The translations under genes were made by a program, and so were the position numbers. The notes under the pieces were generated by a model. It ran no database searches. It saw only the letters and a list, made by a program, of their open reading frames with translations, and was not told the DNA's origin. Source: Calorimonas adulescens (lineage in GTDB: Bacteria; Bacillota; Thermoanaerobacteria; Thermoanaerobacterales; UBA4877). Taken from it: DNA of 64,000 nucleotides. Of this stretch, positions 1-64,000 are shown piece by piece. The stretch's first letter is position 1; each line of letters starts with the position of its first letter. Location of the stretch: contig NZ_VTPS01000003.1 in the NCBI RefSeq assembly GCF_008274215.1, forward strand, positions 62,001-126,000. Direction: 5' to 3'.

Positions 1-159
1 GGTGTGGTTGTTACTTATGATAGGAACTATATAACCAATGAAGCATTGAAAGAAAATGGTGTAAAGGTGATAGCGATTCCAAGCTCCGAACTTTCCAGAG
101 GTCGTGGAGGTCCAAGATGCATGAGTATGCCATTATATAGAGAACCTGTTTTATGGTAG
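1..159 (+). CDS. arcA: arginine deiminase, C-terminal end (gene starts before window)
   Basis: The window opens inside a gene whose last 52 codons are visible in frame 1. The residues [11 protein letters not shown] near the end match the arginine deiminase active-site segment that carries the nucleophilic cysteine. The enzyme converts L-arginine to citrulline and ammonia, the first step of the arginine deiminase (ADI) pathway. The following arcB and arcC genes on the same strand supply the next two steps. Only the C-terminus is seen, so nothing can be said about its promoter or start. Confidence 0.93.
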
Positions 160-332
160 GGAGCAATGGCGTCTTATAAAGATTTGTTGAAACATCCGCA
201 TCATATTTGTGCACCTGTTCCTTTGTTATCCATTTTTTAATTTTATACGCATCTGATGGTTTATGACATAATGATATGTACCTGTTTTGATTTAAATAAA
301 CCAATAACTAATTTATGAAGGAGGAGTTACTA

Positions 333-1307
333 ATGCCTGTAAACATGAAAGGCAAGTCACTTTTAACTGTTGAACAACTTACACAAGAGGAGATGGAATA
401 TCTTTTAGACCTTGCATCAACATTAAAGGCCAAAAAAAAGGCCGGCATAAAAGGCAATCTTCTTGAAGGTAAGAATATAGCGCTATTGTTTGAGAAGCCA
501 TCTACGAGAACAAGATGTGCGTTTACTGTGGCATGTGTGGATGAGGGTGCGCATCCTGAGTACCTGGGGAAGGATGATATCCAGTTGGGTAAGAAAGAAA
601 CTGTTGCAGATACTGCAAGGGTGCTTGGCAGGATGTTTGATGGTATAGAATTTAGGGGATTTAAACAGGAGACTGTGGAACAACTTGCAAAGTATGCCGG
701 GGTTCCTGTTTGGAATGGCCTTACTGACTATTCTCATCCAACACAAATACTGGCAGACTTTCTCACGATAAAAGAACATTTTGGTTATCTCAAGGGGATT
801 AAATTAACATATATGGGTGATGCAAGAAATAATATGGGTAATTCGCTTATGATGGGATGTGCCGTTATGGGTATGCACTTTGTGGCAGGGGCTCCAAAGG
901 CACTCTGGCCTGAAGATTCTGTTGTAGCTAAGGCAAAAGAGATAGCCAAAAAGACAGGAGCGATAATAGAATTTACAGAAAGCCCCAGAGAGGCTGTAAA
1001 AAGTTCAGATGTCGTGTATACTGATGTTTGGGCATCCATGGGAGAAGAATCAAAGCTTCAGGAAAGGATAAACCTTCTAAAACCATACCAGGTCAACATG
1101 GATCTTATCAGAGCAACAGAAAAAGAAGATGTGATATTCCTCCATTGCCTTCCTGCTTTTCATAATAATGATACCGAAATATCGGAAAATGTTGGTGAGA
1201 TGGAGGTGACTGACGAGGTATTTGAAAGCAAGTATTCAAAGGTGTTTGATGAGGCAGAAAACAGGATGCATACCATAAAGGCGATAATGGTTGCTACTCT
1301 TGCTTAA
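333..1307 (+). CDS. arcB: ornithine carbamoyltransferase (catabolic)
   Basis: The 324-residue protein has the usual length for the family. It shows the carbamoyl-phosphate motif STRTR near residue 57, HPTQILADF near the middle and HCLPAFH near residue 270. It splits citrulline with phosphate into ornithine and carbamoyl phosphate when working in the ADI direction, which is implied by arcA before it and arcC after it. An in-frame ATG lies 18 bases upstream, but the ribosome binding site AAGGAGGAG sits just before the ATG at 333, so 333 is chosen. The 173 bases between arcA and arcB hold no recognisable gene. Confidence 0.95.
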
Positions 1308-1360
1308 CTCAAAATGGAGTAGCTGAGATGTTACGGTATATGTGATATGGGTAAGTGTAG

Positions 1361-1593
1361 GAGATTAAAAGAGAGGTATTAGGCAGGGTTGTTGCTGTGA
1401 TGATGTCTGTATATGCAGTTTATGCTGTCAGCATGTACTATCCTGGACTTTCCACATGTAGTATATGCTGCGGGAATAATACCGTATTCATATTGTTAAA
1501 AAGGATAAGGGACAAAGGCCAACCGCCGGTAGATTGATACTTTTGGTATTAATCATGATTTTTCAGGTTGTCATATGGAGAATAGTGCCATAA
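1361..1593 (+). pseudogene. decayed arginine/ornithine antiporter C-terminus (arcD-like)
   Basis: No intact ORF fills the gap between arcB and arcC, but three frames give consecutive hydrophobic pieces that resemble the end of a basic amino acid antiporter. Frame 2 from 1361 reads EVLGRVVAVMMSVYAVYAVS, a nearby frame reads YAAGIIPYSY, then RIRDKGQPPVD, and a last frame gives GRLILLVLIMIFQVVIWRI ending at TAA 1591-1593. Antiporters of the ArcD/APA type end with a similar YAxGI-charged linker-hydrophobic helix pattern, and arcD commonly sits in arc operons. The similarity is judged by eye. If correct, the transporter has been lost from this operon by frameshifts. Confidence 0.45.
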
Positions 1594-1608
1594 TGAGGTG
1601 ATATAGCA

Positions 1609-2556
1609 ATGTCCAGAATAGTTGTTGCACTGGGTGGCAATGCCCTTCAGTCAAACCCAAAAGATGTGTCAGCAGAAAGTCAGCTTGCATCCTGCAGATT
1701 AACTGCAAAGGCCATAGTCAGTCTTGTAAAAGAAGGTCATGAGGTAATAGTTGCTCATGGAAATGGTCCCCAGGTGGGTCAGATAGTCTCAACATATGAG
1801 ACTGCTTCGAAGACTGCAGGAGGCTATGTTATGCCTCTACCAGAGTGTGGAAGCATGAGTCAGGGGTATATAGGGTACCACCTGCAGCAATCTATAGGTG
1901 ATGCTCTGAGGAAAGAAGGGATAAACCGTTCGGTTGCCACAGTCATTACACAGGTTGTTGTAGATAGAGATGACCCTGCATTTCAGAATCCAAGTAAGCC
2001 AATAGGTTCTTTTTTTACAAAGGAAGAGGCTTATAAACTGGTGGCTATGGAGAATGGCTATGTAATGAAAGAGGACGCCGGCAGGGGCTACAGAAGAGTG
2101 GTACCATCCCCCATGCCGAAGAGAATTGTAGAGGAGAATATAGTAAGAACTTTGGCAGAGGCAGGGCATATAGTAATATCCTGTGGGGGAGGAGGGGTGC
2201 CGGTTATAGAAGATGAAGACGGGCTAAAGGGGGTAGCCGCTGTAATAGATAAAGACCTGGCCTCTGAGAAACTGGCAGAGATAATGGATGCAGATGTTCT
2301 ATTGATACTTACTGCAGTTGAAAAAGTTGCTATAAATTACAATAGGCCTGGCCAGAAAGATTTAGATACCCTGACTGCAGAGGAGGCGGAAGGATATATG
2401 AGAGAGGGACACTTTGCCCCGGGCTCCATGCTTCCAAAGGTACAGGCTGCTGTGATGTTTGCAAGGTCCGGGCCGGGCCGCAAAGCCATAATAACATCCC
2501 TTGAAAAAGCAGAGGATGCCATTCAAGGCAAAACGGGCACAGTTGTTACAAATTAG
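1609..2556 (+). CDS. arcC: carbamate kinase
   Basis: The 315-residue protein begins MSRIVVALGGNALQ and has HGNGPQVG near residue 50 and the ISCGGGGVPV segment near residue 198, all typical of carbamate kinase. It uses carbamoyl phosphate and ADP to make ATP, carbon dioxide and ammonia, the energy-yielding last step of the ADI pathway. The start is preceded by GAGGTGAT. A hairpin terminator follows within 10 bases, marking the end of the arc operon. Family and role are clear from sequence and context. Confidence 0.96.
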   Translation: MSRIVVALGGNALQSNPKDVSAESQLASCRLTAKAIVSLVKEGHEVIVAHGNGPQVGQIVSTYETASKTAGGYVMPLPECGSMSQGYIGYHLQQSIGDALRKEGINRSVATVITQVVVDRDDPAFQNPSKPIGSFFTKEEAYKLVAMENGYVMKEDAGRGYRRVVPSPMPKRIVEENIVRTLAEAGHIVISCGGGGVPVIEDEDGLKGVAAVIDKDLASEKLAEIMDADVLLILTAVEKVAINYNRPGQKDLDTLTAEEAEGYMREGHFAPGSMLPKVQAAVMFARSGPGRKAIITSLEKAEDAIQGKTGTVVTN

Positions 2557-2562
2557 TCTTGA

Positions 2563-2588
2563 GCAGGGTTGCACGCCCTGCTTTTTTA
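2563..2588 (+). terminator. intrinsic terminator of arc operon
   Basis: Stem GCAGGG (2563-2568) with CCCTGC (2576-2581) is followed by a run of six T, seven bases after the arcC stop codon. Confidence 0.85.
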
Positions 2589-2835
2589 TGACTGTGTTCT
2601 GCGAGGATTGTTTATTTATACTTTTTCACTTTACTTAAAAAAAGATTTATTATAGAATGTTAAAAAAAGGTACTGAATGTACATAATTAATAAGGGGCAG
2701 CAGGTTGTCTGCATGTCTTGTGCACAACGGACAGACAACTGAATATTGATGTAAAATATATAGAGTGTCTGTACTGTCGTTGTTATTATTGGATGCAGTA
2801 TATGGACTATTATAAAATAGACTGGAGTGATATGA

Positions 2836-4005
2836 GTGGATGAGATAAAGAAAAGTATAGATGATTGCATTGATGGGCTAAGAGATGAGCTTACAAGCCT
2901 TTCTACTTTTATACACGATAACCCTGAATTGGGTAATCAGGAATACAAAGCAGCGGCGATCCTCTGCGATACGCTGGAGAAATATGGATTTAGTGTGGAA
3001 AGAGGATATCTTGGGATAGAGACAGCATTTAAGGCAGATTATGGCAGGAGGGATGAGGTGAGTGTGGCAATAATGGCAGAGTATGATGCATTGCCAGGCC
3101 TTGGCCACGGGTGCGGGCACAACCTCATCTGTGCAGCAGCAGTGGGTGCGGCCATAGCACTAAAACCTGTTGCTGACATGTTTGGTGGTCTTGTGACGGT
3201 GTTTGGTACCCCGGCAGAGGAGACCAATGGTGCCAAGGTACCAATGGCTGCGGCCGGTGTTTTTGACCCGTATGATATTGCAATAATGGCTCATCCATCG
3301 GATAAATACTGTGTTTATTCGTCATCCCTGGCTATGGACGCTTTACAGTTTGAATATTTTGGTAAAGCTGCCCATGCGGCCTCTGCTCCCCATGAGGGGA
3401 TAAATGCCCTGGATGCTGTTTTACAGCTCTTTAACGGAGTAAATGCATTGAGGCAACAGATGGAAGATGGTTCAAGGGTACATGGAATCATAACTGATGG
3501 TGGAAAAGCGCCAAACATAATACCTGACCATGCTGAGGCACGTTTTTATGTCAGGGCAAAGACCAGGATGAAACTGGATATCTTGAGGGAAAAGGTGATA
3601 AGATGTGCCAGAGGAGCTGAGATGGCTACTGGGTCGAGGCTTGAGATTTCCAACTTTGAGTTTTCTTTTGATGACATGGTTACCAACCGCCATTTAGCAG
3701 AAACGTGTAAGGAAAACCTAAAGAGGCTCGGGGTACATGAACTTTCAGAGAATGATGAGAGTATGGGATCTACGGACATGGGCAATGTATCCCATAGGGT
3801 GCCTTCAATGCATTTATACTTCAGGATAGTTGAACCTGGCACACCTGGACACAGTATTGAGATGTGTAATGCGTCGGGGTCGGAAGAGGGGATAAATGCC
3901 ATGATGATTGCAGCTAAAGCGCTGGCTATGACTGCAACTGATGTGATGAGGGATGAGGAACTCAGAAAGAGGATAAGAGACGAATTTACTAAAAACTTAA
4001 AATAA
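2836..4005 (+). CDS. M20 family metallopeptidase/amidohydrolase (ACY1L2/AbgB-like)
   Basis: This 389-residue protein shows the M20 metal-site pattern: GHGCGHNLICAA near residue 95, PAEE near 130, and AAHA near 180 in the dimerisation lid region. It resembles the branch that includes Xaa-Arg dipeptidase (PM20D2/ACY1L2) and p-aminobenzoyl-glutamate hydrolase, so it probably removes an amino acid or acyl group from a small amide or dipeptide. GTG at 2836 is used as start because GGAGTG lies 7 bases upstream and the nearby ATG at 2832 runs into a stop. Its position after the arc operon makes a dipeptide-arginine substrate attractive but unproven. The 279 bases before it hold only the arc terminator. 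Confidence 0.8.
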   Translation: MDEIKKSIDDCIDGLRDELTSLSTFIHDNPELGNQEYKAAAILCDTLEKYGFSVERGYLGIETAFKADYGRRDEVSVAIMAEYDALPGLGHGCGHNLICAAAVGAAIALKPVADMFGGLVTVFGTPAEETNGAKVPMAAAGVFDPYDIAIMAHPSDKYCVYSSSLAMDALQFEYFGKAAHAASAPHEGINALDAVLQLFNGVNALRQQMEDGSRVHGIITDGGKAPNIIPDHAEARFYVRAKTRMKLDILREKVIRCARGAEMATGSRLEISNFEFSFDDMVTNRHLAETCKENLKRLGVHELSENDESMGSTDMGNVSHRVPSMHLYFRIVEPGTPGHSIEMCNASGSEEGINAMMIAAKALAMTATDVMRDEELRKRIRDEFTKNLK

Positions 4006-4034
4006 GCAGCACATGCTGCTTATTTTAAGTTTTT
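3991..4034. terminator. perfect 20-bp inverted repeat, bidirectional-type terminator
   Basis: Bases 3991-4010 and 4015-4034 are perfect reverse complements around the 4-base loop ACAT. The arm ends in AAAAACTT on one side and AAGTTTTT on the other, giving U-tracts for either strand. The left arm contains the last five codons and stop of the M20 gene, so the coding end is part of the hairpin. Confidence 0.85.
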
Positions 4035-4080
4035 AGTGTATAATGTAATTAAAATACTTATTTTTAAGGAGTGTTTACAT

Positions 4081-5136
4081 ATGTTAAGGTTATATGAGGT
4101 TATAGATAAGGTAAAACCCCTTGATGATGAGGCAATGAAACTGGCGCAGGAGAGGTTAGACAGCCTTACAAAGCCACAGGGTAGCCTTGGGAGGCTTGAG
4201 GAGGTGGCTATCAGGATAGCCGGTATAACGGGCAAATATATACCGGATGTACCCAGAAAGCTCTCTATACTCATGGCTGCAGACCACGGGGTAGTTGAGG
4301 AGGGTGTGAGTGCCTTTCCCCAGAATGTGACCGTGGAGATGGTTGAGAACTTTGTAAATGGTGGAGCAGCTATGAATGTGCTCTCAAGGCATGTAAGGTC
4401 TGACCTGTGGGTTGTGGATATTGGTGTTAAGGGTGACATTCCAGATAAAAGAGGAATAATAGATAAAAAAATAGCAAGAGGTACTTCTAATATGACTAAA
4501 GGCCAGGCCATGGACAGGGATGAGGCTATAAAGGCCATTGAAGTAGGGATATCTATGGTCGAGCAGGCTAAAGCCATGGGTTATGGGCTCATAGGTACAG
4601 GAGAAATGGGCATAGGGAATACTACTGCCAGTGCTGCTGTTGTCTGTGCTTTTTCTGGTATCAGCCCGCAGGATGTGGTTGGCAGGGGTACAGGCATAGA
4701 TGACGAGGGTCTTAAAAGAAAGGTCAGGGCCATAGAAAAAGCACTGGAGGTGAACAGGCCCGACCCTGCCGACCCTGTTGATGTGCTGTCGAAGGTTGGA
4801 GGTCTGGAGATTGCCGGCCTGGCCGGTGTTTTCTTGGGATGCGCAGCAATGAGGATTCCTGTGCTCATTGATGGCTTTATATCTGGGGCAGCGGCACTGG
4901 TTGCCTATAAACTCAAGCCTCTTGCAGGGGAGTATATGATAGCATCACACCTGTCCATGGAGAGGGGCCACAGGGTAGAGTTGGATATGATGGGATTAAA
5001 GCCTCTTTTGAATCTTGATATGAGGCTGGGTGAGGGTACAGGAGCTGCTCTGGCTATGGGGATTGTGGATGTGTCTATAAAGATAATTAGAGAGATGGCC
5101 ACATTTGAAGAGGCTGGGGTATCGCAAAAGGAGTGA
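4081..5136 (+). CDS. cobT: nicotinate-nucleotide--dimethylbenzimidazole phosphoribosyltransferase
   Basis: The 351-residue protein matches CobT in length and motifs: LTKPQGSLGRLE near residue 30, GTGEMGIGNTT near residue 175 and RLGEGTGAALA near the C-terminus, which holds the catalytic glutamate. It activates the lower ligand base as alpha-ribazole phosphate for cobamide nucleotide-loop assembly. A longer reading from 4036 is possible, but TAAGGAGTG directly before the ATG at 4081 sets the start there. No other cobalamin gene and no obvious B12 riboswitch is seen nearby, so it may serve salvage or lower-ligand remodelling. Its stop overlaps the ribosome binding site of the next gene. Confidence 0.93.
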   Translation: MLRLYEVIDKVKPLDDEAMKLAQERLDSLTKPQGSLGRLEEVAIRIAGITGKYIPDVPRKLSILMAADHGVVEEGVSAFPQNVTVEMVENFVNGGAAMNVLSRHVRSDLWVVDIGVKGDIPDKRGIIDKKIARGTSNMTKGQAMDRDEAIKAIEVGISMVEQAKAMGYGLIGTGEMGIGNTTASAAVVCAFSGISPQDVVGRGTGIDDEGLKRKVRAIEKALEVNRPDPADPVDVLSKVGGLEIAGLAGVFLGCAAMRIPVLIDGFISGAAALVAYKLKPLAGEYMIASHLSMERGHRVELDMMGLKPLLNLDMRLGEGTGAALAMGIVDVSIKIIREMATFEEAGVSQKE

Positions 5137-5140
5137 TCCT

Positions 5141-6040
5141 ATGAATATAAAGCCCAGAAGACTGAGAGAGGGAAGCAGGATAGGAGTTGTAGCTCCGGCT
5201 GGGCCCGTAAAGGAAACAGACATAAAAAATGGCATATCGTTTCTGGAGAGTCTCGGCTTTAAAGCGGTTGTAGGAGAAAGCGCAATGTCAGAACCCATAA
5301 GGTATCTTGCCGCCCATGATGAACTTCGTGCATGGGATATTGACAGAATGTTTGAAGATAAGACAATAGATGGTATAATAGCAGTGAGGGGAGGATACGG
5401 TTCTACCCGGATACTCAGGATGATAGACTATGAGAAAATTGAGGAGAACCCCAAACCGTTTATTGGCTATAGTGACATTACGGCACTTTTGACTGCTATA
5501 TATAATATCACAGGGCTTGTTACATTTCACGGGCCAAACCTCACCTCAGATATAAATGATTATTCTTTGTGGTATTTTAAGGCCCAGCTTATGGATGGAG
5601 AGCCGGCAGGGGTGGTTGAAATACCTGAGGGCATTGAGGCAAGGTGTATAAGGCCTGGCCAGGCCGAAGGCCGCCTTATAGGCGGCAATCTTTCGCTTAT
5701 ATGCTCCACCCTGGGTACCCCCTACGAGATAGATACATTTAACCGCATCCTGTTTTTGGAAGACGTAAATGAGGAGCCGTACAGGATAGACAGGATGCTT
5801 ACCCAGCTTAAAAATTCCGGCAAGCTGGAGAAGGCCTGTGGCATACTGCTTGGCTCATTCAAAGGATGCGGCGATGTCCAACCTGTGTTTGAGGATATCC
5901 TTGGCTCACTGGAAATACCAGTGCTCTATATACCTGTATTTGGCCATGACATCTATAAACTTACAATCCCAGAAGGCGTAATGGCAGAAATTGACGCTGA
6001 GCAGTCTATATTTAATATAAAGGAAGCACCTGTAATTTAA
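5141..6040 (+). CDS. S66 family LD-carboxypeptidase / MccF-like serine peptidase
   Basis: The 299-residue protein has the S66 layout: GVVAPAGPV near the N-terminus, the nucleophile elbow RGGYGSTRIL near residue 85, GGNLSLICSTLGTP and LEDVNEEPYRIDRML carrying the glutamate, and FGHD carrying the histidine near residue 270. The family removes the terminal D-amino acid from murein tetrapeptides (LdcA) or cleaves microcin C-type compounds (MccF). The chosen ATG at 5141 follows the cobT stop by 4 bases, with the ribosome binding site inside the cobT end, so the two are co-translated. A role in peptidoglycan recycling would fit murQ and anmK further along, but this is inference. Confidence 0.87.
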   Translation: MNIKPRRLREGSRIGVVAPAGPVKETDIKNGISFLESLGFKAVVGESAMSEPIRYLAAHDELRAWDIDRMFEDKTIDGIIAVRGGYGSTRILRMIDYEKIEENPKPFIGYSDITALLTAIYNITGLVTFHGPNLTSDINDYSLWYFKAQLMDGEPAGVVEIPEGIEARCIRPGQAEGRLIGGNLSLICSTLGTPYEIDTFNRILFLEDVNEEPYRIDRMLTQLKNSGKLEKACGILLGSFKGCGDVQPVFEDILGSLEIPVLYIPVFGHDIYKLTIPEGVMAEIDAEQSIFNIKEAPVI

Positions 6041-6055
6041 AAAGGAGTGATTTTT

Positions 6056-6577
6056 ATGAGCTTGAATGGTAAGAAATACATTATGCTGGTAGAGGAAGGT
6101 TTTGAGGACTTAGAGTTATGGTACCCAGTAATTAGGCTCAGGGAAGAGGGAGCAGAGGTCAAGCTCCTGGGGAGAGAGAAAGGCAAGACCTACATCGGCA
6201 AACACGGCGTCCCAGCAGTGAGCGACTGCACCGTTGCAGATGTAAGCGCAGACGGGATAGATGGTCTCCTGGTACCTGGAGGCTGGGCACCGGACAAGTT
6301 GAGAAGGGATAAGGGCATATTAGAACTGGTTAGGGAGGTAAACGAACAGGGCAAACTCGTGGCTGCCATATGCCATGCAGGCTGGGTGCTGGCCTCCGCT
6401 GGTATGCTCAAAGGTAGGAAGATGACCTGCGTATCGGCAATAGTGGATGATATGGTAAATGCAGGTGCTTCCTACATTGACCAGGAGGTAGTGGTCGATG
6501 GCAACCTTATCACTTCAAGGACTCCTGATGACCTGCCAGCGTATATGCGGGAGATAGTAAAGAGGGAAAGTAAATAA
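6056..6577 (+). CDS. DJ-1/PfpI family protein
   Basis: This 173-residue protein is a DJ-1/PfpI family member. It has EGFEDLELWYP near residue 15, which holds the conserved glutamate, GGWAPDKLR near residue 80 and the nucleophile elbow AICHAGWVLASAG near residue 105. Family members act as deglycases/glyoxalases or proteases and the substrate cannot be told from sequence. AAAGGAGTG precedes the ATG at 6056, so the in-frame codon at 6047 is not used. The gene follows the S66 gene after 15 bases and is followed by a terminator, so cobT, the S66 gene and this gene probably form one transcript. Confidence 0.88.
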   Translation: MSLNGKKYIMLVEEGFEDLELWYPVIRLREEGAEVKLLGREKGKTYIGKHGVPAVSDCTVADVSADGIDGLLVPGGWAPDKLRRDKGILELVREVNEQGKLVAAICHAGWVLASAGMLKGRKMTCVSAIVDDMVNAGASYIDQEVVVDGNLITSRTPDDLPAYMREIVKRESK

Positions 6578-6583
6578 CATTAC

Positions 6584-6608
6584 GGTGCCTGCACTGCAGG
6601 TACCTTTT
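6584..6608 (+). terminator. intrinsic terminator after pfpI-like gene
   Basis: GGTGCCTGCA pairs with TGCAGGTACC (one mismatch) around a very short loop and is followed by TTTTT. Confidence 0.75.
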
Positions 6609-6627
6609 TATTATGGAGGTTGTTTTT

Positions 6628-7482
6628 ATGTGGGAATCTCTAGTAAGCGCCATAAACGATAGGATAGCTGCCATAAATTTTGCTGACTTTATATCAAAGG
6701 GAATAGGTATACTGATAGTAATTATTGTTGCCGGTATTGCCATAAGGACAGGCAGTTTTATTATTGCCCGTTTTGTCAGTGGCAGAAGCAGCAAAATGAA
6801 TCTTCCTGTAGAGGAGAGACGGCTCAAGACGCTGGCAAGTATATTAAAGAGCGTTCTCAGGTATACAGTGTATTTCATTGCTGGAATGACAATACTGGAC
6901 ACATTGGGGGTACCAATGACTTCTATAATAGCAACGGCTGGAATTGGCGGCCTGGCCGTGGGTTTTGGAGCCCAGAACCTTGTCAAGGATGTAATCGCAG
7001 GCTTCTTTATGCTTTTGGAAGACCAGATATCGGTTGGCGACTATGTAACTATTGAAGGCATATCAGGTACAGTTACCGGGATTGGGCTTCGGGTCACGAC
7101 CATCCAGGGTTTTACAGGAGAGATCAATATAATTCCCAATGGCTCTATAACAAAGGTTGTAAACTACTCAAGGGCTAACAATAAGGCTATAGTGGATGTA
7201 AGCATATCCTATGAGTCGGATATAGATAAGGCAATTTCGGTAATGAAGAGCGTGGGGGGAAAATTAATGGAAGAAAACCAAAACATAGTTGAAGAGCCAA
7301 ATGTCCTCGGTGTAGTGAGTCTTGGTGACGCTGGCGTTACAATACGCATGGTCACTACTGTAAAGCCGACCACACAATGGAGTGTGGAGAGAGAACTCAG
7401 GAAAAGGATAAAAGAGGCCTTTGAACAGGAAGGTATAGAGATTCCTTACCCGCGGAGGGTGGTTATTCAGAAGGAGGCTTGA
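6628..7482 (+). CDS. MscS family mechanosensitive ion channel
   Basis: The 284-residue protein has three N-terminal hydrophobic segments. The third is the pore-lining type, rich in Gly/Ala (ATAGIGGLAVGFGAQNLVKD, about residues 110-130), and is followed by a soluble beta domain starting GDYVTIEGISGTV. This is the MscS fold; length fits YkuT-like small-conductance channels that release solutes on osmotic downshock. The ATG at 6628 follows GGAGG by 8 bases; the ATG at 6613 would overlap that site and is not used. The 3' end overlaps the convergent M48 gene by 20 bases. Confidence 0.9.
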   Translation: MWESLVSAINDRIAAINFADFISKGIGILIVIIVAGIAIRTGSFIIARFVSGRSSKMNLPVEERRLKTLASILKSVLRYTVYFIAGMTILDTLGVPMTSIIATAGIGGLAVGFGAQNLVKDVIAGFFMLLEDQISVGDYVTIEGISGTVTGIGLRVTTIQGFTGEINIIPNGSITKVVNYSRANNKAIVDVSISYESDIDKAISVMKSVGGKLMEENQNIVEEPNVLGVVSLGDAGVTIRMVTTVKPTTQWSVERELRKRIKEAFEQEGIEIPYPRRVVIQKEA

Positions 7483-8692
7483 TCTTCTCAACCATTTCTA
7501 TCCTGTGCATTGTACTGGGATGGGTGTACGCAAACCATTCAATAAACAATGGTGGAGACATATCAGACAGGTTTCTTTTTGCCAGGTCTACCTGCAGCTT
7601 TATGACAGAATTCGGGTCTTCTGTCAACATTACTGATATCCTGTCCGCCTCGGTCTCCATTCTTCGTGACTCATAGTTATATATTGGATTGGCAATGTAT
7701 GAGGCAAGCACAAAGAAAAGGGTTAGATACGCCCACAGGTAAGGTGGATAGCTGCCGTTAAAATGTATATCTATTTTCATAAAGGTATGCAGTATAAGTA
7801 GCATAATCAGGATGCCCAGTGAACTCTCGAGGAGGCCCTTTACGATATGCCCCTGCCTCCAGTGGCCCATCTCATGAGCTATAACAGCCCTCACCTCATC
7901 TTCCGGATAGTCTTTTAAAAGGGTGTCGTACAGGACTATCCTCTTTATCCTGCCGATTCCGGTAAAATAGGCATTGGCTTTAGTTGTTCTGCGGCTTGCA
8001 TCCATTATAAGCACCTGATTAACGGGTATTCCGGCCTTATCAGCCAGTTCTTTTACCATTGCAATTATTTGTGGATCTTTTGCAGCCTCGAACTTGTTAA
8101 ACAACGGTTCAACCAGTATTGGCCACAGAAAGGTCTGTACCACAAGCCACAGGGATATAAACGCCCAGGCTGTGATATGCCATGTGCCAGGCCATCTGTT
8201 TACTGCAAAGAACAGCAGTATGACACCTGTAGCTGATAGGACAAGGTCCAGCGCTGCACTTTTAATATAATCCATCCACCATGACATGAGGGTTTGAGTG
8301 GAAAATCCCCACTGTTTTTGAAGAAAATAGCCGCTGTAGAGGCTAAATGGGAGATTGATGATACGGAGTATCACCCACAGAATAAAAAAGTATAAAAGGA
8401 TACTCAGGGTATACCTGCCAGCCACCTTTTCACACCAGTCTGAAAGATACCGTCCTGCCGTTCCCATTGTAAACCAGATAAGGAAAGAGAGCTCAACGGA
8501 AAAATTTATTGCTGAGACCATCCTGGATGCAGATGCATATGCCCTGGCTGAGACAATGTCACCCTCTGTAAAGTATCTGTAGGCGTCCCCGGCCGGTCTG
8601 CCTGGGAATGTAGTAAACCACAGGTATAACCCTAAGAATACAACTGTGATGCCAATCATAATGTACCAGAACCGGTTAAAACTAAAAGCCAT
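7463..8692 (-). CDS. M48 family membrane metalloprotease (Ste24/CAAX-prenyl-protease-like)
   Basis: This 409-residue protein has several N-terminal membrane segments, then HEMGHWRQGH (about residue 275), the HExxH zinc motif of M48 peptidases, and a later ExxxAD-type segment METEADRIS that supplies the third ligand. The layout fits Ste24/YfhQ-type membrane proteases rather than the shorter HtpX. It probably takes part in membrane protein quality control. GAAAGGAAA precedes the start on the minus strand. It converges on and overlaps the MscS gene by 20 bases at the 3' ends. The 127 bases upstream to ldh carry no clear gene. Confidence 0.88.
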   Translation of the reverse strand: MAFSFNRFWYIMIGITVVFLGLYLWFTTFPGRPAGDAYRYFTEGDIVSARAYASASRMVSAINFSVELSFLIWFTMGTAGRYLSDWCEKVAGRYTLSILLYFFILWVILRIINLPFSLYSGYFLQKQWGFSTQTLMSWWMDYIKSAALDLVLSATGVILLFFAVNRWPGTWHITAWAFISLWLVVQTFLWPILVEPLFNKFEAAKDPQIIAMVKELADKAGIPVNQVLIMDASRRTTKANAYFTGIGRIKRIVLYDTLLKDYPEDEVRAVIAHEMGHWRQGHIVKGLLESSLGILIMLLILHTFMKIDIHFNGSYPPYLWAYLTLFFVLASYIANPIYNYESRRMETEADRISVMLTEDPNSVIKLQVDLAKRNLSDMSPPLFIEWFAYTHPSTMHRIEMVEKIKPPSE

Positions 8693-8819
8693 GCCAATTT
8701 CCTTTCTATTATTGCGGTGTTATTATATATGCCTGCCCCTTGTGCTATCCCAAACCATTGCCGGTATTAAAGTCCCTAAAAAGCGAGGGCATCAAGGAAA
8801 ATACAAGGATGGTGCAGCA

Positions 8820-9770
8820 TCATAACTCAAGGGTGGATGCTACTTCTTTTAAAGTCTCAGCGGACTTCTTTAATGATGCTATTTCTTCTTCTTTTAAAGA
8901 CATTTCCAATACTTTTTTTATTCCTGTTTTTCCCACTATGGAAGGTAAGCTGAGGCATATATTATCTATGCCGTACTGTCCCTTCATAAGGCTTGAGACC
9001 GTAAGTACAGAGTTTTCATCCCTCAGTATGCACTCCACAATCCTTCTTACCGCAAGGGCTACTGCATAGTAGGTGGCATTCTTCCGCTCAATTATCTTAT
9101 ATGCTGCATTCCTTACATCATCCACAATCGCCTGCTTTTCTGCCTGATCACAGCCTTTATCGCACCGGTCGCAGTATTCGGTAAAGGGGGTTCCCGCTAT
9201 ATTTGTAAGGCTCCACGCAGCTACTTCACTGTCACCATGTTCCCCTATTATGTAGGCGTGTACATTCCTGGGATCTATACCGCACAGCTTGCCCAAGAAA
9301 AATCTAAATCGGGAGCTATCCAGCACAGTCCCTGAGCCTATAACCTGATTTGAAGGAAGTCCAGAAACCTTCAGTGTCACATAGGTCAAGATATCCACAG
9401 GGTTGGTTACTATAAGATATATAGCCTTATCGTTGTATTTTACCAGCTGCGGCACCATCTCCTTGAATATGGCTGTGTTTTTCTTAACCAGGTCCAAACG
9501 TGTCTCTCCTGGCTTTTGATTTGCCCCTGCTGTTATAATTATAATCTCTGCCCCGCTGCATGAGGAGTAATCGCCGTTGTATACCGAGGCAGGAGGTATA
9601 AATGCCATGCCGTGGTTTATATCCATTGCTTCTCCTTCTGCTTTTCGGGCGTTTAGGTCTATAAGGGCGATTTCAGGAACAATTCCACTCAATGCCAGGG
9701 CAAAAGCTGTAGTTGAACCCACAAAACCGGTCCCAATTATTGCTATTTTATGTGATACTATTGACTCCAT
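8820..9770 (-). CDS. ldh: L-lactate dehydrogenase
   Basis: The 316-residue protein starts with the Rossmann motif IGTGFVGSTTAFA. It has VTNPVDILTY near residue 124, GSGTVLDSSRFR near 148 and the catalytic GEHGDSEVAAW near 180. This combination marks L-lactate dehydrogenase rather than malate dehydrogenase. It reduces pyruvate to L-lactate with NADH and would regenerate NAD during sugar fermentation from the PTS systems in this window. AAAAAGGAG precedes the start on the minus strand. The gene is monocistronic and divergent from the phosphatase-like gene at 9922. Confidence 0.95.
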   Translation of the reverse strand: MESIVSHKIAIIGTGFVGSTTAFALALSGIVPEIALIDLNARKAEGEAMDINHGMAFIPPASVYNGDYSSCSGAEIIIITAGANQKPGETRLDLVKKNTAIFKEMVPQLVKYNDKAIYLIVTNPVDILTYVTLKVSGLPSNQVIGSGTVLDSSRFRFFLGKLCGIDPRNVHAYIIGEHGDSEVAAWSLTNIAGTPFTEYCDRCDKGCDQAEKQAIVDDVRNAAYKIIERKNATYYAVALAVRRIVECILRDENSVLTVSSLMKGQYGIDNICLSLPSIVGKTGIKKVLEMSLKEEEIASLKKSAETLKEVASTLEL

Positions 9771-9921
9771 ATTTTTCTACTCCTTTTTAATTTTTTATTT
9801 ATAGTATACCACAACATATAACGGATTACACCGTCTTCTGCTATTTGCAGATTTTTAGGACTTGCACCAGTGTGGTATAATAAAGCTTAATGGGGTGTCC
9901 ACAAAATTATGGAGGTATTGT

Positions 9922-12111
9922 ATGAGGCGACTATGCATATATATTTTGACCTTTTTAATAGTGTTTGGCAATTTTATTACGGCTTATGCTAAACAGCCGG
10001 GAAATGTTGTAATGATAATCCTGAATGGGCTTACCCTTGACGACCTTAAAGATAATGACCTTCCAAACATAAAGCGTTTGATAGACACAGGCTGTATAGC
10101 GGTTATGAATTCCAATGCCGCAGCGACTAAAAATGAACCCGGCTCTTTCTTGACCATAGGGGCAGGCGTAAGGGCTTACGCAGGGGTAGAGACCGGCCAG
10201 GGGTATAATGAAGATGAGGAGTACATAAATGGTAGTGCCGGAGATTTTTACAGTCTTTATACGGGCATGATGCCTTACGGCGAGGTTGTTGTGCCAGGCA
10301 TATTGCAGATTAAAAAAGCCAATGAGGGCTACTATGAGGACATAAGGCCAGGCCTGATGGGGGAGACGTTAAAAGATGCGGGTATACCCGTAACGGTTCT
10401 GGGAAATAGCGACAGGCCGAACATTAAGCGAAGGTATGCCCCATTAATTGGGATGGATGAGGATGGAGTGGTGGCCTATGGCGATGTGAGTTCGAGGATG
10501 AACATTGAGGATAGCTCGTACCCCTTTCTGACTAAAACCAATTATGACTATCTCAATGAAAAATTGAAGGACTCACTGGATAGAGGAGGCCTTACCATAG
10601 TAGAGCTGGGTGACATGGCGCGTGTAGATGACTTCATGAGCTTCACAAGCCAGGAAAGGGGTATGGCTTTGAGGTCAAAGGTCTTAAGGGATATAGATGA
10701 ATTTATAGGAAACATATTGAATGAGGTTGATATTTCAAGAGACATGGTTATGATTGTGGACCCATATCCTGGCAGGGATTCCCTGTTGAAACAGGAGATG
10801 CTGACGCCTATTATTGTGGCAGGGCCAGGCTTTGGTAATGGTTACCTGAAGTCAGATACAACAAAGAGGCCGGGAATTGTGGCTAACCTTGACGTTGCCG
10901 TGACAGTACTGAATTATTTTGGAATAGATAAGCCAGCGGTCATGGCAGGCCACAGGCTCTATAATGGTGGGAGCGGAAGCTTAGAGTCACTCTATGAGAT
11001 GAACCAGAGGACAACAGCCGTCCATGTAATAAGGCCTGTTGCTGTGAGATATTATGTTGGAGTCCAGATAGGGATACTTTTTGTATCACTGTTGTTTATA
11101 TATCTTTTGAAGAGGTATGTATATATCATCAAATATCTGCTCATGGGCGACATGCTGGTCCCTTTCATATTGCTTATACTTCCCATGTTTGACATACGGA
11201 CACTATCTATGACACTGCTCGCAATAACAGGACTATCAGCAGTAATGATATACATCATAAGCCTGTTTCTTAAGGACAGCTACAAGATTGTGACGTTTAT
11301 CGGGCTTGTGACTGTGTTTGCAATTGCCCTGGACCTTTTTACAGGGGCAAACCTTATAAAGACATCTGTACTTGGTTATGACCCTATCGGCGGAGCCAGG
11401 TATTACGGTATAGGAAACGAATATGTAGGTGTGCTGATAGGTGCGGCATTGCTGGGTATTTCCGGCCTTATGGACAGGTATAATATTAGAATTTTGAGGT
11501 ACATTAGTATAGGTATTATGATGATATTGATATTTCTGGTGGCTGCACCATCTTATGGAACAAACCTTGGCGGCACCATTGCCGCTGCGATGGCGTTTTT
11601 CACTTTTGCAATCCTCATAATCAGAAATAAGGTTACATTCCGGGATATCATATATGCCGGCATACTTACAACCGCAGTTGTCCTCTGCCTCTTCATTGTG
11701 GATATGTTCATAGGGGCTACACATATAGGAGAGCTGGCAAGGAATGTTGCCACACAGGGGATGGGTGCACTAAATGAGGTGGCTATAAGGAAACTTGCAA
11801 CCAACCTGAGGCTTATAAGGTATACCATATGGACCAGGGTCCTCTTAGCATCCATTATTGTCCTGGCAGCCCTTTCATACAGGCCCACGGACATGTTAAA
11901 GAAATTGTTTGCTGAATATCCTTATCTGTATAAAGGTTTTGTAAGCGGGCTTATCGGCACCTTATTCGTCCTTGTTGCAAATGATTCCGGGATAGTTGCG
12001 GCAGCCACACTGATAATATTTATAGTACCTCCTATAGTCATTATGACTATAGACAGGCTTATAGGAGAGCGATACACTTATGAGAATACTTCATCTGGTA
12101 AGGAGAAGTGA
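9922..12111 (+). CDS. exported alkaline-phosphatase-superfamily-like domain fused to a multi-pass membrane domain
   Basis: The 729-residue protein starts with a signal peptide (about residues 1-24, ending near TAYA). A roughly 350-residue outer domain has features of the alkaline phosphatase/sulfatase superfamily: VVMIILNGLTLDDL near the start, GYNEDEEYINGSAGD, and MVMIVDPYPG and TPIIVAGPGF near its end. The C-terminal half holds about 10 hydrophobic helices. Its function is not recognised. The metal ligands are not clearly conserved, so the outer domain may bind rather than hydrolyse. Start at 9922 is set by GGAGG eight bases upstream. Its 3' end overlaps the GT4 gene by 32 bases, suggesting a shared cell-envelope job. 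Confidence 0.72.
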   Translation: MRRLCIYILTFLIVFGNFITAYAKQPGNVVMIILNGLTLDDLKDNDLPNIKRLIDTGCIAVMNSNAAATKNEPGSFLTIGAGVRAYAGVETGQGYNEDEEYINGSAGDFYSLYTGMMPYGEVVVPGILQIKKANEGYYEDIRPGLMGETLKDAGIPVTVLGNSDRPNIKRRYAPLIGMDEDGVVAYGDVSSRMNIEDSSYPFLTKTNYDYLNEKLKDSLDRGGLTIVELGDMARVDDFMSFTSQERGMALRSKVLRDIDEFIGNILNEVDISRDMVMIVDPYPGRDSLLKQEMLTPIIVAGPGFGNGYLKSDTTKRPGIVANLDVAVTVLNYFGIDKPAVMAGHRLYNGGSGSLESLYEMNQRTTAVHVIRPVAVRYYVGVQIGILFVSLLFIYLLKRYVYIIKYLLMGDMLVPFILLILPMFDIRTLSMTLLAITGLSAVMIYIISLFLKDSYKIVTFIGLVTVFAIALDLFTGANLIKTSVLGYDPIGGARYYGIGNEYVGVLIGAALLGISGLMDRYNIRILRYISIGIMMILIFLVAAPSYGTNLGGTIAAAMAFFTFAILIIRNKVTFRDIIYAGILTTAVVLCLFIVDMFIGATHIGELARNVATQGMGALNEVAIRKLATNLRLIRYTIWTRVLLASIIVLAALSYRPTDMLKKLFAEYPYLYKGFVSGLIGTLFVLVANDSGIVAAATLIIFIVPPIVIMTIDRLIGERYTYENTSSGKEK

Positions 12112-13174
12112 AGGGGGACTAAAGAGCCATATACTGACCATTGCTAGGGGTTTGGATAAAACCAGGTTTGAAATGGAGATAGCCGCATCTTTTGATGAGC
12201 CTACTATAAGATATATAAGTGGAATGGGAATTAAATACTTTCCCGTTGAAATATCGGACAGATCCTCTCCGGGTGAGATACTGAGGGCTGCAGCAAGGCT
12301 TAGGGGTATAGTTAAGAAAGAGGGGATTAATCTTGTCCATGCCCATGGGTTTGTGGCAGGACTTGTGGCACAGGTCTCGGGAGTCCAATCTGTAATAACG
12401 TTTCATAATTTCCCGCCGGATAAAGGGCTCAAGTGGATAGGCTTCAGGGAAGCGGAAAAATGCCTTGGCAGGCGTACCTGTCAGTACATAGCGGTATCAG
12501 AGGCGCTTAGGGAGAGTTTGAGCAGCATAGGTATTGACAGGTACAGGGTGAAGGTTATTTATAACGGCATTGATGATGAGCTTTTTGATTCAAGGGAACC
12601 TGTGCTAAAAAGAGAGTTCAATATCGGTGAAGGATTTAAACTGGTCGTCTGTGTGGCCAGGCTGATACCGGAAAAGGGAGTAGAGTACTTTATCCGAGCG
12701 GCATCATTGCTAAAAAGAGACAGGGACGATGTTTATTTCATGCTCATAGGCGATGGGCCTATGAGGGGTTATCTCGAGGGCATGGTTGGGGAGCTTGGGT
12801 TAAGTGAAAGATTTATCTTTGCTGGATACAGAGAAGACGCCGGAAGATTATTATCGGGCTGCGATATTTTTGTATTGCCATCTCTAAAAGAAGGGCTTGG
12901 GATTTCCCTTTTAGAAGCTATGGCCTCGAAGGTGCCCTGTATAGCTTCAAAGGTTGGAGGCATACCGGAGGTACTGGGCGAAGGTATGGGAGGCATACTG
13001 GTGAAACCTGGCGACTATATGGAACTTTATGCCGCTATGAGGTATCTATTAAACAATAGGGATAAATCTGTAGAGCTGGCGGAAAAAGGGTATAATCTGG
13101 CCAAGAACGGGTTTAGGTCTGCTGATATGATAAAGGATTTAGAGTCTGTTTATTTAAGTACAGGATTGATGTGA
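12080..13174 (+). CDS. glycosyltransferase family 4
   Basis: The 364-residue protein has the GT-B fold signs of family 4. The N-terminal part contains HLVRRSEGGLKSH and HAHGFVAG. The C-terminal Rossmann domain contains VVCVARLIPEKGVEYFI, MLIGDGPMRG and the nucleotide-sugar segment SLKEGLGISLLEAMASKVP with the EGxxxxxLE pattern. It should transfer a sugar from an NDP-sugar onto a lipid or polysaccharide acceptor at the inner membrane face. The ATG at 12080 lies inside the end of the phosphatase-like membrane gene, so the two are translationally coupled. Donor and acceptor cannot be named. Confidence 0.9.
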   Translation: MRILHLVRRSEGGLKSHILTIARGLDKTRFEMEIAASFDEPTIRYISGMGIKYFPVEISDRSSPGEILRAAARLRGIVKKEGINLVHAHGFVAGLVAQVSGVQSVITFHNFPPDKGLKWIGFREAEKCLGRRTCQYIAVSEALRESLSSIGIDRYRVKVIYNGIDDELFDSREPVLKREFNIGEGFKLVVCVARLIPEKGVEYFIRAASLLKRDRDDVYFMLIGDGPMRGYLEGMVGELGLSERFIFAGYREDAGRLLSGCDIFVLPSLKEGLGISLLEAMASKVPCIASKVGGIPEVLGEGMGGILVKPGDYMELYAAMRYLLNNRDKSVELAEKGYNLAKNGFRSADMIKDLESVYLSTGLM

Positions 13175-13247
13175 TGTATTTAACTATATTAGACTTTATG
13201 GGTGAAATTGATTCTACCTTGTACTATAATTGTGTGTGGTGATCAAA

Positions 13248-15173
13248 ATGGGGAAAATATTGGAACTCCTGGCACCAGCCGGGAATTTTGATGCCCTCAA
13301 AGCTGTCATTGATAATGGAGCTGATGCAGTTTATCTGGGTGGTAAAAGGTTTAATATGAGGATGCACAGAAAGGACATGAACTTTGACGATGAGGATTTG
13401 GAGATGGCTGTATCCTACGCTCACAGTAATGGGGTGAGGATATATGTTACGTTAAACAACCTGTATAACCAGCGTGAGATTGAAGATGTTGCTGTATACC
13501 TTGAGTATTTAAAGGCTGTTGCACCTGATGCCTTGATAGTACAGGACCTTTCTGCTTTAAAGCTCCTCAGGGATATGGATATTAATATACAGGTACATGC
13601 CAGCGTTATGATGAATGTGCACAACAGGGAGACTGCAATGACCTTAAAAGAACTTGGCGTTACAAGATTTGTTGCCTGCAGGGAGATGGATTTAAAGACG
13701 CTAAAGAAGATTAAAGAGGATGTCGGTATAGAGATAGAATATTTCATTCATGGAGACATGTGCTATGCGGAAAGTGGCCAGTGCCTCACATCAGGCATAG
13801 TCTTGGGTAAGAGCAGTAACAGAGGACAGTGCTTGAAACCATGCAGATGGGCATATGGACTTTATAGAGATAACAGGCTTATACGCGATGGGTATCTTTT
13901 GGCGGTAAAGGATATGTGTATGCTCCCTCATATACCACAGCTGGCTGAGGCCGAGGTGGATTCTTTAAAAGTGGAGGGAAGGATGAGGGGAGCCGAATAC
14001 ATAGGTGAGATCATTGGTATATACAGGAGAGCAATTGATAGCTACATGAAGGACCCTGCAGGATGGGCCCTTGATATGGAAGACTACAAAAGATTATACG
14101 ATAAGAGGGCGAGGGAATTTAGCACGGCCTTTGCCTTTGGCAATCCAGGGCCATCTTATGTAGATGAGACCGGTAGGAGGGAGCCTAAAATATTTACAAG
14201 GTCTGCCAGGGAACACCATATAGAGGTTGGCGAGGCTTCGCCGTTTGAGTGTGGAAAGGATATGTCAATCCCCAAGCTTGCGGTGAGGGTTAGGGATGTG
14301 GATTCAGCCATGGCAGCTATAGAGGCAGGAGCTGAAAGGATTATCATAGGCGGGGAGGCGTTTTGTCCGGCCAGGCCGTTTAAAAAGCAGGATATAAAAG
14401 GACTTATTGAGGATAGTGATAGATACGGTGTGGAGATAGGCCTGGCCATGCCACGCATAACCATGAATAGGGAAATTCTGGAATACAGAGAGCTTTTAAG
14501 GTATCTTAAGGACACCCCGCCAGACGTTGTCTACGTGTCAAACCTGGGTTCATACAGGTTGGTAAGAGAAGAGGCTGACTGGTCTGTATGTGCTGACTAT
14601 TCCTTTAATATCATGAATGACATAACCATTTCGCTTTTAAAAGAGCTTGGGTTTGGCCAGGCCACCCTGTCCTTAGAGGCGACCTTTGCAGAACTAAAAG
14701 AAATAAAACCCATCATTCCTTTAGAACTTATTGTCCAGGGCCCCATAGAGGGGATGGTATCCGACAACTGCCTGCTGGGTAGCCCATACTCATGTGACAA
14801 AGGGTGCAGAGATGGTGGGTTCTACCTTAAGGATGAGACAGGAGGACTTAGGAGGGTGGGGGTTGACCAGTACTGCAGAAACCACATCTTTCTTGAGGCG
14901 GAGCTCTGCCTGCTGCCATACCTTAAAGATGTCTTAAGCCTTCCTCTTGCCAGTATAAGGGTGGAGGGCAGGCTCTATAATGCAGACCAGGTTGAAACAG
15001 TTGTAGGTTTGTACAGGAAAAGCATTGATAGTATATGCAATGGTGGCGAGTTTGACTGGAATGACTTCAAGCTGTTAAGAGAAGCAGCAGGTTTCAACCA
15101 GGGCCTTGGCATTTTCAGGTTTGATGAGATTAAAAAGAGGGGGAATAGGAGTGCCGAATTATATAGGACCTGA
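13248..15173 (+). CDS. peptidase U32 family protein (RlhA/YrrO-like)
   Basis: This 641-residue protein begins with ELLAPAGNFDALKAV, the usual U32 opening. It carries the family signature EYFIHGDMCYAESGQCLTS (about residues 165-183) and GQCLKPCRW, a cysteine-rich patch that may hold an iron-sulfur cluster. The length equals that of RlhA, which hydroxylates a cytidine in 23S rRNA, and related U32 proteins modify tRNA; true protease activity is doubtful. The C-terminal half has a second cysteine group (CLLGSPYSCDKGC). The start at 13248 follows GGTGATC. Its end overlaps the next gene by 23 bases. Confidence 0.88.
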   Translation: MGKILELLAPAGNFDALKAVIDNGADAVYLGGKRFNMRMHRKDMNFDDEDLEMAVSYAHSNGVRIYVTLNNLYNQREIEDVAVYLEYLKAVAPDALIVQDLSALKLLRDMDINIQVHASVMMNVHNRETAMTLKELGVTRFVACREMDLKTLKKIKEDVGIEIEYFIHGDMCYAESGQCLTSGIVLGKSSNRGQCLKPCRWAYGLYRDNRLIRDGYLLAVKDMCMLPHIPQLAEAEVDSLKVEGRMRGAEYIGEIIGIYRRAIDSYMKDPAGWALDMEDYKRLYDKRAREFSTAFAFGNPGPSYVDETGRREPKIFTRSAREHHIEVGEASPFECGKDMSIPKLAVRVRDVDSAMAAIEAGAERIIIGGEAFCPARPFKKQDIKGLIEDSDRYGVEIGLAMPRITMNREILEYRELLRYLKDTPPDVVYVSNLGSYRLVREEADWSVCADYSFNIMNDITISLLKELGFGQATLSLEATFAELKEIKPIIPLELIVQGPIEGMVSDNCLLGSPYSCDKGCRDGGFYLKDETGGLRRVGVDQYCRNHIFLEAELCLLPYLKDVLSLPLASIRVEGRLYNADQVETVVGLYRKSIDSICNGGEFDWNDFKLLREAAGFNQGLGIFRFDEIKKRGNRSAELYRT

Positions 15174-16440
15174 TAGGATTATTGAAAAGAAACAGAGGTA
15201 TATGATACCATGTCTTTACCATTTCTATGAGAGGCCCATGCAGATAGTAAAAGGTGAGATGCAGTTTCTTTATGACAGTGAGGGCAATAAATACCTTGAC
15301 TTTTATTCCGGGGTGTCCACCATAAACTGCGGACACTGCAACCCTGCAATAACAGAGAGGGTATGCGAGCAGGTAAAGACACTACAGCACGTGTCGTCCA
15401 TCTACCTGACCCAACCGGTAGTGGACGTTGCCGAGAGACTGGCCGAGATTGCACCTGGCAAACTAAAAAGGAGTTTTTTTGTAAACAGCGGCAGTGAAGC
15501 CAACGAGGGGGCAATCCTTCTGGCTAAGGTATACACCCATGACAGTGAGGTGCTGGCCTTAAGGAACAGCCTTCACGGCAGGACGCAGCTTACCATTAGC
15601 CTTACGGGTCTTTCTTTCTGGAGGACAGAGCCGAACCCGGTAGGTGGAATAAGCTTTGTGCCAAACCCTTACTGCTACAGGTGTCCGCTAAACCTCAAAT
15701 ACCCTGACTGTGATATTGCCTGTGCCCAAGAGGTGGAGAGGGTCATAGAGACATCCACATCAAGGAACGTGGCTGCCTTTATTGTAGAACCCATTCAAGG
15801 GAATGGAGGGATAATCACCCCACCACCTGAGTATTTCAAAGAGGTAAAGAGAATACTGGATAAGTATGGAATACTCCTTATAGCCGATGAAGTCCAGACA
15901 GGATTTGGAAGAACTGGGAAAATGTTCTGCATGGAACATTTCGGGGTGTCTCCAGATATTATGAGTGTGGCCAAGGCCCTTGGCAACGGTATGCCCATAG
16001 GAGCCTTTATAACTACCGATGAAATTGCAGAATGCTTTACCAGGCCAGGCTCATCCACACTGGGGGGCAACCCCGTCTCCATGGCGGCAGCCCTGGCGAC
16101 CTTAGACTACATCGAAGAAAATGACCTGCCCGGCAGGGCGGCCAGGCTTGGGGACTATTTGAGAAGCAGGCTCATAGAGCTTAAAAATAAGCACAGGATT
16201 ATAGGAGATGTAAGGGGCCTTGGCCTTATGCAGGGTGCAGAACTGGTGCATGAGGACAGGAGCCCTGCAGTAAAGGAGATAGATATAATCCTTGAAAAGC
16301 TTAAGGATAGGGGCGTACTTCTGGGCAAGGTTGGTGAGTTTAGGAATGTGCTGGCTTTCCAGCCACCGCTTATTATAGAAAAAGAGGATATCGACCAGGT
16401 CATCGAGACGTTAAATGAGGTATTGGTAGAAATGGAGTAG
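15151..16440 (+). CDS. class III PLP-dependent aminotransferase
   Basis: The 429-residue protein has the class III pattern: NSGSEANEGAI near residue 118, HGRTQLTIS, and ADEVQTGFGRTGKMF followed by SVAKALGNGMPIGAF with the PLP lysine in SVAKALG. The N-terminal region (FYERPMQIVKGEG-like, DFYSGVSTINCGHCNP) resembles alanine-glyoxylate aminotransferase 2 / 4-aminobutyrate aminotransferase relatives. The exact amino donor is uncertain. GTG at 15151 is preferred because AGAGGGGG lies just upstream; a longer in-frame reading begins at 15106. The gene overlaps the U32 gene by 23 bases and ends at a strong hairpin. Confidence 0.85.
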   Translation: MPNYIGPDRIIEKKQRYMIPCLYHFYERPMQIVKGEMQFLYDSEGNKYLDFYSGVSTINCGHCNPAITERVCEQVKTLQHVSSIYLTQPVVDVAERLAEIAPGKLKRSFFVNSGSEANEGAILLAKVYTHDSEVLALRNSLHGRTQLTISLTGLSFWRTEPNPVGGISFVPNPYCYRCPLNLKYPDCDIACAQEVERVIETSTSRNVAAFIVEPIQGNGGIITPPPEYFKEVKRILDKYGILLIADEVQTGFGRTGKMFCMEHFGVSPDIMSVAKALGNGMPIGAFITTDEIAECFTRPGSSTLGGNPVSMAAALATLDYIEENDLPGRAARLGDYLRSRLIELKNKHRIIGDVRGLGLMQGAELVHEDRSPAVKEIDIILEKLKDRGVLLGKVGEFRNVLAFQPPLIIEKEDIDQVIETLNEVLVEME

Positions 16441-16472
16441 AGAAACAGGCATCATTACGGTGCCTGTTTCTC
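16440..16472. terminator. hairpin between convergent genes
   Basis: GAGAAACAGGCA (16440-16451) pairs perfectly with TGCCTGTTTCTC (16461-16472). It overlaps the stop codons of both the aminotransferase and the convergent HD-GYP gene, so it probably ends both transcripts. A T-rich stretch follows on the plus side. Confidence 0.8.
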
Positions 16473-18242
16473 TATATATGCTCTTTTTCTTTTGATTTGT
16501 TCGCTGAGTATGGCTTTTAATATTTTATCACGGGTATTGGTGTTTATAGAGACAAATTCAAGGGTATAGCGATTGACACCGTTATCATGTATGATATTTT
16601 TTATAAATCCATATACAGGGATAACTTCGGAATCGGGGAGCTGTATCCCTACAGCCAGACCCTTATATATTGGAAGCATATAAGGCGACTCGAATTCTAT
16701 ATGATTTCCTGAAATGGCTTTGATATTAATTGTTTCTGTAGAGTTTTCGTTTTTAATAAAACCATTAAGTTCCCACAAAATTTTATAGAAATATTCTTTT
16801 TCTATTGCCTCTAACTTTTTAAAGATGAGTCGTTTATACCCGATACCGGATATTTCCTTTATCATATACTCGAAGAAGTTCTGTCTATCATTGAAAGCCA
16901 CCTGTATCTCCATTATATCTTTTGACAGGCTATCTACTTGGAAATCCTGAAATAATAAAATATAATCTTGGCCTGTATACTTCAATATCCCCTTATCGAC
17001 ATAAAAACGGTTTTCTGTCAGATAAATTATTATTGATACCTTGGTTATGTAGTTATACTCCATTAAGCTGTAATTGGTACTTTTTTTCTTTTTTAGCAAA
17101 TCTATTGCCTTTAATACTATTTCAGGGTCGAACTGTGTACCTGAGCACGATTCTAGTTCTGCAATAATTTCTTCTGTAGTCTTGGATTTTGCATAGGGTC
17201 TGCCGGAACGCATTGCATCTATACAGTCGGCAACGGCAATGAGCCTGCTTATAAAGGGTATATCTCTCCCTGAAAGACCATCAGGATAACCTGTCCCATC
17301 ATATCTTTCATGATGGTATCTAACATATTTAGATATATCGTTGATATCTGGAAAATCATAAAAGATCTCATTTATATACTGACAGCTGAGGATAGGGTGC
17401 TCCTTAATTTTTATATATTCTTCCTCAGTCAGTTTACCGTTTTTGTTTAGTATTTCATCAGGTATGCCAAGTTTTCCCACATCATGAAGTAAGGAGGCGT
17501 AATAAGCCATTTTTGTGGTTTTTTCATCAAGGCCGAACTCCTTGGATAAAAGCATGACCCAGTGCGCTACATTATACGAATGGTCAAAAGTGAAAGGGTC
17601 TTTTTTATTGAGCTGACCGGTCAAGAATATGGATATTCTCTCCAACATGATACTGGCAATATCCCCATTAAAATATAGTTCCAGTTTTTCTCGTATAAGC
17701 TGCAAGATAAGTGATACCTCTGTGTCATGCATAAGCCCATCCAAGTTATTCATTTTTATACCGGCAAACACCAATATTGCCATTAGATTATCATCTTTTG
17801 AGTCAAAAAAAGGTATTATTGCTATGCGATGTAATGGATACCCTTTCAGGTCGATGCCATATATCCTTTCAGCAGTTTCATTATCAACATCTTCGACGAG
17901 CAGAAGGTTGTGAGTGTTACACAACATGTTTATATAATCTCTGTCTATGATTACAGCGTAATCCGATGATATGAGTTTTTGCAACTCTGCGCTGTTTATA
18001 ATAGTATCTTTAAAATTAATATAGGTATGGTCGTTGCTGAGATAACCTATGGAGGCAACCTCATAGGAAAAATACTTATCAAAAAAATGTACAAGCTGTT
18101 TAAGGTCGACTTTAAAATCAGTGTAATGGATATCAATTTCTTTGTATTTTGATGCACCCAATATGCTCTCCCCACCATGACTATATAGTACTAATTGTAT
18201 AATATTATATGTTTGCATATAATATTCGACACTTTTTTCCAT
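16455..18242 (-). CDS. HD-GYP domain protein, probable c-di-GMP phosphodiesterase
   Basis: This 595-residue protein carries a full HD-GYP domain at about residues 215-370, with HDVGKLGIPDEIL, the HPILS helix, HHERYDGTGYPDGLSG and ADCIDAMRSGRPY. The GYP triplet and metal ligands are all present, so c-di-GMP hydrolysis is likely. The first 200 residues look like a GAF-type sensor domain. The last 100 residues (IEFESPYMLPIYKGLAVGIQ to the end) may be a PilZ-like or other beta domain, but this is weak. It is transcribed alone, convergent with the aminotransferase gene. Confidence 0.88.
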   Translation of the reverse strand: MEKSVEYYMQTYNIIQLVLYSHGGESILGASKYKEIDIHYTDFKVDLKQLVHFFDKYFSYEVASIGYLSNDHTYINFKDTIINSAELQKLISSDYAVIIDRDYINMLCNTHNLLLVEDVDNETAERIYGIDLKGYPLHRIAIIPFFDSKDDNLMAILVFAGIKMNNLDGLMHDTEVSLILQLIREKLELYFNGDIASIMLERISIFLTGQLNKKDPFTFDHSYNVAHWVMLLSKEFGLDEKTTKMAYYASLLHDVGKLGIPDEILNKNGKLTEEEYIKIKEHPILSCQYINEIFYDFPDINDISKYVRYHHERYDGTGYPDGLSGRDIPFISRLIAVADCIDAMRSGRPYAKSKTTEEIIAELESCSGTQFDPEIVLKAIDLLKKKKSTNYSLMEYNYITKVSIIIYLTENRFYVDKGILKYTGQDYILLFQDFQVDSLSKDIMEIQVAFNDRQNFFEYMIKEISGIGYKRLIFKKLEAIEKEYFYKILWELNGFIKNENSTETINIKAISGNHIEFESPYMLPIYKGLAVGIQLPDSEVIPVYGFIKNIIHDNGVNRYTLEFVSINTNTRDKILKAILSEQIKRKRAYIEKQAP

Positions 18243-18295
18243 TTTCCTCTTTAAAAAAATTAATCCCCATTATGAGGGGGCTATTTTAAAGTTTA

Positions 18296-18907
18296 TTATT
18301 GTCTGCCTGGAGTGAAGCAGCAGTATCCAATCTGGTCAGCGTCATTGAGCATCTTCTTCCAAACTTCTGGGTCATCAATGACTTCAAAAGCGGTGGGGTA
18401 TAGTATGTGATTTTCCTTGAATATGTGGTCTCTCAGGTTGAAGACAATAAACCTTGTAAGCTCGTTTAACTCGCCCTTGAAATCGGCAAAGTCAATATCC
18501 TCTACGTTTTCCGATATCTCCTTCAGTCTTTTCTTGCGCGGCCTTAACATATCATGTTCCATCCTCATTATTCTTGACGGGCCGCTTATACCCCTCTTTT
18601 CCAGTTCAGGGAACAACACATCCTCCTCCCTCTGGTGATGCTTTTCTGTCTCTACAAGGTGCTCAGCTATATGCCTCAGCTCCTTGAATATTACAGCCTC
18701 AGGTTTATATGTGTCCATATTCTGTATCATATTATTGGCCTCGTCCAAACTATCCAGGAACTTCAGTATCACGTCGTGCTCCGATATCAATGTATGCAAC
18801 ATGGAACCCGGCTCCAACCCTGCCTTGAAGTTTTCCAGCTCAGCGGAGAGCATTTCCATGTGTATGGAGCAACTGTAAGTATATCCCCAACGAGTCTGAC
18901 AGGACAT
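18296..18907 (-). CDS. hemerythrin-like HHE-domain protein (DUF438-type)
   Basis: The 203-residue protein is mostly helical with hemerythrin-type metal ligands spread along it: LISEHDVIL near residue 43, HLVETEKHHQREEDVLFPELE near residue 88, RMEHDMLRP near residue 118 and RDHIFKENHILYPTAFE near residue 157. Such proteins hold a di-iron centre and act in oxygen or nitric-oxide sensing and protection; the last residues (YCCFTPG) resemble DUF438 proteins. No strong ribosome binding site is visible. A perfect inverted repeat lies 4 bases upstream of the start and may regulate it. Confidence 0.85.
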   Translation of the reverse strand: MSCQTRWGYTYSCSIHMEMLSAELENFKAGLEPGSMLHTLISEHDVILKFLDSLDEANNMIQNMDTYKPEAVIFKELRHIAEHLVETEKHHQREEDVLFPELEKRGISGPSRIMRMEHDMLRPRKKRLKEISENVEDIDFADFKGELNELTRFIVFNLRDHIFKENHILYPTAFEVIDDPEVWKKMLNDADQIGYCCFTPGRQ

Positions 18908-18910
18908 GAT

Positions 18911-18931
18911 TCATATCACATTTTGATATGA
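18911..18931. promoter_or_regulatory. inverted repeat, candidate operator at hemerythrin-like gene
   Basis: TCATATCA (18911-18918), five bases, TGATATGA (18924-18931): a perfect 8-bp dyad directly before the start of the hemerythrin-like gene on the minus strand. Its place in the leader and its symmetry suggest a repressor site; the regulator is unknown. Confidence 0.45.
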
Positions 18932-18992
18932 TATTTTTTAGAAAGGAATCAGGATTTTATGGTATAATGAAATCGATTGGAGGTTGATAATA

Positions 18993-19412
18993 ATGGCTGT
19001 AGGCAGTGTTGATATAGCGAAAATAGCAGTAAGAATGGCCCTCTCAACAAGGGAAGAGGAACATGAACTAAAGGCGAAATATCAGGAAAATGGGATTAGG
19101 GTGGCCGCTGTGGACTTTGGGGGAGATTTTTCCTCCTCGATACAAAAGATTGTGGAGAGGACATGCGTGGCTGCAAAACGTGAGGGAATAGTAACGGATA
19201 CCCATGTTGGTGAAGGAGCGGTAGCCGGAGCTGTAAGGGATGCACTTATGGAGGTATCCTTAAAGGCAAGCGGATTTAACGTAGGTGGGAAGGTTGGCCT
19301 GGCCAGGTATGGAGAACACCTTACTGTATGTGCATTCTTTGGCATAGGCCTGTTAAATCTAAATGAGGTTGTAATTGGTCTCGGACACAGGTCTGTTGGT
19401 AAAGAGTATTGA
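18993..19412 (+). CDS. HutP family protein
   Basis: This 139-residue protein resembles HutP, the L-histidine- and Mg-dependent RNA-binding antiterminator of the Bacillus hut operon. Shared features by eye are the N-terminal AVRMALS helix, the central SIQKIVERTCVAAKREG helix, THVGEGAVAGAVRDALMEV, and the final AVCAFFGIGLL/GLGHR region. No histidine-use genes are present, so the RNA target is unknown; HutP-like proteins in clostridia often stand alone. The ATG at 18993 lies 9 bases after GGAGG and is preferred over TTG 18984. The tRNA promoter overlaps its stop codon. Confidence 0.75.
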   Translation: MAVGSVDIAKIAVRMALSTREEEHELKAKYQENGIRVAAVDFGGDFSSSIQKIVERTCVAAKREGIVTDTHVGEGAVAGAVRDALMEVSLKASGFNVGGKVGLARYGEHLTVCAFFGIGLLNLNEVVIGLGHRSVGKEY

Positions 19413-19437
19413 CACTAAAGAATATTTATGTTATACT
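19409..19437 (+). promoter_or_regulatory. sigma-A promoter for tRNA-Ser genes
   Basis: TTGACA (19409-19414), 17 bases, TATACT (19432-19437). The near-consensus promoter lies across the stop codon of the HutP-like gene, 14 bases before the first tRNA-Ser. Confidence 0.8.
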
Positions 19438-19451
19438 TTGATGTGTCGCTC

Positions 19452-19540
19452 GGAGAGGTGTCCGAGGGGTTTAAGGAGCTGGTCTTGAAAACCAGTGTCT
19501 CCGCAAGGGGCCGTGGGTTCGAATCCCACCCTCTCCGCCA
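19452..19540 (+). tRNA. tRNA-Ser (TGA anticodon)
   Basis: The acceptor stem GGAGAGG (19452-19458) pairs with CCTCTCC (19530-19536), followed by G and an encoded CCA. The anticodon loop CTTGAAA gives TGA, reading UCA/UCN serine codons. A long variable arm and the GTTCGAATC T-loop are present. Length 89 bases with CCA. Confidence 0.97.
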
Positions 19541-19573
19541 TGAATAAGATATTATTTTAATGTAGCAGATTTT

Positions 19574-19664
19574 GGAGGAGTACCCAAGTCGGTGAAGGGG
19601 CGGTCTTGCTAAGACTGTAGGTCGTGAAAGCGGCGCGAGGGTTCGAGTCCCTCCTCCTCCGCCA
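19574..19664 (+). tRNA. tRNA-Ser (GCT anticodon)
   Basis: The acceptor stem GGAGGAG (19574-19580) pairs with CTCCTCC near 19660, followed by the encoded CCA. The anticodon loop TTGCTAA gives GCT for AGC/AGU serine codons. The variable arm is long and the T-loop GTTCGAGTC is intact. It lies 33 bases after the first tRNA-Ser and probably shares its transcript. Confidence 0.97.
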
Positions 19665-19679
19665 TACATGATGAAATAG

Positions 19680-19710
19680 AGCTTACCTGAAATGGTAGGC
19701 TTTTTATTTT
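19680..19710 (+). terminator. terminator after tRNA-Ser pair
   Basis: AGCTTACC (19680-19687) pairs with GGTAGGCT (19694-19701; one G-T pair) and is followed by TTTTATTTTT. Confidence 0.8.
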
Positions 19711-19757
19711 TAATTGGAGCGTTTCTGTGGTAATATAATAGTGAGGTGAGACAGGAT

Positions 19758-22472
19758 ATGCCAATAAGGTTTAGTCCGTCAGGACGATGGTTTTTATATG
19801 TGATAGCTGTTATAGTTATGCTGTTTATAATCATTGCAGGTGGAGCAGGTCTGATAGTAAACTATCAGTGGCTCTCCAGCTTAGGTTATGGAAAGATTTT
19901 TTTTGTCCGGTTTTTTGCAGAACTGGAGCTGGGCATCCCTGCCTTTTTAATAATTTTTTTCCTTCTTTACTTTTATTTTAATAAGATAAAGAGGGACTAT
20001 ATCAGATATACAGGTGATGTAATGTCACCTAAAGAGACAAAGAGGCTTAATATTTTTGTGCTGTGGGGTTCTGCCCTTATATCTGCAGTAATGTCCATAG
20101 AGCTTGCCAGCACAATGTGGCAAAACTTTTTAAACTACTTGCATTCAGCCGATTTTGGATATAATGACCCGATTTTTAATAAAGACCTGAGCCTGTATCT
20201 CTTTAAGCTGCCATTCTTAAATGGTGTTTATAACTTTTTGCTCTTTCTTATTGTAATACTGGTAGTCCTCACTGCTATAATATATGTGCTCATGTACTAT
20301 TCCAATGCAACAAGGTTTTTCAGATATTCTGAGGAGAATCATGCCTTCAGGTCTATCCCAAATAGAGAAATAATAATGATTGCCATAAACCAGGTCGCCA
20401 TACTGGGGCTGGTATTTTTTGTACTTCTCTCCTTTGGCTATTATTTAAAAGGATTTAACCTCTTGAATTCGCCTCTGGGGGTAGTGTACGGCGCTGGTTA
20501 TACAGATATACACGTGACGCTGCTCTTTAACAGGATACTCATAGGTTTATGTATTGCAGCAGGTATCATATTTGCGGTAGGCGGCCTCAGGAGAAACATA
20601 AGGCTTACTGCATCTGGACCGCTTCTGGTTATAGCTGTAGTGGTAGTGTCATATATAGCCAGTGCTGTTGTCCAGAATTTTGTAGTTTCGCCAAATGAGT
20701 TTAACAGAGAAAAGCCGTATATTAAAAACAATATCGAGTTTACACAACTCGCTTATGGTGTGAATAACATAAAGAGGATAAGCTTTGGAGATGTACAGGA
20801 TATAAGCGATGTTGATATGAACATGAACAGGAATACCATAGACAACATACGTATAAATGACTACAGGCCAGTGATTCAGGTTTACAATCAACTTCAGGGC
20901 ATACGGATGTATTATAGATTTAACGACGTAGATATTGATAGGTACAATATTGATGGTAAGCCAACAGAAGTCTTTCTATCTGCAAGGGAACTCGATAAGA
21001 ACAGGATTTCAGACCAGGCCAGGTCATGGATAAACATGCACCTTGTCTACACTCATGGCTATGGTGTGGCGGTAACCCCTGTAAACAAGGTGACTCCGGA
21101 AGGGCAGCCAGAATTCATTGTAAAGGACATACCACCTAAAGGGAGTATACAAATAAACAGGCCGGAGATCTATTTTGGTGAACTAACCAATGACTATGTT
21201 ATCGTTAATACTGATGCAAAAGAGTTTGACTATCCTGCCAGTTCGGGAGAAGATAACGTGTATACGGAGTATAGCGGCAAGACTGGCACAAAACTGGGAT
21301 TTTTTAATAGAATTTTATACACCTTGTACACAGGCGATGTAAGGCTGCTGTTTTCGAGTGATATAGGGCCTGAAAGCAGGATATTAATAAACAGGAATAT
21401 AATGGACAGGGCACAGAGGATTGCACCTTTTCTTATGTATGACGAAGACCCGTATCTTGTGATTGACAATGGCAAGCTTTACTGGATGTTAGATGCTTAT
21501 ACGGTAAGCAATAACTTCCCGTACTCCACGACTTCTGTCATAAATGGCAGGCAGTTTAATTATATAAGGAATTCGGTCAAGGTAGTCATTGACGCCTATG
21601 ACGGCTCTACTGACTTTTATATATATGACAGCAATGACCCTGTCATAAAGGTATATCAGAGCATATTTCCCTCCCTCTTCAAGCCTTTTGAGGCCATGCC
21701 CGAGGGGTTAAAAGAACATATAAGATATCCCCAAACGCTGTTTGACATACAGTCAGTTATATATGGGACATACCACATGGATAATGAACAGGTATTCTAT
21801 AACAAGGAAGACCTCTGGAACATAGCTAAAGAGAGATATCAGGAAGAGGTACAGGATATAGAGTCGCAATATATTTATATGGCGCTGCCTGACAATAGTG
21901 GTGAAGAAGAATTTATTATTATGGTACCTTACACACCGGCCACGAAAAACAATATGATATCATGGATGGCTGGGTATACAGACAGTGAAACCAAAAAGCC
22001 AATCCTTGAGATATATGAGTTTCCAAAAAATGTCCACGTGTATGGTCCTTTGGAGGTAGAAGCGCGTATTGATGAGGATGCCCATCTCTCACAACAGATA
22101 ACACTGTGGAATCAGAGCGGTTCGTCGGTGATACGTGGAAACACATTGGTTATACCAATAGACAGGTCTATACTATATGTAGAACCACTCTATATATCAT
22201 CCAGTGCTGAGAACAGCATACCAGAGGTAAAGCGTATAATAGTCTCTGACGGGTCAAAAATAGTTATGGCTGACACCATACAGGGTGCACTGGGGCAGCT
22301 CATTGGCAACCAGCAAGAAGCGACACAACCTGCTGCACCTGAAGTATCAACGGATGTAATCGTGCAGATAAGAGATGCGTATAACAAAGCAATAAATGCT
22401 TTGAAGGAGGGCAACTTTACAGAGTTTGGCAGGCTTATGGACGAGCTTGGAAAGATAATAAATGCCAAGTAG
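19758..22472 (+). CDS. UPF0182 family membrane protein
   Basis: The 904-residue protein has about seven hydrophobic helices in the first 310 residues. A large soluble, probably extracellular, part follows, with NRNTIDNIRINDYRP, WINMHLVYTHGYGVA and FGELTNDYVIVNT, all recognisable as UPF0182. The family is widespread in Actinobacteria, Firmicutes and cyanobacteria and has no settled function. The start at 19758 follows GAGGTG by 9 bases. A Pro/Ala/Thr linker (QQEATQPAAPEVST) and a short helical tail end the protein. The next gene starts 14 bases downstream. Confidence 0.9.
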   Translation: MPIRFSPSGRWFLYVIAVIVMLFIIIAGGAGLIVNYQWLSSLGYGKIFFVRFFAELELGIPAFLIIFFLLYFYFNKIKRDYIRYTGDVMSPKETKRLNIFVLWGSALISAVMSIELASTMWQNFLNYLHSADFGYNDPIFNKDLSLYLFKLPFLNGVYNFLLFLIVILVVLTAIIYVLMYYSNATRFFRYSEENHAFRSIPNREIIMIAINQVAILGLVFFVLLSFGYYLKGFNLLNSPLGVVYGAGYTDIHVTLLFNRILIGLCIAAGIIFAVGGLRRNIRLTASGPLLVIAVVVVSYIASAVVQNFVVSPNEFNREKPYIKNNIEFTQLAYGVNNIKRISFGDVQDISDVDMNMNRNTIDNIRINDYRPVIQVYNQLQGIRMYYRFNDVDIDRYNIDGKPTEVFLSARELDKNRISDQARSWINMHLVYTHGYGVAVTPVNKVTPEGQPEFIVKDIPPKGSIQINRPEIYFGELTNDYVIVNTDAKEFDYPASSGEDNVYTEYSGKTGTKLGFFNRILYTLYTGDVRLLFSSDIGPESRILINRNIMDRAQRIAPFLMYDEDPYLVIDNGKLYWMLDAYTVSNNFPYSTTSVINGRQFNYIRNSVKVVIDAYDGSTDFYIYDSNDPVIKVYQSIFPSLFKPFEAMPEGLKEHIRYPQTLFDIQSVIYGTYHMDNEQVFYNKEDLWNIAKERYQEEVQDIESQYIYMALPDNSGEEEFIIMVPYTPATKNNMISWMAGYTDSETKKPILEIYEFPKNVHVYGPLEVEARIDEDAHLSQQITLWNQSGSSVIRGNTLVIPIDRSILYVEPLYISSSAENSIPEVKRIIVSDGSKIVMADTIQGALGQLIGNQQEATQPAAPEVSTDVIVQIRDAYNKAINALKEGNFTEFGRLMDELGKIINAK

Positions 22473-22486
22473 TGAGGAGAGATGGT

Positions 22487-22780
22487 ATGGATATTGTGAT
22501 TGACCGTAAGGTAAAGGAGTACCTTAAAAGGAAAGGAGAGAATGCTATAACCGTTAAGTTGGTTACAGCAGATAGCTGCTGTGTACCTGGTGCCTTCCCT
22601 TCTGTAGAGGTTGGGCGACCAAAGGATGAGGAACTGGAGAGGTTTAAGAAGCTCAATGTTGATGGCACTGATGTCTATGTTCACAGTATGATAGAAGTAA
22701 AGGAACGGGGACTTAAGATTTATATGGAGGGATTGTCGTTTTTGAGCAGACCTGCAGTGGATGGGGTAAAGGTCTTCTAG
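22487..22780 (+). CDS. CC-motif small protein (CC/Se motif-like family)
   Basis: This 97-residue protein has one striking feature: a vicinal cysteine pair in TADSCCVPGAFPSVEVG (about residues 28-44). A VDGTDVYVHSMIEV strand and a hydrophobic ending follow. It resembles the small HesB-like group called CC/Se motif (seleno)proteins, where the second cysteine is selenocysteine in some members. Here both are ordinary TGC/TGT cysteine codons. Function is unknown; redox or metal chemistry at the CC pair is a guess. GAGGAGA lies 7 bases before the ATG. A decayed copy follows directly. Confidence 0.7.
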   Translation: MDIVIDRKVKEYLKRKGENAITVKLVTADSCCVPGAFPSVEVGRPKDEELERFKKLNVDGTDVYVHSMIEVKERGLKIYMEGLSFLSRPAVDGVKVF

Positions 22781-22787
22781 AAGTGTA

Positions 22788-22975
22788 AATTATGAGGACA
22801 GAGTAAAATACTGTACGTTTCCAACCTCATGCTGGGTCCATGTGCCAATCAAATCGGTTATGATGGGCAGTTCTGGGGATGTGGATTGGTTAAAGGATTT
22901 GAGGTATGTGTGCAAAACATTGATATAAAAGGGTATGGCATCAGACTTTATTTTGAGGGGATTAAACTATTTTAA
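22788..22975 (+). pseudogene. decayed second copy of the CC-motif small protein
   Basis: The 207 bases between the CC-motif gene and the HAD gene read as a broken relative of the former. One frame gives KYCTFPTSCWVHVPI, matching the SCC region but with TGG (Trp) in place of the second cysteine. After a shift a second frame gives GFEVCVQNIDIKGYGIRLYF and EGIKLF ending at TAA 22973-22975, matching the VYVHSMIEVKERGLKIYMEG region of the intact protein. No single frame is open through both parts and no good start is seen. The match is by eye over two segments. Confidence 0.6.
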
Positions 22976-22987
22976 GGGGGATACAGG

Positions 22988-23644
22988 ATGGGCTATAGGG
23001 CAGTGTTGTTTGACGTGGATGGAACAATAATTGATACAACTGATGCTATCATAAGCTCACTAAAGAGGGTACTCATGGAGTTTACCAGTATAGAATACAG
23101 CGAAGAAGAACTCTATGTAAGCATGGGTATAACAGGCAGCATGACCATGGACATATTTGGGGTTGCCGAGAAGGATAAGGCCATTAAGCTGTGGGACAGA
23201 TATTTCTTACAGCAATATGATAAGGTGTCATTTTTCCCTGGTGTACGTGAGACACTGGATTCTATTAAAGAGATGGGCTTTTTGACTGGTATTGTTACAT
23301 CGAAGACGAGGCATGAGCTTTCCTCTGAAAAGATACTGGATGAGGTCCGGGATGATTTTGACGTTATAGTATGCGCTGACGATGCTAAAAGGCCCAAACC
23401 CAATCCTGACCCTGTATTAAAAGCCATGGAAATTTTGAGTGTGAAAAGTAAAGAGTGTATCTATATTGGCGATAGTCTCTATGACCTTTTGGCTGCCAGA
23501 TCTGCTGGAGTATCTTTTGGTGTGGCAGTGTGGGGCTCAAAAAAACCTGAAAAGCTCTTTGAGCTGGACCCGGAGCATGTGTTTAGCGACCCGAGAGAGA
23601 TAGTGGATTTGCTTAAGGCAGGTGCTGCAAATGGGGGCAATTGA
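22988..23644 (+). CDS. HAD family hydrolase (phosphoglycolate phosphatase-like)
   Basis: The 218-residue protein has all HAD motifs: FDVDGTIIDT (residues 8-17) with the nucleophile and acid-base aspartates, VTSKTR near 104, KRPKPNPDPV near 137 with the lysine, and YIGDSLYDLLAARSAG near 160. The helical cap between residues 18 and 85 is subclass I, as in Gph and PpaX. It should remove phosphate from a small metabolite; the substrate cannot be fixed. AAGGGGG precedes the start. Its stop overlaps the start region of the repeat protein gene by 14 bases. Confidence 0.88.
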   Translation: MGYRAVLFDVDGTIIDTTDAIISSLKRVLMEFTSIEYSEEELYVSMGITGSMTMDIFGVAEKDKAIKLWDRYFLQQYDKVSFFPGVRETLDSIKEMGFLTGIVTSKTRHELSSEKILDEVRDDFDVIVCADDAKRPKPNPDPVLKAMEILSVKSKECIYIGDSLYDLLAARSAGVSFGVAVWGSKKPEKLFELDPEHVFSDPREIVDLLKAGAANGGN

Positions 23645-24134
23645 TGGCAGGATAGGTGGCATAATTGGTGGATATGACATACATGTGAGGGTGGGCAGTG
23701 GAAAGATGGAAGGCAGGATGGGAGGACAGATAAGCGGAGCCAATATTGACTTGGACTATGATTTTGACGAGGGGTATATAAGAGGCAGGATAGGTGGCAT
23801 AATTTTTGGTAAGGACTTGGATATGAATCTGTCAAGATATGGTGCATACGGGAGGTTAGGTGGTTTTATAGACGGTAATGATATAAATGTAAATGTTGCT
23901 GGCGACAGGGTTACAGGACGATGTGGAGGAGAAGTGGTTGGTTTCGACATAAGTCTGAAGATTAACGGCGATGAGGTGACGGGCCATCTGGGCGGGGATT
24001 TTATAGGAATGGATGTTGATGTGATAGCATCGGATGTGGAACCTGTCCTTATAGGGGTATGTGTGTCAATAGTGTATTATTATCAGACTATGCACAGAAA
24101 TAATAGCAGTTCTGGAGGGGGCAACAGCAACTAA
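23631..24134 (+). CDS. glycine-rich tandem-repeat protein, unknown function
   Basis: The 167-residue protein is built from about six repeats of 20-24 residues with the pattern G-R-(I/M/L/C)-GG-x(2-3)-G-x-(D/N)-(I/L)-x(10)-(V/M/I)-x-G. Examples start at GRIGGIIGGYDI, GRMGGQISGANI, GRIGGIIFGKDL, GRLGGFIDGNDI, GRCGGEVVGFDI and HLGGDFIGMDV. After the repeats comes a hydrophobic segment (EPVLIGVCVSIVYYY) and a Ser/Gly/Asn-rich tail. The regular spacing suggests stacked beta strands. No family is recognised. The start at 23631 follows AAGGCAGGTG and overlaps the HAD gene, so translation is coupled. Confidence 0.75.
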   Translation: MGAIDGRIGGIIGGYDIHVRVGSGKMEGRMGGQISGANIDLDYDFDEGYIRGRIGGIIFGKDLDMNLSRYGAYGRLGGFIDGNDINVNVAGDRVTGRCGGEVVGFDISLKINGDEVTGHLGGDFIGMDVDVIASDVEPVLIGVCVSIVYYYQTMHRNNSSSGGGNSN

Positions 24135-24165
24135 AGGCCGCCTCCTTTAATTTTGTCACGTTATG

Positions 24166-24196
24166 GTCAGACAATACTGATTTTCTATTGTTTGAC
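24166..24196. promoter_or_regulatory. inverted repeat upstream of mannitol operon, candidate MtlR site
   Basis: GTCAGACAAT (24166-24175), 11 bases, ATTGTTTGAC (24187-24196): a 10-bp dyad with one mismatch. A TTGTCA half-site precedes it at 24153-24158, and TATAAT occurs at 24208-24213. TTGxCA/TGxCAA-type half-sites are known for MtlR operators. No well-spaced -35 box is visible, as expected for an activated promoter. Confidence 0.45.
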
Positions 24197-24225
24197 TATA
24201 TGCACAATATAATGTTTAATAAAAT

Positions 24226-24457
24226 ATGGAGGACAAAACATATTTTGCTTTAGGTGATCCGCAGGAGCGTGCTATAACATTAACCCTCCCGATACTCCAT
24301 TTGATATTCTGTGGCATGTATTCGATCTGGGCATATTTGTCATTTTTGGTTGATACTTGCCAAAAGTATCGCGAGTTACGTTTAAGGGGAGAGTTTTATG
24401 TTATTGCCACGATTGATGAGGTTTTGCAGATTTACAAAATTAAAGGAGGTAAGGGTT
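24226..24457 (+). other. mannitol operon leader region
   Basis: About 230 bases separate the putative promoter from the mtlA start. They contain a short hairpin, GATACTT (24352-24358) with AAGTATC (24364-24370), and the mtlA ribosome binding site AAAGGAGGT. A 108-codon open frame from 24226 crosses into mtlA in another frame and shows no family resemblance, so it is not called a gene. A weak TAAAGG/CCTTTA hairpin at 24133-24150 may end the upstream transcript. Confidence 0.4.
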
Positions 24458-25885
24458 ATGGTAAAGGACAACGCTATCTTGACGGCCGGGGGCAGTGCGA
24501 GGACTACTCTCCAGAAGTTTGGCGGTTTTCTCGCTGGTATGGTCATACCTAATATTTCTGCCTTTATCGCTTGGGGACTTATAACGGCATTATTTATCCC
24601 AACAGGCTGGCTTCCCAATGAAAAGCTTGGGACACTGGTAGATCCAATGATAAACTTTTTGCTTCCCCTTCTGATTGGTTTTACAGGAGGAAGGCTGGTA
24701 TATGGAATAAGGGGAGGAGTAATAGGCGCTATAGCTACGGCAGGAGTTATTATAGGCTCGTCGGTGCCGATGTTTATAGGTGCAATGGTTATGGGTCCGC
24801 TTGGTGGCTATGTGATTAAAGTCTTTGATGAGTCTGTCAAGGATAAGGTGCCAACGGGTTTTGAAATGTTGGTCAGCAACTTTTCTGGCGGTATCATAGG
24901 TGGTGCCCTTGCAATACTGGCGTTTCTGGTAGTAGAACCTGTGGTGGGTAGCATCTCATCAGCACTTGGCACAGCAGCTCAATGGGTAACTGCAAAGGGA
25001 CTTCTTCCTCTTATAGCTATATTTATTGAACCAGGGAAGGTATTGTTCCTTAATAATGCGATAAACCATGGTATACTGGCGCCATTAGGCGTAGAACAGG
25101 TTCAGCAGATGGGTAAGTCTATATTCTTCCTGCTGGAGACTGACCCTGGGCCAGGCCTTGGCGTACTCCTTGCCTACTGGATTTTTGGCAGAGGCAATGC
25201 AAAGGAATCAGCACCAGGGGCAATAATAATACACTTCCTTGGCGGCATACATGAGATATATTTCCCATATATCCTGATGAATCCCATACTTATACTGGCT
25301 GTTATAGGTGGCGGGATGGCTGCCGATGCTACATTTATGTTGACCCATGCTGGCTTGGTAGCCACACCATCTCCGGGAAGTATATTTGCTGAAATTGCTA
25401 TGGCACCTAAAGGTGGGCTTATACCGGTATTGCTTGGCATAGCAGTTGGTACAGTGGTTTCATTCCTGATAGCTTCACCGCTTGTGAGGAGAGCGTCAGA
25501 GGAGACAATGGACGCCGAGAGCTTGAATATGGCAAAGAATATGGTGCAGGATTTAAAACAGCAGAGTAAGGGCATTACCAGGGCTGAGACCCTTACAGAT
25601 ATGCCAGAATTGGTTGTGTTTGCGTGCGAGGCTGGTATGGGGTCCTCAGCAATGGGCGAGTCTATATTAAAGAAGAAGTTAAAAGAGGCCGGATTTGACA
25701 TTAGGGTGGAACACAGCCCGGTAAACCAGATATCAAAGGACGCTGACGTGATATTTACACAGAAAAGCCTTGCAGACAGGGCAAGGCAGGTTGTGCCGGA
25801 CGCCAAGATATACATCGTAGAGAATTTCTTAGACAGCAAGACCTATGACTCATTTATATACGACCTTAAGAATATAAAGAAATAG
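24458..25885 (+). CDS. mtlA: PTS mannitol-specific EIICB component
   Basis: The 475-residue protein has an EIIC membrane domain (residues 1-345) with the family segments [27 protein letters not shown] and [11 protein letters not shown] linker leads to an EIIB domain with the phosphocysteine in [16 protein letters not shown] (about residues 387-402). It imports mannitol and phosphorylates it to mannitol-1-phosphate. The EIIA domain is separate (mtlF), as in many Firmicutes. The AAAGGAGGT site sets the start at 24458, 60 bases after an earlier in-frame ATG. It leads the mtlA-mtlR-mtlF-mtlD operon. Confidence 0.95.
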
Positions 25886-25896
25886 TGGTGGTATAA

Positions 25897-27903
25897 ATGG
25901 AATTAACCTCGAGGCAGCAGTATATATTAAAGCAGATAGCAAGGGACAACAATATGGACATGGATGAGATCTCAAAAGCCCTTGGTGTTAGTGAAAGGAC
26001 CATAAGGAGAGACCTGGATGACATCAGGGAATACCTGTCAACCTTTAATGTCGGTTTGAAGGTGGATTCAGGCAGGGTCACGCTTTCTGGCAGTAGAAGA
26101 GATATAGAAAATTCGCTCAAAAATTTGGGTAAGCTGCCTCAGCTATGGATTTTAAACCCCAGGGAGAGAGAAATATATATTGCACTGGAGCTTTTGCGCT
26201 CGAATGGCCCGATAAAGATGGCTTACTTCAGCCACAAGCTGAACGTGGTAGAGGGCAGTATAAGCATATATCTTGACAGGCTGGAGAGATGGTTTAAGCA
26301 GCGGAATTTGAATCTTATCCGCAGAAGAGGCTATGGCGTAGAGGTTTCAGGAAATGAGAAGGATAAAAGAGAAGCTCTTGTTGAGCTTCTCTACGATTTT
26401 GTGCCGGCAGGAAACATGATATATATGATGGAAAACAGGATAAATGGTGGATACGGGGATATATTAAACCACTGGTTTCACATGGAAGATATTAAAAAGG
26501 CAAAGGCAATCCTTAAGGAAGAATTGAGAGAGATGGACCCCCCTCTGGATGAGGCTTCTTTTTACGGTTTTTTGCTTCATGTTATCCTTTCCGTTGATAG
26601 GGCTAAAAAGGGAAAGACGGTATGCGTTGAAAGGAAGGACGAGCTTGCAGACAGCAGGGAATACAGAATTGTAAAGAAAATACTTCGTAGGCTTTTGCCA
26701 GAGGATTTAATAAAAGAGGATGAGGAGGTATATCTTGCCCTGCACCTTAAGGGGGCTAAGCTTCAACTGACAGAGGACTCCAAACTTTTGCCATTGGGGA
26801 TTACAACAATGGAACTGGCCTACAGTATGGCAAGAGGTGTAGGAGATGCTATCGGAATACCAATAGAAAATGATAGGAACCTCATTTCGGGACTGGCTCA
26901 ACACTTAGAGCCGGCCATATACCGGGTGAGCATCGGCCTGGCCATAAGAAACCCCCTTCTTGCCCAGATTAAAGAAAGGTACAGGGAGCTTTTTAGTATT
27001 GTCAGTGGCGTGACAGAAAGAATATTTAAACCATACGGTTATGAGATGCCAGAAGAGGAACTGGGGTACATTACCATGCATATGGGCGCTGCCATAGAAA
27101 GATGGAATTACGAACGGGGCAGGCTCAGGGTGAGGATAGTGTGTCCAAACGGGATTGGCTCTGCAGAGCTGCTTGCCGGAAGGATCAGAAAGGAGCTTCC
27201 AGAGCTTAAGATAATGGGGATTTCTCCGGTGGAGGGTATAAAAGAGGCCGACTACGATATTTTAATATCCACGGTACCGCTCAATACGACAGAAAGGCAT
27301 GTGGTGGTTTCGCCTTTTCTCTCTGCAGCAGACATTGAAAACATCAGAGAATATATATCACACTCTGATATAAACTATACCAATATGTCATATGATGAAA
27401 GCGAAGATACACTTTCTGTAGACTATGAGGTAAGTGTCAAGGCTGACGAAATTTTAAGAAACATCACCCTGGAGAGCATTAACCCTGAAAACCTTGTTGA
27501 GATGGTTGGCATCATAGCCGAAACGGCCAGAGATGCGGGTATATGCAATGACACCGAAAAAGTGAAAAGGGTGATACTGGAGAGGGAAAAACTGGGAAGC
27601 GTGGCGCTTCCGGGTGAGATGTTTGCCCTCATCCATGGCAGGTCTGAGGCTGTATTTAAAAGTTATGTGGGTATTTTCAGGCTTGTAAAGCCTCTAAATA
27701 TGAAGAGCATAGGATTTAATGTGGAGAGAGTCTCTACGGTCCTTGTGATGCTGGCTTCTGCCAGAGAAGAACCTGAAGTGATTGCACTTTTAGGTAGAAT
27801 AAGTTCGGCCCTTATAGAAGATGATAAATTTTTGAATGTGTTAAAAATGGGGGATATAAAGGAAATAAGAGAAGCAATATTAAATGTATTCAATAAGAAA
27901 TAG
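25897..27903 (+). CDS. mtlR: mannitol operon activator with PRD, EIIB-like and EIIA-like domains
   Basis: The 668-residue protein starts with a helix-turn-helix (ISKALGVSERTIRRDLDDI, about residues 27-45). It continues through two PTS regulation domains; the second includes LAQHLEPAIYR and GYITMHMGAAIERW with conserved histidines. Then comes an EIIB-Gat-like domain (VRIVCPNGIGSAELLAG, about residues 410-426, cysteine present) and an EIIA-Mtl-like C-terminal domain with ALIHGRSEAV. This is the MtlR layout, in which phosphorylation by HPr and EII proteins tunes activation of mtl promoters. It sits between mtlA and mtlF, 11 bases after mtlA. Confidence 0.93.
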   Translation: MELTSRQQYILKQIARDNNMDMDEISKALGVSERTIRRDLDDIREYLSTFNVGLKVDSGRVTLSGSRRDIENSLKNLGKLPQLWILNPREREIYIALELLRSNGPIKMAYFSHKLNVVEGSISIYLDRLERWFKQRNLNLIRRRGYGVEVSGNEKDKREALVELLYDFVPAGNMIYMMENRINGGYGDILNHWFHMEDIKKAKAILKEELREMDPPLDEASFYGFLLHVILSVDRAKKGKTVCVERKDELADSREYRIVKKILRRLLPEDLIKEDEEVYLALHLKGAKLQLTEDSKLLPLGITTMELAYSMARGVGDAIGIPIENDRNLISGLAQHLEPAIYRVSIGLAIRNPLLAQIKERYRELFSIVSGVTERIFKPYGYEMPEEELGYITMHMGAAIERWNYERGRLRVRIVCPNGIGSAELLAGRIRKELPELKIMGISPVEGIKEADYDILISTVPLNTTERHVVVSPFLSAADIENIREYISHSDINYTNMSYDESEDTLSVDYEVSVKADEILRNITLESINPENLVEMVGIIAETARDAGICNDTEKVKRVILEREKLGSVALPGEMFALIHGRSEAVFKSYVGIFRLVKPLNMKSIGFNVERVSTVLVMLASAREEPEVIALLGRISSALIEDDKFLNVLKMGDIKEIREAILNVFNKK

Positions 27904-27916
27904 GAGTGGTGATATC

Positions 27917-28348
27917 ATGGAAGTATTGACTGCTGATAATGTCATGCTCGGCCTGCCCTCAGAGGAAAGATTTGAAGCCATAAAGAGGGTAGGCAAGAAG
28001 CTGGTTGAAAACGGATATGTAGAAGAACAATATATAGAGGGAATGATAAAGAGGGAAGAGGATATATCTACCTATATTGGAAACGGCGTGGCCATCCCCC
28101 ATGCGGTGAGCGAATATGTAAAGTATATAAAAGGGTCCGGTATAGTTATCGCCCAGTATCCTCAAGGTGTTGACTTTGGTGCAGGGAAGGCATATCTGGT
28201 GATAGGGATCGCAGGGAAAGGGGACGAACACATGAATATACTTTCTAAGATTGCCATAGTGTGTTCAGAGATAGATAATGTAAAAAAATTGGTATCAGCC
28301 AAAGACCCTGAAGAAGTTATAAACACCATTGAAAGGGAGGTACTGTGA
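27917..28348 (+). CDS. mtlF: PTS mannitol-specific EIIA component
   Basis: The 143-residue protein matches the mannitol/fructose EIIA family. The phosphorylated histidine lies in GVAIPHAVSE near residue 65, and ISTYIGNG before it is typical. It passes phosphate from HPr to the EIIB domain of MtlA. The ATG at 27917 follows AGGAGTGGTGAT; a longer frame from 27884 would overlap mtlR. Its stop overlaps the mtlD start in TGATG. Confidence 0.94.
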   Translation: MEVLTADNVMLGLPSEERFEAIKRVGKKLVENGYVEEQYIEGMIKREEDISTYIGNGVAIPHAVSEYVKYIKGSGIVIAQYPQGVDFGAGKAYLVIGIAGKGDEHMNILSKIAIVCSEIDNVKKLVSAKDPEEVINTIEREVL

Positions 28349-29499
28349 TGAAGGTCCTCCATTTTGGAGCAGGAAACATAGGTAGAGGATTTATAGGTCT
28401 TATTCTCTACAAATCTGGCTATGAGGTGGTCTTTGCAGATGTTGTAGAGGACCTTGTGAAAAGGTTAAATGAGGAGAAGGGATATAGTGTACACATCCTT
28501 GGGACGGAGGTCAGCACGGAGGATGTAGAGAATGTAAGAGGTGTTATGCTAAACTCCGATGAATGCATTGATGAGGTGGAGACTTCTGACCTTATAACAA
28601 CTGCTGTAGGGGTAAACCATCTGGGTGGCGTGGCAAAGATACTGGCTGAAGGCATAAGACGCATGATGACAAAGGGAAGATGCAGTCCGTTGAATATAAT
28701 GGCCTGTGAAAATGCCCTCTATGCTACGGATACACTTAAAGGGATGGTTATGGAGCTTTTGAATGAGGGAGAAAAGGAGTATGCGGAAAAATTTATAGGG
28801 TTTGCCAATGTGGCTGTTGACAGGATAGCTCCTAATTTCCGGACCAGTGACATGGGTCCCCTTGATGCGGTTGTAGAGAAGTTTTTTGAGTGGGATATAG
28901 AGAGGGGAAACCTTAAAACAGACCTGAGCATAGACGGGGCAGCGATAGTGGATAGACTGAGTCCTTACTTGGAAAGGAAACTTTTTCTGCTGAATGGCGC
29001 CCATGCTGTAACGGCCTATATGGGTTATCTCAAAGGCCATAAGACTATTGACGAGGCCATATCCGACAAAGAGATCCTATCTGTTGTAAAAAAGGCACAG
29101 GAGGAGATGGCGTATGGCCTGGCCCAAAGGCACGATGCCTTTACGTTAGACGAACTTAAGGAATATAGCGGCAGGATCATAGACAGGTTCAGAAACAGAT
29201 TTCTTCAAGATGAGGTAACAAGAGTGGGCAGGGACCCCATGAGAAAGCTCTCACCAAATGACAGGCTCATTACACCGCTCATGCAGTGTGTGGAAATTGG
29301 GGAGCTTCCCGAGGCCCTTATAAAAGGCATAGCGGCTGCACTGAGGTTTGACTATGAGGGAGATGGCCAGGCCGTGGAAATGCAAAGAATTATAAGAGAG
29401 AGAGGTGTAGCCGGCGCTGTTGAAGAAATATGCGGCATACCTAAGGATTCACCTATTACCGACAAAATAGTGGTAGAGTATAATAGATTAGTAAAATAG
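28348..29499 (+). CDS. mtlD: mannitol-1-phosphate 5-dehydrogenase
   Basis: The 383-residue protein begins MKVLHFGAGNIGRGFIG, the NAD-binding motif of MtlD. It has the catalytic pattern K-x5-N-x2-H in KLFLLNGAH (about residue 213). It oxidises mannitol-1-phosphate to fructose-6-phosphate with NAD. Start and mtlF stop share bases in TGATG; GGGAGG lies just upstream. The operon appears to end with this gene, since a terminator hairpin lies about 160 bases beyond. Confidence 0.95.
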   Translation: MKVLHFGAGNIGRGFIGLILYKSGYEVVFADVVEDLVKRLNEEKGYSVHILGTEVSTEDVENVRGVMLNSDECIDEVETSDLITTAVGVNHLGGVAKILAEGIRRMMTKGRCSPLNIMACENALYATDTLKGMVMELLNEGEKEYAEKFIGFANVAVDRIAPNFRTSDMGPLDAVVEKFFEWDIERGNLKTDLSIDGAAIVDRLSPYLERKLFLLNGAHAVTAYMGYLKGHKTIDEAISDKEILSVVKKAQEEMAYGLAQRHDAFTLDELKEYSGRIIDRFRNRFLQDEVTRVGRDPMRKLSPNDRLITPLMQCVEIGELPEALIKGIAAALRFDYEGDGQAVEMQRIIRERGVAGAVEEICGIPKDSPITDKIVVEYNRLVK

Positions 29500-29658
29500 A
29501 AGCTGACTACTTTGCCACTGCATTTCACAGTGTATGCCTCCATCCAGCGTCCATGCTGGATGTCCCTGCTTTATTTGCTGCAAATTCAAGAGCATCATGG
29601 ATTCTCTTTAGGGTCACATCTGATGCGGTATGTTATGCTCAAATGTGTTCTTACGCCC

Positions 29659-29692
29659 AAATAAAAACTGTGCTGCAGTTTTTATTTCACTT
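29659..29692 (+). terminator. terminator between mtl operon and nag gene cluster
   Basis: AAATAAAAACTG (29659-29670) pairs perfectly with CAGTTTTTATTT (29676-29687) around a 5-base loop. The 160 bases before it hold a short minus-strand open stretch without a good start, not called as a gene. Confidence 0.7.
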
Positions 29693-29693
29693 A

Positions 29694-29730
29694 AAATGGT
29701 CTATACAACTATACATATATATGTTATAAT
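29694..29730 (+). promoter_or_regulatory. promoter of the GntR-family gene with dre-like operator
   Basis: TATAAT at 29725-29730 is preceded 17 bases upstream by a weak -35 (TATACA, 29702-29707). The -35 overlaps ATGGTCTATACAACT (29695-29709), which resembles the NagR/DasR dre operator (TGGTCTA-type half-site with a degenerate dyad). This fits repression by the GntR protein encoded immediately downstream, relieved by an amino-sugar phosphate. Confidence 0.55.
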
Positions 29731-29746
29731 AATCAAGGTGGTGGAT

Positions 29747-30466
29747 ATGGAGATCGACAAGAAAAGTCCTATACCTATTTATTTTCAACTTAAAAATATT
29801 ATAAAAGACGACATAGAGAGCGGAGTATTGAAACCAGGTTCAATAATACCATCTGAAAGGGAATATTCTGAGAAGTACGGCATAAGCCGCATGACTGTAA
29901 GACAGGCCTTAAAGGAACTGGAAGACGATGGCCTTATCATCAGGGAAAGAGGACGGGGGAGCTTTGTGGCCAGGCCAAAGATTGAACAGAAAAATATAAT
30001 GAGCTTTACAGAGATGGTAAAGAACATGGGCATGGTACCATCGACAACAGTGATAGACCTCAAGAGGACTGTGGTAGGCAACCTACATAACAGGTTTATG
30101 CTTGATGAGCAGGAGGGGTTGTTTGAAATTACCCGATTGAGGTGTGCAAATAATGTTCCTGTGGCTATAGAGTCGGACTATATACCTGAAAGGTATGCTC
30201 CGGGAATTGACGAAAAAGACCTGACTGGCTCGCTGTACCGGTTGTTGAGAGAGGAATACAACATAGAGGTAACCTGTTCAAGTGCAGGTTTTGAGGCTGT
30301 TATGAGTGACTCGTATCTGGAGAAGATTTTGGAGACAGATGGCTGTATACCGCTCCTAAAGGTAGAAAGCGTCAACATATCGGATAAGCCAGTGTTTTAT
30401 GAGGTTTCATTCTACCGTTCTGATACATTCAAATATGTTGTAAATATTTACAGGGATGGGAGGTAG
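29747..30466 (+). CDS. GntR/HutC-subfamily regulator of amino-sugar genes (NagR/DasR-like)
   Basis: The 239-residue protein has a winged-helix DNA-binding domain ([20 protein letters not shown], about residues 33-52) followed by a UTRA ligand domain. This is the HutC subfamily. Lying directly before nagB, and with a dre-like site in its promoter, it is probably the NagR/DasR-type repressor that responds to GlcN-6-P or GlcNAc-6-P. The start at 29747 follows AAGGTGGTG; an upstream in-frame reading from 29630 would cross the promoter. nagB starts 7 bases after its stop. Confidence 0.88.
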
Positions 30467-30473
30467 TATTATA

Positions 30474-31217
30474 ATGAAGACAGTTATAGAAGAGACCTAT
30501 GAAGAGATGAGCAGGACTGCAGCCAGGATGGTGGCAGAAGAGATAAGAAGAAAACCCAGCCTGGTGCTTGGCCTGGCCACAGGGGGGACACCACTGGGGA
30601 TGTATAAAGAGCTTATAAGGATGCACAGGGAAGAGGGTCTGGACTTTTCGGAGGTCATTACATTTAACTTAGATGAATACTATGGTCTTTCTCCCGAGGA
30701 TGAACATAGCTATCACTACTACATGCATGAGAACTTCTTTAAGCATATAAACATAAAGCCGGAGAATATACACATACCCAGTGGTACAGCCACGGACATT
30801 GACAAATTTTGTGAAGAGTATGACAAGGAAATCCAGAGGGTGGGGGGAATAGACCTCCAGGTACTCGGCATAGGCAGAAACGGACACATAGGCTTTAACG
30901 AGCCGGGAGATGAGCTGATTACTGAGACTCATGTCACAATACTCACAGAGGAGACAAGGATGGCCAATGCCAGATTTTTTGGCAATCTAAACAATGTCCC
31001 TCAAAAAGCGGTTACCATGGGATTGGGTACAATAATGAAGGCAAAAAAAATACTGCTCCTCGCCAGTGGCAGGGAAAAAGCTGTAATCATGGCAGAACTT
31101 TTGAGTGACACCAGCGTAACTACCAGAGTGCCAGCATCATTCCTACACCTTCATCCAGACACAACAGTGATAATAGACAGGGAGGCTGCAATGGAACTGC
31201 TGGCAAAAAAATCATAG
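30474..31217 (+). CDS. nagB: glucosamine-6-phosphate deaminase
   Basis: The 247-residue protein carries [12 protein letters not shown] near residue 35, FNLDEYYGL near 67 and [14 protein letters not shown] near 135, the signature set of NagB. It converts glucosamine-6-phosphate to fructose-6-phosphate and ammonia. This is the shared exit to glycolysis for GlcNAc, chitobiose and MurNAc products made by other genes in this window. GGAGGTAG sets the start at 30474. It is co-transcribed with the GntR regulator. Confidence 0.96.
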
Positions 31218-31323
31218 AAGAAATTTTGCAGGCAAACGTTATTCAAAATTTTCCTATCTTTAATTATAAATACAAAATAGTATATAATAAAAGGTGTGAA
31301 ATTTTACTGAAAGGAGACTGAAG

Positions 31324-31587
31324 ATGGAGAGAGAGGTTACACTTCTTAATAAGACGGGGCTTCATGCAAGACCTGCTGCTCTGTTTGTACAGGAAGCCAG
31401 CAAATACAAATGCGACATTAAAGTGGAGAAGGATGGAAAGCAGGTAAATGCCAAGAGCATAATGGGAATTTTGTCTTTGGGTGTCTCTCAAGGCACTAAG
31501 ATAAAAATCACGACAAACGGTGAGGACGAAAAGGAAGCATTGGAAGCTCTTGTTAAACTGGTCGAAAGTAAATTTGGTGAGGAGTAG
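31324..31587 (+). CDS. ptsH: PTS phosphocarrier protein HPr
   Basis: The 87-residue protein has the HPr active-site histidine at residue 14 in KTGLHARPAAL. The regulatory serine at residue 45 in AKSIMGILSLG would be the HPr kinase target. It carries phosphate from EI to every EIIA in the window. GAAAGGAG precedes the start and TATAAT occurs at 31283-31288. The ptsI gene follows after 6 bases. Confidence 0.97.
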   Translation: MEREVTLLNKTGLHARPAALFVQEASKYKCDIKVEKDGKQVNAKSIMGILSLGVSQGTKIKITTNGEDEKEALEALVKLVESKFGEE

Positions 31588-31593
31588 GGTAAC

Positions 31594-33249
31594 ATGAGGG
31601 GCATAAAAGCTTCACCTGGTATTGCCATTGGCCAGGCCTATCTTCTTCAAAAGGATATTAAGATAGAAAAGGCCACTGTAGAGGATAGGAAGAAAGAGCT
31701 CGCAAGATTGGATGAAGCCATAGCCGCGTCCATCGGGCAATTAAAAAGGATCATGGATAAGGTCGCTAAGGAAATGGGCGAAAACGCTGCAACTATTTTT
31801 GATGCACATATAATGATCCTGGAAGACCCTGAGTTTATACCAGAGATAAGGTCGTATATAGAGAAGGAAGGGACCAGTGCGGAATATGCGGTGGCTGAAG
31901 TAGTAAAAAAATATGCAGAAATGTTTGATGCAATGAAAGACACATATCTTAAGGAACGCGCTGCAGATATAAAAGATGTCGGGAACAGGATAATATCAAA
32001 TCTGCGTGGACAGATATACGACCTCTCAGAAATTCCCAATGGTACCATTGTTGTTGCAAGGGACCTCAGTCCGTCAGACACCGCCCAAATGGATAAGTCA
32101 AAGGTTGAGGCTTTCTTGACAGATGAGGGTGGTAAGACCTCTCATACGGCTATTATGGCCAGGACGATGGAAATACCTGCTGTGGTTGGACTTGGCGATG
32201 TCACCCATCAGGTAAAAGACGGCGACATTGTTATTGTGGATGGCAATGAGGGAGAGGTCTATTTAAACCCTGACAATGACACCCTCAGTTTATACATGAA
32301 AAAAAAGGAAGAATACGAGGAGTATAAGGAAAAGCTCAAGAGCCTTACCACACTCCCGGCACTTACCAGAGATGGGAGAAAGGTGGAGCTGGAAGCAAAC
32401 ATAGGTACTCCCAAGGATGTTGAGGCAGCTCTTTCCAACGGTGCAGAGGGGATAGGACTTTTCAGGACAGAGTTTCTTTATATGGACAGGAACAACCTGC
32501 CCACTGAGGATGAACAGTTTGAGGCATATAAGAAAGTTGTCACGTCGATGGGTTGCAAAAGGGTGACCATAAGGACTCTGGATATCGGCGGAGATAAAGA
32601 CATACCATACCTTGGCCTTGAAAAAGAAGAAAACCCATTCCTTGGTTGGAGGGCTATAAGGTTTTGTTTAGATAGGCCTGAGATATTCAAAACTCAGCTC
32701 AGGGCCATATTGAGGGCCAGCGCCTATGGCAAGGTAAGCATAATGTATCCTATGATATCCGATATAGAAGAGGTAAGGAAGGCCAATAAGTTGCTGGAAG
32801 AAGCCAAAAGTGAGCTCAGGAGCAATGGTATACCGTATGACCTCAACATTGAGGTGGGTATAATGGTAGAAATCCCATCCGCTGCCCTCACAGCCGATAT
32901 ACTGGCCCGCGAGGTGGACTTCTTTAGCATAGGCACTAATGACCTTACACAATATACCCTGGCGGTGGACAGGGGTAACCAGAGGGTAAGGGGCTATTAT
33001 AACTACTTCCAGCCCGGCGTATTGAGGCTCATAAAGTACTGTATAGAACAGGCCCACAAACATGGCATATACACAGCTATGTGCGGTGAGATGGCTGGTG
33101 ACCCGGAAGCCACAAAGATACTTTTGGGACTGGGACTGGATGTATTCAGCATGAGCGCCTCATCTATACCACTGGTAAAAGATGTCATAAGGAATACTAC
33201 CATGGAAGAAGCCAGGGCATTAGCGGAGAAGGCATTAATGAATGGATAG
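31594..33249 (+). CDS. ptsI: PTS enzyme I (phosphoenolpyruvate-protein phosphotransferase)
   Basis: The 551-residue protein has the phosphohistidine segment DEGGKTSHTAIMAR near residue 180. It has EGIGLFRTEFLYMDR and, near residue 440, SIGTNDLTQYTLAVDR and GEMAGDP, the PEP-binding part. The length is slightly short of the usual 570 but complete. It takes phosphate from PEP to HPr. It forms a ptsHI operon placed among five PTS permease loci. Confidence 0.97.
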   Translation: MRGIKASPGIAIGQAYLLQKDIKIEKATVEDRKKELARLDEAIAASIGQLKRIMDKVAKEMGENAATIFDAHIMILEDPEFIPEIRSYIEKEGTSAEYAVAEVVKKYAEMFDAMKDTYLKERAADIKDVGNRIISNLRGQIYDLSEIPNGTIVVARDLSPSDTAQMDKSKVEAFLTDEGGKTSHTAIMARTMEIPAVVGLGDVTHQVKDGDIVIVDGNEGEVYLNPDNDTLSLYMKKKEEYEEYKEKLKSLTTLPALTRDGRKVELEANIGTPKDVEAALSNGAEGIGLFRTEFLYMDRNNLPTEDEQFEAYKKVVTSMGCKRVTIRTLDIGGDKDIPYLGLEKEENPFLGWRAIRFCLDRPEIFKTQLRAILRASAYGKVSIMYPMISDIEEVRKANKLLEEAKSELRSNGIPYDLNIEVGIMVEIPSAALTADILAREVDFFSIGTNDLTQYTLAVDRGNQRVRGYYNYFQPGVLRLIKYCIEQAHKHGIYTAMCGEMAGDPEATKILLGLGLDVFSMSASSIPLVKDVIRNTTMEEARALAEKALMNG

Positions 33250-33314
33250 TTCCATATTGACATATAATTCTTCATGTGATACTCTGATTATAGAACTCGA
33301 TAGATTTATCAGTA

Positions 33315-33351
33315 TCAGCGTGTTACTCTAAAATTTGGAGGCATGAGCTGA
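33315..33351 (+). promoter_or_regulatory. ribonucleic antiterminator (RAT) of the BglG/SacY type
   Basis: The segment has the RAT form: TCAGC (33315-33319) pairing with GCTGA (33347-33351), enclosing GTGTTACTC (33320-33328) and GAGGCATGA (33338-33346), which matches the conserved TGTTACT...AGGCA arrangement. Its 3' edge is also the first arm of the terminator that follows, so the two structures exclude each other. An antiterminator of the right family is encoded at 36652. Confidence 0.75.
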
Positions 33352-33385
33352 AAGGGTGGATGGTCACCTTTTCAGCTTTTTATTT
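33346..33385 (+). terminator. leader terminator before GlcNAc-type PTS gene
   Basis: AGCTGAAAGGGTG pairs with CACCTTTTCAGCT (one G-T pair), followed by TTTTATTT. It lies upstream of the ribosome binding site of the PTS gene and overlaps the RAT element, so it is a regulated attenuator. Confidence 0.82.
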
Positions 33386-33417
33386 GCCTAAATTTAAATT
33401 ATAAGGAGGTATCATCT

Positions 33418-34845
33418 ATGAACAGTAAGGGCTTTCTTGGCGAGCTGCAAAAAATCGGTAAGGCTTTGATGATCCCTATAGCTGTTTTACCAGCCGCAGC
33501 TTTGCTTTTAAGGCTTGGAGCACCTGATGTATTCAACATACTTGTGGTTACGAATGCCGGTGGTGCTATATTTGACAACCTGGCCCTGCTTTTTGCCATA
33601 GGTATATCTATAGGCATAGCGGGGAATGACGGTGTGGCAGGCCTGGCCGGTGCGGTAGGCTATCTGGTCCTTACCAGGGTTACTAGCATAATGAATAAAG
33701 ACATAAACATGGGTGTACTGGCTGGCATAATAATGGGCCTTGTGGCCGGTTACCTGTATAACAGGTATCATGACATCAGGCTTCCGGACTGGCTGGGCTT
33801 TTTTGGTGGAAAGAGGTTTGTGCCTATTATCACGGCGGTCACAGCACTAATACTTGGTATATTATTTGGCTTTATATGGCCTCCTGTACAGGCGGGGATA
33901 AACGGCCTTGGACAATGGATAATAGGTGCAGGAGTTTTTGGCGTATTTATCTATGGGATATTGAACAGGCTGCTGATACCGCTTGGCCTGCACCACGTAA
34001 TAAACAGCCTGGTATGGTTTGTATTTGGAACATTTACTAATACTGCAGGCAAGGTTGTAACTGGAGACCTCAACAGGTTCTTTGCTGGTGATCCTACTGC
34101 TGGCATATTTATGACAGGCTTCTTCCCCATATTTATGTTTGGCCTTCCTGCAGCATGCTTTGCTATGATAAGAGCGGCCAGGCCGGAGAACAGGAAAGCC
34201 ATATCAGGTTTTATGATAGGAGCAGCGCTGACCGCATTCCTCACCGGCATTACTGAGCCGATAGAGTTTTCATTCCTATTTGTTGCTCCTGTGCTGTATG
34301 TAGTACATGCAGTTCTGACGGGTATATCACTGGCAGTAACCTATGCCCTTGGGATTCGCTCGGGGTTTGGTTTTTCAGCAGGGCTTATTGACTATGTATT
34401 GAGCTACGGCATAGCCTCCAAACCGCTGCTGCTCTTGCTGATAGGCGTTGTGTACTTTTTCATATATTACTTTGTGTTTTACTGGTTTATCACAAAATTC
34501 AACCTTCCAACACCCGGACGCCTTGCTACCGATGGGGAGTTTGTAAACCCGGCAGCAGAGATAATGGGTAACGCACCAGTACAGAGCAAAAGCGAAACTC
34601 ATGAGGACATTAAGAGAATGGCAGAGGGTTACCTAAGGGAACTAGGAGGAAAGGATAACATAGTCTCTTTGGAGGCCTGCGTCACCAGGATCAGGCTTGG
34701 AGTAAAAGACGACTCCATTATATCTGATGACAGGCTGAGAAAGATTGGTGCAACAGCCGTGGTCCACATGGGCAAAAACAGCCTTCAGGTGGTGGTAGGC
34801 ACGAAGGCAGACCTGATTGTTCAGGAAATGCAGAAAATGATGTAA
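33418..34845 (+). CDS. nagE: PTS N-acetylglucosamine/glucose-family EIICB component
   Basis: The 475-residue protein has the glucose-superfamily EIIC fold with IPIAVLPAAALLLRLG at the start, LLIPLGLHHVINSL in the middle and ITEPIEFSFLF near residue 280. An EIIB domain follows with the phosphocysteine in SLEACVTRIRLGVKD. Its place between nagB/ptsHI and nagA points to GlcNAc as substrate; glucose remains possible. EIIA is a separate gene after the next terminator. The RAT/terminator in its leader implies substrate-controlled antitermination. Confidence 0.88.
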   Translation: MNSKGFLGELQKIGKALMIPIAVLPAAALLLRLGAPDVFNILVVTNAGGAIFDNLALLFAIGISIGIAGNDGVAGLAGAVGYLVLTRVTSIMNKDINMGVLAGIIMGLVAGYLYNRYHDIRLPDWLGFFGGKRFVPIITAVTALILGILFGFIWPPVQAGINGLGQWIIGAGVFGVFIYGILNRLLIPLGLHHVINSLVWFVFGTFTNTAGKVVTGDLNRFFAGDPTAGIFMTGFFPIFMFGLPAACFAMIRAARPENRKAISGFMIGAALTAFLTGITEPIEFSFLFVAPVLYVVHAVLTGISLAVTYALGIRSGFGFSAGLIDYVLSYGIASKPLLLLLIGVVYFFIYYFVFYWFITKFNLPTPGRLATDGEFVNPAAEIMGNAPVQSKSETHEDIKRMAEGYLRELGGKDNIVSLEACVTRIRLGVKDDSIISDDRLRKIGATAVVHMGKNSLQVVVGTKADLIVQEMQKMM

Positions 34846-34881
34846 AAATTACAGGGGAGGAAGACCTCCCCTGTAATTTTT
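34844..34881. terminator. strong terminator after nagE
   Basis: A perfect 17-bp stem, 34844-34860 with 34865-34881, GGGGAGG/CCTCCCC core, loop AAGA, with T-runs for both strands. Confidence 0.9.
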
Positions 34882-34889
34882 GGATATGC

Positions 34890-34895
34890 TATAAT
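34890..34895 (+). promoter_or_regulatory. extended -10 promoter element of EIIA gene
   Basis: TGCTATAAT gives TATAAT at 34890-34895 with the extended -10 TG one base upstream. No good -35 is seen because the position falls within the terminator stem. Confidence 0.5.
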
Positions 34896-34915
34896 AGGGT
34901 AGAACAAAGGAAAGG

Positions 34916-35407
34916 ATGGTTGCATTGTTCGGCTTTTTTAAACGACATAATACAGTGGATATTTTTTCACCTGTAAATGGGACAATAGTTGATTTAGGAA
35001 ATGTACCAGACCCGGTTTTTGCCCAGAAGATGGTTGGTGATGGCGTGGCGATAGAGCCTACTGACGGACTTATTGTATCACCGGTGGACGGTGAAGTTTT
35101 GCAGCTTTTCCCTACGCTTCACGCCATAGGGTTAAGGAGTAAGGAGGGCCTGGAAACCCTTATTCATATAGGGATAGACACTGTGGAACTCAAGGGGGAC
35201 GGTTTTACAGCACTTATAAAACAGGGAGATGTTGTTACTGTGGGTACACCGCTTATAAAGGTTGACTTGGATAAGTTAAAGTCTTCAGGTAAATCTGCGG
35301 TAACCCCGGTTATATTGACCAATGGAGAGATTATCCAGTCCATAGAGAAGAGGTATGGGGACGTCGAGGCAGGTGTGGATACTATAATGGTGGTCGCTAT
35401 TAAGTGA
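34916..35407 (+). CDS. PTS glucose-family EIIA component (Crr-like)
   Basis: The 163-residue protein has the EIIA-Glc signature: DIFSPVNGTIVDL, SPVDGEVLQLFPTLHAIG with the first histidine, and TLIHIGIDTVELKG with the phosphorylated histidine near residue 83. It would feed NagE and possibly other glucose-superfamily EIIBs lacking an EIIA. ATG 34916 is adjacent to AAGGAAAGG; TTG 34925 (LFGFFKR) has better spacing and is an alternative start. It has its own promoter between nagE and nagA. Confidence 0.92.
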   Translation: MVALFGFFKRHNTVDIFSPVNGTIVDLGNVPDPVFAQKMVGDGVAIEPTDGLIVSPVDGEVLQLFPTLHAIGLRSKEGLETLIHIGIDTVELKGDGFTALIKQGDVVTVGTPLIKVDLDKLKSSGKSAVTPVILTNGEIIQSIEKRYGDVEAGVDTIMVVAIK

Positions 35408-35479
35408 GATTGCATATATGATTCTATTGTAAGAAGATGTTCTATCGGAATTTATAACACAATTTTTGGGGGGATAAAT

Positions 35480-36607
35480 ATGTTTGCCATAACCAATGGT
35501 AGGGTTATTGCTGGAAGCCAGATTGTGGATAGTGTTGTAATCGTAGATAAGGACAGGATAGTAGACCTCAGGGACGCTGTCCCCGTGGGTATTAGGAGAG
35601 TAGATGCCAGGGGAATGTACGTTTCACCGGGGTTTATAGAGATCCATATGCACGGGAGGAATGGTTATGACACCATGGATGCCAGCTTTGATGCAATAAA
35701 TGGGCTTTCTAAGGCTCTTATTGCGAGTGGTGTGACAGGTTTTCTTGCTACCACCATGACCATGCCCGGGGAAAATATCAAAAGGGCGGTAAGGACTGTG
35801 GGTGAATCCATGGGTAAGGTGGAGGGGGCAAGGCTACTTGGGCTTCACATGGAGGGACCTTTTATATCTAAAGAGCATAAGGGGGCTCAGCCTGAAGATT
35901 ATATAAAGATGCCGTCAATGGATGAGTTTATGAGCCTGTGTGATGGGTTTGACAGCATTGTAAAGCTTATTACTGTTGCACCTGAGACAGATGGGGCAGT
36001 AGAATTTATAAGAAAATTAGCTAATATGGGTACAGTGATATCCATGGGCCATACCAATGCTACCTATGATGAGGCCATGAAGGGAATAAAGGCAGGTGCA
36101 AAGAGCTCTACGCATACTTTTAATGGTATGAGGGGATTTCACCACAGGGAGCCGGGAGCCCTTGGGGCTGTATTTGACAGTGACATATTTGCTGAGTTTA
36201 TCTGTGATGGTGTACATGTCCATTTTGCTGCATTACGTACACTTCTTAAGATAAAGGGCGTAGAGAGGTCAATACTTGTCACAGACTCTATGAGGGCGGC
36301 TGGCCTTGCCGATGGGGTATATGATCTGGGCGGGCAGCAGGTTTTTGTGAAAAGTGGCCAGGCCAGGCTTGCTGACGGGACTATTGCAGGCAGCACGCTT
36401 ACCCTGGATGCTGCTGTGCATAATGCAGTAGAACATCTTGGTGTCACCATACCAGAGGCCGTCCGCATGGCGTCATATAACCCGGCAAAACTCCTGGGGC
36501 TTAATGATATGGGAGAGATAAAGAAGGGGAATATGGCGGACATAATATTTTTCGATGAAGACATAAACATAAAAGGGATGTTTATAGCAGGGGATAGAGT
36601 ATTCTAA
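35480..36607 (+). CDS. nagA: N-acetylglucosamine-6-phosphate deacetylase
   Basis: The 375-residue amidohydrolase has IEIHMHGRNGYDTMDA near residue 55. It has LHMEGPFISKEHKGAQ near 125, MGHTNATYDEA near 190, THTFNGMRGFHHREPG near 212 and VTDSMRAAG near 268, all matching NagA. It removes acetate from GlcNAc-6-P to give GlcN-6-P for NagB. GGGGGGATAAAT precedes the start. The antiterminator gene begins 44 bases after its stop. Confidence 0.95.
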   Translation: MFAITNGRVIAGSQIVDSVVIVDKDRIVDLRDAVPVGIRRVDARGMYVSPGFIEIHMHGRNGYDTMDASFDAINGLSKALIASGVTGFLATTMTMPGENIKRAVRTVGESMGKVEGARLLGLHMEGPFISKEHKGAQPEDYIKMPSMDEFMSLCDGFDSIVKLITVAPETDGAVEFIRKLANMGTVISMGHTNATYDEAMKGIKAGAKSSTHTFNGMRGFHHREPGALGAVFDSDIFAEFICDGVHVHFAALRTLLKIKGVERSILVTDSMRAAGLADGVYDLGGQQVFVKSGQARLADGTIAGSTLTLDAAVHNAVEHLGVTIPEAVRMASYNPAKLLGLNDMGEIKKGNMADIIFFDEDINIKGMFIAGDRVF

Positions 36608-36651
36608 TTTATCCTCATTACACCCAAATCATATTTTAATTGGTGATATAA

Positions 36652-37470
36652 ATGTATCATGTGAAAAAGGTCCTCAACAATAATGTCGTCCTGACAGAAA
36701 AGGAGGGCAAAGAGATAATACTGATAGGACGCGGCCTTGGATTTATGGAGACAATTGATGAATCCTGCATAGAGAAGAGATTTGTCTTAGAATACAATAC
36801 GAGAGAAAAGTTCAAGGGACTCTTGGAGTCTGTGGATGAGCAGGTGATTGGCCTGGCCGAGGAGATAATCACGATGATAGAGCAGGAGACAGGCAAGAAA
36901 CTTTCAGAACACATCCACATCTCCCTGGCAGACCATATAGGCTTTGCCATAGACCGTATAAAACTGGGCATTGAGATTAAAAATCCGTTTAATGCTGAAC
37001 TAAAGGTGCTATATCCTGAGGAGTATGCCCTGGCAGAAAAAGCTGTACTTATGGTGGGAGCTAAGCTTGGGGTAATGATGCCTGCCGATGAGACAGGGAT
37101 AATAGCCATGCACATACATGCCGGGATGGAGAATAACAGCCTGTCAAAGACAGTTAAATACACCAGTATAATAAATGAACTGGTGGAAACTATAGAGAGG
37201 GAGATGGGTGTCTCAATAGACAGGTCGGGTATGGACTACGCCAGGTTGATCACCCACCTGAGGTTTGCCTTAGACAGGGTAGATAAGGATAAGCCTATAG
37301 ATAATCCTCTTATTAACACCATAAAGAGGAAATACAAAAGGTCGTACCGTGTGGCCAATAAACTTAAAAACATAATAGAGGGATATCTTGATAGAGATGT
37401 ACCTGAGGGCGAGGTGGGATACCTTGCCATACATATAGAGAGGGCTCTGGAAGCCTCTAAGGAGGTTTAG
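36652..37470 (+). CDS. BglG/SacY/GlcT family transcription antiterminator
   Basis: The 272-residue protein has the standard three-part layout. An RNA-binding CAT domain comes first (residues 1-55, KVLNNNVVLTEKEGKE and LIGRGLGF). PRD1 follows with SLADHIGFAIDRI and GIIAMHIHAG, then PRD2 with ITHLRFALDRV and GYLAIHIERA. The histidines used for PTS-dependent control are present. By location its likely target is the RAT in the nagE leader about 3.3 kb upstream. It is followed 1 base later by the LevR-type gene. Confidence 0.92.
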   Translation: MYHVKKVLNNNVVLTEKEGKEIILIGRGLGFMETIDESCIEKRFVLEYNTREKFKGLLESVDEQVIGLAEEIITMIEQETGKKLSEHIHISLADHIGFAIDRIKLGIEIKNPFNAELKVLYPEEYALAEKAVLMVGAKLGVMMPADETGIIAMHIHAGMENNSLSKTVKYTSIINELVETIEREMGVSIDRSGMDYARLITHLRFALDRVDKDKPIDNPLINTIKRKYKRSYRVANKLKNIIEGYLDRDVPEGEVGYLAIHIERALEASKEV

Positions 37471-37471
37471 G

Positions 37472-40201
37472 ATGCTTAGGAAGGAAAAAGTTTATAGACT
37501 TCTCTATGATGAGTGCAGCAGGATAAAGACAAAGGACATAAAGGACGATGTGGGGTTTTCGGCTGAATACATAGCCTCAAAGCTGAATTTGACAAGGAAT
37601 AACGTCTCGGCGGATTTAAATGCCCTGTACAGAGAGGGCAGGGTATATAAGATAGAGGGAAGGCCGACACTTTATCTTACCAGGGATTGGGCAGATGAAC
37701 ATGGAATCACAGGCAGCAAACCTAAGAGTGAGAGGTCTGCAAATACCATCAATATGGACATTTTTAGCGACATGGTGGGTCATGACGGCAGCCTCCTCCC
37801 GTATATAAAACAGGCACAGGCAGCTATGCTCTATCCTCCGAAGGGCCTGGCCACACTCCTCCTGGGAGAAACCGGGGTAGGAAAGACCACATTTGCAGAG
37901 CATATGTACCTTTTTGCCAGGGCCAATGGAGTCATAAAGGAAGACGCACCCTACGTTGTCTTTAACTGTGCTGACTACTCCAATAACCCTCAGCTTTTAA
38001 TGTCCATACTGTTTGGGAGTGCAAAGGGTGCGTACACCGGGAGTGATGTTGACAGGGTAGGGCTTGTAGAAAAGGCTGGCGGGGGGATATTATTTTTGGA
38101 TGAGGTGCACAGGCTGCCTCCTGAAGGCCAGGAAATGCTGTTTAACATAATAGACAGGGGACTTTACAGGAGGCTTGGTGAGGTGAGCGAGAGGAAGGCT
38201 GATATCATCATAATTGCTGCCACAACCCGGGACCCCAGGTCTGCCCTCCTGGAGACATTTTTAAGACGTTTTCCTATAATGATAAAACTTCCTTCCCTTA
38301 AGGAAAGGGGCCTTGCAGAAAAACTGGAGATCATATCTGACTTTTTTAATAAAGAGGCTGAGCGGGTAAAAAGACCCATTAAGGTGGCTCGGGATGTTAT
38401 GCTCTCACTGCTATTATATAAGCCATCAGGAAATGTGGGTGAACTGAAGTCGGACATAGAGCGCATATCATCCAGGGGGTACTTGGACTACCTTATAAAC
38501 CAGGATGAGATGAGGATAACCTTAAGCCATCTCCCAGAGAATATAAGGGAGGCAATATTGACTCCAGGGGATGAAAAGAGGTCCGCTGAAAAGCTCTTAA
38601 AGTATGGGGATTATGTGTTTGATGGGGCGTCTTTTGAGAGGCAGAAAAGCGAAAGAGACCCATATGATTTTTCTATGGAGGTATATGAATATCTGGATGA
38701 AAAGAGCAGGGAATACAGGGGAAATGGGCTATCAAAGGGAGAGATGACCGACAGGCTCTTAAAAGACCTGGAAGAGGTATTCTTAAGATACAGGGAAGGC
38801 ATATTATCTATAGGTATAAAAGAGCAGGAACTTGCCAGATTTTTAAGTGCAGACATAATAAGCAGCGTAAAGGTACTCTCTGAAGAGGTGTTGAAGAAAT
38901 TTAATTACCACATCAAGGAGGATACTTTGATAGCCTTAGCCTTTCACATAAACTCCATGTTTGTGAGGAAAAATAAGGTAAACCCCATAAACCTCGATGA
39001 CATCAAGAGTGGACATCCAGTGGAGTATGGGGTGGCCTCTTACATGGTGGAGCGGTTAAAGAGCCTTTTAAAGAGGGATATACCAACCTATGAGGCCGGG
39101 TTTATAAGCATGATACTCTACCTTACCAATGGGGAAGAGAGACCCAAAAAGATAGGGGTAATGGTTATAGCTCACGGGGAAGGGACTGCCACCGGCATGG
39201 CGGATGTGGCAAACAAGCTCTTGAGGACTGACCATGTGAAGGCCATAGACATGAGCTTAGATGACAACCCCGAAGATATTTTAGAGAGGGCAATCGGCCT
39301 AGCCAAGGACATAGATGAAGGCAAAGGGATACTTTTAATGGTAGACATGGGCTCACTTAAGGTGTTCGGGGAGGAAATAGAGAAGCGCACAGGGATAAAC
39401 ACCATCACCATAGACAATGTAAGCACCCCTGCGCTCATAGAGGCTGCCCACAGGTCCATGCTACCCTATTCTACGCTGCGCGATGTAGCAAGGGCTGTAC
39501 TGGATTTAACCAGGAATTTAATAGCTGCGACATCGAAAGAGGTAAACGGGAGTACACAGAGGGAAAGGGTGATATTTACCGTCTGCAGTACAGGGGAAGG
39601 GACAGCCATGTACCTTAAGGAGGTAATAGAAAGGGCCCTCAAGAAGAACAACATAGAGGGTGTAGATGTAATAGAAATCAATATAAGTGACAGGAAAAAA
39701 GCAGTAGAAAACATGAAAAGGATTGCTGCAGGACGCCAAATAGCAGCCATTGCCGGCAGCATCAACCCGGAAATGCCCGGGGTTCCATTTATAAACTTGA
39801 TGGAGTTTGTCACCGGAAATGGCCTGGAAAGGGTTTTAAGGCTTATCTCCGGCAGTACTCAACTCAGGGCAGATATAAAGGATGAAGACAGGACAGTGGT
39901 CTATGGGGCGATCATGGATGCCCTTGATGAAAATCTGAACTTCTTATCAGGGAAAAAACTCATGCCATTTCTTGACAAGTATGCCAGGATGATTGAGAAG
40001 GAGAAGGATATTAAGCTGGATAACCACAAATACACGCTGTTTACTATGCATATGGCATATGCCATAGAGAGGTTCAAATTTGCGAGCAGGGTTGTAGAAG
40101 GTGCACTGCCACCAGATCCTCTTATAAGAACAGTATATGAGGATTTTGGTGTAACTCTGGAAAGTGATGAATTAAAAATAATTGAGGAAATTATAAAATA
40201 G
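37472..40201 (+). CDS. LevR-type sigma-54 activator with PRDs and EIIA/EIIB-like domains
   Basis: The 909-residue protein has an N-terminal helix-turn-helix (SKLNLTRNNVSADLN, about 36-50). An AAA+ domain follows with Walker A GETGVGKT (132-139), the sigma-54 contact loop GAYTGS (186-191) and Walker B ILFLDEVHRL. Next come PRD1, an EIIA-Man-like domain (VMVIAHGEGTATG, about 565), an EIIB-like domain (VIFTVCSTGEGTA) and PRD2. This is the LevR layout, phosphorylated by PTS proteins. It should drive the -24/-12 promoter at 40876 for the mannose-family PTS. GGAGG sits across the stop of the preceding antiterminator gene, so the two are coupled. Confidence 0.93.
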   Translation: MLRKEKVYRLLYDECSRIKTKDIKDDVGFSAEYIASKLNLTRNNVSADLNALYREGRVYKIEGRPTLYLTRDWADEHGITGSKPKSERSANTINMDIFSDMVGHDGSLLPYIKQAQAAMLYPPKGLATLLLGETGVGKTTFAEHMYLFARANGVIKEDAPYVVFNCADYSNNPQLLMSILFGSAKGAYTGSDVDRVGLVEKAGGGILFLDEVHRLPPEGQEMLFNIIDRGLYRRLGEVSERKADIIIIAATTRDPRSALLETFLRRFPIMIKLPSLKERGLAEKLEIISDFFNKEAERVKRPIKVARDVMLSLLLYKPSGNVGELKSDIERISSRGYLDYLINQDEMRITLSHLPENIREAILTPGDEKRSAEKLLKYGDYVFDGASFERQKSERDPYDFSMEVYEYLDEKSREYRGNGLSKGEMTDRLLKDLEEVFLRYREGILSIGIKEQELARFLSADIISSVKVLSEEVLKKFNYHIKEDTLIALAFHINSMFVRKNKVNPINLDDIKSGHPVEYGVASYMVERLKSLLKRDIPTYEAGFISMILYLTNGEERPKKIGVMVIAHGEGTATGMADVANKLLRTDHVKAIDMSLDDNPEDILERAIGLAKDIDEGKGILLMVDMGSLKVFGEEIEKRTGINTITIDNVSTPALIEAAHRSMLPYSTLRDVARAVLDLTRNLIAATSKEVNGSTQRERVIFTVCSTGEGTAMYLKEVIERALKKNNIEGVDVIEINISDRKKAVENMKRIAAGRQIAAIAGSINPEMPGVPFINLMEFVTGNGLERVLRLISGSTQLRADIKDEDRTVVYGAIMDALDENLNFLSGKKLMPFLDKYARMIEKEKDIKLDNHKYTLFTMHMAYAIERFKFASRVVEGALPPDPLIRTVYEDFGVTLESDELKIIEEIIK

Positions 40202-40265
40202 GGAAGGAAATATTAGTTTAATAGAGAATAATAACTATAGAATAATAAACATCGGGAGGGAAAAC

Positions 40266-40763
40266 ATGGAAAACTATAGCAGTCTTGACTTAATCACCAT
40301 AGCCATAGAAATGGAAGACAAGGGTAATGCTTTTTATAAAAAAGCTGCCGCAAAACTTGAAGATGGAGAGGCAAGATCCATATTCTTGAGATTGTCAGAT
40401 GAAGAATTAAAGCACAAAGAAAGGTTTAAGGAACTTCAGTCTGTAGCCATAGACGAGATGGCAGGTGACAAATCAGCTGACTTTTTTGATATGGAGGCCA
40501 GCAAGTATATTGATGATCTCGTACATGCATCTGTATTTCCAGAGGACGAGGACATAGATAAGGTCCTGGAGGGCATCAGGGAGCCCCTTGATGCTATAAA
40601 CATGGCATTGGACCTGGAGAAAGATTCTATCCTGCTGTATCAGGCGCTCTCTGAGGGCACAAAGAACAGAAACACCAGGGAGACGGTCCTGAGCATAATA
40701 ATTGAGGAGAGAAAGCATATCTCACTCTTAAATTCAATTAAGCTCAACTATCGTAATATATAA
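40266..40763 (+). CDS. ferritin-like (rubrerythrin-type) di-iron protein
   Basis: The 165-residue protein is all-helical with paired metal-ligand patterns of the ferritin-like fold: EMEDKGNAFYKKAA near residue 14, DEELKHKERF near 45, DLEKDSILLYQAL near 118 and EERKHISLL near 150. It lacks the CxxC rubredoxin module of full rubrerythrin. Such small proteins handle peroxide or iron. It lies between a LevR-type activator and its probable PTS target, an odd place. GGGAGGG precedes the start. Confidence 0.82.
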   Translation: MENYSSLDLITIAIEMEDKGNAFYKKAAAKLEDGEARSIFLRLSDEELKHKERFKELQSVAIDEMAGDKSADFFDMEASKYIDDLVHASVFPEDEDIDKVLEGIREPLDAINMALDLEKDSILLYQALSEGTKNRNTRETVLSIIIEERKHISLLNSIKLNYRNI

Positions 40764-40849
40764 TAGTGTCTTATTGGGTATTATTGTTATCCCATATTTA
40801 TATGGATGAGTATTGCACTGTATTAGATGGTATATGAGACCCTGTAAAT

Positions 40850-40920
40850 AGGCCTTTTGTGAGGGAAACCAAACCTGGCATGATTTTTGCTACATAGTCT
40901 GGTGCCCTCACAAAAGGCCT
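40850..40920. repeat. 16-bp perfect inverted repeat enclosing the sigma-54 promoter
   Basis: AGGCCTTTTGTGAGGG (40850-40865) and CCCTCACAAAAGGCCT (40905-40920) are exact reverse complements 39 bases apart. The -24/-12 promoter lies in the interval, and the predicted start site falls just before the right arm. It could be a long-loop terminator for the upstream gene (TTATATTTT follows) or a paired operator. Confidence 0.8.
40876..40895 (+). promoter_or_regulatory. sigma-54 (-24/-12) promoter of the mannose-family PTS operon
   Basis: TGGCATGATTTTTGCTACAT has the sigma-54 form: GG and GC exactly 10 bases apart and the TTGCT -12 box. It differs by one base from the promoter at 57498. The operon's first gene begins 56 bases after the GC element, and a LevR-type activator is encoded upstream. 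Confidence 0.9.
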
Positions 40921-40950
40921 TTATATTTTCTAAGTCAGGAGGTGCAGCTT

Positions 40951-41367
40951 TTGAAGAAAACGGCATTAATTTTAATAAGCCATGGCAGGATGGCTGAGGA
41001 AACACTGAAAAGTGCGGAGATGATTGTCGGCAATATCGATAGTGCATACGCAGTATCAATGGATGCAAAGGATGGAGCTGAGGGCCTAAAGAAAAAGATA
41101 AAGGAGGTGATGGATGAGGTAAAGGGTTATAGCAATATAATAGTAATGGTGGACCTTATTGGCGGGACACCATCCAATGTGGCGACTACAGAACTCTTCA
41201 AGAATGAGAAAGTAAAACTCATAAGCGGGTTTAATCTGGGAATGGTTCTGGAGTTTGCCACCTCTTATATCGATGATGCCGAAGAGCTTAAAGATCACCT
41301 TGTAGAGGTGGGCAAAAGCGGTATCAAAGATGTCTTTAAAGAAATTGCAGGCATTATGAAAAATTAA
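40951..41367 (+). CDS. PTS mannose-family EIIA component
   Basis: The 138-residue protein begins KKTALILISHGRMAEETLKSA, with the phosphorylated histidine in ISHG as in EIIA-Man. VMVDLIGGTPSNVATTEL near residue 70 is also family-typical. TTG at 40951 is chosen as start because AGGAGG lies 8 bases before it; GTG 40942 overlaps that site. It is first in the sigma-54-driven operon EIIA-EIIC-EIID-EIIB-serine hydrolase-murQ. Confidence 0.9.
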   Translation: MKKTALILISHGRMAEETLKSAEMIVGNIDSAYAVSMDAKDGAEGLKKKIKEVMDEVKGYSNIIVMVDLIGGTPSNVATTELFKNEKVKLISGFNLGMVLEFATSYIDDAEELKDHLVEVGKSGIKDVFKEIAGIMKN

Positions 41368-41381
41368 AAGGAGGGGAATTT

Positions 41382-42149
41382 ATGGAAATTGCATTCTGGC
41401 AAATACTATTTTTGACGGTATATGCCTTCGTTGCACAGCTTGATGCTTTAAGCCTTCAGATTTCACTGGGTAATCCTTTGATGGCCGGTTTTGTTACAGG
41501 ACTTATAATGGGTAACATTCCAATGGGCCTTACAGTGGGTGCTACGCTACAGTTAATGGTGCTGGGTGTGGCCACATATGGAGGCGCTACAGTACCGGAC
41601 TTTATGTCGGCAGCAGTTATAGGGACTGCATTTGCGATAATATCAGGGCAGGATGTGGAGTTTGCTATAGGGATTGCCTTACCTATAGGGCTTTTACTCA
41701 CGCAGCTGGATATACTGGCCAGGCTATCCAACACATATTTCCAGCATAGGGCTGACAGGTATGCTGAAGATGGAAATGCAGATGGAGTGGCCAGAATGAA
41801 CCTTATGGGAATAATACCATGGGGCCTTAGCCGTGCCATTCCTGTGTTTTTGGGGCTGTATTTCGGAAGTGAAGTTGTCAAGGCTATCACAGCATATCTG
41901 CCACAGTGGCTCATGGGTGGCCTTAAGGTTGCAGGTGGTATCCTCCCTGCCATGGGTGTTGCAATACTGATGAGGTATCTACCTCTAAAGAAGTTTTATC
42001 CCTTTATGATTATCGGCTTCGTACTGGCAGCATATTTAAAGGTAAGTCTGATAGGTATAGCATTGATTGGATTTGCGGTTGCGGCTGCCTACCTGTTCTT
42101 AAAGAATGAATTAAAGCCTCAGACAGAAGGAGGAGATATCGATGACTGA
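41382..42149 (+). CDS. PTS mannose/sorbose-family EIIC component
   Basis: The 255-residue protein is highly hydrophobic with the EIIC-Man opening QLDALSLQISLGNPLMAG and the segment MGLTVGATLQLMVLG near residue 50. It forms the sugar channel with EIID. AAAGGAGGGG precedes the ATG. The EIID gene starts within its last 8 bases. Confidence 0.93.
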   Translation: MEIAFWQILFLTVYAFVAQLDALSLQISLGNPLMAGFVTGLIMGNIPMGLTVGATLQLMVLGVATYGGATVPDFMSAAVIGTAFAIISGQDVEFAIGIALPIGLLLTQLDILARLSNTYFQHRADRYAEDGNADGVARMNLMGIIPWGLSRAIPVFLGLYFGSEVVKAITAYLPQWLMGGLKVAGGILPAMGVAILMRYLPLKKFYPFMIIGFVLAAYLKVSLIGIALIGFAVAAAYLFLKNELKPQTEGGDIDD

Positions 42150-42951
42150 TGCAAAGGTGGAGAAAAAGGTTACAAAAAGAGACCTGCTTTCTGTATTCTG
42201 GAGGACAATACTGGGGCTTCAGATGGGATGGAACTACGAAAAGATGCAGGGCCTTGGGTACTGCTTCGCTATAATGCCAATACTGAAAAAACTTTATAAG
42301 AGCAAGGAAGAGATGACAAAAGCTTTGAAACTGCATCTGCAGTTCTTTAATACAACCCCTGCCATGGCTCACCTTATTGTGGGTGCCGATATAGCTATAG
42401 AAGAGGAATACGGCCTGGCCAATGAGGACACAATAAGCGGTATTAAGACAGGTCTTATGGGACCATTTGCAGGTATAGGAGATACTGTATTTGTTGCTAT
42501 ATACAGAACAATTGTATTCAGTGTGGCATCCTATATGGCACTGCAGGGGAATGTAATAGGTGCTCTAATTCCTGTTATACCGGCCATAGCCATATGGTGG
42601 GTAAGGTATGAGTTTACGGTAATAGGTTATGAACAGGGCAGAAGGATAGCTGTAGGATTTGCCAACCAATTGAAACAGCTCACAGAAGGTGCTGCCATAC
42701 TGGGGCTTACGGTTATAGGTGGCCTGGCCCCGGCGGTTGTAAAGGCCAATGTCCCGCTGGTGTTCAAAAGCGGTGAGGTAGAGCTAAAAGTCCAGGATAT
42801 GCTAAACAACATTATGCCATCTATGGTGCCAATGGCGATAGTATTGCTGTCATACTGGCTTTTAGGCCGTAAAGGTTTTAACTCTACAAAACTTATTATA
42901 TTCCTTTTGGTACTGGGTGTGGTATTATATAATCTGAAGATATTAGGATAA
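42142..42951 (+). CDS. PTS mannose/sorbose-family EIID component
   Basis: The 269-residue protein begins with VTKRDLLSVFWRTIL and has NYEKMQGLGYCFAIMP and GLMGPFAGIGDTVF, matching EIID-Man. It completes the membrane complex with EIIC. The start overlaps the EIIC gene by 8 bases with GGAGGAG upstream. Confidence 0.93.
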   Translation: MTDAKVEKKVTKRDLLSVFWRTILGLQMGWNYEKMQGLGYCFAIMPILKKLYKSKEEMTKALKLHLQFFNTTPAMAHLIVGADIAIEEEYGLANEDTISGIKTGLMGPFAGIGDTVFVAIYRTIVFSVASYMALQGNVIGALIPVIPAIAIWWVRYEFTVIGYEQGRRIAVGFANQLKQLTEGAAILGLTVIGGLAPAVVKANVPLVFKSGEVELKVQDMLNNIMPSMVPMAIVLLSYWLLGRKGFNSTKLIIFLLVLGVVLYNLKILG

Positions 42952-42968
42952 AACTTGGAGGTTAATTT

Positions 42969-43454
42969 ATGGCAATAATTCATGTTAGAATTGATGAGAG
43001 ACTTATACACGGCCAGGTGGCTACCGTGTGGAGCAATTCACTGGGTGTCACCCGGATAATGGTAGTAAATGACGAGGCTTCAAAAGATGAAATCCAAAAG
43101 AGCGTTTTGAAGATGGCAACACCTCCCGGGATAAAACTCTCTGTCCTTACCGTAGCAGACGCAGCAGAAAGGATAAAGGCAGGTAAGTATGATGCTGACA
43201 GGGTTTTTATGATATTTAAAAATCCGAGGGACTGCCTGAGGCTTATTGAGGCTGGAGTAAATCTGCCTGAGATAAATGTGGGCAATATGGCCCACAAAGA
43301 GGGAGCTACACAGGTAAAGAAATCTGTCAATGTCACTAAAGAAGATGTAGAGATATTTAAAAAACTTGATTCAATGGGCATAAAGATGACAGCAAGGATG
43401 ATTCCAGATGAACCGGCAAATAATTTTATGGATCTCATAAGGGGCTTGATATAA
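42969..43454 (+). CDS. PTS mannose/sorbose-family EIIB component
   Basis: The 161-residue protein has the EIIB-Man opening IHVRIDERLIHGQVATVW with the phosphorylated histidine near residue 15, and VGNMAHKEGATQVKKSV later. It passes phosphate from EIIA to the incoming sugar. The gene order A-C-D-B is less common than A-B-C-D. Its stop TAA shares a base with the next gene's ATG. Confidence 0.93.
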   Translation: MAIIHVRIDERLIHGQVATVWSNSLGVTRIMVVNDEASKDEIQKSVLKMATPPGIKLSVLTVADAAERIKAGKYDADRVFMIFKNPRDCLRLIEAGVNLPEINVGNMAHKEGATQVKKSVNVTKEDVEIFKKLDSMGIKMTARMIPDEPANNFMDLIRGLI

Positions 43455-44506
43455 TGCTGAATGCAGACAGAGTCAATTATCTCAGGGATTTCCTTGCAAA
43501 ATGCATGGCTGAGGGGGCTTTTCCTGGTGCCTGTTTTGGCATAGTGTCTGTGGATGAGTCCTATTCTGGATTCATGGGGAATGCACAGGTAGAACCAATA
43601 AAAAGGGAAATGAGGGGGGACAGTGTATTTGACCTGGCCTCCCTTACTAAGGTTATAGCTACCACCACCTCTATCATGATTTTAATAGAGAATGGAGAAA
43701 TCGGGTTATATGACAGGATTAAAAGCATTTTACCGGGATATAGATACGAAGATACTACAATATTTCAGCTTCTGACCCATACATCAGGCCTGCCTGCTGA
43801 GATAAAGTTTTACCGTATGTGCAGAAATTATGAGGAGGTCATAGACAGGCTATATGATGTGGAGCTTGAATATAAGCCGGGGGAGAAGGTCTTATACTCC
43901 GACCTGGGGTTTATGCTTCTGGGCCTTGTTGTAGAAAAAGTGGCAGAGCCGATATATAAATTTGCCAATATGTATGTCTTTGAACCCATGGGGATGTTTG
44001 ATACGTGTTATAACCCTCCAGAGGAATTAAAAAAGAGATGCGCTGCCACGGAATATAGTGAGGATAGGGGTATGATTGTAGGGGAAGTACATGACGGCAA
44101 CGCATATATAATGGGAGGCGCAAGCGGCCATGCAGGACTCTTTTCTACTGTCCCCGACCTGATGAGATTTGTTGAAATGATATTAAATGACGGATACTAT
44201 AAAGGGAAGAGGATACTTGGCAGAGCGGCTATTGATGCGATGGGCAGATGCTATACCGAGGGCCTGAATGAGAGGCGTGGTCTGGGATGGGAGCTAAAGA
44301 CACCTGGCCACTCCATGGGAGACCTTGTATCAGATAATGTACTTTATCACACAGGTTTTACAGGAACATCCATACTCATAGACAGACAGTATGGCCTAGG
44401 CTTTGTCCTTTTGACTAACAGGGTACATCCCACAAGAGAAAACCAAAAGCTCATTCCCTTGAGAGGATATATAAACAACATAGCAATGACTACAATTTTA
44501 AAATAA
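43454..44506 (+). CDS. serine hydrolase, beta-lactamase/class C PBP-like
   Basis: The 350-residue protein has the class C pattern: SLTK (the SxxK motif) in DLASLTKVIATTT near residue 64, YSD near residue 149 in place of YxN, and HTG near residue 298 in place of KTG. QLLTHTSGLPAE is also typical. No signal peptide is visible, so it probably acts in the cytoplasm. Relatives near murQ are often assigned to cell-wall fragment processing. It overlaps the EIIB gene by 1 base and murQ follows after 15 bases, so it belongs to the same operon. Confidence 0.88.
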   Translation: MLNADRVNYLRDFLAKCMAEGAFPGACFGIVSVDESYSGFMGNAQVEPIKREMRGDSVFDLASLTKVIATTTSIMILIENGEIGLYDRIKSILPGYRYEDTTIFQLLTHTSGLPAEIKFYRMCRNYEEVIDRLYDVELEYKPGEKVLYSDLGFMLLGLVVEKVAEPIYKFANMYVFEPMGMFDTCYNPPEELKKRCAATEYSEDRGMIVGEVHDGNAYIMGGASGHAGLFSTVPDLMRFVEMILNDGYYKGKRILGRAAIDAMGRCYTEGLNERRGLGWELKTPGHSMGDLVSDNVLYHTGFTGTSILIDRQYGLGFVLLTNRVHPTRENQKLIPLRGYINNIAMTTILK

Positions 44507-44521
44507 GAAGGGACTGGTATT

Positions 44522-45409
44522 ATGGACCTGGACAGGTTAACCACGGAAGGCAGAAATCCAGATACAATGGACATAGACACACTAGATACCATGGGCATTT
44601 TAAGAAAGATCAATGATGAGGACAAAAAGGTGGCCTTAGCTGTAGAGCAGGAACTGCCATCTATAGCAAAAGCCGTCGATATAATAGTGGAATCCATCAA
44701 AAAAGGCGGGAGGATATTTTATGTAGGTGCAGGTACCAGCGGCAGGCTGGGTGTGCTTGACGCCTCAGAGTGTCCGCCAACATATGGTGTAAGTCCTGAA
44801 CTCTTCCAGGGAGTGATAGCGGGGGGCATTAAGGCTCTCTATTCATCTACGGAGGGGGCAGAGGACGACAGGGAACAAGGGAAAAGGGACCTATCAGAAA
44901 AGGGGCTTAAAGACATAGACGTGACTGTTGGTATTGCTGCCAGTGGTAGGACGCCATATGTCCTCGGTGCCGTTGATTACGCCAGAAGCACAGGCTGCAG
45001 AACCGTAGGCATAGCCTGCAATAAAGACAGTGAACTGGAAAAGATTGTGGACGTCATGATAGCCCCCGAGGTTGGGCCCGAGGTCATTATGGGCTCTACA
45101 CGGATGAAGGCGGGTACAGCACAGAAGTTGGTCTTAAATATGCTCTCCACTGCCTCTATGATAAGGCTTGGCAAGGTGTACACAAACCTCATGGTGGACA
45201 TGAAGGCCAGTAATGAAAAGCTCTTAGCCAGGGCCAGGAGGATAGTAAAGCTGGCCACAGGTGCTCCAGATGAAATTGTTGAAGAGGCATTAGAGGGATC
45301 AGGATATCACTCCAAGACCGCCATATTGATGATCTTAAAGGGCATATCGAGGGAGCAGGCAGAAGAAGAACTCAAAAAAGCAGACGGATTTATTAGGAAG
45401 GCGCTTTAG
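44522..45409 (+). CDS. murQ: N-acetylmuramic acid 6-phosphate etherase
   Basis: The 295-residue SIS-domain protein begins [16 protein letters not shown]. It has [18 protein letters not shown] near residue 68 and [13 protein letters not shown] near residue 195, the MurQ signature. It removes the D-lactyl ether of MurNAc-6-P to give GlcNAc-6-P, which NagA and NagB then process. It is the last gene of the sigma-54-driven PTS operon and ends in a terminator, which makes MurNAc or a MurNAc compound the probable PTS substrate. Confidence 0.96.
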
Positions 45410-45420
45410 CCTTCTTTTTT
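45397..45420 (+). terminator. terminator after murQ
   Basis: GAAGGC (45397-45402) pairs with GCCTTC (45409-45414), followed by TTTTTT; the stem contains the murQ stop codon. Confidence 0.85.
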
Positions 45421-45505
45421 ATTTTGCCACATTTATGAGGAAAAGGTTTGGACTTAAAGAGATAGAATATATAGTATAGAATAAAAATAAAGAGGAGGGA
45501 AGCGG

Positions 45506-47602
45506 ATGCAGCTGGATACCCGTTGCATTGACATATTAAATTATCTCCTTGAAACAGACAAGCCGGCTACGACCTCTAAACTGGCTGAAGTCTTTAAGGT
45601 CAGTACCAGGACAATAAGATATGATTTAGACAGGATAGATGACTGGCTGAAGGAGAATAACATTTCACCCGTTGAGAGAAAACCCAATACAGGGGTCTAT
45701 CTTAGAGAAAAGAAATCTATTGCAGACGCCCTATCCTCGATTAACTATTATGAATATGGGCCTGGCCGCCTGGAGAGGGAAGACATACTTAAGGCCCTTA
45801 TCTTAAAGGCTAGGGATGAAATTAAGATAGATGAACTGGCAGAAAAGCTCTATGTCAGCAGGAACACAGTAATAAATGACCTTAAGAATGTAAGGGATTG
45901 GTTTAAAAGGTTTAATATAAATATTAAGCCTACAAAAAATGGTCTTAAAGTAATTGGCAAGGAAAAGGACATAAGGAGGGCAGCAATAGAACTCCTTACC
46001 GATGAAGTGGACACTGCAAAGATTTTAGAATATCTGGAAGGATGGAACTTTGGGCCTGGTGCCGGGAAAGAGATGTCTGATTTCATCTCTGAGGAAGACA
46101 CTAAATTTTTATCAGAGGTCTTAAGGGAGGCAGAAAGAGAACTGGGATACAGACTCTCCGATATGGACTTTTCAGGACTCATACTGCATCTTGCAATTGC
46201 GGTAAAGAGAATAAAGCTGGGAAGGAACATAATGATGCCACATGAAGAAATAAAACAGCTTCAGGTTACCAAGGAATTTGCAGTTGCTTCTCAGATAGCC
46301 AGCTGTATAGAGAGCCACTATGGTATAGAAGTCCCGATAGAGGAAATGGGATATATTACACTCCATCTCCTGGGCAGTAAGTCTACCACGGCAGTAGATA
46401 TAGAAAAGGAAAACTGGCTTGACGTGGAGTTTATGACCTCAGAACTCATAAAAAAGGTAGAAGAAGAGCTGAAGGTAGATCTGGAACATGATGATATTCT
46501 CTTTAAAGGATTAAAGGAACATCTCACACCCACACTCTACAGGATAAAAAATGACCTTCCCGTGAAGAACCCACTGCTGGATGACGTTAAAGCCAACTAC
46601 CCAAAGCTGTTCAAAGCAGTGGAAAAAGCAGTAAAGATAGTGGAAAATTATGCAGGTAAGAGGATTAATGAAGATGAGATTGGCTATATATCATTTCATT
46701 TTGGAGCAGCATTAGAAAGAATGAGGTCCAAAAGGTCCATTAGAGCCGTACTGGTTTGCAGTACGGGGCTTGGTACGGCCAGGCTGCTGGCTACCAGGGT
46801 AATGAATGAGTTTGAAAATATAATTATTGAAGATATCACATCCTATCATGGGCTAAAAGAACTAAAGACAGATGCGGACATTATTATCTCAACAATAAAT
46901 TTAAAAGACACAACACTGCCGTATGTAAGAGTATCACCTATGCTTGCAGAAGAGGATATAGACAGTATAAAAAGAATTTTAAGGGAGATTTATATAAAAC
47001 CTGAACCAATCAATGGCGATAAGCTCGAGCAAGTTATAAAGGCAATAAAACGATACGCCATAGTAACAGACGAAGCGGGGTTAAAAGAAGAATTAAGCAG
47101 GATCATCGCACCAAAAATACCACATTTGATTTCGAGGGAGGTAAGACAACCAGTGTTAAATGACCTTTTAACGGAGAAAACAATCAAACTAAATGTAGAA
47201 GTGGATAACTGGGAGGAGGCAATAAGGGAAGGTGGGAAGCTTTTACTTGAAGCAGGTAAGATAGAAGCAAGATATATTGACGCTATGATAAAGACGGCAA
47301 AGCAGCTCGGGCCATACATCGTTATAGCACCCGGCATAGCTATGCCTCACGCCAGGCCTGAAGATGGAGTAAAGGAGGTGGGGATGAGCCTTATAACACT
47401 AAGGACTCCGGTAAATTTCGGACATCGACAAAATGACCCTGTAAAGATTGTGGTGTGCCTATGCGCAGTAGACAATAACAGCCATATAAAGGCACTATCA
47501 CAACTGGTAAAGTTTTTGAGCAGTGAAGATGTTCAAAGTGTGCTCATTAAGGATATAAATAAAGAAAGAGTCATAGATTATATCATAAAATATTCGTCGT
47601 AG
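45506..47602 (+). CDS. BglG/MtlR-type PTS-controlled activator (ascorbate-type locus)
   Basis: The 698-residue protein has two N-terminal helix-turn-helix units (VSTRTIRYDLDRI near residue 33 and LYVSRNTVINDLKNV near 115). PRD1 and PRD2 follow with histidines in GYITLHLLGS and GYISFHFGAALER. Then come an EIIB-like domain (AVLVCSTGLGTARLLA near 415) and a C-terminal EIIA domain with APGIAMPHARPEDG near 613. Since the locus has no separate EIIA gene, this C-terminal domain might also serve the permease. EIIB and EIIC genes follow at once, so it probably controls them. Confidence 0.9.
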   Translation: MQLDTRCIDILNYLLETDKPATTSKLAEVFKVSTRTIRYDLDRIDDWLKENNISPVERKPNTGVYLREKKSIADALSSINYYEYGPGRLEREDILKALILKARDEIKIDELAEKLYVSRNTVINDLKNVRDWFKRFNINIKPTKNGLKVIGKEKDIRRAAIELLTDEVDTAKILEYLEGWNFGPGAGKEMSDFISEEDTKFLSEVLREAERELGYRLSDMDFSGLILHLAIAVKRIKLGRNIMMPHEEIKQLQVTKEFAVASQIASCIESHYGIEVPIEEMGYITLHLLGSKSTTAVDIEKENWLDVEFMTSELIKKVEEELKVDLEHDDILFKGLKEHLTPTLYRIKNDLPVKNPLLDDVKANYPKLFKAVEKAVKIVENYAGKRINEDEIGYISFHFGAALERMRSKRSIRAVLVCSTGLGTARLLATRVMNEFENIIIEDITSYHGLKELKTDADIIISTINLKDTTLPYVRVSPMLAEEDIDSIKRILREIYIKPEPINGDKLEQVIKAIKRYAIVTDEAGLKEELSRIIAPKIPHLISREVRQPVLNDLLTEKTIKLNVEVDNWEEAIREGGKLLLEAGKIEARYIDAMIKTAKQLGPYIVIAPGIAMPHARPEDGVKEVGMSLITLRTPVNFGHRQNDPVKIVVCLCAVDNNSHIKALSQLVKFLSSEDVQSVLIKDINKERVIDYIIKYSS

Positions 47603-47616
47603 AAGGAGGAGACTAA

Positions 47617-47886
47617 ATGAAGATATTAACAGTATGCGGGTTGGGCCAGGGTACAAGTCTATTGTTAAGAATGAATGTAGAGGAGGTGTTAAATGAATTA
47701 AAAATACAGGCTGAAGTGGATCATATGGATGTCAGCTATGCGGCGTCTGAGAATGCAGAATTAATACTTACATCACCCCAGTTAGCACCCTTGCTGGAAC
47801 GAAACCCGGCGCAAAAAATTATTATCAACAATTACTTTGATAAAAATGAGATTAAAGAAAAGTTAAAAGAATACTTTAATATTTAA
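47617..47886 (+). CDS. PTS ascorbate/galactitol-type EIIB component
   Basis: The 89-residue protein begins MKILTVCGLGQGTSLLLRM, the P-loop-like phosphocysteine motif of small EIIB proteins of the Ula type. It would phosphorylate the sugar moved by the EIIC that follows 17 bases later. AAGGAGGAG precedes the start. Confidence 0.9.
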   Translation: MKILTVCGLGQGTSLLLRMNVEEVLNELKIQAEVDHMDVSYAASENAELILTSPQLAPLLERNPAQKIIINNYFDKNEIKEKLKEYFNI

Positions 47887-47903
47887 ATAAGGGGGAATAG
47901 AAT

Positions 47904-49220
47904 GTGAATACCTTAATTTCAACAGCTCAGTGGTTGGCTGACAACATATTTGGACAGCCTGCATTCTTAATAGGTTTGGTTGCCTTGGTTGGACTCTTAC
48001 TTCAAAATAAGCCAGCATCTGTGGTGGTAAGTGGCACTTTGAAGACCATTTTGGGATTTTTAATAATTAGTGCGGGTTCGGGGGTTCTTACAGGAGCGTT
48101 GGGCATATTTGAGCCAATGTGGAATACCATATTTGGTATAGAGTCACCACCTGTTTTACAGGGGACGCCAGATTTTCTTGCAGAATACGGGAGCATAGTG
48201 GCATTAGTAATGACATTTGGTTTTTTGCTGAATGTATTATTGGCCAGGTTCACGAAATTTAAATATATTTATCTTACAGGCCATATGATGTTCTGGGTAA
48301 CACTGATAACCACAGCAATTTTAGTAGAAGCCATCCCAGGAATTTCAAAAACCGCCTTATTGATAATTGGGAGTTTATTAATGGGTGTGTATTGGACACT
48401 ACAGCCTGCATATACTCAAAAGTTCATGAAAAAAATAACCGGCAACGACCAGATCGCGTTGGGGCATACTTCATCTTCTGTATCTTTTCTGGCTGCGATA
48501 GTTGGAAAATATATTGGCAATCCAGAGCAAAGCACAGAAAAGATAAAATTGCCAAAGGGATTAGACTTTCTAAAGGATTCCAACGTGATTATAACAATAG
48601 TGATGGGTTTACTTTATGCAGTAGGTGCGACTATCATTTATTTGAGGCCAGATTTTGGAACAAATCCTGCAATACAACAGTTAGCTTCTAAGGCAGGCTC
48701 ACAGAACTTTATAATATATGGGTTTTTGCAGGGCTTTCAGTTCGCGGCAGGTATAGCGGTTATCTTATATGGAGTGAGGTTATTTATAGGTGAACTTGTA
48801 CCGGCGTTCAAGGGTATTGCTACAAAAATAGCACCAAATGCAGTTCCAGCTTTGGATTGTCCAGTAGTATTTCCATATGCGCCAACTGCTACAATCATAG
48901 GCTTCTTATCGGCTTTTGTAACAGCTCTGCTATGGCTGGTTGTATTAGGTACCTCAGGAGCACATGCCTTTGTACCAACAATGATAGTAATATTCTTCCA
49001 TGCAGCGACTGCCGGTGTTTTTGGCAATATTACCGGTGGAGTGAGAGGAGCTATAGCAGGTGGTATAATAACATCGACTGTTGTTGCTTTAGGACAGTGG
49101 TGGATGGTAGGTGCATTAGCCCATACTGTACCTGATACGGTTTTGTGGGCGGCAGACTCTGACATGTTTATTTTTGGCTTTATCTTGTCATCAGTAGCAA
49201 AACTATTTGCCGGGATATAA
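47904..49220 (+). CDS. PTS ascorbate-family EIIC component (UlaA/SgaT-like)
   Basis: The 438-residue protein has about 10-11 membrane segments. Family-typical stretches are FGQPAFLIGLVALVGLLLQ at the start, FLIISAGSGVLTGALG near residue 50 and DCPVVFPYAPTATIIGFL near residue 315. GTG at 47904 follows AAGGGGGAA by 8 bases; the nearby ATG runs into TGA. The UlaA family carries ascorbate and related acidic or lactone-like sugars, but the true substrate is unknown. No ula catabolic genes (ulaDEF) accompany it; lactonase-type genes do. Confidence 0.92.
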   Translation: MNTLISTAQWLADNIFGQPAFLIGLVALVGLLLQNKPASVVVSGTLKTILGFLIISAGSGVLTGALGIFEPMWNTIFGIESPPVLQGTPDFLAEYGSIVALVMTFGFLLNVLLARFTKFKYIYLTGHMMFWVTLITTAILVEAIPGISKTALLIIGSLLMGVYWTLQPAYTQKFMKKITGNDQIALGHTSSSVSFLAAIVGKYIGNPEQSTEKIKLPKGLDFLKDSNVIITIVMGLLYAVGATIIYLRPDFGTNPAIQQLASKAGSQNFIIYGFLQGFQFAAGIAVILYGVRLFIGELVPAFKGIATKIAPNAVPALDCPVVFPYAPTATIIGFLSAFVTALLWLVVLGTSGAHAFVPTMIVIFFHAATAGVFGNITGGVRGAIAGGIITSTVVALGQWWMVGALAHTVPDTVLWAADSDMFIFGFILSSVAKLFAGI

Positions 49221-49222
49221 AC

Positions 49223-49248
49223 CTCAAGCCCGTTTTAACGGGCTTGAG
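49223..49248 (+). terminator. hairpin after ascorbate-type EIIC gene
   Basis: CTCAAGCCCGTT (49223-49234) pairs with AACGGGCTTGAG (49237-49248). Only ACATTTT follows, so it may be a weak terminator or processing site inside the operon. Confidence 0.65.
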
Positions 49249-49269
49249 ACATTTTAGGAGGTATGTAAA

Positions 49270-50208
49270 ATGAGGTTTGTAAGGACTATAAAAGGTGATA
49301 TCGACCCATCAAAATTGGGAATAACATATTCACATGAGCATTTATATTCTAAACCACCCTATTGGGTCAGTGGCAAAGATGAAGATCTGGTTGTAGATGA
49401 TACAGCGAAGATTGTTAATGAAATAAAGATGTTCATAGATGCTGGCGGCAATTCCATTATAGAAGGAACTGCAATCGACTATGGGAGAGATGTTTTAAAA
49501 TTAAAAGAAATAGCAGATAACGTTGACATTAATATTGTTTGTACAACAGGTTTTAATAAAGGACTCTATTATGAAAAATGGGTACATGAGATGCCTATGG
49601 AAGAGATGGTTGAACTAATGATAAAAGAAGTCATGGAGGGCTATAAAGATACTGGAATAAAGTGTGGGCAGATTAAAATTGGTACAAGCTATAATACAAT
49701 TACACCAACAGAAGAAAAGGTAATAAGAGCCGCTGCAAAGGCCCAAAATTATACAAAAGCACCTATGTATGCTCATACGGAAATAGGGACTATGGCGTTA
49801 GAACAAATAGAAATATTAAGGCAAGAGGGGATTGACCTGACTCATGTGGCCTTTGGCCATATGGATAGAAATCCTGATATGTGGTATTACCTCAAAATAG
49901 CAGAAACAGGTGCTTACCTTATATTTGATGGTCTTGGAAAAGTAAAGTATTATCCAGAAAGTGTAAGAATAAATTCTATTATAGAACTCTGCAAGAAAGG
50001 CTATCAAAAGAAAATAATGATTTCTGGGGATATGGCAAGGAAGTCATATTATATTGAATATGGTGGTGGGCCTGGCCTAACCTTTATACTAACCAAATGG
50101 GTGCCAAGATTCATAGAAGAGGCGAATTCCCAGGGGTTAAATGGTAAAGAAATAATTGAGGATCTGCTTATAAACAATCCACGTGAATTTTTCAGCTTCA
50201 GGGTGTGA
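49270..50208 (+). CDS. phosphotriesterase-family metal hydrolase, probable sugar-phosphate lactonase
   Basis: The 312-residue protein has the PTE metal-site pattern: YSHEHLYS near residue 20, a lysine in GQIKIGTSY near residue 138, MYAHTEIGT near 168, AFGHMDRNPD near 195 and MISGDMARKSYY near 252. Relatives placed beside Ula-type PTS genes hydrolyse phosphorylated sugar lactones, which fits here. AGGAGG lies 5 bases before the ATG. The stop overlaps an upstream in-frame codon of the creatininase-like gene, so they are coupled. Confidence 0.85.
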   Translation: MRFVRTIKGDIDPSKLGITYSHEHLYSKPPYWVSGKDEDLVVDDTAKIVNEIKMFIDAGGNSIIEGTAIDYGRDVLKLKEIADNVDINIVCTTGFNKGLYYEKWVHEMPMEEMVELMIKEVMEGYKDTGIKCGQIKIGTSYNTITPTEEKVIRAAAKAQNYTKAPMYAHTEIGTMALEQIEILRQEGIDLTHVAFGHMDRNPDMWYYLKIAETGAYLIFDGLGKVKYYPESVRINSIIELCKKGYQKKIMISGDMARKSYYIEYGGGPGLTFILTKWVPRFIEEANSQGLNGKEIIEDLLINNPREFFSFRV

Positions 50209-50213
50209 CACTT

Positions 50214-50954
50214 ATGAATGAATGGCAGGAACTTTCGTGGCAGGAATATGAACAACTAACAAATAAAAAATACGCTATATTACCCCTGGGGGCCTTGGAA
50301 CAGCATGGCCCACATATGAAACTTGGTACTGATAATTTTCTGGCAGAAGGTGTAGCCCGGCTGTTGTCAGAAAAAATAAAAGGAATTTTGCTTCCTACTA
50401 TTAATTACGGCCAGGTATGGTCTCTCAAGAGATTTCCCGGTAGTCTCTCGCTATCGACAGATACTCTTAAAGCTATAATAAAAGATATAGCAAGAGGAGT
50501 AAAATTTCAGGGAGTACAGTATTTAATAATAGTTAACTCACATATAGGTAATATGACAGCAGTTAAGGAGGCAGCCAGAGAAATATATGATGAGATAGGA
50601 TTCAGGGTAATATATTTTACTTATCCTGGAATAAATGAAATAGCTAAAAACGTTTGTCAGTCACCTAAGAGCCACCCATCTATAATACATGCCTGCGAGA
50701 TTGAGACATCAATGATGCTTTATATTGATGATACTAAGGTAGATATGAACAAGGCGGTTACGGAGTATCCAGAATATCCACCGGGCTTTGATGAAACACC
50801 AATATATTGGGACGAGGTATCAAGTTTTGGAGTATTTGGAGATGCAAAAGCCGCTACACGCCAAAAAGGAGAGCAGATTATAAATTCAGTGATAAATAAC
50901 ATGATAACTATAATAGAAAATATAACAAGGAGAGATGAGAGTGCTAAGCAATGA
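50214..50954 (+). CDS. creatininase family amidohydrolase
   Basis: The 246-residue protein has the creatininase metal-site motifs ILPLGALEQHGPHMKLGTD near residue 25, NSHIGNMTAV near 105 and HACEIETSMML near 155. The family includes creatininase, mycofactocin peptidase MftE and FAPy deformylase ArfB, so only a C-N hydrolase role can be inferred. ATG 50214 is taken as start; GTG 50205 is an alternative overlapping the previous stop. It belongs to the ascorbate-type PTS locus. Confidence 0.85.
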   Translation: MNEWQELSWQEYEQLTNKKYAILPLGALEQHGPHMKLGTDNFLAEGVARLLSEKIKGILLPTINYGQVWSLKRFPGSLSLSTDTLKAIIKDIARGVKFQGVQYLIIVNSHIGNMTAVKEAAREIYDEIGFRVIYFTYPGINEIAKNVCQSPKSHPSIIHACEIETSMMLYIDDTKVDMNKAVTEYPEYPPGFDETPIYWDEVSSFGVFGDAKAATRQKGEQIINSVINNMITIIENITRRDESAKQ

Positions 50955-51672
50955 CTATATAAATAAAATTGGAGAAATTATTGACAAAATAAAAACTCTT
51001 GAGTTAAATAATTTAGAGCTCTCTTCATCTGCGATAGCCCGGTGTATAATGGATGGTGGCATTGTCCACATATTTGGATGTGGCCATTCGCATATACTGG
51101 GAGAGGAGATGTACTACAGGGCAGGTGGATTAGTACCAGTACATCCTATACTGGACACCGGCCTTATGCTCCATGAGGGAGCAGCCAAAAGCTCAGACCT
51201 TGAGAGATTTGAGGGATATGGTACCATCCTTGCAAAATATCAAGACATAAGAAAGGGTGATATAGTTATAGTCATATCAAACTCAGGGAGAAATCCGGTA
51301 CCCATAGAGATGGCCATATATGCAAAGGGAAAAGAGGCAAGAGTTATAGTGATAACATCTATGGAATATTCAAAATCGCAGCCCTCGAGGCACTCCAGCG
51401 GAAAACATTTGTATGAGTTTGGAGATATAGTCATAGATAACCATGGAGTACCTGGGGATGCCGTACTCAAGCTGGATGGCATTCCTGAACCCTTTGCACC
51501 TTCTTCCACAGTAATTGGGGCAACTATACTGAATGCTGTCTTTGCCAGGGCAGTAGAGATAATGCATGAGAATGGATATGAGCCGCCAATATTCATAAGC
51601 GGCAATATTGATGGGGCAGATGAGCATAATAGAAAACTCATGGAGAGATATAGGGATAGGATAAAATTTTGA
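50941..51672 (+). CDS. SIS-domain protein (UPF0309-like)
   Basis: The 243-residue protein has a sugar-isomerase fold: GGIVHIFGCGHSHILGEEM near residue 35 and IVIVISNSGRNPVPIEMA near residue 105. It resembles UPF0309 proteins, which bind phosphosugars without a fixed function. GTG at 50941 lies 8 bases after AAGGAG; ATG 50935 is closer to it than normal. It overlaps the creatininase-like gene. Its last codons (LMERYRDRIKF) recur in part at 54643, beyond the accessory island. Confidence 0.85.
   Translation: MLSNDYINKIGEIIDKIKTLELNNLELSSSAIARCIMDGGIVHIFGCGHSHILGEEMYYRAGGLVPVHPILDTGLMLHEGAAKSSDLERFEGYGTILAKYQDIRKGDIVIVISNSGRNPVPIEMAIYAKGKEARVIVITSMEYSKSQPSRHSSGKHLYEFGDIVIDNHGVPGDAVLKLDGIPEPFAPSSTVIGATILNAVFARAVEIMHENGYEPPIFISGNIDGADEHNRKLMERYRDRIKF
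51638..51662 (+). repeat. 25-nt direct repeat, copy 1 (3' end of SIS gene)
   Basis: These 25 bases, from TCATGGAGAG to GGGATAGGAT, match 54643-54667 at 24 of 25 positions. A shorter GCAGATGA match lies upstream of each copy. The two copies bracket about 3 kb of AT-rich accessory DNA. Confidence 0.85.
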
Positions 51673-51714
51673 TAGAGAGGGCCTGGTTTAATTTGATAAA
51701 CCAGGCCCTCTCTA
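51673..51714. terminator. long hairpin after SIS gene
   Basis: An 18-bp perfect stem (51673-51690 with 51697-51714) starts right after the SIS stop and has a 6-base loop. It lacks a strong U-tract on the plus strand but probably ends the ascorbate-type operon. It marks the edge of the accessory island. Confidence 0.7.
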
Positions 51715-51736
51715 CTACATAAATTGATTTTACTTT

Positions 51737-51937
51737 TTATGATTGAGATTTGCGGTATTCCATTGCTTCTTTGCTAAGTTCTTTGACGCCCTTATCTTTC
51801 CATAGTTCAGTCTGCCATTTAGTGTAATCAAAAGGTTCTCTCATTATTAAAGTGATGAATCTTTCTGCGTTAACTTTTCCAAGATACTTTATAAGTATAT
51901 CCATACCTTCGGATCGGAGTAAAGTATCATTCTTCAT
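51737..51937 (-). CDS. small protein, probable antitoxin of PIN module
   Basis: The 66-residue protein contains LLRSEGMDILIKYLGKV and FDYTKWQTELW and ends in a basic helix. It is recognised only as a partner-type gene of PIN proteins. Its start overlaps the PIN gene stop by 4 bases (ATGA). The antitoxin-like gene lies second, the reverse of the usual VapBC order. The DNA is more AT-rich than neighbouring operons. Alternative: an unrelated small protein. Confidence 0.6.
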   Translation of the reverse strand: MKNDTLLRSEGMDILIKYLGKVNAERFITLIMREPFDYTKWQTELWKDKGVKELSKEAMEYRKSQS

Positions 51938-52371
51938 AGTTCATCATCCTCCCATCTTCTAACAAATTCCACTGGATTTACAATATTAATAGAGTCTAAA
52001 TTTCTCTTTAATAGTTTAATATCGGTTGTTAAAAAGTATTTGCATCTTGTGTAAATGGCACAAGCCAGATGTAATGCATCCTTTGCTTTTATTCCTTTGC
52101 CTTCGAGATTTTCAGCAATCAATATAATTTCATCGTTTTCATCACAATCAAAATTAGCTATATTTTTCCATGAACTGATAGTTATTTTCCGTTCTTCAAA
52201 AGGATTCATAGCGTTTTCATAATCCAGAATGTATGACCATACTAATTCAAAAAGTCCATTATGTATTGCATCTTGGATATATAATTTAGCTTCTGATTCC
52301 AACTTTATTTTCATTTGAGTTTGATCATCAAATGGCCTATTAAAACAACAATTATCAAGATAAATACGCAT
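51934..52371 (-). CDS. PIN-domain ribonuclease, probable toxin
   Basis: The 145-residue protein has the acidic PIN pattern: YLDNCCFNRPFDD at the N-terminus, a glutamate near residue 45, KDALHLACAIY near residue 98 and FLTTDIKLLKR near residue 113. Such proteins cleave tRNA, rRNA or mRNA in toxin-antitoxin pairs. GGGAGGG precedes the minus-strand start and a consensus-like promoter lies upstream. The next gene overlaps by 4 bases. Confidence 0.85.
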   Translation of the reverse strand: MRIYLDNCCFNRPFDDQTQMKIKLESEAKLYIQDAIHNGLFELVWSYILDYENAMNPFEERKITISSWKNIANFDCDENDEIILIAENLEGKGIKAKDALHLACAIYTRCKYFLTTDIKLLKRNLDSINIVNPVEFVRRWEDDEL

Positions 52372-52404
52372 TATAAAACCCTCCCAATATGGGCTGTTAA
52401 GGTC

Positions 52405-52433
52405 ATTATAGCATAGTAAAAGATTAACTTCAA
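52405..52433 (-). promoter_or_regulatory. sigma-A promoter of the PIN module
   Basis: On the minus strand, TTGAAG (52433-52428), 17 bases, TATAAT (52410-52405). It lies 34 bases before the PIN start codon. Confidence 0.75.
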
Positions 52434-52533
52434 TTAACTGATGTCATAGGATTTGTGTCAAGTATTTGTTGGCACCTTTCTATTTACATAATCATCCATT
52501 TTTGCATATTCATGTTTATACAGTAGGGGGTTA

Positions 52534-52731
52534 CTACTCGTATATGTTGATTTCATTTTGTGCCTGGTATATTGCTTCTTCATCTATCTCTTTTTGTTTT
52601 TTGGAATATGCATAGATGAGTGAGGCAGTTACCAGGTTATTTATTAATCTGGGTATACCCTTGGTAGCAGAGTATACTGCTTCATATGCCGACTTTGTAA
52701 ATATGTCGTCTGCTGTGCCTGCTATCTCCAT
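52534..52731 (-). pseudogene. C-terminal remnant of ExeA/TniB-like transposition ATPase
   Basis: A 65-codon minus-strand frame contains AVYSATKGIPRLINNLVTAS and a following helix, which resembles the end of AAA+ ATPases that partner DDE transposases. The N-terminal Walker region is missing. It directly follows other decayed transposon pieces on the same strand, so it is read as a remnant rather than a working gene. TGTCAAG at about 52452-52458 could be one end of the element. Confidence 0.6.
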
Positions 52732-52762
52732 TAAAACTGTGTAAACATAATTTTATCACCTC

Positions 52763-52957
52763 AATCGATAATATCATTAAAGGATATTGATTGGTCTTTA
52801 GAACCATCCATACTGTCTATGGGTGTACTTCCGTCATAAATATTGTCTTTACTTGAACCTTTTCGGTTTCCATGGTGTCTTAAAGGTATTTTTGCATTGT
52901 CATATAGGTTTACCTGATAAGCTTCTCCAACCTCTTTTCCTTCATGATAGAGGAGAA
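52763..52957 (-). pseudogene. C-terminal remnant of DDE transposase
   Basis: A 64-codon open stretch on the minus strand reads LLYHEGKEVGEAYQVNLYDN, then AKIPLRHHGNRKG, and stops at 52763. The EGKxVGEA...LYDN pattern is typical of the Mu/IS481-type transposase C-terminal beta domain. No start and no catalytic core are present. The ATPase remnant begins 32 bases downstream on the same strand. Confidence 0.55.
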
Positions 52958-53059
52958 GTGGTACCGGTAATAAAAGCCATGTTTTTTTAATCTTGCCCTG
53001 CTCTTACAGTCAGGACGAGGGCATATGTCCGTCGGTTCCGGGTACTTGTAGTCCCTGTA
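52952..53059 (-). pseudogene. remnant of a zinc-finger-like transposon protein (DUF6431-like)
   Basis: A minus-strand frame reads DICPRPDCKSRARLKKHGFY, resembling the zinc-binding opening of a small protein found with ExeA-type transposition genes. It is joined directly to the transposase remnant in another frame. The remaining 150 bases towards 53220 contain scraps without clear identity, including a short MEEINAEANHRRH frame. Confidence 0.4.
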
Positions 53060-53237
53060 TTTTAGTATGAACTAATGCAAGGTGAAAACTCTCGTAATAC
53101 CAGGGTATCTATCTGTATTTATACATTCCATAATAAATAAATGTCCATGATGTCATGGAATCATATATGCCTGCGGTGGTTTGCTTCTGCATTTATTTCT
53201 TCCATAGTGCTATAACAAAGTAGGAGGCGAATGATAA

Positions 53238-53372
53238 ATGAAAATTGAGGTTTATTCGGACTACGTTTGTCCATTTTGCTACATGGGCAAGGTTGTCCTG
53301 GATGCAGTCTACTACATTCAAGCCATATCCATTATAAAGATATTCCTTTATAGCTTATTGACATACGTATAA
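53238..53372 (+). pseudogene. truncated DsbA/FrnE-like oxidoreductase
   Basis: After a strong AGGAGGCG site, the frame reads MKIEVYSDYVCPFCYMGKV, the N-terminus of DsbA-family FrnE-like proteins with the CPFC active site. Similarity stops near codon 23, and the frame ends after 44 codons at TAA 53370-53372, inside the hicAB promoter. The rest of the roughly 200-residue protein is absent, so the gene was cut, apparently by arrival or rearrangement of the hicAB segment. Confidence 0.7.
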
Positions 53373-53386
53373 ATACGTACTATAAT
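53358..53386 (+). promoter_or_regulatory. consensus hicAB promoter with 16-bp palindromic operator
   Basis: TTGACA (53358-53363), 17 bases, TATAAT (53381-53386): a perfect sigma-A promoter. The spacer contains the palindrome TACGTATAAATACGTA (53364-53379), filling it almost completely. This is the position expected for a HicB autorepressor site. Confidence 0.85.
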
Positions 53387-53407
53387 ATAGCCAAGAGGTG
53401 GGGGAAA

Positions 53408-53590
53408 TTGACAGAAAAAGAACTTCTAAAACTGCTAAATCAAAACGGCTGGGTTATAACAGAGGGTAAGAAACATCACCTTGCAACTCACCCAGATAAA
53501 CCAGGAATTAAAATCCCTATCCCCCGCCATAAAAAAGATATCCCAGCAGGTACACTACATAATATCCTGAAAGCTGCAGGGCTTAAATAG
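53408..53590 (+). CDS. hicA: HicA family mRNA interferase toxin
   Basis: The 60-residue protein has the double-stranded-RNA-binding-like HicA fold: ELLKLLNQNGWVITEGKKHH with the catalytic histidine region, then IPIPRHKKDIPAGTLHNIL. It cleaves translated mRNA when free of HicB. TTG at 53408 is the start, preceded by GAGGTGGGG. A consensus promoter lies 22 bases upstream. HicB follows after 46 bases. Confidence 0.92.
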   Translation: MTEKELLKLLNQNGWVITEGKKHHLATHPDKPGIKIPIPRHKKDIPAGTLHNILKAAGLK

Positions 53591-53636
53591 GCCTTCTTTT
53601 TAAGGCATTATATAAAATCGTAAAGGGAGGATTATT

Positions 53637-54038
53637 ATGAAGTATGTTTATCCAGTAATTTTCACACCCGAAGATAACGGTTATAGCGTAAAGGTCCCAG
53701 ACTTACCAGGTTGCTTCACTTATGGTGATAGCTTAGCAGACGCTATAGATATGGCACGTGATGCTATATCTATGTGGCTCTGCGATGCCGAAGATAAATC
53801 AGAACCAATTCCGCCAGCAAGTGATATAAAAGATGTTGTGCATGATGCCAACAGCTTTGTTAATCTAATTGACGTAGATACTGATTTCTACCGCAAAGAA
53901 AATGACAATCGAGCCGTTAAAAAAACCCTTACCATACCAAGTTGGTTAAATGCAAAAGCCGAAAAAGCAAATATAAACTTCTCTCAGGTACTTCAAACCG
54001 CTCTAAAAGATCATCTGGGCATTAAGGATAGATCATAA
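53637..54038 (+). CDS. hicB: HicB family antitoxin
   Basis: The 133-residue protein has the partial RNase H-like HicB domain: YPVIFTPEDNGYSVKVPDLP and FTYGDSLADAIDMARDAI. A C-terminal ribbon-helix-helix-like part (LTIPSWLNAKAEKANINFSQ) is suited to DNA binding. It should neutralise HicA and repress the hicAB promoter through the palindrome there. GGGAGG precedes the ATG. Confidence 0.92.
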   Translation: MKYVYPVIFTPEDNGYSVKVPDLPGCFTYGDSLADAIDMARDAISMWLCDAEDKSEPIPPASDIKDVVHDANSFVNLIDVDTDFYRKENDNRAVKKTLTIPSWLNAKAEKANINFSQVLQTALKDHLGIKDRS

Positions 54039-54047
54039 CGGCCTACC

Positions 54048-54164
54048 CTATTTTTTAAGGTTGGCCCATATATATTCCAGAAGCCTGTATAAAGAATGGA
54101 AAATGCAGGCATAAAAAAGCCAGGAAAATAATCGTGCCTGTACTTTCGGCAATAAAAAGAACAT
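54048..54164 (-). CDS. 38-residue hydrophobic peptide with very strong ribosome binding site
   Basis: On the minus strand, AAAAGGAGGTG (54181-54171) lies 8 bases before an ATG that opens a 38-codon frame beginning MFFLLPKVQARLFSW and ending ANLKK. The middle is rich in Leu, Phe, Tyr and Trp and could span a membrane; the end is basic. TATAAT-like sequence lies upstream, and an 8-bp hairpin precedes the ribosome site. The form is that of a small membrane peptide such as a type I toxin, but no family is recognised and no antisense RNA was identified. Confidence 0.45.
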   Translation of the reverse strand: MFFLLPKVQARLFSWLFYACIFHSLYRLLEYIWANLKK

Positions 54165-54180
54165 TATTATCACCTCCTTT

Positions 54181-54207
54181 TAGATAAATTGACTTAATTT
54201 TTATCTA
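54181..54207 (-). repeat. hairpin in leader of the 38-residue peptide
   Basis: TAGATAAA (54181-54188) and TTTATCTA (54200-54207) form a perfect 8-bp dyad directly upstream of the strong ribosome binding site on the minus strand. Confidence 0.6.
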
Positions 54208-54545
54208 GCATAATTATATCACTAAATAACGTCTGAAAATTGTAACTTTTTTCTACCATTCTCTATGCAGGAACGCATAAATATAATAACCCAGTTAGGA
54301 AGATAACTGGGGTGAATTTACTTTATTCATTCCTTATTAATTATATATCATTATATCACTTAAAAACCATGTATGATTTTCTATTTCTAAAATCCCATAT
54401 TTTTGAGCAATATAAGCCATATAGCGCATCATTTCGGGCTCCAATTAAAATATGTGCTTGACTTATTATCACTTTGAAAGACTGTTATTTCTCAAATTAA
54501 ATTAGTCCAAAACTATCAAAAATTCTCAGACTAAATAATCCTGTG
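54208..54545. other. AT-rich non-coding stretch
   Basis: No gene is supported here. It holds a small hairpin, CCCAGTTA (54290-54297) with TAACTGGG (54304-54311), and otherwise AT-rich sequence with frequent stops in all frames. Confidence 0.5.
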
Positions 54546-54607
54546 ATAAAATTAATGCTAAAGTAATGTGAGAAATAATTCTCACGTTGGTTTAGCATTA
54601 ATTTTAT
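54546..54607. repeat. 62-nt near-continuous hairpin upstream of second LevR gene
   Basis: The outer arms ATAAAATTAATGCTAAA (54546-54562) and its exact complement (54591-54607) enclose inner arms GTGAGAA (54568-54574) and TTCTCAC (54579-54585) with loop ATAA. The 5-base stretches between can mostly pair as well, so almost the whole 62 bases fold into one stem. There is no U-tract. It could be a MITE-like remnant or a binding/processing site. Confidence 0.8.
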
Positions 54608-54642
54608 GGAGGGATTTTTATGCAGATGATTTTCCATGTAGG

Positions 54643-54667
54643 TCATGGAAAGATATAGGGATAGGAT
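54643..54667 (+). repeat. 25-nt direct repeat, copy 2 (orphan SIS gene tail)
   Basis: It matches 51638-51662 at 24 of 25 bases. Here it has no SIS gene in front of it and lies just upstream of the LevR-type gene, where it makes a misleading N-terminal extension (MERYRDRIGF) of that ORF. Confidence 0.85.
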
Positions 54668-54734
54668 TGGGTTTTGGGTTATAATTATAGATAAAGATAT
54701 GTCCTTAAACACTGTGAAAGGAATGGTAGTTTCC

Positions 54735-57398
54735 ATGAGGAAGGATAGGATCTATCAAGAAGTAGTCAATATATGCAAAGAACAGGGAAATAGTGGAACC
54801 ATAACGGGAATCGATGCGATGACGCTGGCTAAAAGGCTGCACCTTGAGAGGAGCAATGTGAGCTTTGACCTTAACAGGCTTGTAGAGGAAGGATTCTTAG
54901 AAAAGGTCAATGGGAGGCCTGTTAGATATAGGGTTGCCGGTAAAGGGTCTGAATCCGGGAATATATTTTCAGGTCTAATAGGCTACGATGGGTCTTTGAA
55001 AAAAGCCGTTGATCAGGCAAAAGCTGCCATAGCATATCCTCCTCTTGGGCTGCACACCCTTATTTCGGGGCCAAGCGGTGTTGGAAAATCTTTGCTTGCT
55101 GAGTATATGTATAGGTTTGCTGTCCAGATAAGGGGCGGAAAAGATATCCCCTTTGTAAAGTTTAATTGTGCTGATTATGCAAATAATCCCCAGATCCTGC
55201 TATCAATCCTGTTTGGCGTTAAGAAGGGGGCGTATACAGGGGCTGATAGAGACAGGCCTGGCCTTGTAGAAGAGGCTAACGGCGGCATACTTTTCTTGGA
55301 CGAGGTACACAGGTTACCACCAGAGGGTCAGGAAATGCTGTTTTCCATAATAGATTATGGAGAATATAGACCAATGGGTGAGAGTAAGGTAAATAAGGCG
55401 GATGTACTCTTTATATGTGCTACAACTGAGTCAATAGATTCATCGCTTTTAAGGACGTTTTTAAGGCGTATACCTATGGTTATAAGCATGCCACCTCTAA
55501 ATGATAGACCGCTTAAAGAAAGATTTGATCTTATAAGCAGGTTTTTTAATGAGGAATCTTTGAGAATAAAAAAACCTATAGGTGTCACGCTGGATTCCAT
55601 AAGGGCACTACTGCTCTATAACTGCACAGGCAATGTAGGAGAATTAAGAAATGATATCCAGATAGCATGTGCCAAGGCTTTTTTAGAAAACCTGGGAAAG
55701 GAGACAGGATATATTGAGGTGCATACCATGGACCTTACAGAAAAAGTGAGGCAGGGCTTTAGGGACAGTGGTAGAAGGAAAAATGAGATGAAGGCCTTAT
55801 TATTGGGCTATAGTGATATGGTCATATTTGGAGCAAATTCAGATAATGTATATTCGGCTGAAAGAGGCGTTGATGACTTTTATGAACTGATTGAGAGAAA
55901 AAGAGCCGAACTTAAAAAACGTGGAGCTGGTGATGAAGAGGTAGAGGAGACTATAGGTAGGATGATTGACGAGTATTTTGAGAGGTACCGTACTGAACAG
56001 GACAGTGCACAGCTTAAAAATCTATACAACGTTGTTGACAAGGAACTGATAGAATGTATAAAAGACTTTTTGGACTATGCATCACGGGCATTGGACAGGC
56101 GATTCGGGGCCGGGATCCTTTACGGACTTGCTATTCATGTAAGTTCTACCATAAACAGACTTGAGAAGGGGCTTCCTATAAAAAACGTCAAACTAAACGA
56201 AATAAAGGTGAAATACCCCCATCAGTACAGTGTGGCATGTAAGATAAGAGATTATCTGGGGAAGTATACAACATTATTATTACCGGAAGATGAGATAGGC
56301 TATATAACGAAGTTCTTTATAAATGATAATGATGGGGATTCCAGGGTATCAATTGTGGTGGCTATGCATGGAAACTCTGCAGCATCCTCCATAGCGGAGG
56401 TGGTAAATAGGTTGCTTTTGAGTGACATAGTGGTGGGCTATGATATGGCGCTGGACCAGAAGCCAGAGGATGCCCTTTATGAACTTACTGAAATAGTAAG
56501 GAGAGAAGATAAAGGTATGGGTACGATACTTATGGTGGATATGGGTTCGCTCTGCTATTTTGCAGATTCCATAGCACAAAAGACCGGTATAAGAGTCAGA
56601 GCGATAGACATGGTATCTACCCCAATGGTGCTGGAAGCCGCTGAAAAGGCATTAAGAGGTTACAGCATGGATGAGGTCTATGATTCAGTCTTCATGTTCA
56701 GTCCATTTATAGGCAGGTTAAGGAGGAATCCAGTACCTGTAAAACATAATGGTCTTATACTCTGCTGCTGTACCACAGGAGAGGGTACGGCGGTGGTGAT
56801 AAAAAAGTATATTGAAGACAATCTCAAAATACCAGACTTTGTTAATGTGATGCCAATAGAATTTGAACCGTCCCTTATATCAAAGAGGATTGAGACTCTT
56901 GCGAAAAGCTTTGATATCTTAGCAATTATATCCAGTTTCGAGTTTTCTGAAACAGAGTGGCCTGTTATTACCGTTGACAAGATTTTTACAGATAAAACGA
57001 TCCTGAAGCTGCAGGACATCATTGATAAGTATTCTGGTTCGGTCAATATAATGGATACGTTAGGAGAAGTTATTCAAGAGAACGTCGATATACCATATGT
57101 GGATGTTTTTATTAAGGAGTTTAAGAGGTTTGTAAAAGAAGCAGAAACGGTATATAGAGCAGATATACCGATGAACAGGCTTGTCGGCCTGGCCCTGCAC
57201 ATGGCATGTTCAATTGAAAAAATCATAAAGTCAGATGGGAATTTGGTATATAAAGAGTATGACAGGGGAAATGCCGAAATACATCGGAGGGAAATAGAGG
57301 TGATAAAAAATCTGATGAGACCTATAGAAGAGATTTATAACATTACAATACCGGATGAAGAGGCTTGGGCAGTAGCCAAGATAGTGTTTTCTTTGTAG
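54735..57398 (+). CDS. LevR-type sigma-54 activator of the chitobiose-type PTS operon
   Basis: The 887-residue protein repeats the domain order of the activator at 37472. An N-terminal helix-turn-helix (AKRLHLERSNVSFDLN) comes first, then AAA+ with Walker A GPSGVGKS (about 112-119), contact loop GAYTGA and ILFLDEVHRL. PRD1, an EIIA-Man-like domain (IVVAMHGNSAASS), an EIIB-like domain (LILCCCTTGEGTA) and PRD2 follow. A longer frame from 54645 includes a duplicated SIS tail, so ATG 54735 is preferred by alignment to the paralogue, though its ribosome site is weak. It should drive the -24/-12 promoter at 57498. Confidence 0.9.
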   Translation: MRKDRIYQEVVNICKEQGNSGTITGIDAMTLAKRLHLERSNVSFDLNRLVEEGFLEKVNGRPVRYRVAGKGSESGNIFSGLIGYDGSLKKAVDQAKAAIAYPPLGLHTLISGPSGVGKSLLAEYMYRFAVQIRGGKDIPFVKFNCADYANNPQILLSILFGVKKGAYTGADRDRPGLVEEANGGILFLDEVHRLPPEGQEMLFSIIDYGEYRPMGESKVNKADVLFICATTESIDSSLLRTFLRRIPMVISMPPLNDRPLKERFDLISRFFNEESLRIKKPIGVTLDSIRALLLYNCTGNVGELRNDIQIACAKAFLENLGKETGYIEVHTMDLTEKVRQGFRDSGRRKNEMKALLLGYSDMVIFGANSDNVYSAERGVDDFYELIERKRAELKKRGAGDEEVEETIGRMIDEYFERYRTEQDSAQLKNLYNVVDKELIECIKDFLDYASRALDRRFGAGILYGLAIHVSSTINRLEKGLPIKNVKLNEIKVKYPHQYSVACKIRDYLGKYTTLLLPEDEIGYITKFFINDNDGDSRVSIVVAMHGNSAASSIAEVVNRLLLSDIVVGYDMALDQKPEDALYELTEIVRREDKGMGTILMVDMGSLCYFADSIAQKTGIRVRAIDMVSTPMVLEAAEKALRGYSMDEVYDSVFMFSPFIGRLRRNPVPVKHNGLILCCCTTGEGTAVVIKKYIEDNLKIPDFVNVMPIEFEPSLISKRIETLAKSFDILAIISSFEFSETEWPVITVDKIFTDKTILKLQDIIDKYSGSVNIMDTLGEVIQENVDIPYVDVFIKEFKRFVKEAETVYRADIPMNRLVGLALHMACSIEKIIKSDGNLVYKEYDRGNAEIHRREIEVIKNLMRPIEEIYNITIPDEEAWAVAKIVFSL

Positions 57399-57497
57399 AC
57401 TTAAGTGTTTGATTTACAAAACACTACAGGCTATTTCCTGTAAAAGATAGAAAACATTTATAATATAGATAGGCCATAGGTTGCATATATAAATGAT

Positions 57498-57517
57498 TGG
57501 CATGATTTTTGCTTCAT
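57498..57517 (+). promoter_or_regulatory. sigma-54 (-24/-12) promoter of the chitobiose-type PTS operon
   Basis: TGGCATGATTTTTGCTTCAT has GG and GC 10 bases apart and a TTGCT -12 box. It is identical to the promoter at 40876 except for one base. It lies 38 bases before the EIIC start and directly after the LevR-type activator gene. A small TACAGG/CCTGTA hairpin (57425-57442) precedes it. Confidence 0.9.
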
Positions 57518-57554
57518 ATTTCCACGAGAGATTAATTGAAGGAGGAGAAAGCAA

Positions 57555-58823
57555 ATGATGGAATCCATTTTAAAATGGGTAGAGGAAAAGTTTATGCCGC
57601 CTATGGCTGCCCTGGCAAATCAGAGACACCTGAGGGCAATAAGAGATGGCATAGTCGGTACTCTGCCACTAATAATCGTAGGGAGTTTTTTCCTTATAAT
57701 AGCATCACCGCCTGTAAAGTCGTGGGCTGATGCTGTGGCACCCTATGCAGGCCAGATACTTATACCGTTCAGGCTCAGTGTAGGACTTATGGCATTATAT
57801 GCCACCTATGGCATTGGCTATAGCCTGGCAAAATCCTATGATATAGACCCTGTATCCGGAGGTCTATTATCCCTTGCCGCATTTATAATGACAAACATTC
57901 CTCAGAACATTAAAGATTTAGGCTGGACTCTTCCTATGGGCAATCTTGGCGGTGCCGGCCTGTTTGTAGCAATCCTCATGGCTTTCTTTGCTGTAGAGGT
58001 ACAGAGGTTCCTATATCAAAAAAATATAAAGATAACCATGCCGGAGGGTGTGCCTGAATCAGTGGCCAGGTCTTTTGAGGCCTTAATCCCTGCTGCAGTC
58101 ATTATGATTGTGGTCTGGGTAGTAAGAGTGATGCTTGGCTTTGACATACAAAAGTTTATAATGACAGTCTTCAGTCCCCTTGTAACGGCAGGAGATACAC
58201 TGATAGGTGTACTTGTGCCAATCTTACTCATCACATTGCTCTGGTCTGCCGGTATCCACGGGGTATCGGTTGTGGGTACCATGGCCAGGCCAATATGGAT
58301 GACGCTTCTGGATGCCAATACCCAGGCTGCAGCGGCGGGAGCTGCCATACTGCCGCATATAGCCCCAGAGCCTTTTTTCCAGTGGTTCGTATGGATAGGA
58401 GGTTCTGGCGCAACCCTTAGTCTTGTGATTTTGATGCTGTTTTCTAAATCAAAGTATCTTAGAAATCTTGGCAGGGTAGCTATACTTCCGGGGATATGTA
58501 ATATAAATGAACCGGTAATATTTGGTGCACCAATTATGCTAAATCCTATCCTGGCAATACCATTTATAGTAGGGCCCATTGTTACTGGTATAATATCTTA
58601 TCTTGCCATGTATTTTAACCTGGTGGCAAGGCCATATATACTTGCTCCATGGACCCTTCCTGCGCCGATAGGTGCCTATCTTACTACAGGAGGAGACTGG
58701 AGGGCAATAGTCCTTTGCCTGATCAATATTATAATTACGGGTATAATATATTATCCATTTTTTAAGGCCTATGAGAGGCAGATGCTCGCAGAGGAAGAAA
58801 GCGACGTACAAGAAGAAGTATAA
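57555..58823 (+). CDS. PTS lactose/cellobiose/chitobiose-family EIIC component
   Basis: The 422-residue protein has the Lac/Chb EIIC opening FMPPMAALANQRHLRAIRDG and SAGIHGVSVVGTM near residue 235. NINEPVIFGAPIMLNP near residue 320 is the strongest family motif. About 10 membrane segments are seen. The neighbouring chbG and GH4 genes favour a beta-1,4-linked N-acetylated disaccharide over cellobiose. GGAGGAG lies upstream; ATG 57558 is an alternative start. It is the first gene under the sigma-54 promoter. Confidence 0.92.
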   Translation: MMESILKWVEEKFMPPMAALANQRHLRAIRDGIVGTLPLIIVGSFFLIIASPPVKSWADAVAPYAGQILIPFRLSVGLMALYATYGIGYSLAKSYDIDPVSGGLLSLAAFIMTNIPQNIKDLGWTLPMGNLGGAGLFVAILMAFFAVEVQRFLYQKNIKITMPEGVPESVARSFEALIPAAVIMIVVWVVRVMLGFDIQKFIMTVFSPLVTAGDTLIGVLVPILLITLLWSAGIHGVSVVGTMARPIWMTLLDANTQAAAAGAAILPHIAPEPFFQWFVWIGGSGATLSLVILMLFSKSKYLRNLGRVAILPGICNINEPVIFGAPIMLNPILAIPFIVGPIVTGIISYLAMYFNLVARPYILAPWTLPAPIGAYLTTGGDWRAIVLCLINIIITGIIYYPFFKAYERQMLAEEESDVQEEV

Positions 58824-58840
58824 CAGGGAGATGCTTGACA

Positions 58841-59593
58841 TTGAAATATCTGATTACCAATGCTGATGATTTTGGACTTACCGTGGGTGTAAATAGGGCA
58901 ATAATAGAGGGGATAAATTACGGTACAATTTCCAGCACAACCCTTATGGTAAACATGCCGCTGGCAGGGGGAGCAATAAAATGGGTTAAAGACAACAATA
59001 TAGGTTGTGTGGGGATACATTTAAACCTTACCTGCGGAAAGCCAGTTTTACCGCCACATGAGGTCCCCAGTCTTGTGGATGGTAATGGCATGTTTTATCA
59101 TAGAAGACCCGAAATGATGGCTCACGCAACAAGGGAAGATATAGAGAAGGAACTCCGTGCCCAGGTGGAAAAGTTTTTGGATGCGGGATTAAAACCTACC
59201 CATATAGATGGACATCACCATATCCAGCTCCATGAGGAGATATTGGAGATCTTTATTGATATATGCAGAGGCTATAAAATCCCAATGCGGCATCCCGATG
59301 ATAGGATAAAGGACATACTGAAGGAGAGGCAAGTGAAGACAACGGACCATTTTACATTGAGATTTTATGGTGAAAATGCCACCATGGATACCATGAAGGA
59401 GATTGTTGGCGGTAGCTGGGATGGCGTAATGGAGATAATGCTCCATCCGGGATATAATGATAGCGACCTTGAGAGCATAAGCAGCTACAATAAATTCAGG
59501 GAAAATGAGCTTAGGGTATTGCTATCAGAGGAATTTAAGGATATACTGGCTGATAACAATGTAGAGCTGGTGTCCTATGAATTTTTGAAATAA
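58841..59593 (+). CDS. chbG: YdjC/ChbG-like carbohydrate deacetylase
   Basis: The 250-residue protein begins KYLITNADDFGLTVGVNRA with the metal-binding DD. It has GIHLNLTCGKPV near residue 62, THIDGHHHIQLH near 123 and MLHPGY near 205, as in ChbG. ChbG removes one acetyl group from chitobiose-6-phosphate before hydrolysis. TTG 58841 gives the usual MKYLI start about 10 bases after GGGAG; TTG 58835 is the alternative. Its place between EIIC and EIIB supports chitobiose or a similar substrate. Confidence 0.88.
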   Translation: MKYLITNADDFGLTVGVNRAIIEGINYGTISSTTLMVNMPLAGGAIKWVKDNNIGCVGIHLNLTCGKPVLPPHEVPSLVDGNGMFYHRRPEMMAHATREDIEKELRAQVEKFLDAGLKPTHIDGHHHIQLHEEILEIFIDICRGYKIPMRHPDDRIKDILKERQVKTTDHFTLRFYGENATMDTMKEIVGGSWDGVMEIMLHPGYNDSDLESISSYNKFRENELRVLLSEEFKDILADNNVELVSYEFLK

Positions 59594-59613
59594 ATTTTCA
59601 GGAGGTATGGCTT

Positions 59614-59925
59614 ATGAATATTCTGCTGGTATGTTCAGGTGGCATGTCGACCAGCCTGCTGGTCAATAAGATGGCAAAAGAGGGACAAAAAAGGGGTATC
59701 AATGGCCTTAAAGTAGAGGCAGATTCAGTTGATAATCTTGATAAAATTATAGATAAATACGATGTGGTTCTGTTAGGGCCTCAGGTGCAGTACAAGGAAA
59801 AATGGGTAAAAGAGGTGGCGGCAAGACACGGAAGACCCTATGCAGTGATACCACCGCAGGTGTACGGCCTTGTGGATGGAGCCAAGGCTTTAGATCTGGC
59901 GCTAAACACTGCAAAGAAGGAATAG
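59614..59925 (+). CDS. PTS lactose/cellobiose/chitobiose-family EIIB component
   Basis: The 103-residue protein begins MNILLVCSGGMSTSLLVNKM with the phosphocysteine at residue 7, then VVLLGPQVQYKEKWV near residue 50. Both fit ChbB/CelA. It transfers phosphate from EIIA to the disaccharide. AGGAGGTATGG lies upstream. EIIA follows after 8 bases. Confidence 0.94.
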   Translation: MNILLVCSGGMSTSLLVNKMAKEGQKRGINGLKVEADSVDNLDKIIDKYDVVLLGPQVQYKEKWVKEVAARHGRPYAVIPPQVYGLVDGAKALDLALNTAKKE

Positions 59926-59933
59926 GTGAAAAC

Positions 59934-60251
59934 ATGAGTGATGAACAGATAATATTTAACGTAATAGTATGCGCTGGAAACGCAAGGGCAAAAGCCTTTG
60001 CAGCACTGGAAGCTGCCAAAAAAGGAGATTTCAATTCAGCTTCATCACTTTTAAGTGAGGCCGCTGAGGAGATACTAAAGGCACATGAGATACAGAATAA
60101 GCTCATATCCAGAGAGGCCAATGGTGAGGGGATGAACGTTACCTTATTACTTGCCCATGCTGAGGACCACCTAATGGCCGCCATATTGGCTAAGGATTTA
60201 ATCAGTGAAATGATTGATCTATATAAAATAAACAGCAAAGGGGATGATTGA
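59934..60251 (+). CDS. PTS lactose/cellobiose/chitobiose-family EIIA component
   Basis: The 105-residue helical protein has GNARAKAFAALEAAKKGDF and LLLAHAEDHLMAAILAKDL, where the first histidine is the phosphorylated one (near residue 75). This is the ChbA/LacF family. ATG 59934 is set by AAGGAATAGGTG; the longer frame from 59802 overlaps EIIB and is not used. Its stop touches the GTG start of the GH4 gene. Confidence 0.94.
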   Translation: MSDEQIIFNVIVCAGNARAKAFAALEAAKKGDFNSASSLLSEAAEEILKAHEIQNKLISREANGEGMNVTLLLAHAEDHLMAAILAKDLISEMIDLYKINSKGDD

Positions 60252-61553
60252 GTGAGTGATGGTCTTAAAATAGCTACTATAGGTGGTGGGTCAAGCTATA
60301 CCCCAGAGCTCATAGAGGGTTTTATAAACAGGATATCAACCCTGCCTGTAAGTGACATATACCTTGTTGATATAGAAGAAGGAAAGGAAAAGCTGGAGAT
60401 AGTAGCCGGCCTGGCCGAAAGGATGGTAAAAAGAGCCGGAGTGAATATAAAAATACACCCAACTTTAAACAGAAGAGAAGCTATAGAGGGTGCGGACTTT
60501 GTCACGACCCAGTTCAGGGTGGGCCTGTTAGATGCCAGGGCGAGGGATGAAAGGATACCTTTAAAATATGGATGTATAGGACAGGAGACCACAGGGGCAG
60601 GGGGATTTGCAAAAGCCCTGAGGACTATCCCCGTTATACTGGATATATGCAGGGATATTGAAGAGCTCTCACCCGATGCCTGGCTTATTAACTTTACAAA
60701 CCCCTCGGGTATAATCACAGAGACTGTACTAAAGCACACAAAGGTAAAATGCATAGGTCTTTGCAATGTCCCCATAACCATGAGGTACGGTATAGCTGAT
60801 GTACTGGGAGTGGAAGCAGATAGGATATATATAGAGTACGTTGGGCTTAACCACCTTGTATGGGGGAGAAGGGTGTACTTAGATGGTAAGGATATAACAG
60901 AAATGCTTATAGAAGGGATTGCGAATAGAGACCTTTCAGAGTTTCCGTATGAAAAAGAGTTCTTAAAATCTCTGAAGATGATACCGTGTCCGTATCACAG
61001 GTATTACTACAATACCGATGAGATGCTCAAAGAGGAGTTAGAAGCAGCAGAAGGAGAAGGCACGAGGGCAGAGGTAGTAAAGAAGATAGAAAAAGATCTC
61101 TTTGAAAAATACAAAGACACAAACCTTGACGTAAAACCTGAGGAGCTATCAAAGAGAGGTGGGGCTCACTATTCCGAAGCCGCCTGCATGTTGATTGAAT
61201 CCATATATACGGATAAGAAGGACATACAGCCTGTGAACACATTGAACAATGGTGCAATATCTGACCTTCCGGACAATGTGGTAATAGAGACAAACTGTGT
61301 GATAGACTCACAGGGTGCGCATCCCATAAACATAGGCCATATCCCGCAGGAGATAAGGGGACTGATACAAGTGGTGAAGGCCTATGAGGAGTTAACTATA
61401 GAGGCAGGTGTATATGGAGACTACGACAGGGCGCTTCAGGCCCTTGCCATACACCCCCTGGTAAAGTCGGCTAAAAAGGCCAGGATGATACTGGAGGACA
61501 TACTAAAAGAAAATAGGGATTATCTACCACAATTTGTAGAGAGGCTCTCATAA
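60252..61553 (+). CDS. GH4 family 6-phospho-beta-glucosidase (ChbF/CelF-like)
   Basis: The 433-residue protein begins with the NAD-binding segment KIATIGGGSSYTPELIEGF. It has QETTGAGGFAKALRTIP, INFTNPSGIITE and GLCNVPITMRYG with the metal-binding cysteine, then YVGLNHLVWG. GH4 enzymes use NAD and Mn to cut phosphorylated disaccharides; with ChbG in the operon, the substrate is probably monodeacetylated chitobiose-6-P. GTG 60252 directly follows the EIIA stop; AAAGGGGATG is the ribosome site. A terminator follows. Confidence 0.93.
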   Translation: MSDGLKIATIGGGSSYTPELIEGFINRISTLPVSDIYLVDIEEGKEKLEIVAGLAERMVKRAGVNIKIHPTLNRREAIEGADFVTTQFRVGLLDARARDERIPLKYGCIGQETTGAGGFAKALRTIPVILDICRDIEELSPDAWLINFTNPSGIITETVLKHTKVKCIGLCNVPITMRYGIADVLGVEADRIYIEYVGLNHLVWGRRVYLDGKDITEMLIEGIANRDLSEFPYEKEFLKSLKMIPCPYHRYYYNTDEMLKEELEAAEGEGTRAEVVKKIEKDLFEKYKDTNLDVKPEELSKRGGAHYSEAACMLIESIYTDKKDIQPVNTLNNGAISDLPDNVVIETNCVIDSQGAHPINIGHIPQEIRGLIQVVKAYEELTIEAGVYGDYDRALQALAIHPLVKSAKKARMILEDILKENRDYLPQFVERLS

Positions 61554-61566
61554 TGAGCCTTTTTTA
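61542..61566 (+). terminator. terminator of chitobiose-type operon
   Basis: AGGCTC (61542-61547) pairs with GAGCCT (61555-61560) and is followed by TTTTTT; the loop contains the GH4 stop codon. Confidence 0.87.
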
Positions 61567-61692
61567 TATAGTATTTATTGATTTAAGAGTATCATCGACT
61601 CGCTTTAAGGTTGCATTTGATGCTCACTATCATTCTCTATCAGGTTCTTACATTGGAATAATATATTTATGTATAAATGAGAGGTGTAATAA

Positions 61693-62883
61693 ATGGATAG
61701 ACTTATTGAAATATATAATAAAGAAGAGAGGCTTGTTGTTGGTTTAATGTCAGGCACATCGGTAGACGGTATAGATGCGGCGTTGGTAAGGATTAAAGGT
61801 AAAGGCACAGATACAGAGGTTGACCTTTTGGAGTTTGAAAACTATCCATACAGCGATGAAATGAGGGAAAAGATATTTAAGCTCTTCAGCCCGGAAACGG
61901 GTACTGTGGATAAAATTTGCCATATGAATTTTATCCTTGGAGAGCTGTTTGCAAATGCTGCGCTTGGTGTTATAAAGAAAGCGGGACTAACACCAGATAA
62001 GATAGATTTGATAGGCTCCCATGGACAGACTATTTATCACATACCTTCACCTATCGAGGATAGCGGATACATGGTAAGGTCTACACTTCAGATTGGTGAA
62101 CCGGCTGTCATTGCTGAGCGGACAGGTATTGTAACAGTAGCTGATTTCAGGGTAAGGGATGTGGCTGCTGGAGGTCAGGGAGCACCTCTGGTACCCTATA
62201 CTGAGTATATAATGTATCGAGAAGAGGACAAGACAATAGCTCTGCAGAACATAGGGGGTATAGCAAACGTCACGGTGCTGCCTGCTGGTTGTGAACTGGA
62301 TGATATCATTGCCTTCGACAATGGACCGGGTAACATGGTAATCGATGAGATTGTGAAAAGACTTACAGATGGCCGGATGAGGTTTGATGAAAACGGAGCC
62401 CTTGCGGGGAAAGGCAAGGTTGACCAGGTTCTACTCGAAGAGCTCCTTGACGATGATTATTTTAAGAAGACACCTCCCAAGACAACAGGCAGGGAGTACT
62501 TTGGCTCGCAGTATGTTGATAAGGTAATAAAGAGGGCATCAGAACTCAATGTATGGGGATATGATCTTGCAGCGACTGTTACCGCACTCACAGCAAAATC
62601 AATAGCTTTGAGCTATAGAGACTTTATAATGAATCAATATGGCTTAGACAGGGTCATAATAGGAGGGGGTGGCAGCTACAATGAAACCCTTGTAAACATG
62701 ATACGAGGGTATTTGGATGGAGTGGAAGTCTTAACGCAGGAGGATATAGGCTTTAATAGCGATGCCAAAGAGGCTGTTGCCTTTGCTGTACTTGCAAATG
62801 AGGCTATAAACGGTAACTGCAACAATGCTGTCAAAGCTACTGGTGCAGACCATCCTGTTGTAATGGGGAAGATTTCTATGTAG
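61693..62883 (+). CDS. anmK: 1,6-anhydro-N-acetylmuramic acid kinase
   Basis: The 396-residue protein shows the AnmK pattern: GLMSGTSVDGIDAALVRI near residue 18, SHGQTIYHIP near 112, QNIGGIANVTVLP near 185, FDNGPGNMVIDEIV near 210 and IIGGGGSYNETLV near 320. It hydrolyses and phosphorylates anhydroMurNAc to MurNAc-6-P, the MurQ substrate, linking it to the murQ operon 16 kb away. GAGAGGTGT precedes the ATG. It stands alone after the chitobiose-type operon terminator. Confidence 0.95.
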   Translation: MDRLIEIYNKEERLVVGLMSGTSVDGIDAALVRIKGKGTDTEVDLLEFENYPYSDEMREKIFKLFSPETGTVDKICHMNFILGELFANAALGVIKKAGLTPDKIDLIGSHGQTIYHIPSPIEDSGYMVRSTLQIGEPAVIAERTGIVTVADFRVRDVAAGGQGAPLVPYTEYIMYREEDKTIALQNIGGIANVTVLPAGCELDDIIAFDNGPGNMVIDEIVKRLTDGRMRFDENGALAGKGKVDQVLLEELLDDDYFKKTPPKTTGREYFGSQYVDKVIKRASELNVWGYDLAATVTALTAKSIALSYRDFIMNQYGLDRVIIGGGGSYNETLVNMIRGYLDGVEVLTQEDIGFNSDAKEAVAFAVLANEAINGNCNNAVKATGADHPVVMGKISM

Positions 62884-62997
62884 CTTTTGGGCCATCATTT
62901 ACGCATATCTCAGGTTCATAACACTCATATTTATACTTTAGCCTTTGCAGTACAGTGCCATCATGTTATTCTTTTTATAAGGTGGATAATATACAGG

Positions 62998-63028
62998 TTA
63001 TACCTAAATCATGATAGCATGCTATAAT
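62998..63028 (+). promoter_or_regulatory. promoter of second GH4 gene with palindrome
   Basis: TATAAT at 63023-63028 is overlapped by the 10-bp palindrome TAGCATGCTA (63015-63024). A weak -35, TTATAC (62998-63003), lies 19 bases upstream. The palindrome is a possible operator. The remaining 205 bases after anmK contain nothing else recognisable. Confidence 0.45.
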
Positions 63029-63088
63029 AGCTTTAGAGGTTTTTGGTAAGCCGATTTAATTTAACGTCATGCGAAAGGGGATATTCAT

Positions 63089-64000
63089 ATGAAGATAGCT
63101 GTAATAGGTGGCAGCGGCGTGTATACGCCCAACCTGATTAAAGAGATAATAAGGTATAACCTGCCAGTCGATGAGGTGATTTTAAACGGCAGAACAAAAG
63201 AAAAGCTGGAACTGGTGGCTGAATACTGCAGGGAGCTTGTTAAAGATTCCGCTGTAAAAATTCAGGTATCCACAAACACAGATAGGATAGAGTCTATAAA
63301 GAATGCAGATTTTATCATATCCCAGATAAGGACAGGGGGTATGAAGGCCAGGGCATTCGATGAGAGTTTTCCCAGGGAACTCGGCCTTATAGGGGATGAA
63401 ACATACGGTGTGGGAGGATTTTCAGATGCAGTGAGGACACTGCCGATTGCCGTCGAAATTTCCCGGGAAATAGCAGAATATGCGCCGGATGCATACCTCA
63501 TTGACCTTACAAATCCGGCCGGTATGGTTATGAGGGCATCGAGAGATGCTGCTAAAATAAAAATGGTAGCGGTATGTGATATGCCTGTGGTGACCATGAG
63601 AAAGATTGCTGGGGTGATGGGGTGCAGTACAGAGGATATGTTTGTGAGCTACTACGGGTTAAATCATCTTGGATTTTTTGACAGGATAATTATTAACGGT
63701 GCTGACATGACCTCTGAGGTTTTGAAAAATGTGGAAGAACTAGAGCTTGGTATAAACCCTGATTTTATCAGAAGTCTTGGTGTCATACCACTTCCAACCC
63801 TGAGGTTATACTATCATCCCCATGAGGTTTTAAAGGGCCAGGCCGGTAAACCGAGAGGTGCAGAGCTTGCAGGCGTGGAGGAAGAGATTATCACGTGCCT
63901 AAAAAAGAAAGATTATATCGGGATAGAGGAATATTACAGGCGCAGAGCTACACCATGGTATGAGGTAATGGTAGGTCTTATGGCCGCATTAAAAGGTATA
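63089..64000 (+). CDS. GH4 family glycosidase, N-terminal part (runs off window)
   Basis: 304 codons are visible without a stop. The protein begins KIAVIGGSGVYTPNLIKEII and has GDETYGVGGFSDAVRTLPI, LIDLTNPAGMVM, VAVCDMPVVTMRK with the metal-binding cysteine, and YYGLNHLGFF. These are GH4 motifs, in the 6-phospho-beta-glucosidase branch. It is only distantly similar to the ChbF-like enzyme upstream, so a different phosphoglycoside is likely. GAAAGGGG lies 9 bases before the ATG. It has its own promoter. The C-terminus is outside the window. Confidence 0.9.
   Translation, partial: MKIAVIGGSGVYTPNLIKEIIRYNLPVDEVILNGRTKEKLELVAEYCRELVKDSAVKIQVSTNTDRIESIKNADFIISQIRTGGMKARAFDESFPRELGLIGDETYGVGGFSDAVRTLPIAVEISREIAEYAPDAYLIDLTNPAGMVMRASRDAAKIKMVAVCDMPVVTMRKIAGVMGCSTEDMFVSYYGLNHLGFFDRIIINGADMTSEVLKNVEELELGINPDFIRSLGVIPLPTLRLYYHPHEVLKGQAGKPRGAELAGVEEEIITCLKKKDYIGIEEYYRRRATPWYEVMVGLMAALKGI

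Follow-up and report, generated by a model that had tools for sequence, protein, structure and literature searches.

A six-repeat protein family, hosted mostly by Bacillota, that is probably a helix-plugged barrel of the beta-flower type

What kind of protein is encoded by the glycine-rich repeat ORF at positions 23631 to 24134 of the window (the whole stretch of 64,000 nucleotides analyzed here), and does it belong with the HAD phosphatase gene whose end it overlaps? We find that the ORF is a genuine gene of a real, unnamed bacterial protein family and that its product is probably a cytosolic, helix-plugged beta-flower, a degree of confidence that covers the architecture and the cytosolic location, not the function. 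The features of the locus are listed below; petals are the repeat units, with their strands predicted by AlphaFold (DSSP assignment) and the residues named after them marked by conservation.

22988..23644, plus strand: HAD_2 family hydrolase gene, overlapping the start of the six-repeat gene by 14 bases; a local partner only
23631..24134, plus strand: six-repeat protein gene, 167 amino acids, ATG start, defined from the ORF and its homologues
23634..23693, plus strand: petal 1, predicted strands at residues 2-8 and 15-21; R7, D16
23703..23762, plus strand: petal 2, predicted strands at residues 25-31 and 36-44; R29, N38
23775..23831, plus strand: petal 3, predicted strands at residues 49-54 and 61-67; R53, D62
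23841..23900, plus strand: petal 4, predicted strands at residues 71-76 and 83-90; R75, D84
23907..23966, plus strand: petal 5, predicted strands at residues 93-99 and 104-112; R97, C98, F105, D106
23973..24032, plus strand: petal 6, predicted strands at residues 115-121 and 126-134; H119, D128
24042..24107, plus strand: C-terminal hydrophobic helix, residues 138-159, with conserved P138 and Y149-Y151; candidate barrel plug, from prediction and conservation
24108..24131, plus strand: disordered Ser/Gly/Asn tail, residues 160-167 (pLDDT below 50)

The core G-R-x-G-G-x3-G-x-D/N occurs six times in units of about 22 residues, which fill the first 135 of the 167 residues, much as an earlier note on this DNA had described. 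Compared with that description, the GG-x3-G spacing is found in all six copies, the D is present in five copies and replaced by N in the other, and the sixth copy has H in place of R. The shorter motif G[RH]xGG, with its R or H at residues 7, 29, 53, 75, 97, and 119, occurs six times; when these residues were shuffled 20,000 times, it appeared 0.12 times on average and never more than 3 times. The hydrophobic segment that the note had placed after the repeats (about residues 138 to 152) and the Ser/Gly/Asn tail (to residue 167) were likewise borne out. At the DNA level the repeat is faint, with Tandem Repeats Finder reporting one short array (23639-23671), which marks the repeat units as old.

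The start codon does lie inside the HAD gene, the HAD ORF running on for 14 bases from the first base of the ATG. A Shine-Dalgarno-like stretch, AGGTG, can be read from the sequence at 23620-23624, and a GTG at 23622, three codons upstream of the ATG, is an alternative start. Because the open frame, 176 codons in all, begins just 9 codons before the ATG, the window protein has no room for a signal peptide. Downstream of the gene, a terminator scan found none, and a weak hairpin in 24120-24165 was no better than shuffles (z, -0.28).

That no family is recognized, as first claimed, holds at the sequence level: Pfam, NCBIfam, PHROGs, and PDB sequences yielded no convincing match. The only hint from Pfam was IAT_beta (E value, 0.33), below its cutoff. 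Five of nine members matched PHROG 1277, a "DNA methyltransferase," at an E value of ≤1 (best, 0.001), and there were matches to an S-layer lipoprotein chain (E value, 0.089) and to photoactive yellow protein (E value, 0.3); these were taken as chance or low-complexity matches. A literature search returned no account joining Thermoanaerobacter, hypothetical protein, and glycine-rich repeat, and no relative of the six-repeat protein was found in viral contigs or phage records.

With a nine-member profile, homologues were detected in 44 of 398 sampled genomes of the phylum, some of them broken or partial. The family is therefore present in about a tenth of these genomes, yet it has no entry in the libraries searched. 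Among 61 related genomes, 14 contain a homologue, counting the window's own genome with its one copy, and three genera within this set contain it in 4 of 9, 4 of 10, and 0 of 12 genomes. A second draw of 199 genomes, centered on that of the homologue L022, again sampled this phylum, for the most part repeating genomes of the 398, and gave homologues in 15. Farther away, one was found in 1 of 54 genomes from the phylum to which a MAG labeled Coprothermobacterota belongs, and others were found on four Deinococcus plasmids (72,556 records searched), of which the two inspected have intact frames. Thermoanaerobacter wiegelii and Thermoanaerobacterium saccharolyticum are among the named hosts, and by record titles most hosts are Bacillota. 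Degraded copies also exist; L011/L023 has an in-frame TAA, and others are truncated. The patchy presence, together with the stop-bearing and truncated copies, suggests that the gene is dispensable, and it looks like an optional, mostly stand-alone accessory.

The protein is conserved. Comparison with the sister-genus homologue L015 gave a dN of 0.16 and a dS of 1.41 by NG86 and 0.18 and 0.82 by YN00 (dN/dS, about 0.12 to 0.22), with 35/18/75 differences at the three codon positions. These values show that purifying selection acts on the frame between these two genera, the closest pair.

Several loci have unusual copies. At L080 (2154-3220; genome G372), two complete six-repeat genes are adjacent, a tandem duplication. 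A strongly diverged second copy, with most of its petal Arg residues lost, is found at L082 (3106-3624, minus-strand reading; genome G125) in a genome that also has a typical one. Locus L094 (1504-1698; genome G207) contains a miniature frame in which the C-terminal helix comes straight after a single petal, as though recombination had joined the start of petal 1 to petal 6.

Repeat number and residue conservation were read from a set of 50 proteins, consisting of the window protein, 38 referenced homologues, and 11 homologues cut out by script. The set leaves out same-genome duplicates (L001, L015 to L020, L024, and L035), L007 (the same protein as L008), the TAA-bearing L011/L023, the broken or partial L088 to L094, G255, and H2 and H4 of the four Deinococcus copies. 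Each homologue was taken to start at the start codon closest upstream of its first repeat, and the 11 scripted rows begin five residues ahead of that repeat. Since the starts were assigned or cut in this way, the set is uninformative on N-terminal extensions, and the missing signal peptide is a statement about the window frame only.

Every intact homologue read has six repeats. A simple motif count gave six in 40 of the 50 proteins, and the remaining ten were inspected by eye. In these the count was off through a stray match gained within the frame (L044, L046, L047, L072, and L084), one match lost via a changed residue (L006, L010, and L071), extra upstream residues (L080_0), or divergence (L082). 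Of 300 petal positions for the Arg (50 homologues with six petals each), 295 retain it, and H119 of the window protein corresponds to Arg in 49 of the 50. The facing Asp is kept at 221 of the 300 petal positions and is otherwise mostly Ser or Asn. Petal 5 is distinctive, with Cys98 in 30 and Phe105 in 45 of the 50 proteins. Units from different proteins resemble each other most when they occupy the same position (0.59, versus 0.52 for different positions across proteins and 0.53 within one protein), so the six-fold array predates the divergence of the family and is not undergoing rehomogenization.

AlphaFold model 1, of the window protein with a nine-sequence alignment (itself and eight homologues), has a pLDDT of 85.1 and a pTM of 0.83, the five models ranging from 80 to 85 in pLDDT. 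It has twelve strands, paired into one hairpin for each of the six repeats, followed by a helix at residues 138 to 159. Model 2, for which the query was L022, the most diverged homologue (35% identity), has the same layout with a best pLDDT of 81.1; the other four models of that job were weaker (pLDDT, 74 to 40, three of them between 40 and 73). The faces of the strands alternate in character, with a mean Kyte-Doolittle value of +3.38 on one and -2.53 on the other across the 50 homologues. With the polar face outside and the hydrophobic face inside, the lumen needs filling, and the helix after strand 12 is the obvious candidate. We infer a closed barrel with the helix in its lumen.

Comparison with solved structures by Foldseek found no match at an E value of ≤0.001 for model 1 or 2, with TM-scores of at most 0.5 among the matches listed, and viral structures contained no convincing match to the six-repeat model. 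VIA-align matched model 1 to generic barrels only (best, 7qh3; Z score, 7.9; rmsd, 3.8; 107 residues), and Tubby was absent among the matches listed for this model. For model 2, the best match was the invasin outer-membrane barrel 4e1t (Z score, 10.5; rmsd, 3.5; 159 residues), in an alignment that spans model 2 residues 2 to 170 and so crosses the helix. Further matches of model 2 were FapF (5o68; Z score, 9.4; rmsd, 3.3; 142 residues) and, at noise level by the tool's guide, the Tubby domain of human TULP1 (2fim; Z score, 5.5; rmsd, 4.2; 123 residues).

The same C-terminal segment could instead belong to a tail-anchored membrane protein, in which a cytoplasmic Gly-rich beta domain would sit on a C-terminal transmembrane helix; the hydrophobic helix with its Tyr cluster, the basic residues that come after it, and the Gly/Ser/Asn tail would fit such an arrangement. 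We consider this unlikely. The uncharged run of the helix has a median length of 14 residues (range, 9 to 17) in the 50 homologues, and its best 19-residue window exceeds the threshold of 1.6 in only 17 of them. By the positive-inside rule, an N-in/C-out tail anchor would need flank charges opposite to those found, which average -2.4 before the helix and +1.1 after it, the C-terminal side being the more positive in 45 of 50. Short, above the hydrophobicity threshold in a minority of homologues, and reversed in its charges, the helix makes a poor membrane anchor. Anchoring would also leave the hydrophobic strand faces surrounding an empty core, whereas model 2 aligns with a barrel across the helix.

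Quite unlikely, too, is a barrel that carries a lipid or small ligand in the manner of fatty-acid-binding proteins or LolA, with the helix as its lid. Fatty-acid-binding proteins, nitrobindin, and LolA are the commonest weak structural matches, but all of these fall below a Z score of 8, the folds have 10 or 11 strands, so that strand number as well as the six-fold repeat differs, and the helix is expected to occupy the lumen. The earlier note had entertained a beta-solenoid or stacked sheet. Such a fold, which might be structural or adhesive and which Gly-rich tandem repeats of about 22 residues might suggest, is very improbable, because solenoids usually vary in coil number whereas the repeats are fixed at six in all intact members read, and because AlphaFold predicts six short-stranded hairpins that end in a C-terminal helix and align with barrels, the simplest reading being a closed barrel.

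The proposed closed barrel with its inner helix has a close parallel in the recently described beta-flowers. These are symmetric shallow barrels of 8, 10, or 12 strands with four-, five-, or six-fold symmetry, many of which enclose a C-terminal hydrophobic helix, according to Durairaj et al. 2023 (PMC10584680). The same paper describes beta-flowers as mostly bacterial, with positively charged residues and hydrophobic loop tips, and gives a semiconserved [DNEQ]XXG at the hairpin tips (Pfam PF21784 to PF21786, clan CL0395); the authors compare the fold to the Tubby domain. The six-repeat protein resembles a six-fold beta-flower in its 12 short predicted strands, its six hairpins, one per repeat, and its C-terminal hydrophobic helix, and it too has positively charged residues and hydrophobic loop tips. 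It differs in having its own invariant GRxGGxxxGxD repeat, and the window protein has no room for a lipoprotein signal.

The Pfam models of beta-flowers do not reach this family. In hmmscan, PF21784, PF21785, and PF21786 matched neither the window protein nor the nine alignment members, they had no match in the window's genome at an E value of ≤10, and searches of 249 genomes with each gave 7 matches, none in six-repeat genes. Nor is [DNEQ]XXG a general feature of the family, being present at 84 of 299 GG-loop sites and 64 of 282 other-turn sites; it exceeds half only in the GG loops of petals 5 and 6, in a count for which the tips were placed by eye and "semiconserved" is a loose term. Among the literature matches listed for PF21784 to PF21786, Durairaj 2023 alone was relevant, the others being an unrelated word. 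Since the Pfam models miss it and the motif is not general, our call, which relies on the predicted models, is that the six-repeat family falls outside these Pfam families and is instead the beta-flower architecture in a new sequence variant. It would thereby widen the description of beta-flowers beyond the reach of the Pfam models.

Tubby, phospholipid scramblase, and LOR proteins have a 12-stranded barrel around a hydrophobic helix, and a circular permutation has been reported between beta-flowers and Tubby (both from PMC10584680). The six-repeat protein shares the 12-strand barrel plan in its predicted form, and 2fim is a weak structural match; in contrast, there is no sequence match, its strands and loops are shorter, and its helix follows strand 12. 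The LOR family PF04525 occurs in 1 of 119 genomes and is absent from the window's genome. We regard the likeness to Tubby as one of architecture, not of demonstrated common descent. The inverse autotransporter (invasin/intimin) barrel also has 12 strands (PMC6555100). It has a helix near the pore and provides the best structural match of model 2. However, the outside of the six-repeat barrel would be polar (mean Kyte-Doolittle value, -2.5 if the helix is inside), an inside-out chemistry, and the window protein is shorter and has no signal peptide, in a family whose hosts are mostly Bacillota. The resemblance to invasin and intimin is a likeness of shape only.

How might such a protein work? 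We propose that the six hairpins, one per GRxGGxxxGxD repeat, would close into a 12-stranded up-and-down barrel in the cytoplasm, hydrophobic inside and polar outside, the lumen of which would be filled by the C-terminal hydrophobic helix. In each petal, the invariant Arg would face Asp or Ser across the hairpin on the outer face. Because the N terminus and the end of strand 12 lie on the same side, an inner helix must run up the lumen, which would place Tyr149 to Tyr151 and the basic tail at the rim. The same rim would carry the six Arg residues and the six GGxPhixG loops, in which the Phi position is hydrophobic in all six (mean, 3.4 to 4.0). Loop tips, Arg, Tyr cluster, and basic tail together might serve for peripheral docking on an anionic surface, the simplest candidate being the cytoplasmic leaflet of the membrane, in the manner of Tubby-like barrels.

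Taken alone, this docking is a tentative suggestion, possible and on balance doubtful; our hypothesis is that the rim would suit an anionic membrane or a partner. The Arg-Asp pairing alone could explain the Arg, in which case the ring would have a purely structural role, and in GGxPhixG the hydrophobic residue may close off the lumen rather than point outwards. The diverged copy L082, which keeps few Arg residues, counts against the overall reading, and none of the genomic neighbors supports a membrane role. An improbable extension of the docking proposal is that the six-fold inside-out barrels found across Bacillota are bacterial counterparts of Tubby, in which the rim of Arg and loop tips would read anionic lipid and the plug helix would shift or leave as a switch. 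If this were true, the family would be the simplest repeat-built Tubby-like barrel and a model for the origin of that barrel by hairpin duplication. One hairpin repeated six times, with its Arg so nearly invariant, makes the family a good object for studying the origin of barrels by duplication and the kinship of beta-flowers and Tubby.

The coupling to a HAD phosphatase, which the earlier note had proposed, holds for the window's genome and a sister genus, where the genes overlap, and not elsewhere (2 of 28 genomes in total). The context survey covered 29 loci from these 28 genomes, two loci sharing one genome; of 247 neighboring ORFs, just the two adjacent HADs matched as HAD relatives. The HAD itself has PpaX as its nearest NCBIfam model, with a score below the cutoff. 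The overlap means cotranslation in this bacterial family only and does not imply a shared pathway. A role for the six-repeat protein as partner of the HAD phosphatase, or as its regulator, is suggested by the two overlapping gene pairs and is nevertheless most unlikely, as no HAD relative lies beside the homologues in the other 26 genomes and the neighbors there are unrelated.

Outside the HAD pairing, the six-repeat gene is mostly stand-alone, often beside a divergent gene, and its neighbors in the 28 genomes have no common functional theme. With names read from sequence, they include glucose-6-phosphate isomerase and nitroreductase in Thermoanaerobacter and Thermoanaerobacterium and, across other genomes, a PTS transporter, purine nucleoside phosphorylase, and a MurJ-like protein, among others. 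On plasmid pRadio1 of Deinococcus radiophilus, the homologue L071 (3929-4429) adjoins a cyclase family protein and kynU, annotated as tryptophan degradation; neither is found beside the D. deserti homologue.

Upstream of the HAD gene in the window, positions 22472-22780 encode a small CC-pair protein that matches NCBIfam NF041239, "CC/Se motif family (seleno)protein," with 55.8 bits against a cutoff of 40. The open stretch at 22781-22987 that separates this gene from the HAD gene ends in RLYFEGIKLF, which resembles KIYMEGLSFL close to the C terminus of the CC/Se protein; this stretch may be a decayed second copy of the CC/Se gene.

Follow-up and report, generated by a model that had tools for sequence, protein, structure and literature searches.

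In model organisms, the PTS importer described for MurNAc is MurP. In the murR / murQ-murP-yfeW divergon of E. coli, MurQ, a PTS permease and a PF00144 hydrolase (YfeW, or PBP4B) share one operon, as they do in the window, by which we mean the whole 64,000-nucleotide stretch of Calorimonas adulescens DNA analysed here. The E. coli permease is a glucose-superfamily EIIBC, however, whereas that of the window is of the mannose family, and YfeW begins with a signal peptide, which the window hydrolase lacks. The two hydrolases are 30% identical, with SxxK, YSD, VHDxxA, GHAGLF and HTGxTG blocks in common. AmiE of B. subtilis is another PF00144 member. It is a MurNAc-L-alanine amidase encoded in the cluster murQ-murR-murP-amiE-nagZ-ybbC, where MurQ is likewise found with a PTS permease and amiE (PMC5061867); AmiE and NagZ are extracellular there, whereas the window hydrolase is predicted to be cytoplasmic and its genome has neither a GH3 NagZ nor MurP. 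In the MurP-MupG-MurQ arrangement of the S. aureus type, PTS import is again followed by an intracellular hydrolase that acts on the phosphorylated product, and then by MurQ (PMC6262408), although MupG is a glycosidase for MurNAc-6P-GlcNAc and the window has a serine hydrolase in its place. This last arrangement is the one displaced in a second clostridial genome, G404, described below.

The PTS of the L. casei esu operon, studied by Yebra and colleagues in 2004, is said to be of the mannose class, and we know of no murQ in that operon. As cited in PMC3162934, the esu operon combines a LevR-like activator, sigma-54, a PTS and an esterase in one unit, and acetyl sugars are the reported substrate; it is compared with the window by description. 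In the literature that we searched, which leaves out most subscription journals, a MurNAc PTS of the mannose family is nowhere described.

A mannose-family PTS operon ending in murQ

At positions 40951-45409 of the window, the genes of a mannose-family PTS (IIA-IIC-IID-IIB) lie tightly packed with those of a beta-lactamase-fold hydrolase and MurQ. The host is a heat-loving anaerobic bacterium. The operon, preceded by genes of related function in the same window, is made up as follows.

30456-31217, + strand: nagB, downstream step; over the TIGR00502 cut-off
31594-33249, + strand: ptsI, general PTS enzyme I; over the TIGR01417 cut-off
33418-34845: NagE, glucose-family EIICB; TIGR01998, 577.6 bits, over cut-off
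35480-36607, + strand: nagA, downstream step; over the TIGR00221 cut-off
40951-41367, + strand: EIIA, mannose family; PF03610 (EIIA-man), 73.4 bits; active-site LISHGR
41382-42149, + strand: EIIC, mannose family; PF03609 (EII-Sor), 269.8 bits; 88% identical to G404, 57% to E. faecalis
42142-42951, + strand: EIID, mannose family; PF03613 (EIID-AGA), 304.4 bits
42969-43454, + strand: EIIB, mannose family; PF03830 (PTSIIB_sorb), 189.3 bits; active-site RIDERLIHGQV
43454-44506, + strand: serine hydrolase of beta-lactamase fold, AmiE/PBP4B-like, predicted cytoplasmic; PF00144 (Beta-lactamase), 191 bits; no signal peptide
44522-45409, + strand: murQ, MurNAc-6-phosphate etherase; TIGR00274, 405 bits (cut-off 302)

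The Pfam matches of all four PTS parts and of the hydrolase exceed the gathering cut-offs, and MurQ exceeds that of its equivalog model. With all four components present and the active-site histidine motifs of IIA and IIB intact, the transporter belongs to the mannose-family PTSs (EIIABCD); its IIC also matches solved mannose IIC chains at 5.6e-31. We place the start of IIA at the TTG at 40951, after an AGGAGG ribosome-binding site, rather than at the mechanically called GTG at 40942. The IIC and IID reading frames overlap by 8 nt, the IIB stop and hydrolase start overlap in TAATG, and 15 nt separate the hydrolase gene from murQ. A preliminary description of the window had listed a complete EIIA-EIIC-EIID-EIIB set with the hydrolase and murQ, and NagA and NagB nearby; the genes are indeed found at that place and in that order, with nagA and nagB upstream.

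Absence of MurP

The genome of the window (G000; 2.59 Mb, 98.7% complete) contains one copy of murQ. Among named relatives the nearest is a MAG of the Thermoanaerobacteraceae, in which the region is 96.5% identical in DNA. The preliminary description had seen no murP-like gene in the window and had named a murP elsewhere in the genome as evidence that would count against its proposal; both the window and the whole genome prove to lack one by two kinds of search. A MurP HMM run against all of G000 had the NagE IIB domain as its single hit, under the cut-off, and a clostridial MurP, which as a query does find MurP in G031, G208 and G366, found nothing in G000, in G001 from the host family or in G404. 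A hidden MurP was rejected on these results, as was the identification as MurP of another PTS_EIIC protein that the window encodes at 57555.

NagE, the sole glucose-family EIICB upstream of the operon within the window, passes a GlcNAc-specific model and hence is not needed as a MurNAc carrier; a side activity is possible. A route through NagZ was rejected for the lack of GH3 NagZ in G000, G001 and G404, and one of the MupG type was rejected because the DUF871 proteins of G000 (39%) lie in PTS clusters of the lactose/cellobiose type. The PTS of the operon, which is of another superfamily than MurP, may be a functional analogue of MurP but is not a member of its family.

Conservation of the gene set and displacement of murP

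The link of this PTS with murQ is kept in three lineages, namely the host family (two genomes, including G001), G404 from a different clostridial order in GTDB, and Enterococcus faecalis. Co-occurrence of PTS, hydrolase and murQ, which the preliminary description had proposed to look for in other genomes and whose lack it had held to be damaging, is therefore borne out, and with this set of genes recurring in further lineages the arrangement lies far beyond chance. The order in G404, IIA-IIC-IID-IIB-hydrolase-murQ, is that of the window, with identities of 68, 88, 88, 81, 65 and 68% for IIA, IIC, IID, IIB, hydrolase and MurQ, respectively. In E. faecalis the order is IIC-IID-IIB, an RpiR/MurR-like regulator, murQ, hydrolase and IIA, and the proteins are more distant from those of the window (IIC 57%, IID 59%, MurQ 48% and hydrolase only 34% identical). 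The records used for E. faecalis and Listeria belong to a plasmid collection, though they look like parts of chromosomes.

In a tree of IIC, IID and IIB combined, which replaces an unresolved tree of IIC only, the three murQ-linked PTSs group together (SH-aLRT 93, UFboot 91), giving moderate support for a murQ-linked clade. Outside this group fall close relatives found with SIS-domain isomerases, namely a second system of G404 and one of Listeria, and those found with beta-galactosidase. The wider clade of mannose-family PTSs has SIS-isomerase, NagA-like and beta-galactosidase neighbours, and on that basis its members probably serve other amino sugars.

The strongest evidence for replacement of MurP is a positional swap in G404. 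In G208 and G366, which belong to the GTDB family of G404, the order is murR-murP-mupG-murQ, while G404 has murR-[IIA-IIC-IID-IIB-hydrolase]-murQ, the block occupying the murP-mupG slot of its relatives. The flanking genes are closely related (G404 MurR is 92 and 86% identical to those of G208 and G366, and MurQ 90 and 86%), and a GntR regulator, nagB and nagA lie upstream in G404 as in G208. Transporter and intracellular hydrolase differ together, and regulator and MurQ stay. The MurP and MurR calls in this family rest on matches of 299 bits (MurP) and 209 bits (MurR/RpiR), both below the strict cut-offs, and on resemblance to MurP and MurR of E. coli (36% and 28%). The DUF871-type assignment of MupG came from reading the protein, which no NCBIfam model matched. 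A GAAA-N5-TTTC palindrome stands upstream of IIA in G404 and upstream of murP in G366, with TGAAA-N5-TTTCA expected by chance at 0.06-0.07 per locus (0.07 per 18 kb), and a shorter palindrome core, read from the sequence, occurs twice in the promoter region of E. faecalis. We regard these palindromes as candidate MurR sites.

The hydrolase

The catalytic residues of the hydrolase are S63-x-x-K66, Y148-S-D and H299-T-G, in columns that do not vary across the aligned relatives, YfeW of E. coli among them; most of these also have the VHDxxA block. The best named match is the PBP4B model (NF002968), at 153.6 bits against a cut-off of 385, which places the protein outside PBP4B proper. It has the PF00144 fold, intact catalytic residues and murQ neighbour of AmiE but not its secretion, and is therefore named AmiE-like only. 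Signal peptides are also absent from the hydrolases of G404 and E. faecalis.

Across a phylum sample of 398 genomes the hydrolase was found in 38, in 15 of them within 5 kb of murQ, while a scan of the collection with the hydrolase as query returned two loci only. Many hydrolase-murQ loci of the sample have neighbours resembling NamZ/YbbC, NagZ, AnmK-like kinase and ABC transporter genes, labels that were assigned by reading the proteins and not by a scan. In three other Clostridia (G410, G262 and G316), MurQ and the hydrolase form one continuous protein encoded by a single ORF. MurQ is a cytosolic enzyme, so in these fusions the hydrolase must work inside the cell; the fusion assigns it both to the cytoplasm and to the MurNAc pathway. 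Together with the missing signal peptide, this favours the idea, already put forward in the preliminary description, that the hydrolase acts in the cytoplasm on an imported MurNAc compound.

Because PF00144 covers esterases as well as DD-peptidases, sequence by itself does not tell which reaction the enzyme catalyses, and an esterase is possible. The most economical reading would make the hydrolase an amidase acting on MurNAc- or MurNAc-6P-peptides, since AmiE of B. subtilis is active in this way and shares the neighbouring gene (PMC5061867).

Proposed pathway and alternatives

Judging from gene content and context, we think it likely that the locus is a unit for the uptake and catabolism of a MurNAc compound, with a mannose-family PTS as a non-orthologous replacement of MurP. 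The possible new route for MurNAc, or a MurNAc compound, suggested in the preliminary description is supported by the absence of MurP, the conserved link with murQ and the occupation of the murP-mupG slot in G404. That the PTS itself carries a MurNAc compound appears quite probable. Our proposal that an amino acid or peptide is attached to this compound is more tentative and falls a little short of an even chance, as does the fuller scheme, in which MurNAc with L-Ala or a peptide would be imported and phosphorylated by a mannose-family muropeptide PTS and the peptide cut off afterwards in the cytoplasm. Under that scheme, extracellular peptidoglycan fragments would give rise to MurNAc, most likely still with L-Ala or a short peptide, which EIIC-EIID would import and EIIA-EIIB phosphorylate at C6, as expected from the mannose-family mechanism and the requirement of MurQ for MurNAc-6P. 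The hydrolase would then strip the lactyl group of its amino acid or peptide, or else remove an ester, to leave MurNAc-6P, a step suggested by its relationship to AmiE/PBP4B, the missing signal peptide and the fusions with MurQ. MurQ would convert MurNAc-6P to GlcNAc-6P and D-lactate, the reaction established for its family, and NagA and NagB would lead on to fructose-6P.

The PTS might instead import free MurNAc only, in the manner of MurP, leaving the hydrolase to trim peptidoglycan fragments that enter by another route. We consider this a serious candidate, if somewhat doubtful: MurNAc is the cargo of MurP in E. coli and B. subtilis (PMC5061867), and the loci with ABC transporters link hydrolase and murQ without any PTS, so that the hydrolase is not bound to import by a PTS. 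However, the hydrolase gene overlaps or directly abuts that of IIB in the window and in G404, and hydrolase and PTS jointly occupy the murP-mupG slot.

It is unlikely that the hydrolase is a sugar esterase like that of L. casei esu and the cargo an O-acylated MurNAc (acetylated MurNAc or a lactyl ester). There are many esterases in PF00144, the regulation of the window operon (LevR-type activator, sigma-54 site and RpoN; see below) matches, and the esu operon is cited as being under EsuR control and related to uptake and hydrolysis of acetyl sugars (PMC3162934). Yet the likeness to esu is one of published description, a 6-O-acyl group would block phosphorylation at C6, and both the closest named model and synteny point to peptidoglycan enzymes of the PBP4B/AmiE type. 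An altogether different amino sugar as the cargo, with murQ and the hydrolase carried along for general recycling, strikes us as improbable. The association of the wider PTS clade with genes for SIS isomerases, NagA-like deacetylases and beta-galactosidase would agree with it, but murQ and the hydrolase are kept with the PTS in three lineages, in two of them along with a MurR-like regulator, and it is difficult to account in any other way for the exchange with murP-mupG in G404. Moreover, without this PTS G000, G001 and G404 have no known MurNAc importer.

If the mannose-family PTS does import a MurNAc compound, recycling of MurNAc and peptidoglycan would extend to bacteria that, having no murP, were considered incapable of MurNAc import, and mannose-family PTSs, which also serve as bacteriocin receptors (PMC11403280), would gain a new class of substrate. 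Should the cargo be a muropeptide, peptide removal would take place after import instead of before it. The hydrolase would be a cytoplasmic equivalent of AmiE/PBP4B and might give a hint of the role of the enzyme in the E. coli murQP operon. The related gene set in Enterococcus faecalis, which is tractable in the laboratory, makes the assignment of MurNAc to this PTS testable by simple gene removal.

Regulation

Three features lie upstream of IIA.

37472-40201, + strand: LevR-type PRD sigma-54 activator, likely operon regulator; Sigma54_activat, PRD, EIIA-man and PTS_IIB domains
40845-40925, no strand assigned: inverted repeat around the promoter; 21-nt arms, 90%; conserved in G001
40876-40891, + strand: sigma-54 -24/-12 element TGGCATGATTTTTGCT, 60 bp before the IIA start; one mismatch to TGGCACN5TTGCW

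The activator contains the GAYTGS loop and scores 515 bits with the DagR model, under its cut-off. With a PRD-AAA activator, a -24/-12 promoter and RpoN encoded in the genome, the locus belongs among the PTS operons regulated by LevR and sigma-54, and transcription would probably be switched on by the adjacent activator with sigma-54. No murR lies beside the window operon, whereas MurR in G404 and a MurR-like gene in E. faecalis adjoin theirs; the neighbouring MurR of G404 would be the regulator there, judging by its position and the candidate sites. Sigma-54 therefore seems to control the module in the window, and in G404 and E. faecalis it has a MurR-type regulator as its neighbour. Only two matches to TGGCA-N6/7-TTGCW occur in the 64 kb window, and the second, an identical 16-mer at 57498, precedes another PTS gene that adjoins another gene of the LevR type.

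MurQ-hydrolase fusions and related loci

In three clostridial genomes (G410, G262 and G316), MurQ and the AmiE-like hydrolase are encoded by a single open reading frame of about 690–725 amino acids:

L056:8344-10491 (-), MurQ-hydrolase fusion
L060:4293-6467 (-), MurQ-hydrolase fusion
L042, MurQ-hydrolase fusion

Besides its murQ-linked PTS, G404, from another clostridial order, carries a further closely related mannose-family system (IIC 65%; L072:6309-14931). Its neighbours are two SIS-domain isomerases, a gene resembling hydrolases and an activator of the LevR type; a PTS with SIS isomerase in Listeria (L104) is similar to this system. Lacticaseibacillus paracasei plasmids carry a complete MurNAc operon, EIIC-mupG-murQ-murR-EIIA (L110:9470-14296).

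Promoter surroundings and neighbouring PTS genes

The sigma-54 promoter of the PTS-hydrolase-murQ operon is enclosed by an inverted repeat (21-nt arms, 90%; window 40845-40925), also kept in the same-family relative G001. The repeat may be the upstream gene's terminator or a site for a regulator. A rubrerythrin/ferritin-like gene (40266-40763) separates the LevR-type gene from the PTS operon. The sigma-54 -24/-12 16-mer is repeated identically at 57498-57513, adjoined by a second LevR-type activator and followed by a PTS EIIC gene and, likewise downstream, a YdjC-like gene:

54645-57398, second LevR-type activator
57555-58823, PTS EIIC gene

Past murQ lies the next operon:

45506-51672, PRD activator with EIIA, UlaB-like IIB and ascorbate-type EIIC; phosphotriesterase-like lactonase, creatininase-family amidohydrolase and SIS sugar isomerase

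Its substrate is perhaps an amino-sugar acid or lactam.
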